Assembly (NCBI GenBank): GCA_029939505.1
Contig: JAOZSV010000012.1
Location: forward strand, 1 to 40,418
DNA: 40,418 bases
Origin: Thiotrichaceae bacterium
GTDB taxonomy: Bacteria; Pseudomonadota; Gammaproteobacteria; Beggiatoales; Beggiatoaceae
Reading direction: 5' to 3'
Part shown: piece by piece, positions 1-40,418 of the stretch
Position numbering within the stretch: position 1 is the stretch's first letter
Layout: every line of letters begins with the position of its first letter
Translations under genes and position numbers: made by a program
Notes under the pieces: generated by a model
Seen by the model: the letters and a program-made list of their open reading frames with translations, nothing else
What the model was told of the DNA's origin: nothing
The model's database searches: none

Positions 1-4
1 TTTA

Positions 5-38
5 AGAAATCCGATTTTTGAAAAAAAATCGGATTTCT
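5..38. repeat. AGAAATCCGAT hairpin, copy 1 (family R1)
   Basis: Perfect inverted repeat with arms AGAAATCCGATTTTT and its complement around a short A-rich loop. It is the first of seven near-identical copies in the window, the others lying near 529, 13,266, 20,478, 24,099, 35,571 and 36,634. All copies are intergenic. Confidence 0.9.
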
Positions 39-81
39 AAGCTCGAATAGAATCGCTTTGCGTAACATCAGTCATTAAGTT

Positions 82-237
82 AAAGGGATTAAAAAACGCT
101 AACGACAAGGATTGTCTCAGCGAAGGGATTGATCCAATCCTTTCTTATATATAATCCTTGTAGTTATTGTTTGGTTTCGAGGTTTTTGTTTTTCTTCAAA
201 AAATAAAAACCTCGAAAACGAGAAAACTTGATCACCA
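82..237. repeat. Composite repeat element, copy A
   Basis: A roughly 155 bp block carrying AATCCTTGTAGTTA and AATCCTTTCTTATATA segments, then a CGAGG...CCTCG palindrome at 175-217, then AACGAGAAAACTTGAT. The same order of segments occurs in reverse complement at 28,221-28,330, so this is a dispersed composite element and not random intergenic sequence. No gene was seen in 1-247. Confidence 0.75.
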
Positions 238-247
238 AGTGTCAGTA

Positions 248-493
248 TTAGAAATTGGAATCCAACCTCTTGGCTTCACTTGCAAAAGGATTGATGATTT
301 TTAGCGTTTTTTCAACGACTTTCGAGGTAAAAGTTTTTGCGGTAGCAAAAACTTTTACCTCGAAACCATTTTGCATACATATTCTTGGTTCATAAATTTC
401 CTCTCTTGACAATGATTTATCTTCGTTCATCGGCAAAGGAGATTCCATTAATCGATCAATAATGTCAGCGGTTTTAAATTCAATGGTATACAT
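248..493 (-). CDS. Hypothetical 81-residue protein containing an in-frame palindromic repeat
   Basis: I do not recognise the family. The ATG-started reading frame encodes 81 residues with no signal peptide or membrane segment. The beginning (MYTIEFKTADIIDRLMESPL) looks like ordinary soluble protein. Positions 320-365 are a complete CGAGG...CCTCG palindrome read through in frame, giving a middle segment FEVKVFATAKTFTSKV that is repeat-derived. The gene therefore either tolerates a repeat-encoded peptide or is a decaying remnant kept open by chance. It lies alone between two repeat blocks, with no operon partner. A non-coding explanation is possible given its length. Confidence 0.4.
   Translation of the reverse strand: MYTIEFKTADIIDRLMESPLPMNEDKSLSREEIYEPRICMQNGFEVKVFATAKTFTSKVVEKTLKIINPFASEAKRLDSNF
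320..365. repeat. CGAGG...CCTCG palindrome (family R2) inside an ORF
   Basis: Arms TTTCGAGGTAAAAGTTTTTG and its complement; a perfect palindrome lying wholly within the 81-codon frame on the minus strand. Confidence 0.9.
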
Positions 494-528
494 AATATTT
501 ATCTCACGCGATGTTTCTCTTGAGGTTT

Positions 529-563
529 AAGAAATCCGATTTTTTTCAAAAAATCGGATTTCT
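529..563. repeat. AGAAATCCGAT hairpin, copy 2 (R1)
   Basis: The same arms as the copy at 5-38, with a TTTTTTTC loop region. It lies upstream of the 81-residue ORF and downstream of recN. Confidence 0.9.
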
Positions 564-574
564 AAGTTCAAAAA

Positions 575-657
575 GAAACCCAGTTTTTTCGTAACGACTC
601 AGCCTTGAAATTTATTTCAAGGCTGAGTCGTTACGTTTTTTCAAAAAACTGGGTTCC
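575..657. repeat. Nested palindrome downstream of recN
   Basis: The inner palindrome has 21 bp arms at 591-611 and 614-634, of type GTAACGACTCAGCC. It sits inside an outer inverted repeat, GAAACCCAGTTTTTT against AAAAAACTGGGTTCC. In transcripts from the recN side it would fold into a very stable hairpin, but no T-tract follows the stem on that strand, so it is better described as a repeat than as an intrinsic terminator. Related CTCAGCCTTGAAAT/CTGAGTAGTTAC fragments occur near 15,015 and 33,411. Confidence 0.8.
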
Positions 658-711
658 TTACATCACTAAAACCTGCCATCTCTTGAATCTTCAACTTAAA
701 AAATCCATTTA

Positions 712-2385
712 TTATTCCGTTTCACTGCGTTGTAACATTTCTTGAGCATGAGCCAAAGATTGCGAAGTCATTTCCACACCGCCCAACATACGCGCAACCT
801 CTTCAACACGTTCTTGACGACTTAAAGCAACAATATTGGCATGAGTACATTCTTCGCCAAAAGTTTTACTCACCTGTAAATGATGGTTACCTTGACAAGC
901 CACTTGCGCTAAATGTGTGATACATAACACTTGACGTTGTTGCCCTAAATGGTTAAGTAATTGCCCGACAATTTCAGCAATACCTCCCCCAATACCCACA
1001 TCAACTTCATCAAACACTAAAATGGGTACACCGCTATTTTGTGCCGTAACCACTTGTATTGCCAAACTAATCCGCGATAATTCACCACCAGAGGCGACTT
1101 TTTGCAATGGTTTAGGTGCATGACCCACATTCGTCGTGACTAGAAATTCTACAGTATCAGTACCTGTTGCCGCCGGTGGTGCATCTTCATCTGCTACATG
1201 AACTGCAATCACCAATTGTCCCCCTGGCATCCCCAACTTGTGCATTTCAGCCGTCATTTTTTCCCCTAATTCCTGCGCGGTTTGAACACGCTGTTGATGC
1301 AACGCTTCATTCGCCTCCTCATAAGCGTCCAGGGTATCAATGAGTTCTGCTTCAAGACGGTTCGCATTTTCCTCATAATTTTCCAATTCATCTAATTGCA
1401 GAGTCAATTCCTCAAAATGTGCGGGCAAATCAACAAAGCGAACTCGGTGTTTACGGGCAATATCCTGAAGTGCAGTCATCTGTTGTTGAACATCATGCAA
1501 ACTCGCAGCGTCGATATCCAAATGATGCAGATAATGGCGCAATTCTCCAACGGCTTCCTGTGTTTGAATAATGGCATTCTCTAAAAATGTGATGATACTA
1601 TCAAGTTTAGCATCATGCTGCTGCACTTCCTCCAAGAGATGACTGGTATTGTGAAGACTAGAAAGCGTTGAACTCGTTTCTTCGTTATCAAGTAATAACA
1701 ATGCTTCTTGACTATTTTCTAACAACTTTTGTGCATGAGCAAGGCGGCGATATTCGTTTTCCAAATGAGAAAGTGCTTCCGTTGTTAAATCAAACTCTTC
1801 AAGCTCTTGTACCTGATAACGTAATAAAGTCATTTTAGCTTCACGATCTTCACCTCCCAAATTATTCAAAGCGGTTTTAAGCGTTTTCCAATGTTCATAA
1901 ATTTGTGTGACTTCTTCTAAAACGCTCTTATCCTCACTTATTTCATCAAGTAACTTGCGTTGTACATCAGGCTTGAGCAAAGATTGATGAGCATGTTGCC
2001 CATGAATATCTATGAGATACTCACCCAATTGACGTAAAGTTTGCACAGAAACATGCTGATCATTGATATAACCTCGCGAGCGTCCATTATGGTTAATCAC
2101 ACGGCGCACTAAACATTCATTACCACTCCCACTCATTAAATCTTTTTCTTGCAACCACGCCACTGCATCAGTAGGTAAAGTAAAAGTCGCATTTACCTGC
2201 GCCGTTTCGCAGCCCTGTCGCACAGCATTACTATCTGCTTTTTCACCAAGTACCAAACTAAGGGCATCAATCAAAATAGATTTACCAGCCCCCGTTTCAC
2301 CCGTGATGATGGTCAATCCGTCATTGATGTGCAGATTTAATTGTTCAACAATCGCAAAATTTTCAATCTGTAAATAATGCAGCAC
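712..2385 (-). CDS. recN: DNA repair protein RecN
   Basis: RecN is an SMC-like ATPase that acts in the cytoplasm on DNA double-strand breaks with RecA. The N-terminus (MLHYLQIENFAIVEQLNL) and Walker A GETGAGKS near residue 35 are classic. The ABC signature ASGGELSRISLA and Walker B ILVFDEVDVGIGGG lie near the C-terminus. Between them are two charged, heptad-like coiled-coil arms. The length of 557 residues is normal for the family. The start is GTG at 2385, directly preceding the conserved LHYLQIENF; no strong Shine-Dalgarno is visible. It lies 42 bp downstream of nadK on the same strand, the usual gammaproteobacterial nadK-recN order, so the two are probably cotranscribed. No LexA box was recognised. 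Confidence 0.97.
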   Translation of the reverse strand: MLHYLQIENFAIVEQLNLHINDGLTIITGETGAGKSILIDALSLVLGEKADSNAVRQGCETAQVNATFTLPTDAVAWLQEKDLMSGSGNECLVRRVINHNGRSRGYINDQHVSVQTLRQLGEYLIDIHGQHAHQSLLKPDVQRKLLDEISEDKSVLEEVTQIYEHWKTLKTALNNLGGEDREAKMTLLRYQVQELEEFDLTTEALSHLENEYRRLAHAQKLLENSQEALLLLDNEETSSTLSSLHNTSHLLEEVQQHDAKLDSIITFLENAIIQTQEAVGELRHYLHHLDIDAASLHDVQQQMTALQDIARKHRVRFVDLPAHFEELTLQLDELENYEENANRLEAELIDTLDAYEEANEALHQQRVQTAQELGEKMTAEMHKLGMPGGQLVIAVHVADEDAPPAATGTDTVEFLVTTNVGHAPKPLQKVASGGELSRISLAIQVVTAQNSGVPILVFDEVDVGIGGGIAEIVGQLLNHLGQQRQVLCITHLAQVACQGNHHLQVSKTFGEECTHANIVALSRQERVEEVARMLGGVEMTSQSLAHAQEMLQRSETE

Positions 2386-2427
2386 TTTAATTATTATTTC
2401 TTAGTTTATATGTGATTTATCGCCTTG

Positions 2428-3327
2428 TCAGTCATTCAGATGGGTATAAATTGATTTGCTCCAATCCAATTTAGCACGTAAAATCGCAAAATGGTCATGT
2501 TTTTCTGGATGAATTAAGCGAATATGTTGGCGTTTCTCAATGATAACACGATCACCTGGTATAAGCGTCTGACATAATACACCATCAGCATTCAATTGAG
2601 CTTGCTCTATTCGATCATGAACAATGGTAATTTGTATATGTGAATCACCATCAATAACGAGTGGACGACTGCTAAGAGTATGTGGACAAATGGTAACCAA
2701 TACTAAAGCATTCAAGGAAGGATATATTAGAGGTCCACCTGCTGAAAGCGCGTAAGCAGTAGAACCCGTTGGTGTTGCCACAACCAAACCATCTGCACGT
2801 TGACAATTCACAAAATGTCCATCAATCATCGTTTCAAAAGTCAGCATGTGTGACTGATTTCCCCGATGAATAACAATATCATTTAAAGCATTACAATAAG
2901 ATAAACACGCTTTATCACGATAAACTTCTGCATAAATTAAAAGACGATCCTCTGAATTGTAAGCACCATTTAAAATTTCACCCAAATATTTTTCCATCTC
3001 TTTTGGTGAAATATCGCTTAAAAAACCCAATCGCCCTAAATTAATACCCAACAGGCAGACATCATACTGAGCTAATAAACGCGCCGCTTGTAATAACGTA
3101 CCATCTCCACCAATCACAATAATCAAATCACAATTCTGCCCTAATGCCTCAGTATTAGCAGCAACATTTATGTTTGTATGAGATAATAAATCTGCACTAG
3201 ACGCATCAACGAATATATTAAGATGACGTTTAAGTAGAAAACTTATCAAGAGATTTAAACAATCTTTAACTTGAATATCACCGTATTTAGCAATAAGCCC
3301 TATATTTTCAAACAGTTCTTCAGTCAT
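2428..3327 (-). CDS. nadK: NAD kinase (ATP-NAD kinase)
   Basis: Phosphorylates NAD to NADP in the cytosol. The diagnostic GGDGTLLQAAR motif lies near residue 75 and the second conserved block, ATPTGSTAYALSAGGP, near residue 185. Just under 300 residues is typical. I place the start at ATG 3327; a TTG one codon earlier is less likely. The gene is upstream of recN with a 42 bp gap and is divergent from hrcA across about 440-490 bp of AT-rich DNA. No frameshift or missing catalytic residue was seen. Confidence 0.97.
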   Translation of the reverse strand: MTEELFENIGLIAKYGDIQVKDCLNLLISFLLKRHLNIFVDASSADLLSHTNINVAANTEALGQNCDLIIVIGGDGTLLQAARLLAQYDVCLLGINLGRLGFLSDISPKEMEKYLGEILNGAYNSEDRLLIYAEVYRDKACLSYCNALNDIVIHRGNQSHMLTFETMIDGHFVNCQRADGLVVATPTGSTAYALSAGGPLIYPSLNALVLVTICPHTLSSRPLVIDGDSHIQITIVHDRIEQAQLNADGVLCQTLIPGDRVIIEKRQHIRLIHPEKHDHFAILRAKLDWSKSIYTHLND

Positions 3328-3330
3328 CAA

Positions 3331-3812
3331 TTATTACTCATTTCATTGATTGGTGTAACGTTTAGGAACAAGACGTGAAGTCTTATTCGTTTATTTCGTC
3401 AATTCGTTGTACTTAACGGTTGAATATTAGTCTTGCGCCAAATTTATGTATTCTAGCAATTATGACACTCAATGTTCAATTTTCTTGTAAATATTTGATT
3501 AAAAAAGAAATCTCATTTCAAACAATATAAATATTATTAAAAATCAATAAGTTAAGTATTTTAACACTCAAAAATAGCTCAACGCAAAATCACTTCAATA
3601 ATTTTTTTGAAAGTCGAAGAAAAACGATTAGCCTCGAAACTTGAACAATGAATGATATGATTTTATAAATCTAATTTATCTGTTATTAAAAAGATGTGAA
3701 ATTCTCACATTTTATAACCTTTTCAAATTTAAACCAATAAATCAAGTTTTTTTGAGTTGGAATTTTCGTGAGAAAACTTTTGAAAACTCCCTTAAATTTT
3801 TGGTGTGACAAC
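3331..3812. promoter_or_regulatory. Divergent nadK/hrcA intergenic region
   Basis: About 480 bp of AT-rich sequence between two divergent genes, so it must hold promoters for both. I could not confidently assign -35/-10 pairs. A half-site resembling the left arm of a CIRCE operator (TTAACACTC at 3561) lacks its right arm. A degraded CGAGG repeat fragment lies near 3630. No gene was seen. Confidence 0.35.
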
Positions 3813-4856
3813 ATGCTCCATAATGATCATAAGGGTGAACGCGCCCTACACTTATTAAAGGTATTAGTTAATTGCTATATCCGTGATGGGCAACCTGTTG
3901 GCTCACGCACACTATCACGCGAAGCTGAACTCAAACTGAGTCCAGCGACTATTCGTAATGTGATGGCTGATCTGGAAGAAATGGGGCTCGTTTGCTCACC
4001 ACATACGTCAGCAGGGCGTATTCCTACTGTACGCGGCTATCGGCTATTCATTGATAGTTTATTGCAAGTTAAACCCGTTAATCGTGAACAAGAACAACGC
4101 CTTCGTCGCCAATTTCGTCAAAAAAACAATGATCGATGTTTATTAGAAAAAACGTCTAACCTACTGTCTGAATTTACCCACTTAGTTGGTGTGGTTATGT
4201 TTCCCAAGATTGATTCTAAAGCATTGCGCCATATCGAATTTTTACCTCTCTCCAAAAAACAAGTCCTGGTTATCTTAATCTTTAACGAACAGGATGTCGA
4301 AAATCGCATTATACACACCTCTCGCACTTACTCACCTGCCGAATTACAAAATGCAACCAATTATTTAAATAACGCTTTTGTGGGTAAGGATATTAAAACG
4401 GTGCGTGAAGATTTGCTCCATGAATTAAAGGAAACAGATAAAAATGGTGATAAAATGATGCAAATAGTCATAGAAATGGCGGAAAAAGCCTTTAATTGCT
4501 CTGATTTTAATGAGCGCGATTTTGTAATGACTGGACAAACTAATCTGATGGAAATCGCCGAATTATCCAATGTAGAAAAATTACGTCAATTATTTATCAC
4601 ATTTAACAAAAAATGCGATATTTTGCATTTATTTGATCAAGCACTTAAAGCCAAAAATAGACAGATTTTTATTGGCGAAGAATCAGGCTATGAAGTTTTA
4701 TGTGATTGCAGTGTCGTCGCCTCACCCTATATTGTCAAAGGTACTGTTATAGGCGTACTCGGTGTGATAGGGCATACACGTATGCCCTATGAACGTATCA
4801 TCCCCATTGTCGATTTGACGGCAAAATTACTTGGTTCAGCCTTGAACCATCACTAA
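3813..4856 (+). CDS. hrcA: Heat-inducible transcription repressor HrcA
   Basis: HrcA represses chaperone operons by binding CIRCE operators and is itself kept active by GroE. The N-terminal winged-helix block RYIRDGQPVGSRTLSR is recognisable (here CYIRDGQPVGSRTLSR), followed by LKLSPATIRNVMADLEEMGL and SPHTSAGRIPTVRGYRLFID. The C-terminus has the family's GVLGVIGHTRMPYERIIPIV. I chose ATG 3813 because the protein then begins just before the conserved ERALHLLKVLV; a GTG at 3768 would add 15 residues. The length is about 347 residues, as expected. It heads the hrcA-grpE-dnaK-dnaJ cluster. No full CIRCE element was found in front of any gene of this cluster. Confidence 0.95.
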   Translation: MLHNDHKGERALHLLKVLVNCYIRDGQPVGSRTLSREAELKLSPATIRNVMADLEEMGLVCSPHTSAGRIPTVRGYRLFIDSLLQVKPVNREQEQRLRRQFRQKNNDRCLLEKTSNLLSEFTHLVGVVMFPKIDSKALRHIEFLPLSKKQVLVILIFNEQDVENRIIHTSRTYSPAELQNATNYLNNAFVGKDIKTVREDLLHELKETDKNGDKMMQIVIEMAEKAFNCSDFNERDFVMTGQTNLMEIAELSNVEKLRQLFITFNKKCDILHLFDQALKAKNRQIFIGEESGYEVLCDCSVVASPYIVKGTVIGVLGVIGHTRMPYERIIPIVDLTAKLLGSALNHH

Positions 4857-4940
4857 TCTATCCCTATTCATTCCCTGTCAATGTGCATATTAATCTTGAA
4901 CATCAATATTTCCTCGCCAACGCTTTGGAATTTGGAGTCC

Positions 4941-4985
4941 ATTCGAGGTTTGAGTTTTTTTTTCAAAAAAACTCAAACCTCGAAT
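4941..4985. repeat. CGAGG...CCTCG palindrome (R2) in a GGAGTCCA site
   Basis: Perfect palindrome with arms ATTCGAGGTTTGAGTTTTTT, flanked by GGAGTCC on the left and CTTTAGATTTGG on the right, which is the filled-site context described in the findings. It lies in the hrcA-grpE gap. Confidence 0.9.
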
Positions 4986-5067
4986 CCTTTAGATTTGGAA
5001 TTTTCAAGTTAATATAACAATAGTTCTGACCATTTTTAAAATTGAGAGAGTAATGATTTATAACTCT

Positions 5068-5096
5068 TTGAAAGTGAAACATTTTCTATATTATAA
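5068..5096 (+). promoter_or_regulatory. Candidate promoter of grpE
   Basis: TTGAAA at 5068-5073 and TTATAA at 5091-5096 are separated by 17 bp. An alternative heat-shock reading is CTTTGAAA followed by TATATT with a 13 bp spacer. Either would start a leader of about 100 nt ahead of grpE. AT-rich sequence makes chance matches common. Confidence 0.3.
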
Positions 5097-5196
5097 AAAT
5101 AAAAATGACATAAGTGACAAAAACGGTCCGAAGTATTGTATAAAAAAATTGACCTAAAAAACGAATGATGAAATCTGTAATTCAGAAGGAGTTTCC

Positions 5197-5904
5197 ATGA
5201 AAAGTGACGAATCCCTTAATGAAAAACCTGTATCTCCTGCCAATAAAACGGCTAAAAAAGGGAACGATATTCCCGATGGAGAAATTGACGACGTGTCAGA
5301 TAATTTTATGGAAGAAGAAATTGAAACATCAACTACAGCATCAACAAGTAAAGCCGAACCCGTAGATATTCCATTAGAATCGACGCAGACGACAGAAAAA
5401 ACGGCACTCTCAGTAAAGGAGCTAACCCGTCAATTAGCTTCGGTTCAAAAAAAAGCGGATAGCTATTGGGACAGTTTGCTCCGCAAACAAGCTGAAAATG
5501 ATAACCTACAAAAACGCATGGCTCGTGATTTAGAAAAAGCGCGTAAATACGCCCTTGAAAAATTTGCCATCGAATTACTTGCGGTTAAAGACAGTATGGA
5601 ATTCGGTATAGATGCGGCAACAAAACCAGGAACGGACTTAAAAGCAATACATGATGGCATGACATTGACTTTAAAAATGCTAACCGACACCATGGCAAAA
5701 TTTAACATTGTGGAAATTAATCCACAAGATGAAAAATTTAATCCGCAAAAGCATGAAGCCATAATAACGCAAGAAGCAAAACCAAATGTCGAAGCAGGAA
5801 CCGTATTGCACGTCCATCAAAAAGGTTATCACATCAATGATCGCCTATTACGTCCTGCACGGGTAGTGGTCGCAAAAGCTTCCCCCATTGAAAATAAAGG
5901 TTAA
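5197..5904 (+). CDS. grpE: Nucleotide exchange factor GrpE
   Basis: GrpE releases ADP from DnaK and works as a dimer in the cytosol. The first 70 or so residues are acidic and disordered. A long coiled-coil helix follows (about residues 70-140, with the family's NLQKRMARDLEKARKYALEKF). The beta-wing ends with VLHVHQKGYHINDRLLRPARV, the family signature. At 235 residues it is a little longer than usual because of the acidic N-terminus. ATG 5197 is supported by AAGGAG at 5187-5192. It lies between hrcA and dnaK, and probably shares heat-shock control with them. Confidence 0.96.
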   Translation: MKSDESLNEKPVSPANKTAKKGNDIPDGEIDDVSDNFMEEEIETSTTASTSKAEPVDIPLESTQTTEKTALSVKELTRQLASVQKKADSYWDSLLRKQAENDNLQKRMARDLEKARKYALEKFAIELLAVKDSMEFGIDAATKPGTDLKAIHDGMTLTLKMLTDTMAKFNIVEINPQDEKFNPQKHEAIITQEAKPNVEAGTVLHVHQKGYHINDRLLRPARVVVAKASPIENKG

Positions 5905-5917
5905 AGCCTTATATCAC

Positions 5918-5960
5918 CATTGTCAATGATAAATTGTCAATGATAAATTGTGAATGATGT
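5918..5960. repeat. 14 bp tandem repeat, about three copies
   Basis: TTGTCAATGATAAA is repeated twice exactly, followed by a diverged third copy, just after grpE. A degraded CGAGG palindrome follows at 5961-5995. No function was recognised. Confidence 0.7.
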
Positions 5961-6038
5961 TTGAGGCTAAAGTTTTTTGAAGAAATTAGCCTCGAACTGA
6001 CTGAATAACTAATAATAACTGAAAAGGAGAATAAACCA

Positions 6039-7985
6039 ATGAGTAAAATTATTGGGATTGACTTAGGAACAACCAACTCTTGTGTCGCGGTAATGGAAGG
6101 TAAAAATAACCGCGTCATTGAAAACAGCGAAGGTACACGCACCACACCATCCATTATTGCTTACACCAACGATGATGAAGTGTTAGTAGGGCAATCTGCT
6201 AAACGTCAAGCCGTTACCAACCCAAACAATACCCTGTTCGCGGTGAAACGTCTGATTGGGCGCAAGTTTAAAGACAAGGTGGTACAACGCGATGTCGATA
6301 TGGTGCCCTATAAAATCGTAGGGGCAGACAATGGTGATGCCTGGGTAGCAGTGAATGACAAAAAAATGGCCCCTCCCGAAATCTCTGCCCGTGTATTGAT
6401 GAAAATGAAAAAAACGGCAGAGGATTATTTGGGCGAGCAAGTAACAGAAGCCGTTATTACTGTTCCAGCCTACTTCAATGACTCCCAGCGTCAAGCAACA
6501 AAAGACGCAGGACGCATCGCAGGCTTAGAAGTCAAACGCATCATCAACGAGCCAACAGCGGCAGCCTTAGCTTATGGCATGGATAAAAAACGCGGTGATG
6601 TCAAAATTGTCGTGTATGACTTGGGAGGTGGCACATTTGATATTTCCATTATTGAAATCGCCGAAGTCGATGGCGAACATCAATTTGAAGTGCTATCTAC
6701 CAATGGTGACACCTTCTTAGGCGGCGAAGACTTCGATATACGCATCATTGACTACTTGGTTGAAGAATTTAAAAAAGACAGTGGGATTAACTTAAAAAAT
6801 GATCCCTTAGCTTTGCAACGCCTTAAAGAAGCCGCTGAAAAGGCCAAGATTGAACTGTCTTCAAGCCAGCAAACCGACATTAATTTGCCCTACGTCACAG
6901 CAGATGCCAGCGGCCCCAAACACCTGAATATTAAATTAAACCGTGCCAAACTCGAAGCCTTAGTAGAAGACCTCATTGAACGTAGCATAGGGCCATGCAA
7001 AACCGCGCTAAAAGATGCAAAGTTGTCACCTGAGGACATCAACGAAGTCATCTTAGTCGGTGGGCAAACTCGTATGCCCAAAGTACAAGAAGTCGTTAAA
7101 GAATTGTTTGGTAAAGAGGCACGTAAAGATGTCAACCCCGATGAAGCTGTTGCCATCGGTGCAGCCATTCAAGGCGGTGTATTAAGCGGTGAGGTGACAG
7201 ATGTGTTGTTATTAGATGTCTCCCCACTGTCTCTCGGTATTGAAACCATGGGCGGAGTGATGACCAAGCTCATTGCTAAGAATACCACTATTCCAACAAA
7301 ACACTCGCAAATCTTCTCTACTGCTGATGACAATCAAACGGCAGTGACAGTACATATATTGCAAGGTGAACGTGATGTCGCAACCGCTAATAAGTCGTTA
7401 GAAAAATTTGATTTAGTCGGTATTCCACCCGCACCGCGTGGTGTTCCACAAATCGAAGTGACTTTTGACATTGATGCCAATGGTATTTTGCACGTTTCCG
7501 CTAAAGACAAAGCGACGGGCAAAGAACAATCTATTTCCATCAAAGCCTCTAGCGGCTTGTCTGATGATGAAATAGAGAAAATGGTCAATGATGCCGAAGT
7601 TCATGCCAGCGAAGATAAGAAGTTCCATGAACTGGTTGAAGCACGTAACAGCGCAGACAATTTGATTCACGCGACGACTAAGTCCTTAAAAGATTTAGAT
7701 GATAAGGTCAGCGCTGATGACAAAACCAGCGTTGATGCGGCTATTGATGATCTCAAGGAAACACTCAAAAGTGACGACAAAGAAGCCATTGAAGCTAAGA
7801 CTAAAACCTTAGCTGAAATATCAGGCAAAATTGCACAACAAGCTTATGCACAACAAGCTGAAGGTGACACGCCAGACGGTTTTACAGAAGCCGCGAAATC
7901 CGCAGAGAACAAAGCTAAACCTAAAGACAATCAATCAGATGTGGTTGATGCAGAATTTGAAGAAGTTAAAGACGGTAAAAAATGA
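6039..7985 (+). CDS. dnaK: Chaperone protein DnaK (Hsp70)
   Basis: ATP-driven Hsp70 chaperone acting with DnaJ and GrpE in the cytosol. The nucleotide-binding domain opens with [17 protein letters not shown], and carries [13 protein letters not shown] near residue 195 and [13 protein letters not shown] near residue 340. The interdomain linker ([16 protein letters not shown]) and the substrate-binding beta domain follow. The C-terminal tail ends [14 protein letters not shown], matching the conserved EEV-type ending. The length of 648 residues is normal. The start is supported by AAGGAG about 10 bases upstream. It lies 134 bp after grpE. Confidence 0.99.
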
Positions 7986-8027
7986 GTTCGAGGCTAGAGT
8001 TTGTCTTCAAAAAACTTTAGCATCGAT
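7986..8027. repeat. Degenerate CGAGG palindrome (R2)
   Basis: GTTCGAGGCTAGAGTTTG...AACTTTAGCATCGAT; the right arm is mutated. It begins at the dnaK stop codon. Confidence 0.65.
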
Positions 8028-8127
8028 CACGCAATTTTTTTGAAAGGGCCGTTTCTAAGAATTTATTTATCTGAACGTCTATATATTATAGATTTTCAGA
8101 AAATTTCAAAATACAGGTTATTCAATA

Positions 8128-8355
8128 ATGCGAATTAAGAGTTGAAATTCCATTGAAAATGGAGTTCGAGGTTTTCGTTTTTTTTATAAACTAAAACCTC
8201 GAAAACGCTTTAGCTTTGTTGCTTTGGAGTACATTCGATTCGAGGTTCAAGTTTTTTCAGTAAAAAAAACTTGAACCTCGAATTGAGTTTTTTGAAGAAA
8301 AACTCAAACCTCGAATGCTTTAGCTTTGTTCTCCAATTTTAACTCTTAATTCGTA
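8128..8355. mobile_element. MITE-like element between dnaK and dnaJ
   Basis: The ends are a 22 bp inverted repeat (left TGCGAATTAAGAGTTGAAAT type, 20 of 22 matching the right end at 8335-8356). The hexamer TCAATA occurs directly outside both ends (8122-8127 and 8356-8361), as expected of a target-site duplication. The interior carries no gene but three CGAGG palindromes (8164-8203, 8238-8283, and a half copy at 8284-8317) and the flank motif GCTTTAGCTTTG. The left end of a second copy starts at about 16,014, exactly at the stop codon of another gene. Confidence 0.7.
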
Positions 8356-8360
8356 TCAAT

Positions 8361-8395
8361 AAAGGCGCAATGTCGTAAGGCTTTGCGCCTTTTTT
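8361..8395 (+). terminator. Intrinsic terminator-like hairpin just before dnaJ
   Basis: AAAGGCGCAA at 8361-8370 pairs perfectly with TTGCGCCTTT at 8383-8392 around a 12 nt loop, followed by a short run of T. It ends about 27 bp before the dnaJ start codon, so it may act as an attenuator and not only as the end of the dnaK transcript. Confidence 0.7.
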
Positions 8396-8421
8396 CTAAT
8401 TACAGTGATTACGTGGAAAAA

Positions 8422-9546
8422 ATGGAAAAAAGTGATTATTATCAAATACTTAATGTACAGAAAAACGCCTCAGAAGATGAATTAAAAAAGGCATATCGCC
8501 GCATGGCGATGAAATATCATCCAGACAGAAATCCAGACAATAAACAAGCAGAAGAACAATTTAAAGAAATCAAAGAAGCTTATGAAATCTTAAGTGATCC
8601 ACAAAAAAGAGCGGCTTATGATCAGTTTGGACATGCTGGTGTCGAAGCAGGCGGCGGATTTGGAGGAGGAGGAGGTGGAGGTTTCGGCGGTTTTGGCGAT
8701 ATAGGCGACATTTTTGAAAGCATGTTTGGTGCTGGTGCGAGGGGCGGAGGTCAACGTGTCTATCGGGGAGCGGATTTGCGCTACGACTTGAATTTATCGC
8801 TTGAAGAAGTGGTTGCCGGTACAGAAGTGAAGATCCGTGTTCCTACACAAGTCACTTGTCAGACTTGTAATGGAAGTGGTGCCAAGCCTGGTTCTAAACC
8901 AAAAAAATGTTCACATTGTGGTGGACAAGGTAAAGTACGCATGAATCAAGGTTTTTTCTCAGTAGAACAAACCTGTCCTAACTGTCGTGGCACCGGAAAG
9001 ATCATCACGGCTACTTGTCCAAAATGTCATGGCAATGGACGAATCCAAGAACACAAAACGTTATCAGTCAAAATTCCACCAGGGGTCGATAACGATGACA
9101 GAATTCGATTGTCCGGTGAAGGTGAAGCAGGCGTTAATGGAGGACCTTCAGGCGATTTATATGTACAAATTAATGTTCGCCCACATCCGATATTTACTCG
9201 TGAAGAAAATCATTTATTTTGTGAAGTGCCAATTAGTATCGTTACAGCAGCTTTAGGCGGAGAATTAGAAGCACCTACACTTAATGGTCGTGTGATACTG
9301 AAAATTCCCTCAGAAACACAAACGGGCAAAGTCTTTCGCATTCGTGGTAAAGGTGTTAAACCAGTGCGTGGTGGTTTAGCAGGTGATTTACACTGTCGCG
9401 TTATCGTTGAAACGCCAGTTAAGCTGACTCCTCAACAAAAAGAACTGCTTAGAGAGCTTGAGAAAGGGATGCACAAGCGTCACAGCCCCAAACAAACTTC
9501 TTGGTTAGATGGGGTCAAAAAATTTTTTGAGGATATGAAGTCTTAA
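8422..9546 (+). CDS. dnaJ: Chaperone protein DnaJ (Hsp40)
   Basis: Co-chaperone that stimulates the DnaK ATPase and delivers substrates. The J domain fills residues 1-70 with the HPD motif in [10 protein letters not shown] glycine/phenylalanine linker follows (about 75-110). Four zinc-binding repeats are intact: [24 protein letters not shown] and CPKCHGNG. The C-terminal substrate-binding domain is complete. I chose ATG 8422 (GGA just upstream), giving 374 residues and the conserved start [12 protein letters not shown]. The frame is open further upstream, but that would read through the terminator hairpin. It is separated from dnaK by a MITE-like insertion, so it may have its own expression. 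Confidence 0.98.
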
Positions 9547-9675
9547 CAAAACCTGACAGGTTTAATCGAATTTGAATCTCTTAAACTTGCCAGAAAACCT
9601 GACAGGTTTAATCGAATTTGAATCTCTTAAACTCGCCAGAAAACCTGTCAGGTTTAATCGAATTTGAATCTCTTA
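9547..9675. repeat. 46 bp tandem repeat, nearly three copies
   Basis: Each unit starts ACCTGACAGGTTTAATCG and continues AATTTGAATCTCTTAAAC. Unit starts are at 9551, 9597 and 9643, giving an exact period of 46 bp. The third is incomplete. The ACCTGACAGGT core is itself palindromic and reappears in a hairpin at 34,630-34,660. Confidence 0.9.
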
Positions 9676-9678
9676 TTA

Positions 9679-9819
9679 CATGACTATCGGCTAAATTAGA
9701 AATTGGTAAAATTAAATGCGAATCACACAATTTTAAACACATAAATTGCACTACTTGGATAAAAAATCAAACCTTTTCGCATTTAATTTCCTCTAATTTA
9801 AATTTAGCCGATAGTCATG
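9679..9819. mobile_element. MITE-like element with 19 bp terminal inverted repeats
   Basis: The left end CATGACTATCGGCTAAATT is perfectly complementary to the right end at 9801-9819. TATTA flanks both sides (9674-9678 and 9820-9824), consistent with a 5 bp target-site duplication. The interior continues the symmetry imperfectly (ATTAAATGCGA and TCGCATTTAAT). There is no coding capacity, so any movement would need a transposase supplied in trans. Confidence 0.7.
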
Positions 9820-9824
9820 TATTA

Positions 9825-10180
9825 GGAAATATACATAATGATCACTAAGATAGCAATTCTATTGACAACTATTGACATGTCCACGTCATGAGTGCGAGGC
9901 AAAAGTGTGAATAAGGGAGCTATCTTCCCATTATCTCCTCGCCTAATGGAAGCTTGGAGTTACTTTTGGCTTGAACCCATTTTTTTTAACGTGGAAGGCT
10001 TTTCGAGGTTAAAGTTTTTTCTTCAAAAAAACTTTAACCTCGAAACCACTTTCAAGCTGGCTTCTATGATACTTTGCATTTTTCTAAATGTCAAGTTTTT
10101 AGATCAAAAGTCAAATAAATGTTTTCGAGGTTCAAGTTTTTTTTAATTAAAAAAACTTGAACCTCGAAAGTTATCAATAA
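9825..10180. other. Intergenic stretch with two palindromes, no convincing gene
   Basis: It contains CGAGG palindromes at 10,001-10,045 and 10,123-10,169. An 84-codon open frame crosses both, but its residues are mostly repeat-derived and I do not consider it a gene. Nothing else was recognised. Confidence 0.6.
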
Positions 10181-10191
10181 TTTTGTGTACT

Positions 10192-11186
10192 ATGATTTAT
10201 TTAAGAAACTTTAAAGCCCCATTTTCTAGTGTAGAGCAAGCTAAAAATGAATTAGAATATTTTATCAATACCTGTATGAAAGCCAATAGCCTTGGTTTTA
10301 AAATGCTCCATTTGCATCAAAATATTGGAAAGGATTTTTATCAATTGCAAATCGCACCCAATTATACGATGTGCCAATGGTTACAAAGTTCAGGTATAAA
10401 AAAAGAATTAAAAAGCCGTTTCCGAAGCATTACCACTCGAACACCCCTAATAAATGATGAAGAGCCAATTGCCAAAGAACGAAATACTCTCTCTGAGTTT
10501 AAAATCAGGGTAGATGATGAAATCAAAATGGCTGATGGATTAGGGGCTGCGTATTTATTAGGAACGCTCTGTGTCAGCTTTTTATCCCATGATTTATGGG
10601 GTACTGATGAGATAAATAATATTAAACATTGGTATTTGACAGAAGCAGGTAATGAGATCACAGAAATAATTGCAGTTAAACATGCCTCAAAACCAGCGCA
10701 TTTAGCGAAACATCAAGCTTGGTTTGAACAGAAAAAGCGGGAAAGTCTCCAAAAAAGCCGAGATTTATGGGAGCGAAGAGAAGAATTTTTTCCTCATTTG
10801 GTTTTATGTGGTTTCGAGGCTAACGTTTTTTTAAAGAAAAAACGTTAGCCTCGAAAGTTGAAAAACAATTAACAGGATTGGGTATTCAATCGAAATTTTT
10901 TGACCAAATTATTGAAAAACTCAAACGCTTGAATGAATATGCAAATAATTGGCAAGAAGGTTCTTATGATGATCATGCTGCAAAGCAATATGGATTAAAT
11001 GTGAGTGGCGAATCAGATAGTACTCTTAACAAATATGGTAGGCAGCGTAAATTCAGATTACCTAATAGAAAAAAGGCATTGTTTAATAAACATATCAAAA
11101 CCGGTGATTTACGTTTTCATTTTTATCCAGATGAGGAAAGCAAAACGATTTATGTGGGATATATTGGAAAACACCTGCCTACATAA
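10192..11186 (+). pseudogene. Hypothetical gene split by a palindromic repeat
   Basis: Two open segments, 10,192-10,848 and about 10,857-11,186, read as one protein of roughly 325 residues once a CGAGG palindrome at 10,812-10,856 is removed. The palindrome brings in a stop codon (TAG at 10,846) and shifts the frame: the first part is in frame 1 and the second in frame 3. The join would be ...HLVLCG / VEKQLTGLGIQSKFF. The first part is soluble and alpha-helical. The last part ends RFHFYPDEESKTIYVGYIGK, which looks like a conserved C-terminal domain. I do not recognise the family. The second segment could be translated alone from TTG 10,878. A palindrome ends 23 bp before the ATG. The function is unknown. 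Confidence 0.65.
10812..10856. repeat. CGAGG palindrome (R2) interrupting a gene
   Basis: Perfect inverted repeat with arms TTTCGAGGCTAACGTTTTTT. It lies between the two halves of the gene above and supplies its premature stop. Confidence 0.9.
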
Positions 11187-11215
11187 ATTCAAAGTAAAAA
11201 AAATATCCAAATTAA

Positions 11216-12040
<825 letters not shown>

Positions 12041-12068
12041 CTAAACAACTTTGTATAAATTATTTTGA

Positions 12069-12112
12069 ATTCGAGGTTTGAGTTTTTGCACGCAGAAACT
12101 CAAACCTCGAAT
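12069..12112. repeat. CGAGG palindrome (R2) after dapB
   Basis: Arms ATTCGAGGTTTGAGTTT, loop TGCACGCA. It may end dapB transcripts by folding, but no T-tract follows. Confidence 0.85.
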
Positions 12113-12188
12113 TGATTTCAAGGCTCTTTTATCAGCCATATTTCAGGATGATTTCTGCTTTTATTTGGTAGGGTGTGTAGGAATTATA

Positions 12189-12246
12189 GTCTTCTATTTA
12201 TCGCATTTACAGTGCGGCAAAAGTTTAAGAAGGCGATAAATAAGAC
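12189..12246 (+). promoter_or_regulatory. Possible stem-loop in the leader of the first GGDEF-like gene
   Basis: ATTTATCGC at 12,196-12,204 pairs with GCGATAAAT at 12,233-12,241. A further five pairs (GTCTT with AAGAC) lie beyond a two-base bulge. It is about 40 bp before the start codon. A role in expression is a guess. Confidence 0.3.
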
Positions 12247-12284
12247 GATAAGTGGCACATTATTAAAAGAATTACAATCTAACC

Positions 12285-13187
12285 ATGAACCGCAAAAAAC
12301 TCAAACTTTATTCTATACTTTCTCAGCTTCCGTTCTTACGAAATAGCTACACTTTTAAAATCATAATTATTGTATTTATGGGTTGTCTCATCCCATTGCT
12401 CACATTAATCGTCTATTTGACAGTAAGTTCATCGTTGAGTATTGATGGCAACCTTAATTTTCTTGTTGTGGTATTAATTGCTACATTGGTTGGGATGGTC
12501 AGCATTCTATTATTATTATATTGGCTACTCTATCCAATTACATTAACTTCAACAACACTCCATAAATATCTCAATGAAGAAGAAAACCCTTCACTTCCTG
12601 CGGGATTTCAGGATACCGTTGGTCAATTAATGACAGATGTTCAATATACGGTTGAAAAACTTAATTTACTCAATCAGTCGTTAAAATCTTCTCCCGCAAT
12701 CGATCCATTAACGGGCATACTCAACCGTTCAGCGAGTAAAAAACGTTTGCGTCAAGAAATGGCGCGTACTCGTCGTGAAAATAAGCAAATGCTAATTGCT
12801 TTGTTCAAAATTGAGCAATTTAAAAAAATCAACGAGCAATTTGGATATCGTATTGGTGATACTTGCTTAATACAAGTTGTTGATATTCTTTCCAAAAGTA
12901 TTCGCGAAGGGGATTGGTTAGCGCGTTGGAAAGAGGATGAATTTCTCGTGGTGTTGTGGGATTTTCATGATATAAGCCCTATAAAAGTCTTAAAGCGAAT
13001 TCAGCAACCAATAAAAATACCTATAGAAAAGCCATTGCAAATCACTTTAAGTATTGGTGCATCTGAGTATAAGGGGAATATTAATGTAGATATAAAAATC
13101 GAATTGGAAAGACTGATCATTCTCCTTGAAGAAGCTTTGTCTGAAGTTAAACAGAATGGTATAAATATCGTCTCTGTGAATGGTTAA
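12285..13187 (+). CDS. Membrane protein with HAMP and degenerate GGDEF domains (paralog 1)
   Basis: 300 residues. Two membrane helices (about 24-45 and 58-82) are followed by a HAMP-like segment ending DTVGQLM, then a GGDEF-fold domain from about residue 140 (DPLTGILNRSA). The catalytic signature is lost: GGDEF is replaced by KEDEF at 216-220, and the metal-binding DxDxFK region reads KIEQFK. The inhibitory I-site RxxD, five residues before the signature, is kept (R207-E-G-D210). This suggests a non-catalytic protein that may bind c-di-GMP, acting at the inner membrane. A close paralog lies at 15,115-16,014, with an MscS channel between them. Domain identity is firm; c-di-GMP binding is inferred. 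Confidence 0.85.
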   Translation: MNRKKLKLYSILSQLPFLRNSYTFKIIIIVFMGCLIPLLTLIVYLTVSSSLSIDGNLNFLVVVLIATLVGMVSILLLLYWLLYPITLTSTTLHKYLNEEENPSLPAGFQDTVGQLMTDVQYTVEKLNLLNQSLKSSPAIDPLTGILNRSASKKRLRQEMARTRRENKQMLIALFKIEQFKKINEQFGYRIGDTCLIQVVDILSKSIREGDWLARWKEDEFLVVLWDFHDISPIKVLKRIQQPIKIPIEKPLQITLSIGASEYKGNINVDIKIELERLIILLEEALSEVKQNGINIVSVNG

Positions 13188-13265
13188 ATATTAATTAAAT
13201 CAATACTTTAAAGATAAATATTAGAGAATATAGCCTCTTGCAAAACTCGTTTTTTCGAGTTGAGA

Positions 13266-13304
13266 TTAAGAAATCCGATTTTTTTCAAAAATCGGATTTC
13301 TTAA
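13266..13304. repeat. AGAAATCCGAT hairpin, copy 3 (R1), with CTCTTGCAAAACTCG flank
   Basis: The hairpin is preceded by CTCTTGCAAAACTCG and TTCGAGTT at about 13,233-13,262. The same flank-hairpin unit occurs inverted at 20,478-20,550, so the mobile unit is longer than the hairpin. Confidence 0.85.
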
Positions 13305-13337
13305 ACATCGTGCGTTTCGAGCTTATAGGAAAATCTT

Positions 13338-14462
13338 ATGTTTGAACTCTGGGAATGGAATGGTTTTTTTTTAGGCGACATTATATTAGCTGTATTTATT
13401 TTTATTGTTGCCATTTTGCTCCGTCAATGGTTTGCCCGTCTTGTGTTAAAACAGTTGGAGAAATTGACAACCAAAACGGTGCTTGATGACGAAATATTTG
13501 CTGCCCTTGAACCACCCCTTAAATTTGTTTTTGTTGTGATAGGTTTTTATTTGGCAATCCTTCTGTTGAATTTACCCACAAATATTGAGGGAATATTAAC
13601 GCAGTTCGTTCGCAGTTTGCTTATGTTCAGCCTATTTTGGGGACTTTATTATAGTGTTGAACTTCTTAGTTTTATTTTTGATAAACTGACTGCCACAACT
13701 TATGGCGTACCATTAAATGGGTTCAAAAGTCTTCTGACTGATAGTGCGCAATTAACTGAAGGGATAAAGAGTATTTTTGTTAAAGGCTCGAAAATCCTTA
13801 TCGTGCTGATAGGTTTAATGGCATTCTTAAATGAATGGGATATTAATATCATAGCACTTTTAGCGAGCTTAGGCATAGCAGGTATAGCTGTTGTATTGGC
13901 GGCGAAAGAGACGATTTCTAACAGCCTTAGCTCTTTGATGATTATTTTTGATAAACCATTTAAGCAGGGCGATTGGATTATGACTTCCGATGTTGAGGGT
14001 ATGGTGGAGGAAATAGGCACGCGAACGACAAAAATTCGCACTTCTTCTGAAGCCGTCGTCACGATTCCTAACGCGATGTTGAGCAATTCAGCGATCACTA
14101 ATTGGAGCAAAATTACCCATAAACGCATTAAAATGCGTATTAGCTTAGAAACTTGTACTCGTCGCGAACAAATTACACGTATTATACAACGTATCAGGGA
14201 CTATTTGCAAAATCATCCCGATATTGAAACTGATCCTTCTAAAGTAACCACACTGGTTCACCTATTTGAATTTAATTCAAACTCCATTGATATTTTATTA
14301 GACTATTTCACCAAAACAACTATTTTGCAAGAATGGATGCGTATCCGTGAAGAGAATATGTTTGAATTTATGAGGATTGTCGAAGAAAATGGTGCAAATT
14401 TTGCATTCAAAAATCAACAAGTCTATATGGAAAAACGATATGATGAATTTCCTAAGACATAA
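13338..14462 (+). CDS. MscS family small-conductance mechanosensitive channel
   Basis: Inner-membrane channel that opens under membrane tension during hypo-osmotic shock. There are four to five hydrophobic helices in the first 190 residues. The pore-lining helix is glycine/alanine rich (ALLASLGIAGIAVVLAAKE, about 176-194). The cytosolic beta domain follows, with the family's FDKPFKQGDWI, GMVEEIGTRTTKIRT and VTIPNAMLSNSAITNWS. The alpha/beta C-terminal cage is complete; total 374 residues. No cyclic-nucleotide domain is visible. It sits between two degenerate GGDEF-type membrane proteins on the same strand, which suggests, but does not show, a link with c-di-GMP signalling. The start is ATG 13,338. 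Confidence 0.93.
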   Translation: MFELWEWNGFFLGDIILAVFIFIVAILLRQWFARLVLKQLEKLTTKTVLDDEIFAALEPPLKFVFVVIGFYLAILLLNLPTNIEGILTQFVRSLLMFSLFWGLYYSVELLSFIFDKLTATTYGVPLNGFKSLLTDSAQLTEGIKSIFVKGSKILIVLIGLMAFLNEWDINIIALLASLGIAGIAVVLAAKETISNSLSSLMIIFDKPFKQGDWIMTSDVEGMVEEIGTRTTKIRTSSEAVVTIPNAMLSNSAITNWSKITHKRIKMRISLETCTRREQITRIIQRIRDYLQNHPDIETDPSKVTTLVHLFEFNSNSIDILLDYFTKTTILQEWMRIREENMFEFMRIVEENGANFAFKNQQVYMEKRYDEFPKT

Positions 14463-15114
14463 CTTGATTTTTTATTTCCCTTTTCACTGATGACATAAAT
14501 CGGGATGAGCTTAATCTTAATCCTTTCTGACAATATTCGAGTCGAGGCTAACGTTTTTTTGACAACCTTAGCCGCGACTCGAATTGAGTTCACCTCGTGA
14601 ATGATTCATTTTGTCGTTTCACAGGCATTTAGAAACCAAATTAATGATATTTTGTAACTACTCCGCCTTGAAATTAATTATTTCACCCCACACCTCGTTC
14701 CCAAGCTGGAGATATCATCGTTAGTTATAAGTATTTAAGTAATTGATTTTATTTGTTTTTTCGTAGGGTGGGTAGAAACGAAGTGGCACCAATCCACCAA
14801 AATTGTGGGTTTCGTTTCACTCTACCCACCCTACTTTTGACGATTTTTAACTTATGTATAACGATGAGAGCTGGAACTTGGGTATGCTTTCACCTACTAT
14901 AATTAAATTAGCTGGCTTTAGCCTGCTTTTCGAGGTTTTAGTTTTTTTTTCAAAAAAACTAAAACCTCTTCGAGGCTAAAGTTTTTTCTTTAAAAAAACT
15001 TTAGCCTCGAAAGCTGTCAGCCTTGAAATTGATTTCAAGACTGAGTAGTTACGATTAATATTTAAAATTAAGATTAAGCTATCTTGATAAGTGTTATCTT
15101 TTGAGAATAAAAAA
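14463..15114. other. Repeat-rich intergenic region
   Basis: No gene was seen. It holds a CGAGTCGAGG...CGACTCG palindrome at 14,535-14,584, a GTAGGGTGGGTAGA inverted repeat at 14,763-14,834, two head-to-tail CGAGG palindromes at 14,928-14,968 and 14,969-15,012, and an imperfect CAGCCTTGAAAT/ATTTCAAGACTG hairpin at about 15,015-15,050. Confidence 0.7.
14763..14834. repeat. GTAGGGTGGGTAGA inverted repeat
   Basis: Perfect 14 bp arms at 14,763-14,776 and 14,821-14,834, with inner symmetry AAACGAA/TTCGTTT. It has the look of a non-autonomous hairpin element. A related GTAGGGTGTGTAG fragment lies near 12,170. Confidence 0.8.
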
Positions 15115-16014
15115 ATGAACACTAACAAATTCAAATTTTATTCCGCACTTTCTCGGCTACCTCTGTTTCGGAAAAGTTATGCCATTAAAATTATGATGGC
15201 CGCTTTTATTGGCATTCTTATACCTTTATTCATCTTAATTGTTTATATTATGGTGAATTCGACGTTAGATTTAAGTTATAACTTCAATCTCATCATCGTC
15301 GTTTTAGTTGCAACATTGCTTGGAATAATAGTAACCCTCTCCTTATTATATATGCTACTCTCCCCTATTCAATCCATATCAACTGGACTACAGCAGTATA
15401 TTAATGAAGAAAAAAAACCGACATTTCCAATAGGTTTCGAGGATTCAGTTGGTCAATTGATGACTTATGTTCAACATACAATTGAGAAAATAGATTTACT
15501 GAATTCGCCTAAACCCGCTGCCATGATAGATATATTGACTGGACTTCCAAATCGTCAGGCGGGCGAAAAATTTCTGCGCCAAGATATAGCTCGTGCCTGT
15601 CGCGAACAAAATCAAATGCTAATTATCTTATTTGAGCTTCAACTGAAAAATATCAATGAGCAGTTTGGACATCCTGTGGGCGATGTTTGCTTAACACAGA
15701 TTACAGATACACTTTCCCAAAGTATCCGCGAAGGTGATTGGTTAGTGCGTTGGAGTAGCAATCAGTTTATGATGGTATTATGGAACTTTAACCATGCAAA
15801 GCCTGTTACTGTCTTAGAACGTATTCAGCAACATTCAATCAAAACGCCAATGGGAGAATTGTTGCAACTCAATTTAAGCATTGGTGCTTATAGATATAAA
15901 GGTAATCCTGACTCAGATACCGAAAGTCACTTTGAAAATCTACTTATTTGTGTTAATCAGGCATTGTCTCAAACAAAACATGATGGCGGTATTATACTTA
16001 TCGAAGAAACATAA
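15115..16014 (+). CDS. Membrane protein with HAMP and degenerate GGDEF domains (paralog 2)
   Basis: 299 residues, colinear with the protein at 12,285-13,187: the same two membrane helices, HAMP-like segment (DSVGQLM) and GGDEF fold starting IDILTGLPNRQA. The signature is even more eroded, SSNQF at 214-218, while the I-site R205-E-G-D208 remains. I start at ATG 15,115, which aligns MNTNKFKFY with MNRKKLKLY of the paralog. An in-frame start 24 bp upstream is less likely. The reading frame ends exactly where the left end of a MITE-like element begins (ATGCGAATTAAG), so the last codons may have been set by that insertion. It is probably a tandem duplicate separated by mscS. Catalytic activity is unlikely; c-di-GMP binding is possible. 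Confidence 0.83.
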   Translation: MNTNKFKFYSALSRLPLFRKSYAIKIMMAAFIGILIPLFILIVYIMVNSTLDLSYNFNLIIVVLVATLLGIIVTLSLLYMLLSPIQSISTGLQQYINEEKKPTFPIGFEDSVGQLMTYVQHTIEKIDLLNSPKPAAMIDILTGLPNRQAGEKFLRQDIARACREQNQMLIILFELQLKNINEQFGHPVGDVCLTQITDTLSQSIREGDWLVRWSSNQFMMVLWNFNHAKPVTVLERIQQHSIKTPMGELLQLNLSIGAYRYKGNPDSDTESHFENLLICVNQALSQTKHDGGIILIEET

Positions 16015-16344
16015 TGCGAATTAAGAGTTAAATGGAGTCCAACGCTTTGGCTTTGTCAAATGGAGTACATTCGATTCGAGGTTCAAGTTTTTTTACCGAA
16101 AAAACTTGAACCTCGAATTGAGTTTTTTGAAAAAAAACTCAAACCTCGAATGCTTTAGCTTTGTAAATTCGTCCAAAAAACGCCCAAATCTAAAGGTTTG
16201 GACTCCAAAAAACGCCCAAAGCTGAAGCGTTGGACTCCAAAATCTCTATCTAAAGCTGAAGCATTCGAGAGTCGAGGTTAGAGTTTTTTAAGAAAAAACT
16301 TAAACCTCTACTTGAGTTTTTCTTGAAAAAACTCAAACCTCGAA
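16014..16344. repeat. Repeat cluster before ftsK-like gene
   Basis: Starts with the left end of the MITE-like element also seen at 8128. It then has an unfilled GGAGTCCAACGCTTTGGCTTTG site (16,034), a CGAGG palindrome at 16,074-16,118, a half palindrome to 16,151, CCAAAGCTGAAGCGTTGGACTCC-type units at 16,185-16,260, and a further palindrome pair at 16,265-16,344. No gene was seen. Confidence 0.8.
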
Positions 16345-16382
16345 TGAATTCCAAAATTTCCAAAAATGTAAAAGGAATCAAT

Positions 16383-18518
16383 ATGATAAACCAAGCTCGC
16401 CGCAGTAATCGGAGAGTTTATTCAGCCAAGAAGAAGCCAATAAAGCATGGATTACGCGAGATTGTACTCATCTTTTTTTGCTTTATCGCATTATACCTAT
16501 CTGTCTCATTGCTCACTTATTATGGTGGCGATCCAGGCTTGTCACACAGTGGCCCTGTAGAAGAGGTTAAAAATAAGGGTGGCATTGTTGGAGCCTTATT
16601 TGCCGATCTCTTTATCCACCTATTTGGTTATTTCGCCTACTTATTTCCCATCATGGTTGGGTATGTGGGTTGGCTCATTTATCAAGGCCGCCATCACGAT
16701 ATTTTGGCAGAACCCAAAAGTTTAATCATACCTGGCATAGGCTTTGTTTTCACTTTGAGTGCGGGTTGTGGTTTAGCCATCGTGCATTTTATGGCAGAAA
16801 GCGCATTACTACCTAGCCATGCTGGCGGCATTTTGGGGACATGGCTAGGCAATGGTTTAGTCATGATGGTCGATAGGTTAGGTGCAACTCTCATCTTATT
16901 AGCTGTATTTTTCACAGGTGTCACTTTACTGACAGGGCTATCATGGCTGAAATTGATGGACACCTTGGGTTATCACGCCTTGACTCATTGGCTGCCTGTG
17001 ACTGAAAAATATATGAATAGGCAATTTTTACCTTGGTTTACGGCACATACGAAAAGTTGGTCAAAATTCACTAAAAACGGGTTAGGAATACTGCTTCTGA
17101 AATTACAACAATGGGTCAAAACACTCTATAGGCGTTGGAAAAACCGGGTTGCTGAATGGCGGCAAGAACGTGAAATGTATGATAGAGACGATATCTATGA
17201 GGATGAATATGAGGACGAATATATTATTGAAGAAAAGCCCTCACAGGATAAGAGTGCATCTCATCACTCACAAGTCACGCCAATCGCTGCTCAACCTTCC
17301 AAAACATTTAAAATAACGCCTAAAATAACGCCGCAAGAATCATTCCTTTTGCCAGCATTAAACTTGTTAAATCCTGTTCCTCGCGTGGCAAATTCGCTCA
17401 AAGTTCAAATGTTGCCACAACGAATAATTGATGCTTTTGCGGCATTAAAGGTTAAAGTAGAAATGAATGCCGTTCATCAAGGACCCGTTTTAACTCGCTT
17501 TGACATTCATACGATCACTCCTATCAGTACAGAGCATCTTGATGAACTTGGTCGAGTTCTCGCAAAATATTTAAGTGTAGAACATGTACATGTTGTAGAA
17601 ACTCAACCAGAGATGCTTGCTATTGAAATGCCCCATTTTAAACGCCAAACGGTTTATTTAAGCGAACTACTCAATAGCCCCGAATATCAAGAAAATTCTT
17701 CATCATTGGCTGTGGCATTAGGTCAAGATGTTAATGGACAAGCTGTCATTGTCGATTTAACCCGTATTCCACATATTTTAATGGCAGGCAGCCATATTTC
17801 AGAAAAAACCGTCGCCATCAATACGTTGATTTTAAGTTTATTGTATAAATCAACACCTAGTGTGGTGCGTTTTTTGTTGATAGATAGCATAAGCCAAGAA
17901 TTATCAGTTTATACAGACTTACCCCATTTATTAATGCCTGTGATTACTGATATGGCGCAAACACCACGGGCTTTACAATGGTGTGTTCAAGAAATGGAAC
18001 GTCGTTATCGCCTAATGGCACAAATGGGGGTCCGCAATATTGAGGATTATAATCAAGCACTGTTGCTCCAAGAAGACGAACTGTCAGAAGGAGCGGCACA
18101 TAGTAGCCTGTTTTATATTGTGGTGTTTATCAATGAAATAGCGGAATTGATGACAAAAAAAACCGAAAAAAAAGCAGAACAATCACTCACCCACTTAACC
18201 CAAAAAGCCCGTGCTGCGGGTATCCATATTGTTTTAGCCACGCAGCATCTCACAGTCAATGTCATTACCGGTTTGATTAAAGCCAATATTCCTACTCGCA
18301 TGGCATTTCAAGTTAATAATCAAAGTGAATCGCGTACTATTTTGGGTCAAATGGGTGCTGAAAAATTGCTTGGCCAAGGAGATATGTTATATCTAACGGC
18401 AGGAACTGGCAAACCGGTTCGTGTTCATGGTAGCTTTGTCTCCGATGAAGAAGTACAAAAGCTGGTTACGAATTTAAAATCTCGTGCAAAACCTGATTAT
18501 ATTGACTTAAAAAATTAA
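16383..18518 (+). CDS. FtsK/SpoIIIE-like DNA translocase with degenerate ATPase motifs
   Basis: FtsK is a septal membrane protein that pumps DNA toward dif. Here the N-terminus has four to five membrane helices (about residues 25-195), a short linker with an acidic patch (RDDIYEDEYEDEYIIEE), then an FtsK motor from about 320. The motor aligns well (EHVHVVETQPEMLAIEMP, KARAAGIHIVLATQHL, NIPTRMAFQV, GQGDMLYL). The P-loop reads GSHISEKT at 469-476 where GTTGSGKS is expected, with Glu in place of the essential glycine. Walker B reads INEIAELM, with N584 for Asp. The protein stops at PDYIDLKN, so the DNA-reading gamma domain is absent. A functional FtsK presumably lies elsewhere. The start is ATG 16,383, supported by AAGGA; a TTG inside the repeats is less likely. 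dndC follows 17 bp downstream. Confidence 0.88.
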   Translation: MINQARRSNRRVYSAKKKPIKHGLREIVLIFFCFIALYLSVSLLTYYGGDPGLSHSGPVEEVKNKGGIVGALFADLFIHLFGYFAYLFPIMVGYVGWLIYQGRHHDILAEPKSLIIPGIGFVFTLSAGCGLAIVHFMAESALLPSHAGGILGTWLGNGLVMMVDRLGATLILLAVFFTGVTLLTGLSWLKLMDTLGYHALTHWLPVTEKYMNRQFLPWFTAHTKSWSKFTKNGLGILLLKLQQWVKTLYRRWKNRVAEWRQEREMYDRDDIYEDEYEDEYIIEEKPSQDKSASHHSQVTPIAAQPSKTFKITPKITPQESFLLPALNLLNPVPRVANSLKVQMLPQRIIDAFAALKVKVEMNAVHQGPVLTRFDIHTITPISTEHLDELGRVLAKYLSVEHVHVVETQPEMLAIEMPHFKRQTVYLSELLNSPEYQENSSSLAVALGQDVNGQAVIVDLTRIPHILMAGSHISEKTVAINTLILSLLYKSTPSVVRFLLIDSISQELSVYTDLPHLLMPVITDMAQTPRALQWCVQEMERRYRLMAQMGVRNIEDYNQALLLQEDELSEGAAHSSLFYIVVFINEIAELMTKKTEKKAEQSLTHLTQKARAAGIHIVLATQHLTVNVITGLIKANIPTRMAFQVNNQSESRTILGQMGAEKLLGQGDMLYLTAGTGKPVRVHGSFVSDEEVQKLVTNLKSRAKPDYIDLKN

Positions 18519-18535
18519 CAAGCGAATTAAAGAGA

Positions 18536-20032
18536 ATGGACACATATAAAACCGCCTTTGCCAAAGGTTTTGACAAAACAATTCAGGCACTGATTAAAAA
18601 AACACAAAACCTATATTTAATTGACGACATTCCTTGGGTAGTGGGTTATAGTGGTGGAAAAGACTCAACAGCCGCTTTACAACTGGTTTGGTATGCCATT
18701 TCTCAATTGCCCAAAAAAAAGCGTTTCAAGCCTGTTTATGTGATTAGTACAGATACATTGGTTGAAAATCCAATCGTTGCCTTATGGGTACATTATTCTT
18801 TAAAAGAAATGAAAAAAGCCGCGGTTGAACAAGATTTACCGATAACCTCACATCGTCTGACTCCAGAAGTGCCTGATCGATTTTGGGTTAATCTCATCGG
18901 GCGCGGATATCCCGCCCCGCGCCCTAAATTTCGCTGGTGTACCAGTCGTCTTAAAATAAATCCCTCTAATCATTTTATCAACAATATGATTCGGCAAAAC
19001 GGGCAAGTTATTTTGATTCTCGGAACCCGCAAGGCGGAAAGCTCAGTACGTGCGGCTAATATGAAAAAACATGAGAAAAGCAGTACCCGTGAGCAATTAT
19101 CGACTAATGCCAGTTTACCGAATAGTTGGATTTATACCCCCTTGGCAGATTGGACAAACGATGATGTTTGGTACTATATCACACAAGTCAAAAACCCTTG
19201 GAACTATGACAATAAAGCACTCCTGGATATGTACCGAGGCGCGACCGCAGATGGCGAATGTCCCTTAGTGGTTGATACCAGTAGCCCTAGCTGTGGTGAT
19301 AGTCGTTTTGGTTGTTATGTTTGCACGATGGTTGAACAAGATAAATCTATGCAAGCAATGATTCAAAATGATGATGAGAAAAGATGGATGCTTCCAATGA
19401 TGGAACTTCGCAATCGCTGGCTTAATATAAAAACGGATCGCAAAAATCGTGATTTTCGCAGGATGAACGGTGCTTTAAAGGTTATCAGTGGACGATTGGT
19501 GCATGGACCTTATAAACAGGCCTATCGTGAAAAATTATTAGCCGCATTATTGGAAGCACAAGAAGCGGTTCAAAAAAATGGTCCGCCAGAAGTCAAGGAA
19601 CTGGAATTGATTACCCATGATGATTTGGAAGAAATCCGTCGTCTTTGGGTGATGGAAAAACATGAGATTGAAGATAATTTACCCAAAATTTATCAGCGTA
19701 TTATGGGTAAAACTTATCAGGGCAAACGCCTTAATGAGCATCAAATTTTTCAGCCAGAAGACATCGCGCTTTTAAAAGACTTATGTCAACAAGAAGGGGA
19801 CGATGAAAAAATTCATTTTCAACTGATCCGTGAACTGTTACATATCGAACAACAACACCGTACTATGGCTCGCCGCGCTGGGCTTTATGATGCCCTGGAT
19901 CATGCTCTTGAACGTAACGTTTTTATCAATGCTTCTGATGCTGAAGAATTTGCATTGAGGCGTGAATCTGCAAAAGCAAAGGCGCGAGGTGAAAACGTGC
20001 CTGTGTCCAATTTACCGCTTTTTAAAAAGTAA
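18536..20032 (+). CDS. dndC: DNA phosphorothioation protein DndC (PAPS-reductase/ATP-PPase fold), solitary
   Basis: DndC activates the DNA backbone for sulfur insertion with DndA/IscS, DndD and DndE. The ATP-pyrophosphatase loop SGGKDSTAALQLVW lies at about 40-53. Conserved blocks typical of DndC follow: STDTLVENPIV, RPKFRWCTSRLKI, GTRKAESSVRA and the cysteine motif SCGDSRFGCYVCTMVEQDKS expected to hold a 4Fe-4S cluster. The length of 498 residues is normal. The start, ATG 18,536, lies 17 bp after the FtsK-like gene, so the two are probably cotranscribed. No dndB, dndD, dndE or dndFGH is present in the window, which is unusual. Either the rest is elsewhere, or this is an orphan that survived decay or has another use. 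Confidence 0.93.
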   Translation: MDTYKTAFAKGFDKTIQALIKKTQNLYLIDDIPWVVGYSGGKDSTAALQLVWYAISQLPKKKRFKPVYVISTDTLVENPIVALWVHYSLKEMKKAAVEQDLPITSHRLTPEVPDRFWVNLIGRGYPAPRPKFRWCTSRLKINPSNHFINNMIRQNGQVILILGTRKAESSVRAANMKKHEKSSTREQLSTNASLPNSWIYTPLADWTNDDVWYYITQVKNPWNYDNKALLDMYRGATADGECPLVVDTSSPSCGDSRFGCYVCTMVEQDKSMQAMIQNDDEKRWMLPMMELRNRWLNIKTDRKNRDFRRMNGALKVISGRLVHGPYKQAYREKLLAALLEAQEAVQKNGPPEVKELELITHDDLEEIRRLWVMEKHEIEDNLPKIYQRIMGKTYQGKRLNEHQIFQPEDIALLKDLCQQEGDDEKIHFQLIRELLHIEQQHRTMARRAGLYDALDHALERNVFINASDAEEFALRRESAKAKARGENVPVSNLPLFKK

Positions 20033-20073
20033 TTCGAGGTTTTAGTTTTTCTTCAAAAAACTAAAACCTCGAA
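20032..20073. repeat. CGAGG palindrome (R2) at the dndC stop
   Basis: Perfect palindrome with arms AATTCGAGGTTTTAGTTTTT, starting at the dndC stop codon. Confidence 0.88.
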
Positions 20074-20138
20074 TTGGTGTTTTTTGGGGATTCCTTGGAT
20101 AAGAAATGCGAATTACGCAATCATGTAGAGGGGTACTT

Positions 20139-20387
20139 ATGAACTTATCAAAGATTTATCAAGATTGGCGAGATAATACTTTACAAGAAGGACGAAAAGA
20201 AGGACGAAAAGAAGGACGTTTAGAGGAACGGAGTGTTTTTGTGAAAAACTTACTCTTGTTTCGATTTGGTACGATTGATGATGCATTGTCACAGATCATT
20301 AAACCGTTGCTCCAATTACCACCCCAGGATTCATCACGTTTGCTTTTGCAATCCTCTCGTGAAGAACTGTTGGCGAAGTTGAGTTAG
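20139..20387 (+). CDS. C-terminal fragment of an Rpn/PD-(D/E)XK-type transposase-like protein
   Basis: 82 residues from ATG 20,139, with GAGGGG upstream. An in-frame start at 20,106 is possible. It begins MNLSKIYQDWRDNTLQEGRKEGRKEGRLEE, with the EGRKEGR heptad track. LLLFRFGTIDDALSQIIKPLLQL follows, then EELLAKL. This pattern is typical of the tail of Rpn-family recombination-promoting nucleases and related DUF4351-like proteins. The nuclease domain itself is missing, so this is either a truncated remnant or a small stand-alone version of the tail. It is flanked by palindromes. Confidence 0.6.
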   Translation: MNLSKIYQDWRDNTLQEGRKEGRKEGRLEERSVFVKNLLLFRFGTIDDALSQIIKPLLQLPPQDSSRLLLQSSREELLAKLS

Positions 20388-20477
20388 GTTAGTTAACGTA
20401 GGGGGCGGTCCAAAGCCATTAAGTTAAGCCTTGGATTCCAATTTAACTTGTTCTTCAAAAAACTTAAACTTCAAGGT

Positions 20478-20550
20478 TTAAGAAATCCGATTTTTGAAAA
20501 AAAATCGGATTTCTTAATCTAAACTCGAAAAAGCGAGTTTTGCAAGAGGA
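20478..20550. repeat. AGAAATCCGAT hairpin, copy 4 (R1), with GCAAGAG flank
   Basis: Hairpin at 20,478-20,517 followed by CTCGAAAAAGCGAG and TTTTGCAAGAGG. This is the reverse complement of the unit at 13,233-13,304. Confidence 0.85.
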
Positions 20551-20572
20551 CAGCTTAAAAGCACTCACCTTC

Positions 20573-23500
20573 TTAAAAAATGTTTACCCTTTCCGGCAAT
20601 TGTGCATACCAAAGCAATGCCCAATCATATCCTTCCAAATCACTGCGATTAAGCATTCCTGTCGATAAATCAGTCAGCACGCCCGCTTTTTCACCCTCGA
20701 CGGGCAGCGCGTAACTACGAATCATCTGTAACGTCTTACAAGCGTTAACTATGTCAGTGTTCAATGGCGTTAGGCTGACTTGGAGTGGTAGCGCATTTTC
20801 ATTGGGCGGGTGAAATAAATGAATGCCCTCTTCACCCTGTAATAGGGTATGTAAACGTGGTCCTTTTATTTGTAAATAGCGGTTGCCCGGTGATGGTGGT
20901 AGGCGCGTCGTTTCTAGCCCAAGATAGGCGAGTGTTTTTTCGTAAGCAGTTAAAAGATAATCTAACTCTTTCTTGCCGCTGCCATGGACTCGTGAATGCA
21001 GCGTTAATGTCAATACCTCTAACTGGTTTAATTCTATCCCTTGACAGAAGAAGCCTAAAAATGTCACATTCATTAATAAATTCAACCAGTTACCTTGAGA
21101 TTCACGAATCAGTTTGGGAGCAACGACATACATTTCTTCTAAATAATCACGAATGTCTTGATGGGCATAAAAATCGGCACTGTTAATACAGTGTTCTTTA
21201 GTCCAACTGAAAGAAAAACGCGCTGGTGCTCCTTCTGCTGTGAAACGAATTTCTATTGGATCACGCGCCGTTTCCATCGCCCAAAGCATTTCATCTAATT
21301 GCTCTTTGATTTCAAATAGGGACTCTTGCATTGTCAAGAGTAACCGCATTTCGTCGGAGGCATCGCTCAGTTCATCCCCCTTTCGCTTGGCATAAAGCCG
21401 CTCTCTTAATTCAGAAACAAATTCAAACAGTTGTTTCACATTTTCCAATGAAGCATCTTGAACTGTGAGAACATGGTCTTTTTTTTGTGCAGGGCATAAG
21501 GCTGTAATGTGGGGCTGAAGATGTTCGTTGTTCCAGTCAATATCTAAGATAATAGGTTGCTTCGCACTTAAACCGATGAGCTGCGTTGCGGCTAATGCCG
21601 TTAAGTCGCGTTCAATCGCCCGTTTGAGGGCGCGTCCCCCTAAGATCGCATCAAATCCACGCTGTGCGACAGAAAGCAGTGCCTTTTCTGAGATATTAAG
21701 AATTGTCGTGCGACGCACAAAGCCATCTCGTTGTAATAAATTGCTGAGTTGTTGGCGGGTGATGGTAATGGCATCTTGTAATTCTAAGGATTTAAACACC
21801 ACCATGCGATCAATACGATTTAATAATTCTGGACGAAAAAAGTCTTCGACGGCGGCACGATAGCTACTGGCTTGATTTTTCGCGTCTCTTTCGACAAATC
21901 CAAATTTTTGACTGACTTGTTCTGCCCCTAAATTGGAAGTCAGAATAATAATGGTATTGGTAAAATCGGTCGTGCGCCCCAAAGCGTCTGTGAGCCGTCC
22001 TTCTCCCAAGACTTGTAAGAGTAAATCATGGATGGCTTGATGCGCCTTTTCAATTTCATCTAATAGCAAGATACAAAAAGGGCGATGACGAACTTGTGTC
22101 GTTAAGAGGCCATCCGGTCGTCTCCAATCGCCAATTAATCGCCCAATATCGGCTTCGGTGACAAATTCATTCATATCTAGCCGTATCAATTGCGATTCAT
22201 CGGTGAATAAATAACGGGTTAATACTTTAGCGGCTTGTGTTTTACCAACACCGGTAGGACCAATAAAAAGTAGGGTTGCCATCGGCTTTTTAGGGTCTTG
22301 CAGCCCTGCTTTGATGGTTTGTATCACATTAACCAAGCAATTGACCGCTTCCGGTTGACCAATCAGTTGAGCGGCGATGCTTTGTTGAACTGAATCGAAA
22401 CGTAATGTTTTTTGGCGATCAAGTAAATCAATCTTCATCAGACTGATTTCGCTAACCGCCGCTTCAACTTGTGCGATGCCGACGGTACCATGACTATGTT
22501 TAGCCGCCAAACGTTCAAGAAAACTGACCACATTACCCGGCATCGCTGTACTTCGTAGCAAAGAGTGGGTCAAAGCAAAGACACGTTCTATCGCTTCATT
22601 ATCAATTTCGCATTCCTGTTCTTGTTCTAAACGTGCCCGTTCTAATAATGCGATATGTGCCGTTTCAGCCATATTTGACTCATTCAGACGGAACACTTGA
22701 CATAAATCGGCAAAACGGCGATCCGTTTCCATGACAATATTCCACTCTTCAGGACTGGCTTCGGCAATAAATGTCAACGCCCGTTCTTCTAAATAAGGCT
22801 TTAGCACATCACCGAGCGTTAGCGAATTTTGAGCACTTTTACCTATACGGAATAGGGCGACTAGATTGTCAATAAATAAGCGTGGACGAGCGTAGGCTGG
22901 CGTTTTTGGTTGGATGATATATTCCAAAATAGATTCAAAGCGTCGTTGCCACATACCCACAATGCTCATGCCAGCAATCACGCGATTAGGATCAATATGC
23001 CATAAGGTGGCGACTTTGGATTTGGGTTGACTCTCTTGTGCCTTAATATAACGGTAAAATGTTTCATGTAGCAACGTCGTGCGTCCACAACCCGGTGGTC
23101 CTACAATGATTACCGCTGTCATTGTTGAACCAAAAATGAGTTTGCTGAAGTTTTCAACTTGTTCTTCGCGCAGCGAAGCGCGTTTTAGACGGCTTGGATA
23201 ATTATCGCGTAAATTGGTTCCCACACGCGCAATTTCTGTTGCTCCCGAAAAATGTTTTTGTGAACCTGATAAAGAAGCAAATAATCCTTCCATATCTTGT
23301 TCAAACGGAAATTTTGCGCGTTTAACATTGACTTGCAGTGAAACGGTTGTGACAAATTCTCCACCGTTAGCATAGTAGTCATCAACATAAAAATCGACGT
23401 TTTTTCGCCGATTCTGCAATTGATCATGTACAATCGTCGTCAATTGTTCAGTTAAACGACCATGTTGAATAACGTCTTTGCTCACAATGGCAAAAACATT

Positions 23501-23836
23501 ATCAAAACTGGGCAAACATAAGATTTGATGATCTTTAAGGGAAAAACGCACGACGGCAAAGTCGCCAAAAATCATGTGGGGGCCAAGGGAAAAGCAAAGC
23601 CTTTTTAATTCAAACTTGAGGTTAGGATTAAAAGCGAACCATAACAGTTCTTCAATGGTTTCACGTTTCGTTTCAAAGGTACGAAAGAGTCGGCGCACAT
23701 CTCTTGTGAGTAAATCCACCGCGTCACGAAAACGTTTAGCGGTACGGTTCGGATTTTCTAAAAATAAGGGACGTAAGTGATATCCTTCCTTTGAAGGTGT
23801 GACGATAACGGGAAATTCTAAAGGGATTGTGGGCAT
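20573..23836 (-). CDS. Large ClpA/B-like two-ring AAA+ ATPase with N- and C-terminal extensions
   Basis: 1087 residues. The first 220 residues are an N-terminal domain I do not recognise. The first AAA module has GPPGCGRTT at 246-254, with Arg for the Walker A Lys, and RLFIDN instead of a DE Walker B, so it is probably inactive. The second module is intact: GPTGVGKT at 526-533, LLLDEIEKAH near 588, TSNLGAEQ, and arginine-finger region FRPELLNRID. There is no ClpB-type middle domain. After about residue 775 comes a 300-residue extension found in no standard Clp. Near 985-1010 it reads YLQIKGPRLHTLLQGEEGIH, which resembles by eye the region before the GGQ loop of class I release factors, without GGQ. 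An FGF sits where ClpA has its ClpP-binding IGF loop. It stands alone on the minus strand. It is possibly a conflict or stress unfoldase. Confidence 0.85.
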   Translation of the reverse strand: MPTIPLEFPVIVTPSKEGYHLRPLFLENPNRTAKRFRDAVDLLTRDVRRLFRTFETKRETIEELLWFAFNPNLKFELKRLCFSLGPHMIFGDFAVVRFSLKDHQILCLPSFDNVFAIVSKDVIQHGRLTEQLTTIVHDQLQNRRKNVDFYVDDYYANGGEFVTTVSLQVNVKRAKFPFEQDMEGLFASLSGSQKHFSGATEIARVGTNLRDNYPSRLKRASLREEQVENFSKLIFGSTMTAVIIVGPPGCGRTTLLHETFYRYIKAQESQPKSKVATLWHIDPNRVIAGMSIVGMWQRRFESILEYIIQPKTPAYARPRLFIDNLVALFRIGKSAQNSLTLGDVLKPYLEERALTFIAEASPEEWNIVMETDRRFADLCQVFRLNESNMAETAHIALLERARLEQEQECEIDNEAIERVFALTHSLLRSTAMPGNVVSFLERLAAKHSHGTVGIAQVEAAVSEISLMKIDLLDRQKTLRFDSVQQSIAAQLIGQPEAVNCLVNVIQTIKAGLQDPKKPMATLLFIGPTGVGKTQAAKVLTRYLFTDESQLIRLDMNEFVTEADIGRLIGDWRRPDGLLTTQVRHRPFCILLLDEIEKAHQAIHDLLLQVLGEGRLTDALGRTTDFTNTIIILTSNLGAEQVSQKFGFVERDAKNQASSYRAAVEDFFRPELLNRIDRMVVFKSLELQDAITITRQQLSNLLQRDGFVRRTTILNISEKALLSVAQRGFDAILGGRALKRAIERDLTALAATQLIGLSAKQPIILDIDWNNEHLQPHITALCPAQKKDHVLTVQDASLENVKQLFEFVSELRERLYAKRKGDELSDASDEMRLLLTMQESLFEIKEQLDEMLWAMETARDPIEIRFTAEGAPARFSFSWTKEHCINSADFYAHQDIRDYLEEMYVVAPKLIRESQGNWLNLLMNVTFLGFFCQGIELNQLEVLTLTLHSRVHGSGKKELDYLLTAYEKTLAYLGLETTRLPPSPGNRYLQIKGPRLHTLLQGEEGIHLFHPPNENALPLQVSLTPLNTDIVNACKTLQMIRSYALPVEGEKAGVLTDLSTGMLNRSDLEGYDWALLWYAQLPERVNIF

Positions 23837-23950
23837 GAAAGTGGGCGGTGCATAAAAAATGAATAGTTATTCTGATTGCGGTTATAAACTTTAGGATAAT
23901 GAGTACAAAAAATTAAAAAAACACGAATAGTTAGTGGAGTTGTATTAAAG

Positions 23951-24052
23951 TTCCACCGATTTCATCGGTGGCTATTCACATTTCACCCCGTTGGGGTTAG
24001 TTTTAACCCAGAATGGGTTAAACATGAATAGCCACCGATGAAATCGGTGGAA
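23951..24052. repeat. CCACCGATTTCATCGGTGG inverted-repeat element
   Basis: 28 bp arms at 23,951-23,978 and 24,025-24,052 are perfect complements (TTCCACCGATTTCATCGGTG type). Each arm is itself palindromic. The centre has TTTAACCCAGAATGGGTTAAA. A second copy starts at 40,369 and runs off the window end. Confidence 0.85.
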
Positions 24053-24098
24053 TTGAGGTGGTATTTGAATTGGAAGAACCCTGCGTCACATCAGTTAA

Positions 24099-24131
24099 AG
24101 AAATCCGATTTTTTGAAAAAATCGGATTTCT
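24099..24131. repeat. AGAAATCCGAT hairpin, copy 5 (R1)
   Basis: Perfect hairpin. It falls seven codons into a vestigial ATGGCTAAAACT reading frame that follows the small ORF at 24,154-24,309. Confidence 0.85.
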
Positions 24132-24137
24132 AGTTTT

Positions 24138-24223
24138 AGCCATTTTTTTGTCCTCAACGCAGTTCCACTTCGACTTCTAATGAATCTCTTAAAGATTCAA
24201 GATCATAAGGCATAATACTAATA
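24138..24223. repeat. Direct duplication, copy A (86 bp)
   Basis: Matches 28,132-28,221 at 84 of 86 positions plus a 4-base insertion in the other copy. It covers the 3' end of the small ORF, the GAGGACAAAAAA ribosome-binding site and the first codons of the next frame. The two copies bracket the methylase gene. Confidence 0.88.
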
Positions 24224-24309
24224 GCTTCATCTGGGTTATTATCCAAAATGATGGCTAATTTGACGGGTAATAATAATTGACTGATTGATTCATCACTGTT
24301 CTTCCACAA
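24154..24309 (-). CDS. Small 51-residue ORF overlapping the methylase end
   Basis: It starts at TTG 24,309 inside the methylase's last codons (17-base overlap) and reads WKNSDESISQLLLPVKLAII, ending SLEVEVELR. It is acidic and helical in look. The same C-terminus (SIMPYDLES) is found frameshifted at 28,148-28,221, showing that this reading frame was once duplicated and was probably a real gene. I do not know the family. A small accessory or antitoxin-like protein is possible. The start is uncertain because no ATG is available. Confidence 0.4.
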   Translation of the reverse strand: MWKNSDESISQLLLPVKLAIILDNNPDEAISIMPYDLESLRDSLEVEVELR

Positions 24310-27300
24310 TCTTAATTTCTTCGTCTGTCAATCCGTAGAGTTGATAGACGAGTTGATCTATTTGTGCTTCTAGGGCGGAGGTTTCAGCGGTGGGGTTGGT
24401 GCGTTTGGTGGTTAGGATTTTGTCAACCAAAGTGATGAAAGGTTGTTCTTGAGTTTTGGAAATTTTGGGAATAGGTAAATTTTCCAAAAAAGCTTTTTTA
24501 TACCGATATTTTCCTACTAATTCACCACCAGCGTAAAATTTCTTAAAAAGATAGGTGATAAATTTTGAATTAAGTAAAGATATTAGATATTTTAAACTTT
24601 CTCCAGTTATGAAAAAGAGGGTGGCTTCAGGATAAAATTTCTCTGTATCATAGTGAAACTGAGGTTCACTTACTATTTCAGAAAAAATGATTTTTTGTTT
24701 TTCTAATTCATTTAAATAAGCACAATTCCTAAGATTTGTCCAATCTTCTCCTTGATCGGCTCTCAATTGAGCTTTCTCTTGAAATTGAGTAAGATACTGA
24801 TAAATAATGGGATAATTTTTTTTCACCTCTATTCTTTTTATAGCTTGTTTTTTCAAGCCATTGTGTGAATTAATTATCCATAAACCATAAAAATGACAAT
24901 AATACCTTCTTACCTCCCTACCTCTTAAAATGGGTTTAATGATTTCAGCATTTTTCCCATCTTCTGCTATCAATTTATCTTTGATTTCACTGTTAATAAT
25001 GAAAGCTTCATTGCAACCTGTAAGAATTCCTCTGTAAAATGCAATATTCCATTTTTTAAGTGGTGTTCCTATTTGTTCAGCTTTTTCTTTAATACTTAAT
25101 TCGATATGAGGAACAATTGCCCAAATATCAGATGATAAGTGATTTGCAATGATCTTATTTTTTTCAAAATACTCAACGATAGATATCTCGTTTGATAAAA
25201 TAATCTTAAATTGAACAGCTTGAGTTGCTTTTCGGTTTTTAGCTTTTTGAAGTATTAAAATATTTGAGTGAACAATTGCCGTTTCAAAGATCATGGTTTG
25301 CCCAAAATCTAATAATTTTAATGGATTAGCTTTTTCGACAAAAAATTGCCTTAGACTTTTCCCATAATTAGCTCGCATCCATTTATTAGAAGTGATAAAG
25401 GTTAATATTCCATTTTTTTTCAAGAAATAATAACCCGACTCATAAAAAAGGCTATAAACATCTCCAGTCGCACTAAATGTTTGGTAGTGACTTTTTAAGG
25501 CTTTTAAGTCTGGCTTTTTGCTAACAGAAAAATAAGGCGGATTCCCAATCACCACATCAAACCCATCTTTAATCCCAAACATCCACTCAGCATCAAAAAA
25601 ATCCGCCGACGCATTTTGATCATAAGGATTCCACTTTGCCAAGCGTTCCGTTGTCTCACGGGCAAAGCCATCTTTTAATAGCAGTTCGCCAATCTCTGCG
25701 CGAATGTGTTGATCATCTTCACGATACTTATTTTTTGTCTTGGGCGTTCGCGCCGTGAAATAGCTTGCCCGCACTTCAGCCAGTTCTTTTTCCTTAGCTT
25801 CAAGTTTAAGATTGCGGAGCAGGGCTTGTTTGGGTTTATCCAATCCAATCAAAGTGTTAGCAGCGACAAATTTCGTTTCAAGATTGGGTAACGGGCGCAC
25901 CCCACGATCTTCCCGGTTCTTATTAATTTTTTGATCCACCAGTAGCGAAATGAAAAAACGTAATTTGGCAATTTGTACGGCAATCGGTTGAATATCAATA
26001 CCAAAAATACCGTTTTGAATCAGATAAAGTTTGCGCCCGTAGTCTAATTCATTGCGACTAAAGGCTTGTTCAATATCTTCAATCGCTTTATCCCGAAAGG
26101 TGCTATCGGGAATTTCATTGGCTTTTGCGATTTGTTGCTCTTTCCAACGCGCATTATTGGGATCAAGTTTGCTCAAAATAGACACCAATTTATGCAAGCT
26201 GCCCATTGGAAATGCCCCAGAACCACAAGCGGGATCAAGCATTTTTATCTGATCTATAGCCGTTATCAATTGTTGTACTTCATCTTCATTAAAGCCATGA
26301 TTTTCCTCATTGTAGCCAACTAGGGTGCGGAGTTGCGTATTGAGTTGCTGGTTTTTTGAATCCTTGCCCAATTGGGTTTCCAGATAGGCAATCAAAGTTT
26401 CATCAACCATATAGTTGACGATTTCACGGGGCGTATAAAAAGAGCCTGTTTGTTTACGGGCAGTAGTACCAGTTTCTGGATTATAAGCCGCTAACAGATT
26501 TTCAAAGACTTTGCCCAATAATTCGGGATCAAGGGCAATTTCTTCTTCAATCGGGGTATTTTCAGCGATAGTGAATTTATAGCAATTGAAAATATTGATA
26601 ATGCCTTGCACTTGGTATTTTTTATTTTTCGTGCCATAAGCGGCATTTAAATCAACGCTTTGTGGTGTGTCGGTGAAAAACAGAATATCCGGCACATAAA
26701 TTTCGTTATCAGTTCGTTCTGAAAAACCATCAATGCGTAATACCGTTTCTTTGCCATTTACCTTGATTTTTTTATCCAAGCACTCAAACAGCCCCCCATT
26801 GAGAAATGGAATATCAGCAAAAAACACATCAAAGGCATCTTTAGCATTTCTAAAATACCCTTCATAACGATAAACATTATGCACTAGATAATTTTGATCA
26901 CGTTGCCCGTTTTTACCTAAGCCCCTAAATTTGCGATTATTGGGTTTATCAAGAGTATTCATTTCTTGATTTAAAGTCGCAAAAAACAGATTTTGTAAAA
27001 TCGCTTTATAATAGGTACTGCCCTTAGCATCCTTATAATAAAGAATTCCATCCAAGAGACTTTTATCAAATAATGTGGCGGGTATTAGCTCCCGCTCTTT
27101 GAGAAACCAAACAAAAATGAGGCGCGTAATGAGACGAATCACACTGATATGATTGCGCGTTTCATCATCTCCCGCCTCTTTAGGAAAAGTAACCGATTGC
27201 ACTGCCCAAAAATACCAATCGGCAATTTCTTTGAAAAAGCGTTTATTGAGTTCAGAAGTATCTAATACTTTTTCCCAAGCCTGATGGAGTGCGACAAAGC

Positions 27301-27904
27301 TGTTAATTTTTTGACGGGTGCGTAAGACTTCCAAAGAAAAATCACAGAGAATTTCAAGATGAGCGCAGTGCGGGTTATTAAAATGAATGTCTTTAATTAG
27401 AGTGACTTTTTCAAGAACATCTTTGGATTCATCGCGTTTATGTAGCCGCCGATTGATAATGGCAAGCGTTAAAGTATCGCCATATTTAAATAATACCAAG
27501 ACGGGCTTATGGAATAACTTGTTGATTTTTCTGGTAATTTTAGATAAAGCGGTGCGATTATAGCTTTTTTCTTGTAAAGTGATGGCAAAAAATAAATAAG
27601 ATTCTATGATCGTGTTATCAATTTTTTGATTGACACTAAATAAATCAGCAGACGCAGACATTTCTTCATCGGTTAATTGAAAGAGTAGGGAGACTGACTG
27701 CCATTCATTAAATAGTGCATTGGTTTGATGAAATTTTTGCCCATCAAGCAAGGCGATAAATTCATCGGGCGTATCTCCATCTATACGTTTTTGGCTGTCA
27801 TAGCCCAAGGCATTAAAAAAAGCAATGGCATTGTCTTTCATCGTGCCGTGACTGAAGTTTTTTAATGTGTTTGAGATGCTTGTTTTGATTTTTGTGGTGT
27901 TCAT
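24293..27904 (-). CDS. Eco57I-like DNA N6-adenine methyltransferase / type IIG-like protein
   Basis: 1203 residues. SAM motif I is DPACGSGAFPMG near residue 556 and catalytic motif IV is GNPPYF near 786. The N-terminal 480 residues carry the block found in this family (LIFVWFLKERELIPATLFD). The region TGSFYTPREIVNYMVDETL just before motif I is typical of Eco57I/PglX-type enzymes. The C-terminal third is a probable target-recognition domain (FYAGGELVGKYRYKKAFLENLP). No PD-(D/E)XK nuclease motif was recognised in the N-terminus, so cleavage may need a partner, plausibly the helicase at 29,271-32,579. ATG 27,904 overlaps the stop of the 78-residue ORF by four bases (ATGA), implying translational coupling. 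Confidence 0.9.
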   Translation of the reverse strand: MNTTKIKTSISNTLKNFSHGTMKDNAIAFFNALGYDSQKRIDGDTPDEFIALLDGQKFHQTNALFNEWQSVSLLFQLTDEEMSASADLFSVNQKIDNTIIESYLFFAITLQEKSYNRTALSKITRKINKLFHKPVLVLFKYGDTLTLAIINRRLHKRDESKDVLEKVTLIKDIHFNNPHCAHLEILCDFSLEVLRTRQKINSFVALHQAWEKVLDTSELNKRFFKEIADWYFWAVQSVTFPKEAGDDETRNHISVIRLITRLIFVWFLKERELIPATLFDKSLLDGILYYKDAKGSTYYKAILQNLFFATLNQEMNTLDKPNNRKFRGLGKNGQRDQNYLVHNVYRYEGYFRNAKDAFDVFFADIPFLNGGLFECLDKKIKVNGKETVLRIDGFSERTDNEIYVPDILFFTDTPQSVDLNAAYGTKNKKYQVQGIINIFNCYKFTIAENTPIEEEIALDPELLGKVFENLLAAYNPETGTTARKQTGSFYTPREIVNYMVDETLIAYLETQLGKDSKNQQLNTQLRTLVGYNEENHGFNEDEVQQLITAIDQIKMLDPACGSGAFPMGSLHKLVSILSKLDPNNARWKEQQIAKANEIPDSTFRDKAIEDIEQAFSRNELDYGRKLYLIQNGIFGIDIQPIAVQIAKLRFFISLLVDQKINKNREDRGVRPLPNLETKFVAANTLIGLDKPKQALLRNLKLEAKEKELAEVRASYFTARTPKTKNKYREDDQHIRAEIGELLLKDGFARETTERLAKWNPYDQNASADFFDAEWMFGIKDGFDVVIGNPPYFSVSKKPDLKALKSHYQTFSATGDVYSLFYESGYYFLKKNGILTFITSNKWMRANYGKSLRQFFVEKANPLKLLDFGQTMIFETAIVHSNILILQKAKNRKATQAVQFKIILSNEISIVEYFEKNKIIANHLSSDIWAIVPHIELSIKEKAEQIGTPLKKWNIAFYRGILTGCNEAFIINSEIKDKLIAEDGKNAEIIKPILRGREVRRYYCHFYGLWIINSHNGLKKQAIKRIEVKKNYPIIYQYLTQFQEKAQLRADQGEDWTNLRNCAYLNELEKQKIIFSEIVSEPQFHYDTEKFYPEATLFFITGESLKYLISLLNSKFITYLFKKFYAGGELVGKYRYKKAFLENLPIPKISKTQEQPFITLVDKILTTKRTNPTAETSALEAQIDQLVYQLYGLTDEEIKIVEEQ

Positions 27905-28137
27905 TCACTAAATAGTCTCTTGAGCCAATTCGTAAAAAGATAAGCAATTTCTGTATTCGGTTGTAAAGTATGAGCAGTAATTGCTATGCCAAAAGGTTTG
28001 CCGGGTTCATCTTGCCATGCAAGATAGGTGTAAATTTCGGCTTTGCTTAAATGGACTTTTTTAAACTGAGTCACTTTTCGGCGATAGGCACATTTAACAC
28101 AACTTTGTGCAGTCGCTAATGTATCGGGTAAAGCCAT
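27901..28137 (-). CDS. Small 78-residue protein coupled to the methylase
   Basis: Starts ATG 28,137 after GAGGACAAAAAA and ends overlapping the methylase ATG by four bases. It has an early CVKCAYRRK (CxxC), then KAEIYTYLAWQDEPGKPFGI and ITAHTLQPNTEIAYLFTNWL. I do not recognise it. Overlap with the methylase suggests a partner protein or leader of the same operon. Its first two codons and ribosome-binding site are part of the 86 bp duplication, so its 5' end may be a recombinational join. Confidence 0.6.
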   Translation of the reverse strand: MALPDTLATAQSCVKCAYRRKVTQFKKVHLSKAEIYTYLAWQDEPGKPFGIAITAHTLQPNTEIAYLFTNWLKRLFSE

Positions 28138-28221
28138 TTTTTTGTCCTCAACACAGATCCACTTCGACTTCTAATGAATCTCTTAAAGAAAGATTCAAGA
28201 TCATAAGGCATAATACTAATA
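28132..28221. repeat. Direct duplication, copy B (90 bp)
   Basis: Second copy of 24,138-24,223, with two substitutions and an extra tandem AAAG. Its end at 28,221 coincides with the start of the composite palindromic element. Confidence 0.88.
28148..28221 (-). pseudogene. Frameshifted 3' remnant of a 51-residue ORF homolog
   Basis: The minus strand encodes SIMPYDLES, then shifts frame because of a 4-base duplication. If corrected it would end SLEVEVDLC and stop at 28,148. The 5' part is replaced by the composite element at 28,221. Confidence 0.55.
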
Positions 28222-28481
28222 CTCGATCATCAAGTTTTCTCGTTTTCGAGGTTTTTGTTTTTTGAAGCACTCGAAACCAAACAATAACTACAAGGATTGT
28301 ATATAAGAAAGGATTGGATCGATGCTCGTTTTTAATCCCTTTTTATATACAATCCTTGTAGTTAGTTAGTGTTTTTAATCCATTCGAGGTTCAAGTTTTT
28401 TAAAGAAAAACTTGAACCTCGAATCTTATATACAATCCTTGTAGTTACTGTTGTCAGACGAAAAAACTTGATGATCGAGTT
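28221..28481. mobile_element. Composite palindromic element, copy B
   Basis: The outer arms are CTCGATCATCAAGTTTTCTCG on the left and its near complement at 28,460-28,481. Inside are ACAAGGATTGTATAT / ATATACAATCCTTGT inverted segments (28,292-28,372, and again near 28,430) and two CGAGG palindromes (28,243-28,276 and 28,382-28,424). Its left 110 bp match, in reverse, 82-237. It holds no gene. Confidence 0.75.
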
Positions 28482-28521
28482 CTACTAAAAGCACATTTTC
28501 ATCACTTAAAAAGAGTGCTAT

Positions 28522-28539
28522 TGTTAACTTTTGTTAACA
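28522..28539. promoter_or_regulatory. TGTTAAC/GTTAACA inverted repeat after the TA pair
   Basis: Seven-base perfect arms with a TTTT loop, about 18 bp past the antitoxin stop codon. It could help end transcription or be a protein site; the sequence does not decide. Confidence 0.3.
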
Positions 28540-28556
28540 TAAATGAATCGGATAAA

Positions 28557-28862
28557 TTAAGTTAAAACATCCAAACCCTTTTGCTCGACCAAACTCAATA
28601 ATTTCAGAGATGGCCCGTTAGGAAGTTTTTTGTCAGACTCCCACTTCTGCACGGTAGATAGGCTGGTATTTAAATACGCTGCAAACACAGACTGACTGAC
28701 TTCATTTTTCAAACGTATCAACTTGATTTGGTTCGCGCTGTATTGTTTGACTGATGGTAAGCACAAGGATTCAATTTCTCGCAGTGTTTTCAGCTTCATA
28801 GCACCGGCTTCATGCAAATCTAGCGCAGTTTCATGTACCACGTCAAGGATTGATTTATTCAT
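28557..28862 (-). CDS. HTH antitoxin (HigA-like)
   Basis: 101 residues with an XRE-type helix-turn-helix at about 45-97: IKLIRLKNEVSQSVFAAYLN, then STVQKWESDKKLPNGPSLKL. Such antitoxins neutralise the toxin and repress their own operon. The ATG at 28,862 overlaps the toxin's last codons by eight bases, so the pair is cotranslated in toxin-first order, which is the HigBA arrangement. The operator should lie upstream of the toxin at 29,230-29,270. Confidence 0.9.
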   Translation of the reverse strand: MNKSILDVVHETALDLHEAGAMKLKTLREIESLCLPSVKQYSANQIKLIRLKNEVSQSVFAAYLNTSLSTVQKWESDKKLPNGPSLKLLSLVEQKGLDVLT

Positions 28863-29229
28863 CGTTGTTCACCTCAATTAACTTTTTTTGCTCAACCAAT
28901 TTTTTTAATGTGGCATTATCATATCCTAATATATCAGCGGCTAAAATTTGCAAAGCTTCCAGTTCTGTCGCACTAAGATTATCTTGCCTATTTTTAGCAA
29001 AGCCATAAATAAAAAACGCTTTTTCTTCGATTCTATAAGCAAGAATAGTACGCGCACCACCACGTTTTCCTCTGCCTGGTAAAGGTATCCGTTTCTTTAC
29101 AACATAACCACCGAGTTCAGCATCTATCAAACCTTGCTCCATTTCTGCAACCGCTGTTATCAAGACACTATCCACAAGTTTTTCTTTTTTAGCCCATTTG
29201 TTAAACCAACGATTTTTGAATATTTGCAT
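28855..29229 (-). CDS. RelE/HigB-like toxin (DUF1044 type)
   Basis: 124 residues, a predicted mRNA interferase of the RelE fold. Recognisable blocks are FKNRWFNKWAKKEKL at the start, GGYVVKKRIPLPGRGKRGGARTILAYR in the core (reported here in two parts: VVKKRIPLPGRGKRGG and ARTILAYR), and FFIYGFAKNRQDNLS. It starts ATG 29,229, 41 bp after the helicase stop, and overlaps the antitoxin. It sits between the helicase and the methylase, a place where TA modules often stabilise defence operons (inference). Confidence 0.9.
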   Translation of the reverse strand: MQIFKNRWFNKWAKKEKLVDSVLITAVAEMEQGLIDAELGGYVVKKRIPLPGRGKRGGARTILAYRIEEKAFFIYGFAKNRQDNLSATELEALQILAADILGYDNATLKKLVEQKKLIEVNNDE

Positions 29230-29270
29230 CTCTCATGTCTCCATTTATTTTTCTCGTTCCGACAAATATA

Positions 29271-32200
29271 TCAATTATCAGTTGATTTAATCACCAGCCA
29301 AGAAATCAATTCAAAATCTTCGCTATCTTTTATCTGCTGTTGGGTGTCAAGTAATTTTCCACCCCGCCCTGCAAATAGACTACCAGAATGACGTTTTTTA
29401 AACAAGCGCACGATTGATGCAACGGCTTGATCAAGTAAGTTATTGTAAAATCCCATCGAAGCTCCCTCTTTTGTCTCTCTATCAAACAAGCGACATAAGT
29501 CTTGATAAGATTCAGTTTTGCCAACGCAGAGTTTTTGGAAAACATGCAAAGTTTCTTTGGGGCGAGTAAAGTTATATTTTACCGAACCATTATCAAGCAG
29601 ATAAACCAAAAAGAAAGGTTGCAATGGATTGATATTTTCAGATTTTCCCTTTTTTTGAGCAAACTGTTTTGGTTTGTATTCTAAGCAAAAAATAACCCCA
29701 GGGCTTATTTGCCAATTGTCATCATGATAAGGTGGCACAATCGCATATAAACCATAAGGGGCTTGTTCTAATTGCCGTTTTTTTTGTTCAAGGTAATGGC
29801 TTAACTCAATCCGAAAATCGTCCAAGGTAAATTCATTTAAAGTGACTCCCTCATCAAAATCTTCTAAATCCAATATTTCAGTTTTGAGTCGTTTAAGTTG
29901 TTGATCCCGAAAGCTGAGTTCTTCTTGGGCTTCTTCTGGTGTGAGGAGATTATCCTTAGAAGTCGCGGCAATATCCACTAAAGCCATCCTTGCTTCTACC
30001 CTATCTTTCAAATTAATATAATCATCTAAATCTTCTGTCGGCCAAAAATTGATTAATTGCACCGTTTGGTTACGACTATTAAGTCGATCAATGCGCCCAA
30101 AGCGTTGAATAATCCGCACCGGATTCCAGTGAATATCATAATTAATCAGGTAATCACAGTCTTGCAAATTTTGCCCTTCAGAAATACAGTCGGTGGCAAT
30201 CAGTAAATCAATTTCTTGACTTTTATCTATATTATCAAAGATATCCCGTTCTTTTGATCGTGGCGAAAAGTGCATCAGGATATCTTCAAAATCACGTTTA
30301 CCAAAAGTGGTTTTATTGTTCTGCCCTGATACCATTGCAATATTGACGCTTAACTCTTTAGTCACCCATGTTTCTAAAGCCTTATAAAGATAAATGGCGG
30401 TGTCAGCAAAAGCGGTAAACACTAATATTTTACGGTTCGCTTTATTGTCTTTATTCGTAGTGGGTTGGCGTACCTTATTAGCAATCAGTTCTTTTAGTTT
30501 AGCCAGTTTAGCATCCCTTTCAATAGTAATGGATTTGGCAGCGTCATGGAGTGATTGCAATTGTGCCTTATCTTTCTGTAAATCACAGAGCCAAGCATCA
30601 ACATCAAGATGAGCAAATTTGAAAACGAGTTTCTGACCAATTTGTAAGGCCTCTTTTAATTCCTCATCATCCAGCGTCTCAGGATTTAATTCAGCAAAAT
30701 CAAAACTTGGGTTTTCCGATTGCGCTGTTTTAAAACGGGTTATTTTCTTTTCCAATGCATCAATTTTTGTCACCGTGCGTTCCATCGTGAGGGCAAAGGC
30801 ATGAACGGCACTTTCCAAGCGTTTCAAAAAATTGACTTTCATCATACCAATCAAATAATGCTCTTGTTGCTTAGATTGTTTGATTTTATAATGATTCTGA
30901 TATTCTGCTCTGACATAAGCCGATGGATTAAAAACCGCCAATTTGTACTTTGAAATAATTTCATTCAAGGCTTGATAAGATAGAAATTGCTTTTGTAGAT
31001 CGATGTCAGAACAAATCGCAATGGGTGGCAGCCGTTTTGGAAAATCTCCCAATTCGAGGATTGTCGCTTGATAATACTGTTCAATGTGTTTTCTGGAACG
31101 GGCAATCGTCAATTCATCCAATAATTTAAAGAAATCAGATCCCAGTTTTTCTAACAACGCATTTTTATGACGCACTCCGCTACGTTCTGCCCATTCTTTA
31201 AAATACTTTTGTGTGTTATCCAAAGTGGCTTTGATACTTTGAATACCTAAACTTTCTTGAAAAGCATTGTCTTGTCCTTCAGTAAAAAAAGCAAGCTGAT
31301 TGCGTAAATCTTTTAAATCCGTATTAACGGGCGTAGCGGAAAGTAGCAATACTTTGGTTTTTGCAACGCCTTCTTTTTTAATTATGTCATTCAACAAGCG
31401 GTTATAGCGGCTTTTACGAATAACTTGACCAAATTCATCTTTTTTATCGGCAGCGTTATTTCTAAAATTGTGTGATTCATCGATCACAACTAAATCAAAA
31501 GCACCCCAATTAATCGTTTTTAAGTCAATATCTCCCACATTGCCACTGTCACGGCTCAAATCCGTATGAGATAATACGGTGTATCGAAAACGATCTTGTG
31601 TAAAAAGATTACGTTTATCGCTGGTGTTGTTATATGTTGTCCAATTTTGTCTGAGTTTCTTGGGGCAGAGAACGAGTACATTATAATTAAGTAATTCAAA
31701 ATGCTTGATAACGGCAAGGGCTTCAAATGTTTTTCCCAAACCGACACTGTCAGCAATAATGCAACCATTATGTTTATCCAATTTCGCAATGGCACTTTTT
31801 ACCCCATCTTGTTGAAAATCATATAATTTATTCCAAATTTGTGTTTCATAAAAATGCGTTCTTGCCTCAAGAATACCCGTATTGGCTTGTTCTTCAAGGA
31901 ATTGTTTAAATAGATGATACAGGGTTTTGTAATAAACCAATTCTGGTGCTGTCGGCAAATACAATTGTTCTAAATATTCCAAAACGTCTGCTGTTACGTC
32001 TTTAACCCATTTTTCATCATCCCAAAGCGCGTCAAACCAGGCTTTTAAGTCACGGCGATCCTGATCACTATCAATGATGAGGTTAAGTTCAAGATTGGGC
32101 GTATTAGATAAACCCAAACCACGTAGGGTAAAATTAGAACTGCCTAAAATGGCTTTTTCTGCATCATTGTAGGCAATATGAACCATTTTGCCATGCAGAA

Positions 32201-32579
32201 AATTGGATTGTCGGATTGATTTAATTTGGACTTTTTGTTTAATCCAGTCGGCGCAATCCTTGGCAATCGGACTTTGTTGGAGGCGAACTTTGAGGCGTTT
32301 TAAGCCATCTTCTTCAATCCTAAAGGCTTTGAGCTCGGTTTTACTGGGATCAATAGACTTAATAAAGTGAGGTTCACCAAACAGAAATCGCATATTATCA
32401 ATATTGCTCAGTTTGGATTTTAATGCGGCAAAAGCATAGATCGTAAAATAAGCAGAGACAATTGATAGGCTTGAACCTGTTGCAATATTTTCTTGTAGAA
32501 AATCACCAACCGTACCCCTTTGGTGATTGTCTCGTAGGTGAGTATTTTCTGGTGAGTTTTGGCTTTGGTTTGGTGACAT
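29271..32579 (-). CDS. PLD-domain SNF2-family helicase
   Basis: 1102 residues. The N-terminal phospholipase D-like nuclease domain has IATGSSLSIVSAYFTIYAF near 30-50, HGKMVHIA near 130 and GSSNFTLRGL near 145. A single HxK motif is visible. The SNF2 motor follows: ADSVGLGKTFEALAV near 280, VVIDESHNFRN near 368, LLLSATPVNT near 412, and the C-terminal half with LLIATDCISEGQNLQDCDYL and RIIQRFGRIDRLNSR near 820. The last 250 residues are unassigned. Together with the Eco57I-like methylase this makes a restriction-like defence pair, with the PLD domain the best candidate for cleavage. ATG 32,579 is the start. No partners typical of BREX or DISARM are in the window. Confidence 0.9.
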   Translation of the reverse strand: MSPNQSQNSPENTHLRDNHQRGTVGDFLQENIATGSSLSIVSAYFTIYAFAALKSKLSNIDNMRFLFGEPHFIKSIDPSKTELKAFRIEEDGLKRLKVRLQQSPIAKDCADWIKQKVQIKSIRQSNFLHGKMVHIAYNDAEKAILGSSNFTLRGLGLSNTPNLELNLIIDSDQDRRDLKAWFDALWDDEKWVKDVTADVLEYLEQLYLPTAPELVYYKTLYHLFKQFLEEQANTGILEARTHFYETQIWNKLYDFQQDGVKSAIAKLDKHNGCIIADSVGLGKTFEALAVIKHFELLNYNVLVLCPKKLRQNWTTYNNTSDKRNLFTQDRFRYTVLSHTDLSRDSGNVGDIDLKTINWGAFDLVVIDESHNFRNNAADKKDEFGQVIRKSRYNRLLNDIIKKEGVAKTKVLLLSATPVNTDLKDLRNQLAFFTEGQDNAFQESLGIQSIKATLDNTQKYFKEWAERSGVRHKNALLEKLGSDFFKLLDELTIARSRKHIEQYYQATILELGDFPKRLPPIAICSDIDLQKQFLSYQALNEIISKYKLAVFNPSAYVRAEYQNHYKIKQSKQQEHYLIGMMKVNFLKRLESAVHAFALTMERTVTKIDALEKKITRFKTAQSENPSFDFAELNPETLDDEELKEALQIGQKLVFKFAHLDVDAWLCDLQKDKAQLQSLHDAAKSITIERDAKLAKLKELIANKVRQPTTNKDNKANRKILVFTAFADTAIYLYKALETWVTKELSVNIAMVSGQNNKTTFGKRDFEDILMHFSPRSKERDIFDNIDKSQEIDLLIATDCISEGQNLQDCDYLINYDIHWNPVRIIQRFGRIDRLNSRNQTVQLINFWPTEDLDDYINLKDRVEARMALVDIAATSKDNLLTPEEAQEELSFRDQQLKRLKTEILDLEDFDEGVTLNEFTLDDFRIELSHYLEQKKRQLEQAPYGLYAIVPPYHDDNWQISPGVIFCLEYKPKQFAQKKGKSENINPLQPFFLVYLLDNGSVKYNFTRPKETLHVFQKLCVGKTESYQDLCRLFDRETKEGASMGFYNNLLDQAVASIVRLFKKRHSGSLFAGRGGKLLDTQQQIKDSEDFELISWLVIKSTDN

Positions 32580-32589
32580 AACTTTATTT

Positions 32590-32864
32590 GTAACTACTCA
32601 GGGCAACCACAAGGGATTGCCCCTACAACATTTCAGCCTATTCGAGGCTAAAGTGATTCAAAAAAACTTTAGCCTCGATTCGAGGCTAAAGTTTTTTTTA
32701 AAGAAAAAGCATTCGAGGTTTAAGTTTTTTCGATAAAAAAACTTAAACCTCGAATAGCCTCGAATGCTTTTCTTCAAAAAACTTTAGGCTGAAATATTCT
32801 TATTTCGACTGACGAAAATATTCTGATGTAGGGGCAATTCCTTGTGGTTGCCCTGAGTAGTTAC
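32590..32864. mobile_element. 275 bp inverted-repeat element upstream of the helicase
   Basis: The outer 38 bp arms begin GTAACTACTCAGGGCAACCA and are almost perfect complements (32,590-32,627 and 32,827-32,864). Within lie nested CGAGG palindromes: 32,641-32,679, 32,711-32,755, and arms of a larger one around it. No gene. Any helicase promoter must lie in or beyond it. Confidence 0.8.
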
Positions 32865-32953
32865 AAAAATTTTAGCCTCATTTGGAGTCCAAAAAGTATT
32901 AAAACTGATGGTTTAGCACTTACGTTAATGAGGCACTCCCTGAGTAGTATTTT

Positions 32954-33367
32954 TTAATCCTCAGGGCAACCAAATTTTTTTGTTGTAACAGTTAATATTA
33001 AGACTGCTAAACTTAAAATCAATATTGCTATAGCTATAATAATTAACAAATGAAGATGAAATTCATCTGATACTTTCTGTACATCAATAACTAAATGACG
33101 CGATAATGCTGTTATAGCAATGTATATTAAGAATTGCACTGGCAAACGATGGGTTTTAAAATAAATACCAATCATTGCACCTAATTCTAAATAGATAAAT
33201 AATAGCAAAATATCTTTTAAACTGGCATGGCCATTTTGCATAATACTTATATATTCATGTAAAGCTGACCATACGACAGTAGTACCAATACAAAATAATG
33301 CTAAATAATGAAATGTATCTACAAATTTGTCGCCAACTTTTTGTATTTTAGTTGTTTTATTGTTCAT
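32954..33367 (-). CDS. psiE: PsiE family protein
   Basis: 137 residues with four predicted membrane helices (about 18-40, 47-68, 75-95, 105-127). The family core, LKDILLLFIYLELGAMIGIY followed by KTHRLPVQFLIYIAITALSR, is well kept. In E. coli psiE is induced by phosphate starvation; its biochemical role is unknown. The final residues GCPED come from a piece of the GGGCAACC repeat seen in the neighbouring 275 bp element, so the C-terminus has been altered by repeat sequence. ATG 33,367 is the start. No Pho box was recognised. Confidence 0.88.
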   Translation of the reverse strand: MNNKTTKIQKVGDKFVDTFHYLALFCIGTTVVWSALHEYISIMQNGHASLKDILLLFIYLELGAMIGIYFKTHRLPVQFLIYIAITALSRHLVIDVQKVSDEFHLHLLIIIAIAILILSLAVLILTVTTKKFGCPED

Positions 33368-33689
33368 AAAAAATGGGAAAAATGTGAGGTTCTTACAAAA
33401 CGCATGGTGACTACTCAGCCTTGAGATTGCAAGGCTGAAAGCATTCGAGGTTTTCGTTTTTTGAAAAGAAAACCTCAGATAGATTTATCTCAATACTGAG
33501 TAGTTACACACTTTATTGTTAATGCTCTACTATAACGCATTGTCAGTAAAAAAGCAAAAAACTCAGCAGACGCTTCTGCCAGCTTGATGAAGTCCATTCG
33601 CTAAATCCTCACCTTGAGTCGAGGTTTTTTTCTTTAAAAAAACTTTAGCCTCTACTTGATTTTTTTGAATCTTAAACCTCGTCAAGCTC
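33368..33689. other. Repeat-rich gap between psiE and fetB
   Basis: It contains an inverted-repeat element with CTACTCAG/CTGAGTAG ends at 33,411-33,507 enclosing a CGAGG palindrome, and a degenerate palindrome pair at 33,614-33,680. No gene was seen. Confidence 0.7.
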
Positions 33690-34469
33690 TTAAAGTGTAA
33701 ATCGCCACTCACTATCAAAGGCACGTTTATAAGCCAAATAAACGCTAATCATCGAACCCAAGGCAGTTGCCGCTGATACCATCAACATAACGATAATCTG
33801 ATATTTTGCAGCCTGAACCGGTTCTGCTCCTGCTAAGAGTTGTCCAGTCATCATGCCTGGAATCATCACTAATCCGACGGCATTCATAGAATTAATCGTG
33901 GGCGTGAGACCAGCAGTGAGGGCAGTACGAATACTGGGAAGTGAGGCTTCCCAAGGACTGCCACCGAATGCCAGTGCTTGATTCACTTCGGCAGCCCGTT
34001 TTTTGAGATCGTCAAATAAACGCTCCAGAGCGAGGGCAATTCCATTCATCGTGTTGCCGAGTATCATACCACCAATGGAGAGTACATAGCGAGGATCATA
34101 CCAAGGTTCAACCTGCACAATCAATCCTGTCACTGAAAAGGTGACAATCATGCCGGTGATAAAAACAGCACTCAATGTGCTGAAATAGAGATTAGGTGGT
34201 TTATGCTTGACGCGCTTGAGTGAGATTTGCGCCGTCATCAACATCATTAATAGGAATACACCTAAAACTATCCAAGCCGTGTGTGTTTGGAATATCCATG
34301 TTAGGACAAAGCCGAGCGCAATGAGTTGTAAATAGGTACGCAGCGCAGCAATGGCGAGGGAACGTAATAACCCCAATGACATGGCAATGGACACGGCACC
34401 TGCTGCCATGATAAAAAAGGTGGCGAGTAATAATTCTAACCAGCCGATAGTGATTGCACCAGTATTCAT
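33690..34469 (-). CDS. fetB: ABC transporter permease FetB (UPF0014)
   Basis: 259 residues with about seven membrane helices, the single permease of the FetAB exporter linked to iron homeostasis and peroxide resistance in E. coli. Family blocks are visible: LRTYLQLIALGFVLTWIF, GMILGNTMNGIALALERL, and TIRTALTAGLTPTINSMNAV-like SIRTALTAGLTPTINSMNAV, then GLVMIPGMMTGQLLAG. The start is ATG 34,469. It follows fetA on the same strand after a 243 bp gap filled by repeats, which may weaken operon coupling. Confidence 0.93.
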   Translation of the reverse strand: MNTGAITIGWLELLLATFFIMAAGAVSIAMSLGLLRSLAIAALRTYLQLIALGFVLTWIFQTHTAWIVLGVFLLMMLMTAQISLKRVKHKPPNLYFSTLSAVFITGMIVTFSVTGLIVQVEPWYDPRYVLSIGGMILGNTMNGIALALERLFDDLKKRAAEVNQALAFGGSPWEASLPSIRTALTAGLTPTINSMNAVGLVMIPGMMTGQLLAGAEPVQAAKYQIIVMLMVSAATALGSMISVYLAYKRAFDSEWRFTL

Positions 34470-34497
34470 TATGTCAATTATCAGTTAGATGGAGTCC

Positions 34498-34593
34498 ATT
34501 CGAGGCTAAAGTTTTTCCTCAAAAAACTCTTAGCCTCGAATGCTTTAGCTTTGGTTGCTATTTTGTCACGCCCAAAGCTGAAGCGTTGGACTC
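34498..34593. repeat. Filled and unfilled repeat sites side by side
   Basis: GGAGTCC then a CGAGG palindrome (34,498-34,541) then GCTTTAGCTTTGG is a filled site. It is followed at 34,571-34,593 by an unfilled CCCAAAGCTGAAGCGTTGGA unit. Confidence 0.8.
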
Positions 34594-34629
34594 CAATAAG
34601 GAACGTGCATGAAATAAACTCTCCAACGA

Positions 34630-34660
34630 GACCTGACAGGTTTTAGAAACCTGTCAGGTC
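34630..34660. terminator. ACCTGACAGGT hairpin between fetA and fetB
   Basis: Perfect 14 bp arms (GACCTGACAGGTTT) with loop TAG. No T-tract follows on the minus strand, so termination is uncertain; the core is shared with the 46 bp tandem repeat at 9,547. Confidence 0.4.
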
Positions 34661-34712
34661 TGGCTTTAAAATTTCGTAAAGATTGAGTCATTACGAAGAA
34701 ACATAAATATTA

Positions 34713-35408
34713 TCAATCACTTAATTGAAGCGTACCTTGACCATTTAACTGTATTTGTGTGTCTCCAATACGATTACCATACAGATGGCTGGTCATTATC
34801 ACAGAACCACCGGTTTCACAAAACTGGTATAAACGATTGAATACCAATTTAGCAGTAGCCTCATCAACGCCGGCGGTGGGTTCATCGGCAAGCATTAATT
34901 TTGGTTTGGTCAGTAACAATCTTATTAAAGCTAATCGTGCTTGCTGCCCACCAGATAGTGAAGTGGCTTCGCGTTCCAAAGGAATGTCGTGAAGTCCGAC
35001 TGAATGTAGTTCTCTTTCTAATGTATCTACATTAGGTAGCGATTCCCGTAAGCGTTCCTTTTGTATGCGGAAGCTGTGTAGTGGATAAAGTAGGTTGTCG
35101 GCAATGCTTCCTGATATCATAACGGGCCTTTGCGGCAGTAAAGCAATCTCGCTGCGCCAACGAGCAACGGCTATTTCTGTATGCCTAAGATCGTGGAACA
35201 GCAGTACGCCCGATATCAATGGATGCAAACGTGCTAATGAAGACAGGAGGGTACTTTTGCCAACACCAGATGGACCTGTAAGATAATAAAATTGCCCTGT
35301 TTTGATGGTAAAGGAACAATTGGCATCGCCATTTAAAATCAATTTTGCAGCATCACCATCGCCACATTGTATTTTGAGTGATTCGGCAGTTAAAAGTGGT
35401 AACTCCAT
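34713..35408 (-). CDS. fetA: ABC transporter ATP-binding protein FetA
   Basis: 231 residues. Walker A GPSGVGKST near 45, Q-loop LLPQRPVM, signature LSGGQQARLALIR near 155, Walker B LMLADEPTAGVDE and switch histidine in TSHLYGN are intact. The ATPase of the FetAB exporter, on the inner face of the membrane. I start at ATG 35,408 (MELPLL), preceded by AGGAA; an upstream in-frame ATG at 35,429 would add seven residues. It is paired with fetB downstream on the same strand. Confidence 0.92.
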   Translation of the reverse strand: MELPLLTAESLKIQCGDGDAAKLILNGDANCSFTIKTGQFYYLTGPSGVGKSTLLSSLARLHPLISGVLLFHDLRHTEIAVARWRSEIALLPQRPVMISGSIADNLLYPLHSFRIQKERLRESLPNVDTLERELHSVGLHDIPLEREATSLSGGQQARLALIRLLLTKPKLMLADEPTAGVDEATAKLVFNRLYQFCETGGSVIMTSHLYGNRIGDTQIQLNGQGTLQLSD

Positions 35409-35570
35409 GCTTTTTCCTGTTCTCGCCATTCAGAAACGCTTTAAATTAAAATTTGTTTAAATAACAACAATTTATAATTTTTTATCCCATCCGCTATATT
35501 CAAAATGGCAACGAATCTTCTAAAGATAATTCAAAAGGATTATCTTCTATCGTTGGATGAACCTATTTTT

Positions 35571-35603
35571 AGAAATCCGATTTTTTGAAAAAATCGGATT
35601 TCT
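35571..35603. repeat. AGAAATCCGAT hairpin, copy 6 (R1)
   Basis: Perfect hairpin in the 265 bp gap between the RDD gene and fetA. The rest of that gap shows no gene. Confidence 0.88.
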
Positions 35604-35673
35604 TAACGCTCATTTTTTTAGGAGATTTTTATTCATTTTTTACCATTGATTGAATACTGGGATAGGTTCATAT

Positions 35674-36099
35674 TCAATTTCTCTTAGGGAGCAAAACAAC
35701 ACAAGTATCCGATACCCGATCATGCCAAGTACGATGTTGTTTATCCACAATAGCCCAGAAAAATCCCAAACCAAAAACTAACCAGGATACCATAGCTGTC
35801 AAAAAACGTACAAAAGTTTGTTGCCAACTCAATGGTTGCCCACTGATGGTTTGCAATTGGAGCCGCCAAACTTTCATACCCAATGTTTGCCCACCATGTA
35901 ACCAGGGCCATGCAAAGTAAAAAAAACAGACGAGCAATAAATAAATTCTGAAAGCAAAACTGATTTCTCCATGAGTTAATGGATATACCAAAGCGGCGGC
36001 AACAAATAAGACAGCAAATAATAATAAACTATCATAAAATATCGCGGCAAAGCGGCGGTATAAATTAGCACAACGTTTTGATTCAATAGGGGTTTTCAT
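35674..36099 (-). CDS. RDD family membrane protein
   Basis: 141 residues with three to four hydrophobic helices. The RDD motif is present as RRFAAIFYDSLLLF (Arg and Asp in helix 1). The conserved GGQTLGMKVWRLQL, and the RTWHDRVSDTCVV ending typical of the family, are kept. The role of RDD proteins is mostly unknown, with ion transport shown for some. The start is ATG 36,099. It is divergent from clpS with a 145 bp shared upstream region. Confidence 0.92.
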   Translation of the reverse strand: MKTPIESKRCANLYRRFAAIFYDSLLLFAVLFVAAALVYPLTHGEISFAFRIYLLLVCFFYFAWPWLHGGQTLGMKVWRLQLQTISGQPLSWQQTFVRFLTAMVSWLVFGLGFFWAIVDKQHRTWHDRVSDTCVVLLPKRN

Positions 36100-36244
36100 A
36101 ATTTAAACTCTTTTGGATAGATGCTCAAAAAGTCGTTTCAGAAACTGACAGATTTCAAAAAAACGATCAGATTGATAAATTTTTAGGTATCATTATTAAT
36201 TCATCTTCAAACTCAAATTTTGAAAAAAACTTTAACTGATAACC

Positions 36245-36559
36245 ATGATAGAATTTCCTGATTATGAAGACGACGTTCTTACTGAAGAAGCGAAGCCAAA
36301 ACTTAAACAGCCTCCACTTTATAAAGTGATACTACTGAACGACGATTATACACCAATGGACTTCGTTGTTCATGTCTTAAAAGTCTTTTTTGGCATGGAT
36401 GAAGAAACGGCTACTCATATTATGTTACAAGTACATCATCAAGGTAAAGGTATTTGTGGTACTTTTACCCGTGAAATTGCTGAAACGAAAGTGTCTCAAG
36501 TCAATAACTATGCCCGTGAAAATCAACACCCTCTCACAAGTATAATGGAGAAAACATAA
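36245..36559 (+). CDS. clpS: ATP-dependent Clp protease adaptor ClpS
   Basis: 104 residues. ClpS brings N-degron substrates to ClpA. The core motif [20 protein letters not shown], which forms the degron pocket, and [20 protein letters not shown] are intact. The acidic N-terminal arm is of normal length. The start is ATG 36,245. It is upstream of clpA, separated by 142 bp with an R1 hairpin, which would let the two be expressed at different levels. Confidence 0.97.
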
Positions 36560-36633
36560 AGTTATACCCGTCGTGTAGTACAACTCGTGTAGTACAACGG
36601 ATTTGCGAAATTAACGGATTTTTAACGGATTTA

Positions 36634-36665
36634 AGAAATCCGATTTTTGAAAAAATCGGATTTCT
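36634..36665. repeat. AGAAATCCGAT hairpin, copy 7 (R1)
   Basis: Perfect hairpin in the clpS-clpA gap, ending 36 bp before the clpA start codon. Confidence 0.88.
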
Positions 36666-36701
36666 CAGTTCAAAATGAAGTTTAAGATTAAGAGAAAAAT
36701 C

Positions 36702-39029
36702 ATGTTAAACAGAAAACTTGAAACAAACCTGAATAACGCTTTTCAAATGGCGCGTCAAAAGCGTTTTGAATTTATGACGGTTGAACACCTGTTATTGGCA
36801 CTGCTAAATGATAAGGCTGCCGTTGACGTTTTACATGCTTGTGGTACGGATATGAACGTACTCAAAAAAGAGTTGTTGAGCTTTTTGGAGAAAACAACCC
36901 CTAAACTCTCTAAGAAAGATAAACGAGATACACAACCCACACTCGGTTTCCAACGAGTATTACAACGGGCACTTTTTAATGTGCAATCAACAGGTAAAAA
37001 GGAAGTCACTGGCGCAAATGTGTTAGTCGCTATTTTATCCGAGCGTGAATCTCAAGCCGTTTTTTTTCTTGAAAAACAAAATATCAGTCGTTTAGATATG
37101 CTTAACTATATCTCTCATGGTATCTCCAAAGTTGATAACGACAATAACGCATTTTCTCCAGAATTAGAAGGGGAAGAAAACGGTGAAGGGGCGACTGCAC
37201 CCGCTAAAAATCCCTTAGATGTTTTTACCGTCAATCTGAATGAACAAGCAAAAGCGGGCAAGATAGATCCCCTGATTGGACGGGAAAACGAAATCGAACG
37301 CACTTTGCAAATTTTATGCAGGCGGCGCAAAAACAACCCCTTATTAGTTGGGGAAGCAGGAGTAGGAAAAACCGCATTAGCTGAAGGTTTAGCAAAATTG
37401 ATTATCGAGAAAAAAGTCCCAGAAATTTTGGAAGATAGCGTCGTCTATGCCCTCGATTTGGGTTCATTATTAGCCGGTACAAAATATCGGGGCGATTTTG
37501 AAAAACGCCTCAAAGCTGTGTTAGTCCAATTAAAGAAAGAACCCAACACCATCTTGTTTATTGATGAAATCCATACCATCATTGGTGCAGGCTCCGCCTC
37601 TGGAAGTGCAATGGATGTCTCCAATTTGATAAAACCAGGATTAGCATCTGGTGAACTAAAATGTATCGGTTCAACCACTTACAAGGAATATCGCGGCATC
37701 TTTGAAAAAGATCATGCCCTATCGCGTCGCTTCCAAAAAATTGAAGTCAACGAACCTTCCGTTGAGGAAAGCATACAAATTCTACAAGGCTTGAAATCGC
37801 GTTTTGAAAAACACCACGAAGTCAAATATACGCCTCAAGCTATACGTGCCGCTGCTGAATTATCCGCACGTTATATCAACGACAGACATTTACCCGACAA
37901 AGCCATTGATGTGATTGACGAAGTTGGCGCAAGTCAACGTTTACAAACTCCTGAAAAACGCAAAAATACAATTGAAGTGCCTGATATCGAATATATCGTC
38001 GGCAAAATTGCCCGCATTCCAGAGAAAAATGTCTCCGTTTCAGACAAAGAAACGTTGAGAAACCTTGAACACAATTTAAAGATGGTTGTCTATGGTCAAG
38101 ACGAGGCGATTGAAACCTTAGCACGAACGATTAAAATGTCCCGTTCCGGCTTAGGTCATACAGAAAAAACGATTGGCTCCTTCCTCTTCGCAGGGCCTAC
38201 AGGTGTCGGCAAAACGGAAGTCACACGCCAATTAGCGCGTATCATGGGCATCGAATTTATTCGTTTTGATATGTCAGAATATATGGAACGACATACCATC
38301 TCCCGTCTGATTGGTGCACCACCAGGTTACGTTGGCTTTGAACAGGGCGGATTACTGACAGAAGCGATTAATCAAAATCCTTATGCCGTATTGCTGCTTG
38401 ACGAAATTGAAAAGGCGCACCCCGATGTTTTTAACCTCTTATTACAAGTGATGGATCATGGTTCATTGACCGATACGAATGGACGCAAGGTCGATTTTCG
38501 TCATGTCGTGCTGGTGATGACGAGCAATGCGGGGGCTAAAGAAGCCGGTCGTTCTTCGATAGGATTTAGTCTGCAAGATAATTCCAGCGATATGATGGAA
38601 GCCGTTAAACGCACCTTCACACCAGAATTTCGTAATCGCCTTGATACCATTGTACAATTTAAGGCACTCACGCCTGAAACCATCGGGCATGTTGTGGATA
38701 AATTCATTATTGAATTAGAAAGCCAATTGGAAGAAAAACGGGTGACAATTAAGGTAGAAGAAGCCGCACGACACTGGTTAGCAGAACATGGCTATGACCC
38801 AATAATGGGGGCGAGACCCATGGCCCGTTTAATTGATGACAAAATCAAAAAGCAGTTGGCGGAAGAAATCCTCTTTGGAAGATTGGAAAACGGGGGAGAA
38901 GTGCGAGTCTATGAAACCGACAATGAACTTGGTTTTGAATTTGAAAGCGCAGATATTTCGGAGTCCAACGTTTCAGCAGATATTTTGGAGTCCAAAGCGG
39001 AAGCGTTGGAAAAAGATGCCCAAAGCTAA
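36702..39029 (+). CDS. clpA: ATP-dependent Clp protease ATP-binding subunit ClpA
   Basis: 775 residues. The Clp N-domain (MLNRKLETNLNNAFQMARQK on) binds ClpS. The first ring has GEAGVGKTALAEGL and ILFIDEIHTIIGAG; the second has GPTGVGKTEVTRQL and LLLDEIEKAHPDVFN. The ClpP-binding loop is kept as IGF in RSSIGFSLQ. The catalytic core ends at about 740. The last 25 residues (ESNVSADILESKAEALEKDA) are encoded by GGAGTCCA/AAAGCTGAAGCG repeat units, and the stop codon itself falls in a repeat, so the tail is unusual and probably disordered. The start is ATG 36,702; an upstream in-frame start at 36,675 is less likely. Confidence 0.97.
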   Translation: MLNRKLETNLNNAFQMARQKRFEFMTVEHLLLALLNDKAAVDVLHACGTDMNVLKKELLSFLEKTTPKLSKKDKRDTQPTLGFQRVLQRALFNVQSTGKKEVTGANVLVAILSERESQAVFFLEKQNISRLDMLNYISHGISKVDNDNNAFSPELEGEENGEGATAPAKNPLDVFTVNLNEQAKAGKIDPLIGRENEIERTLQILCRRRKNNPLLVGEAGVGKTALAEGLAKLIIEKKVPEILEDSVVYALDLGSLLAGTKYRGDFEKRLKAVLVQLKKEPNTILFIDEIHTIIGAGSASGSAMDVSNLIKPGLASGELKCIGSTTYKEYRGIFEKDHALSRRFQKIEVNEPSVEESIQILQGLKSRFEKHHEVKYTPQAIRAAAELSARYINDRHLPDKAIDVIDEVGASQRLQTPEKRKNTIEVPDIEYIVGKIARIPEKNVSVSDKETLRNLEHNLKMVVYGQDEAIETLARTIKMSRSGLGHTEKTIGSFLFAGPTGVGKTEVTRQLARIMGIEFIRFDMSEYMERHTISRLIGAPPGYVGFEQGGLLTEAINQNPYAVLLLDEIEKAHPDVFNLLLQVMDHGSLTDTNGRKVDFRHVVLVMTSNAGAKEAGRSSIGFSLQDNSSDMMEAVKRTFTPEFRNRLDTIVQFKALTPETIGHVVDKFIIELESQLEEKRVTIKVEEAARHWLAEHGYDPIMGARPMARLIDDKIKKQLAEEILFGRLENGGEVRVYETDNELGFEFESADISESNVSADILESKAEALEKDAQS

Positions 39030-39198
39030 AGCGTTGAACTCCAAAATGAATCCAAAGCTGAAGCGTTGGACTCCTGAATCCAAAGCTGAAGCGTTGAACT
39101 CCAAAATACGCCCAAAGCTGAAGCGTTGGACTCCTGAATCCAAAGCTGAAGCGTTGGACTCCAAAATACGCTCAAAGCTAAAGCGTTGAACTCCAAAA
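38961..39198. repeat. CCAAAGCTGAAGCGTTGGACTCC tandem array (R3)
   Basis: About seven or eight units, some diverged, spaced by short AAAATACGC or TGAATC linkers. It starts inside clpA and ends just before the AlbA_2 gene. Single units occur near 16,031, 16,210 and 34,571. Confidence 0.88.
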
Positions 39199-39205
39199 TT
39201 CAATT

Positions 39206-40357
39206 ATGACTCCAGAAGAACTTGAGCAAATCATCATCAAAGGGGAAACTTTACAAACCGAGTTTAAATCGGCAAAAGTACATCCTGATGCACTGGCAGC
39301 AGCCATCGTATCGTTTCTGAATACAGCAGGGGGACTGCTACTACTCGGCGTGGAAGACGACAGGACAATTACCGGAATAGATAATGAAGACACAGCCTGT
39401 CAGCGCGTTGAACAGATTTTAGCGAATAATATAACGCCACGAGCAACCGCTTACATTGAATCCGTAAAGTATGCCGGAAAAACACTTTTAAAAATTGCCG
39501 TATCGCAAGGGCTAGATCGTCCCTATCACACGCGACGCGGACAGTGTTTTATCAGAGTCAATGCTGGAAAACGTTTCGCTTCACGGGAAGAAATACGGCG
39601 TATGTATTTAACGGTTCGTGCTTTCTACTACGATGAGTCTTCAGTACTGAACACGGGATTGTCTGATATAGAACTTCAAGCCTTTGATGATTTTTTGAAC
39701 TTGGCTTATGGCTATCCCAAGGATGACACTCGTACTGCGGCTGAACGATCCCGTTTACTCAACAACTTGAAAGCAATGCAAGATGAACAGTTGACTATAG
39801 CGGGACTATTATTTTTTGGTCACCATCCCCAATTTCACCTCCCAACGGCACGGGTGGATTTTGCTCGTTTTGCGGATAGGGGAGAAGTTATCTTGGATAA
39901 GAAAACATTAATGGGAAGACTCTCCAAGCAACTGGAAGGAATGGAAGAAATCCTGCGTTTGCATCTTTCCAACGGGGGAGTTATTCGCGAATTTGAACCA
40001 GAAAGTCGCTATGAAATGCCCTTAGAAATGTTGCGCGAAGCATTAGTCAACGCGCTCGTTCACCGTGATTATTCACTTTCTGCCCCCATTAGGGTATTAA
40101 TGTTTAATGATCGGTTGGAAGTACATAGCCCTGGCGGCTTACCCAATAGTGTCACATTAGAAAACATCAGGGCAGGTATTCATGTCGAACGAAATCCTAT
40201 CATCCTGTCTCTCATGGCTAAACTTGGATTGATGACTCGTTTGGGAACTGGCATTTTGCGTATTTTCCGTCTCGCCGAAGAAACTAACTTACCAACACCT
40301 GAACTGGTTGAGAGCGATTCTGAATTTGTGATGACTTTGTATCGCTCAACAACCTAA
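39206..40357 (+). CDS. AlbA_2/Schlafen-domain ATP-binding protein
   Basis: 383 residues. The N-terminal AlbA_2 (Schlafen-type) domain is clear: ETLQTEFKSA near 12-21, AIVSFLNTAGGLLLLGVEDD near 34-53, and RRGQCFIRVNAGKRFASREE near 110-130. The C-terminal GHKL-type ATPase domain has EALVNALVHRDYS near 280 (N box), LEVHSPGGLPNSVT (G1 box) and RLGTGILRIFRLAEE. Proteins of this design are often called putative transcriptional regulators or nucleic-acid binding factors; some act in phage defence. It starts at ATG 39,206 directly after the R3 array, with no Shine-Dalgarno visible, so its expression signals may come from the repeats. Confidence 0.9.
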   Translation: MTPEELEQIIIKGETLQTEFKSAKVHPDALAAAIVSFLNTAGGLLLLGVEDDRTITGIDNEDTACQRVEQILANNITPRATAYIESVKYAGKTLLKIAVSQGLDRPYHTRRGQCFIRVNAGKRFASREEIRRMYLTVRAFYYDESSVLNTGLSDIELQAFDDFLNLAYGYPKDDTRTAAERSRLLNNLKAMQDEQLTIAGLLFFGHHPQFHLPTARVDFARFADRGEVILDKKTLMGRLSKQLEGMEEILRLHLSNGGVIREFEPESRYEMPLEMLREALVNALVHRDYSLSAPIRVLMFNDRLEVHSPGGLPNSVTLENIRAGIHVERNPIILSLMAKLGLMTRLGTGILRIFRLAEETNLPTPELVESDSEFVMTLYRSTT

Positions 40358-40368
40358 AACCTGCTCAA

Positions 40369-40418
40369 TTCCACCGATTTCATCGGTGGCTATTCATGTT
40401 TAACCCCTTCGGGGTTGA
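40369..40418. repeat. CCACCGATTTCATCGGTGG element, cut by window end
   Basis: Matches the left half of 23,951-24,052, with a central AACCCCTTCGGGGTT hairpin instead of ACCCAGAATGGGT. The other arm must lie outside the window. Confidence 0.85.

Follow-up and report, generated by a model that had tools for sequence, protein, structure and literature searches.

ClpA, ClpB and ClpC contain two tandem AAA+ rings, the second of which is a Clp-type ring with Walker A and Walker B motifs, an arginine finger, sensor 2 and a D2-small domain, and ClpA has an xGF loop. Torsins, single-ring AAA+ proteins of the Clp type that reside in the eukaryotic endoplasmic reticulum, are not known to thread substrates by means of a normal pore loop or to contain a release factor (RF)-like part. 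In bacterial RFs, the stop-codon recognition loop consists of PxT or SPF. Two relatives of these factors are of particular relevance here. PrfH (RFH), a class I RF relative, is described as having changed recognition residues and as being constantly accompanied by a partner gene (PMC1586002). Balon, an RF-family protein lacking both GGQ and the NIKS stop-codon motif, is described as an A-site occupant in resting ribosomes (PMC10901736).

We analyzed a stretch of 40,418 nucleotides from a Thiotrichaceae bacterium (contig JAOZSV010000012.1), referred to below as the window, and focused on a gene whose product we call protein B. Protein B is one of three AAA+ paralogues, A, B and C, a relationship that a preliminary description of the locus had missed. 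It shares all of the features given above for ClpA, ClpB and ClpC, including the xGF loop of ClpA, but has lost the catalytic glutamate and the RRF fingers of ring 1 and the GYVG motif of ring 2 and carries an RF-like tail. Like RF1 and RF2, this tail is predicted to have the fold of domains 2 and 4 and domain-1-like helices, and it contains E-x-G-V-H and then I-R-x-Y...D-x-R in the same order; unlike these factors, protein B has no GGQ domain and no PxT/SPF-type loop and is fused to a Clp motor. PrfH differs from protein B in that GGQ is kept and domain 1 is absent, and the portion of the report drawn on here mentions no AAA+ part (PMC1586002). Balon resembles the B tail in being related to RFs and in lacking GGQ and a stop-codon motif, but it belongs to the aeRF1/Pelota (archaeo-eukaryotic aeRF1) family and has EF-Tu as its hibernation companion, again with no AAA+ part mentioned in the portion used (PMC10901736).

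Protein B and its two AAA+ rings

The open reading frame of protein B starts with ATG and encodes 1,087 amino acids (aa) on the minus strand. Its features are as follows.

20573..23836, minus strand: protein B, a double-ring Clp/Hsp100-type AAA+ protein with an RF-like C-terminal extension (1,087 aa)
23171..23836, minus strand: N-terminal domain, aa 1-222, alpha/beta, with weak likeness to the HicB N-terminal (dsRBD-like) fold
22487..23170, minus strand: AAA+ ring 1, about aa 223-450, with R252 in Walker A and DN in Walker B
21575..22486, minus strand: AAA+ ring 2 and small domain, about aa 451-754, with Walker A/B, arginine finger and sensor 2 kept
20576..21574, minus strand: C-terminal extension, aa 755-1087, RF-like, GGQ domain absent
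21032..21448, minus strand: long helices, about aa 797-935, partly aligned with RF domain 1
20576..21025, minus strand: equivalent of RF domains 2 and 4, aa 938-1087, matched by VIA-align and by profile
20813..20836, minus strand: GEEGIHLF, aa 1001-1008, counterpart of RF E-x-G-V-H-R
20657..20722, minus strand: IRSY...TDLSTG, aa 1039-1060, counterpart of RF2 IRSY...KDLRTG

Among the searched genome contigs, 48 further loci encode homologues of protein B, most of which match over the full length, with 34 to 98% identity to the window protein in the best segment. The carriers include some filamentous and giant bacteria. Shorter sequences result from a split frame (L014) or are truncated in length (L049 and a few at contig ends); L014 and L049, both under 1,030 aa, were left out of the motif counts, which thus cover 47 of 49 rows. 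Marginal matches over the helical part only (G185, 7e-4; G787, 1e-4) were not counted as relatives. Phage and plasmid records gave no match to the B tail, and a search of a viral fold library gave no hit at E≤0.001. Full-length protein B matched 2,279 plasmid records, none covering more than 80% of its length; the 10 records listed comprise 8 with a Clp annotation and 2 for which no annotation is given. Two unnamed PHROGs families matched weakly, with at most 3 of the 49 members.

Protein B belongs to the double-ring Clp/Hsp100 type, in agreement with the preliminary description: Pfam AAA_2 (E 8.6e-43) and ClpB_D2-small (E 1.6e-6) matched, as did ClpB, ClpC and ClpA sequences in the PDB, some of them across both rings. 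Scores against the NCBIfam equivalogs were far under the cutoffs (ClpB, 298 versus 1,232.1 bits; ClpA, 291.6 versus 993.15 bits). Clp_N, which the ClpA of the window carries, was not among the 25 listed of 33 Pfam matches of protein B. An AlphaFold model of the B N-terminal domain (aa 1-225; alignment of 47 of the 49 rows) reached a pLDDT of 82.3 and a pTM of 0.67 and had no Foldseek match in the PDB at E≤0.001. VIA-align superposed it on 6g1c_B (Z 7.3, 2.9 Å, 83 residues), but Z scores near 7 are common without kinship and too weak for naming, and a HicB identity was dropped. Profiles of the N-terminal domains linked A with C (2.9e-4) and A with B (1.4e-3) and gave no link between B and C (E 0.37); Pfam returned nothing solid for the C-type domain.

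Ring 1 of the window protein has GPPGCGRT (aa 246-253) at Walker A, with R252 replacing the lysine, and LFIDN (aa 320-324) at Walker B, with DN replacing DE, confirming the sequence observation made earlier. The arginine is no family rule, being found in 18 of 47 B rows against lysine in 29, and A and C keep the lysine. Loss of the Walker B glutamate is general in B (DN in 44 rows, SN in 2 and NN in 1), with DE in all three reference rows. The RRF arginine fingers, present in the same three rows, are absent from every B (47), A (21) and C (21) row; ring 1 lacks both catalytic glutamate and fingers in all three paralogues. In the window protein, SIVG occupies the place of the KYRG pore loop. 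Complementation of the missing fingers across subunits was considered and dropped because the conserved DRRF of B sits at a shifted position. From its motifs, ring 1 looks unable to hydrolyze ATP and would at most hold nucleotide.

The second ring had been called intact, and this stands for its ATPase motifs. The window protein has GPTGVGKT (526-533), LLLDE (590-594), an NRID arginine finger (673-676) and the sensor-2 motif GGRALKR (733-739); Walker A, DE and the arginine finger are kept throughout (21/21 A, 47/47 B, 21/21 C), and sensor 2 is kept in all but one C row. Ring 2 is thus the probable motor in A, B and C. The description fails for the pore loop, which in the window protein reads RLIGDWRRPDG and in B has 11 residues compared with 16 in the three reference rows, with GYVG absent from 47/47 and some aromatic residue retained in 38/47. 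A short ring-2 pore loop without GYVG is common to all three paralogues. Where ClpA has its IGF loop, the window protein has FGF, and an xG[FWY] loop is found in 21/21 A, 40/47 B and 11/21 C rows. For the ring-2 tree, 11 rows of each paralogue were combined with 7 reference rows; among the latter, L057 formed a very long branch. Given the altered pore loop and a ring 1 that lacks catalytic glutamate and fingers, a classic threading unfoldase is doubtful, and the label "unfoldase," as originally given, is unsupported.

Release factor likeness of the C-terminal extension

The preliminary description had suggested a structure search of the extension, where it had seen LQGEEGIH (aa 999-1006) in a setting resembling the RF domain that precedes the GGQ loop. 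An AlphaFold model of aa 755-1087, built from an alignment of orthologues only, had a pLDDT of 79.9 and a pTM of 0.76, with helices at model positions 43-66, 74-102 and 132-181 and a stretch between helices (105-130) with a pLDDT below 50. Searched against PDB structures, it gave 46 matches at E≤0.001, all to RF or termination-complex entries (best, 1.2e-7). VIA-align superposed the model on 1gqe over 227 residues spanning model positions 41-329 (Z 15.1, 4.6 Å) and on 5dfe over 133 residues (Z 13.2, 2.5 Å); matches confined to domains 2 and 4 had Z scores of 13 to 15 over 133 to 145 residues at 2.5 to 4.0 Å, and PrfH structures were also matched (Z 8.7 to 9.5). Over the whole chain, the model reaches TM-scores of no more than 0.21 to 0.36 to RFs, with root mean square deviations of 13 to 27 Å, and tight superposition is limited to domains 2 and 4.

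Profile-profile comparison led independently to the same family. Using a profile of 11 RF1 and 12 RF2 sequences (from 27 loci, the rest having failed filters), hhalign scored the B tail at 43.6 and the A tail at 51.8, whereas the highest scores were 25.1 (B) and 20.6 (A) among 100 column shuffles each and 21.9 (B) and 21.6 (A) among 40 other families; reversed profiles served as a further control. The IRSY...TDLSTG block was recovered as a second match (E 2.6e-4). The two matched blocks of the B tail are collinear with RFs but lack the intervening domain-3 stretch. After one more distant row was added, the B tail matched an RF profile with domain 3 cut at E 6e-9 over 143 columns, and the A and B tails matched each other at 1e-7 over 289 columns, compared with 4.6e-4 over 92 columns before the addition; the A-tail alignment comprised 15 of 21 rows at first and 21 later. 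With the same added row and the uncut RF profile, the second-best match of the B tail fell out of register (B 203-282 on RF 172-253, E 1.1e-4) and displaced the I-R-x-Y block. Other routes gave little: Pfam PCRF matched 1 of 49 members (E 0.08) and not the window protein, the B-tail profile found no RF chain among PDB sequences up to E 10 and only chance-like helical matches, Pfam on the A tail gave scattered chance-like matches, and a forced global alignment of the B tail on RF2 was unsuccessful.

At the residue level, GEEGIHLF corresponds to the RF motif E-x-G-V-H-R within the matched domains 2 and 4. Across 49 sequences its first E, second G and F are invariant and its H nearly so; R1040 and D1056 of the second block are invariant. 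GGQ is absent from 49/49 B tails, as the preliminary description had noted for the window protein, and from 21/21 A tails. In 47 of 49 tails, the search pattern located the GIHLF-type motif, and the 20 residues that follow it contain neither SPF nor PxT; a conserved HxNPLPI-type stretch occupies the position of the RF stop-codon loop, and hence the B tail may bind something else. The window genome also encodes ordinary RF1 and RF2. Comparison of model and profiles shows that the B tail has the sequence marks and the predicted fold of a class I RF; domains 2 and 4 are retained in it, domain 1 is retained in part, and the GGQ domain (domain 3) has been lost. The earlier interpretation is therefore upheld in its GGQ-less RF-like module and not in its unfoldase; its further suggestion, action on ribosomes or nascent chains, may be right.

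Three paralogues and their genomic setting

By profile comparison, A also ends in an RF-like tail; C lacks one. All three paralogues are present in the same 13 of 57 relatives, the other 44 having none of them intact, and in genomes chosen for B, A- and C-like matches were found in 20/20. Overlapping A-B-C operons occur in two gammaproteobacteria (L050 and G552). Gene trees of A, B and C from 20 genomes (G007, with a broken B, was left out) had 13 to 15 of 17 splits in common. A three-part A-B-C system related to the Clp/Hsp100 family, with protein B as a member, is the best explanation of these data; its Hsp100 rings and RF fold are known parts, while the three-part system and its layout are new.

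Neighboring genes offered no link to translation, and no stress-gene neighborhood was seen by eye at B loci. When neighbors were clustered, those seen at both gammaproteobacterial and Bacteroidota B loci were confined to generic ABC-transporter ATPases, which formed one cluster of 6 or 7 loci, and to some small clusters of at most 4 loci, which gave no support across both groups for membership of B in an operon or island; several neighbors are common within Bacteroidota only. The window gene adjoins defense genes (type IIG restriction, RelE-type and PLD-SNF2 helicase), but these do not cluster with neighbors of other B loci, leaving a defense role without support. A CbbX-like double-AAA protein is encoded divergently upstream of B at 15 Saprospiraceae-type loci, several with intervening open reading frames; its N-terminal part was found in 0 of 57 relatives, a set without any genome known to match, and it was not counted as a fourth part.

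ClpP-family proteins are encoded in 13/13 genomes with the trio (in G053 as weak relatives only, 1e-19) and in 41/44 others, and SmpB in 12/13 (missing in G022) and 41/44, respectively. Because ClpP-family proteins and SmpB are found whether or not the trio is present, nothing in their distribution points to A-B-C as a replacement for trans-translation or to a private ClpP, and neither idea was retained.

Possible functions of the A-B-C system

We tentatively favor, at somewhat below even confidence, a mixed A-B-C assembly whose RF-like heads dock on the ribosome and whose ring-2 ATPase acts on stalled or resting ribosomes. A, B and C would form one mixed or stacked ring assembly, with the heads docked at the A-site decoding site or close to it, where they would neither read a stop codon nor release a peptide. 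ATP hydrolysis by ring 2 would push or twist the bound partners, so that stalled or resting ribosomes are freed, dismantled or parked, and no chain would be threaded through a GYVG-lined pore. Balon offers a precedent for A-site binding by an RF-family protein without GGQ, in the part of the source used (PMC10901736), and ribosome action of B is plausible. Against docking, it would be difficult to accommodate ring assemblies of such large subunits at a single A site. A fuller version of the proposal, which we consider rather unlikely, envisages a previously undescribed machine of giant and filamentous bacteria. Its three co-inherited Clp-type paralogues, two with GGQ-less RF heads, would bind to the A site when a ribosome is stalled, damaged or resting and would drive the clearing, splitting or parking of that ribosome by ATP, independently of tmRNA-SmpB and the Arf factors.

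It is also possible, if doubtful, that an RF-derived domain has been reused for assembly, with the tails of A and B binding each other or C to hold a mixed ring machine together, the substrate being nonribosomal and the ribosome having no further part in it. The module occurs in A and B and not in C; the residues common to tails and RFs (E-x-G-I/V-H, I-R-x-Y and D-x-R) are ones that we take to serve the fold core rather than the recognition tip; and the tip itself has been rebuilt and shows a conservation pattern of its own, as would suit a new partner. The extension nevertheless keeps the whole RF layout, domain-1-like helices included, which is beyond the need of a simple dimer clip. That the likeness itself arose through modeling or through convergence on a common alpha/beta fold is very hard to credit and was already disfavored: the failure of Pfam and of PDB sequence searches would fit, but profiles and structure agree independently with clean controls, and the matched blocks are collinear around a missing GGQ domain.

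Parking of ribosomes rather than their rescue, in which RF-like heads fill the A site and so protect idle ribosomes, with the AAA+ rings responsible for loading and unloading the heads in the manner of Balon plus a motor, strikes us as improbable. B, too, has lost the RF recognition loop along with the GGQ domain, and Balon occupies the A site of resting ribosomes without GGQ or NIKS; yet Balon comes from another RF family, the companion named in the part of the source used is EF-Tu and not an AAA+ protein (PMC10901736), and B loci have no visible stress-gene neighborhood. We likewise see little likelihood in an ordinary ClpP-dependent unfoldase set with the tails as unusual substrate pickers. 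The xG[FWY] loops at the IGF position and the presence of ClpP family members in every trio genome speak for it, but the ring-2 GYVG and the ring-1 catalytic residues are missing in all three paralogues, no trio genome has a second strong ClpP, and a tail following the ring-2 small domain would hang on the ClpP-facing side.

In the literature found, class I bacterial RF folds are free-standing factors; here, such a fold appears to be joined to an ATP motor and to have shed its catalytic domain in two sister proteins, which are accompanied by a third. The loss of GYVG in A, B and C provides a natural test of what Clp rings can do without threading. If the heads do reach the ribosome, the system would represent a type of power-driven ribosome factor that the literature found does not describe; if they do not, it would clearly exemplify the conversion of a translation factor into a building block.

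A release-factor-like extension of a Clp-type protein

Protein B, a double-ring AAA+ protein of the Clp/Hsp100 type, ends in a C-terminal extension (the B tail, residues 755 to 1087) and is encoded as follows:

20573-23836, minus strand: open reading frame of protein B, 1087 aa
23171-23836, minus strand: N-terminal domain of B, with a weak resemblance to HicB/dsRBD-like folds (Z about 7)

Pfam assigned Clp-type AAA_2 and D2-small domains to protein B, and a PDB sequence search with it returned ClpB, ClpC, and ClpA; it scored far below the NCBIfam cutoffs for ClpA and ClpB.

The B tail of the window was modeled from an alignment with 48 orthologues that contained no class I release factor (RF). 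The model had a mean pLDDT of 79.9 and a pTM of 0.76, with ten-residue pLDDT means of 87 to 94 over model residues 161 to 270, 77 to 88 over 281 to 320, and below 50 over 105 to 130. A Foldseek search of the PDB gave 46 matches with an E value of ≤0.001 (best, 1.2e-7), every one an entry of RF1, RF2, mtRF1/1a, or a termination complex. For five of the rows (8akn, 4v63, 4v4s, and 9d7r, the last counted twice), the displayed title does not identify the chain, which was taken to be the RF. The preliminary description had proposed an RF-like C-terminal extension, and this search bore it out. VIA-align, a reexamination of Foldseek's own candidates, gave Z scores of 13 to 15 in the first 41 rows. 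In rows restricted to that part, model residues 184 to 333 (aa 938 to 1087) superposed on RF domains 2 and 4 at 2.5 to 4.0 Å over 133 to 145 residues, and some alignments reached the helices too (1gqe, 227 residues at 4.6 Å; 1zbt, 192 residues at 5.2 Å). Whole-chain TM-scores in Foldseek were low (0.21 to 0.36) and rmsd values large, which we attribute to a different domain placement and to the missing RF domain 3 (the GGQ domain).

The same likeness was sought with hhalign, whose E values refer to single comparisons, using a profile of RF1 and RF2 from the same genome group. The B tail gave two collinear matches, with E values of 4.2e-5 (96 columns) and 2.6e-4, the first ending at E-x-G-I-H against E-S/T-G-V-H of the RFs and the second comprising I-R-x-Y...D-x-R. 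When one more distant row was added to the B tail profile and the GGQ-domain columns were cut from the RF profile, the two merged into one match of 143 columns (E value, 6e-9; probability, 96%); against the uncut profile, the second-best match was out of register. The tail of A, a paralogue of B, spans 322 to 418 residues and matched the RF profile over 148 columns (E value, 3.4e-6) and the B tail over 92 columns (E value, 4.6e-4), or over 289 columns at 1e-7 with one more distant row per side. Against RF1 and RF2, the B tail scored 43.6, whereas its controls reached at most 25.1 in 100 column shuffles, 25.1 with the reversed RF alignment, and at most 21.9 with 40 other families. The A tail scored 51.8, and the corresponding values of its controls were 20.6, 14.4, and 21.6. 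Pfam alone was blind to the likeness (PCRF in 1 of 49 B members, E value of 0.08), and the B tail profile found no RF among PDB sequences. The sequence comparison, made independently of the model, agrees with it, and by both predictions the B tail is release-factor-like.

GGQ was absent from all 49 B tails, as the preliminary description had stated for the window's protein, and from all 21 A tails; the RF domain 3 stretch would sit between strands 262 to 270 and 281 to 289 of the B tail model. RFs bear their stop-codon-reading loop after the equivalent of GIHLF. At this position the B tail has a conserved HxNPLPI-type stretch, and neither SPF nor PxT occurred within 20 residues downstream in the 47 of 49 B tails where the motif pattern matched. 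Because GGQ and SPF/PxT are both missing, the B tail should, judged by its sequence, neither read stop codons in the manner of an RF nor release peptides.

The two AAA+ rings

Ring 1 of protein B carries GPPGCGRT and LFIDN, and ring 2 carries GPTGVGKT, LLLDE, NRID, and GGRALKR; the ring description given previously (Arg for the Walker A Lys and DN for DE in ring 1, motifs kept in ring 2) was thus correct. We aligned 21 A, 47 B, and 21 C sequences (C being the third paralogue) with 3 reference rows. No A, B, or C row had the ring 1 Walker B DE or RRF in the ring 1 Arg-finger columns, and the Walker B Glu was missing from all 47 B rows. The Walker A lysine of ring 1 was kept in 21/21 A and 21/21 C rows; among B rows, 29 had Lys and 18 had Arg, the latter being 10 counted Thiotrichaceae-type rows (window included) and 8 Bacteroidota. 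In ring 2, Walker A, DE, and the Arg finger were kept in 89/89 rows and sensor 2 in 88/89, with a gap in one C row.

The ring 2 pore loop has 7 to 12 residues in A, B, and C, versus 16 in the reference rows, and GYVG was found there in none of the 89 rows; the single GFIG string, in an A row, belongs to the tail and not to the loop. Some aromatic residue was present in this loop in 38/47 B, 9/21 A, and 1/21 C rows. The ring 1 pore loop reads KYLG or RYLG in all 21 C rows and SIVG in all 47 B rows, and YxG is missing from all 21 A rows. At the position of the ClpA IGF motif, an xG[FWY] triplet occurred in 21/21 A, 40/47 B, and 11/21 C rows. Given the ring 1 losses and the short, GYVG-less ring 2 loop, a single ring of the pair is expected to hydrolyze ATP, and the protein, earlier labeled an unfoldase, is not evidently one that threads its substrates.

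Distribution of the A-B-C trio and genomic setting

A contig scan yielded 55 loci, 48 with a B orthologue (49 B proteins counting the window), the closest being 98% identical in a Thiomargarita metagenome-assembled genome (MAG). Hosts were Thiotrichaceae-type bacteria (Thiomargarita, Parabeggiatoa, and Marithrix), Saprospiraceae and other Bacteroidota (Saprospira grandis, Aureispira, Phaeodactylibacter, and Microscilla), and one further gammaproteobacterium, SZUA-21. In the other 7 loci (L054 to L060, Saccharibacteria and Peribacteria), the match was confined to about residues 196 to 766 of B, at 27 to 30%. On one Parabeggiatoa MAG contig (L014:10001-13271), B is divided between two frames (111 and 984 aa), through either gene breakage or misassembly.

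In SZUA-21 (contig L050), the three genes are consecutive, with overlapping ends:

3744-6896: A, 1050 aa
6893-10183: B, 1096 aa
10170-12443: C, 757 aa

C has no tail. Elsewhere the order was A then B (L014) or C then B (L010). Each of 20 genomes chosen for B had an A-like and a C-like match alongside other Clp-type matches, the two being separated by frame length and identity; we retrieved A and C from each of these genomes and also from the one to which the window belongs. In a set of 57 genomes made up of the window genome and its relatives, the B tail and the C N-terminal domain were each found in 13 and the A tail in 14, with all three in an identical 13 genomes; these fall in 7 of 46 genera, so the counts are not independent. 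By their contig coordinates, ten of the 13 are either the window genome or genomes already chosen for B; G033 and G050 had not appeared before. The remaining A match, the 14th, is a degraded A-tail fragment with three stops (G044 C482:6214-6366, in L143); neither B nor C was found in that genome. Since G055, of the same genus and the source of L013, has the complete trio, G044 seems to have lost it as a set.

Among 369 evenly drawn gammaproteobacteria, the B tail matched four: the window genome, SZUA-21, G552, and one marginal partial match. G552, from a different family, has a second A-B-C set in overlapping frames (2977-6207, 6179-9448, and 9400-11724). Of 395 evenly drawn Bacteroidota, Saprospira itself and one marginal case matched; 72,556 plasmid and 50,697 phage records gave no match at the sensitivity used. 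In a ring 2 tree that includes one reference row with a very long branch, A, B, and C each formed one group (support 97/99, 99/99, and 85/88), separate from other Clp rows. For 20 genomes, the gene trees of the three proteins had 13 to 15 of 17 splits in common. Comparison of N-terminal domain profiles connected A to both C (2.9e-4) and B (1.4e-3) but did not connect B to C. Most simply, the trio is older than the parting of the Bacteroidota and gammaproteobacterial versions and moved or was inherited as a set, even where its genes are now scattered.

In 15 Saprospiraceae-type loci (L044:3423-6062, minus strand, and 14 others), a gene divergent from B encodes a CbbX/SpoVK-like protein that contains two AAA domains and whose N-terminal part is highly conserved; this protein was not found among the 57 relatives of the window genome. 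In the window, a DndC-type phosphorothioation sulfurtransferase gene (18536-20032, plus strand; TIGR03183, E value of 1.8e-202) adjoins ftsK, and the C-terminal part of its product has a subthreshold Sp-DndD stretch (E value, 9.7e-6). A 93-aa frame (20106-20387, plus strand) with GRKEGRKEGRLEER repeats had no Pfam match; its product resembles the end of an Rpn/PD-(D/E)XK-type transposase-associated protein. An ordinary clpS-clpA pair (36245-39029, plus strand) lies 12 kb from the B gene, and its ClpA was among the rows used for comparison with B. A three-part, defense-like cluster (24293-32579, minus strand) and the gene following clpS-clpA are listed here:

24293-27904, minus strand: type IIG restriction-methylase
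28557-29229, minus strand: HTH and RelE-family pair
29271-32579, minus strand: PLD and SNF2 helicase, 1102 aa (PADLOC C3a139, E value of 1.4e-112)
39206-40357: Schlafen AlbA_2 protein

Possible action of the trio

We propose that A, B, and C would assemble together, that ring 2 would be the motor, and that A and B would use their RF-like heads to set the machine on its target. The ribosomal A site would be the natural candidate because the parent RF fold binds there, and Balon, an RF-family protein that lacks GGQ, shows that such a protein is able to work at this site in hibernation (PMC10901736). We favor a ribosomal target only tentatively, with the balance leaning somewhat to the doubtful side: the recognition tip has been rebuilt, the retained residues look like the core of the fold, and no gene pointing to translation was present among the neighbors examined. 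That the RF-like tails instead have a role in assembly we consider somewhat less likely still.

Among the papers listed by our searches, which were mostly confined to the open-access literature, we found no description of an RF domain fused to a Clp protein or of the A-B-C trio. ClpP and SmpB occur both with and without the trio, which therefore seems to supplement the usual equipment of these bacteria and not to replace it.
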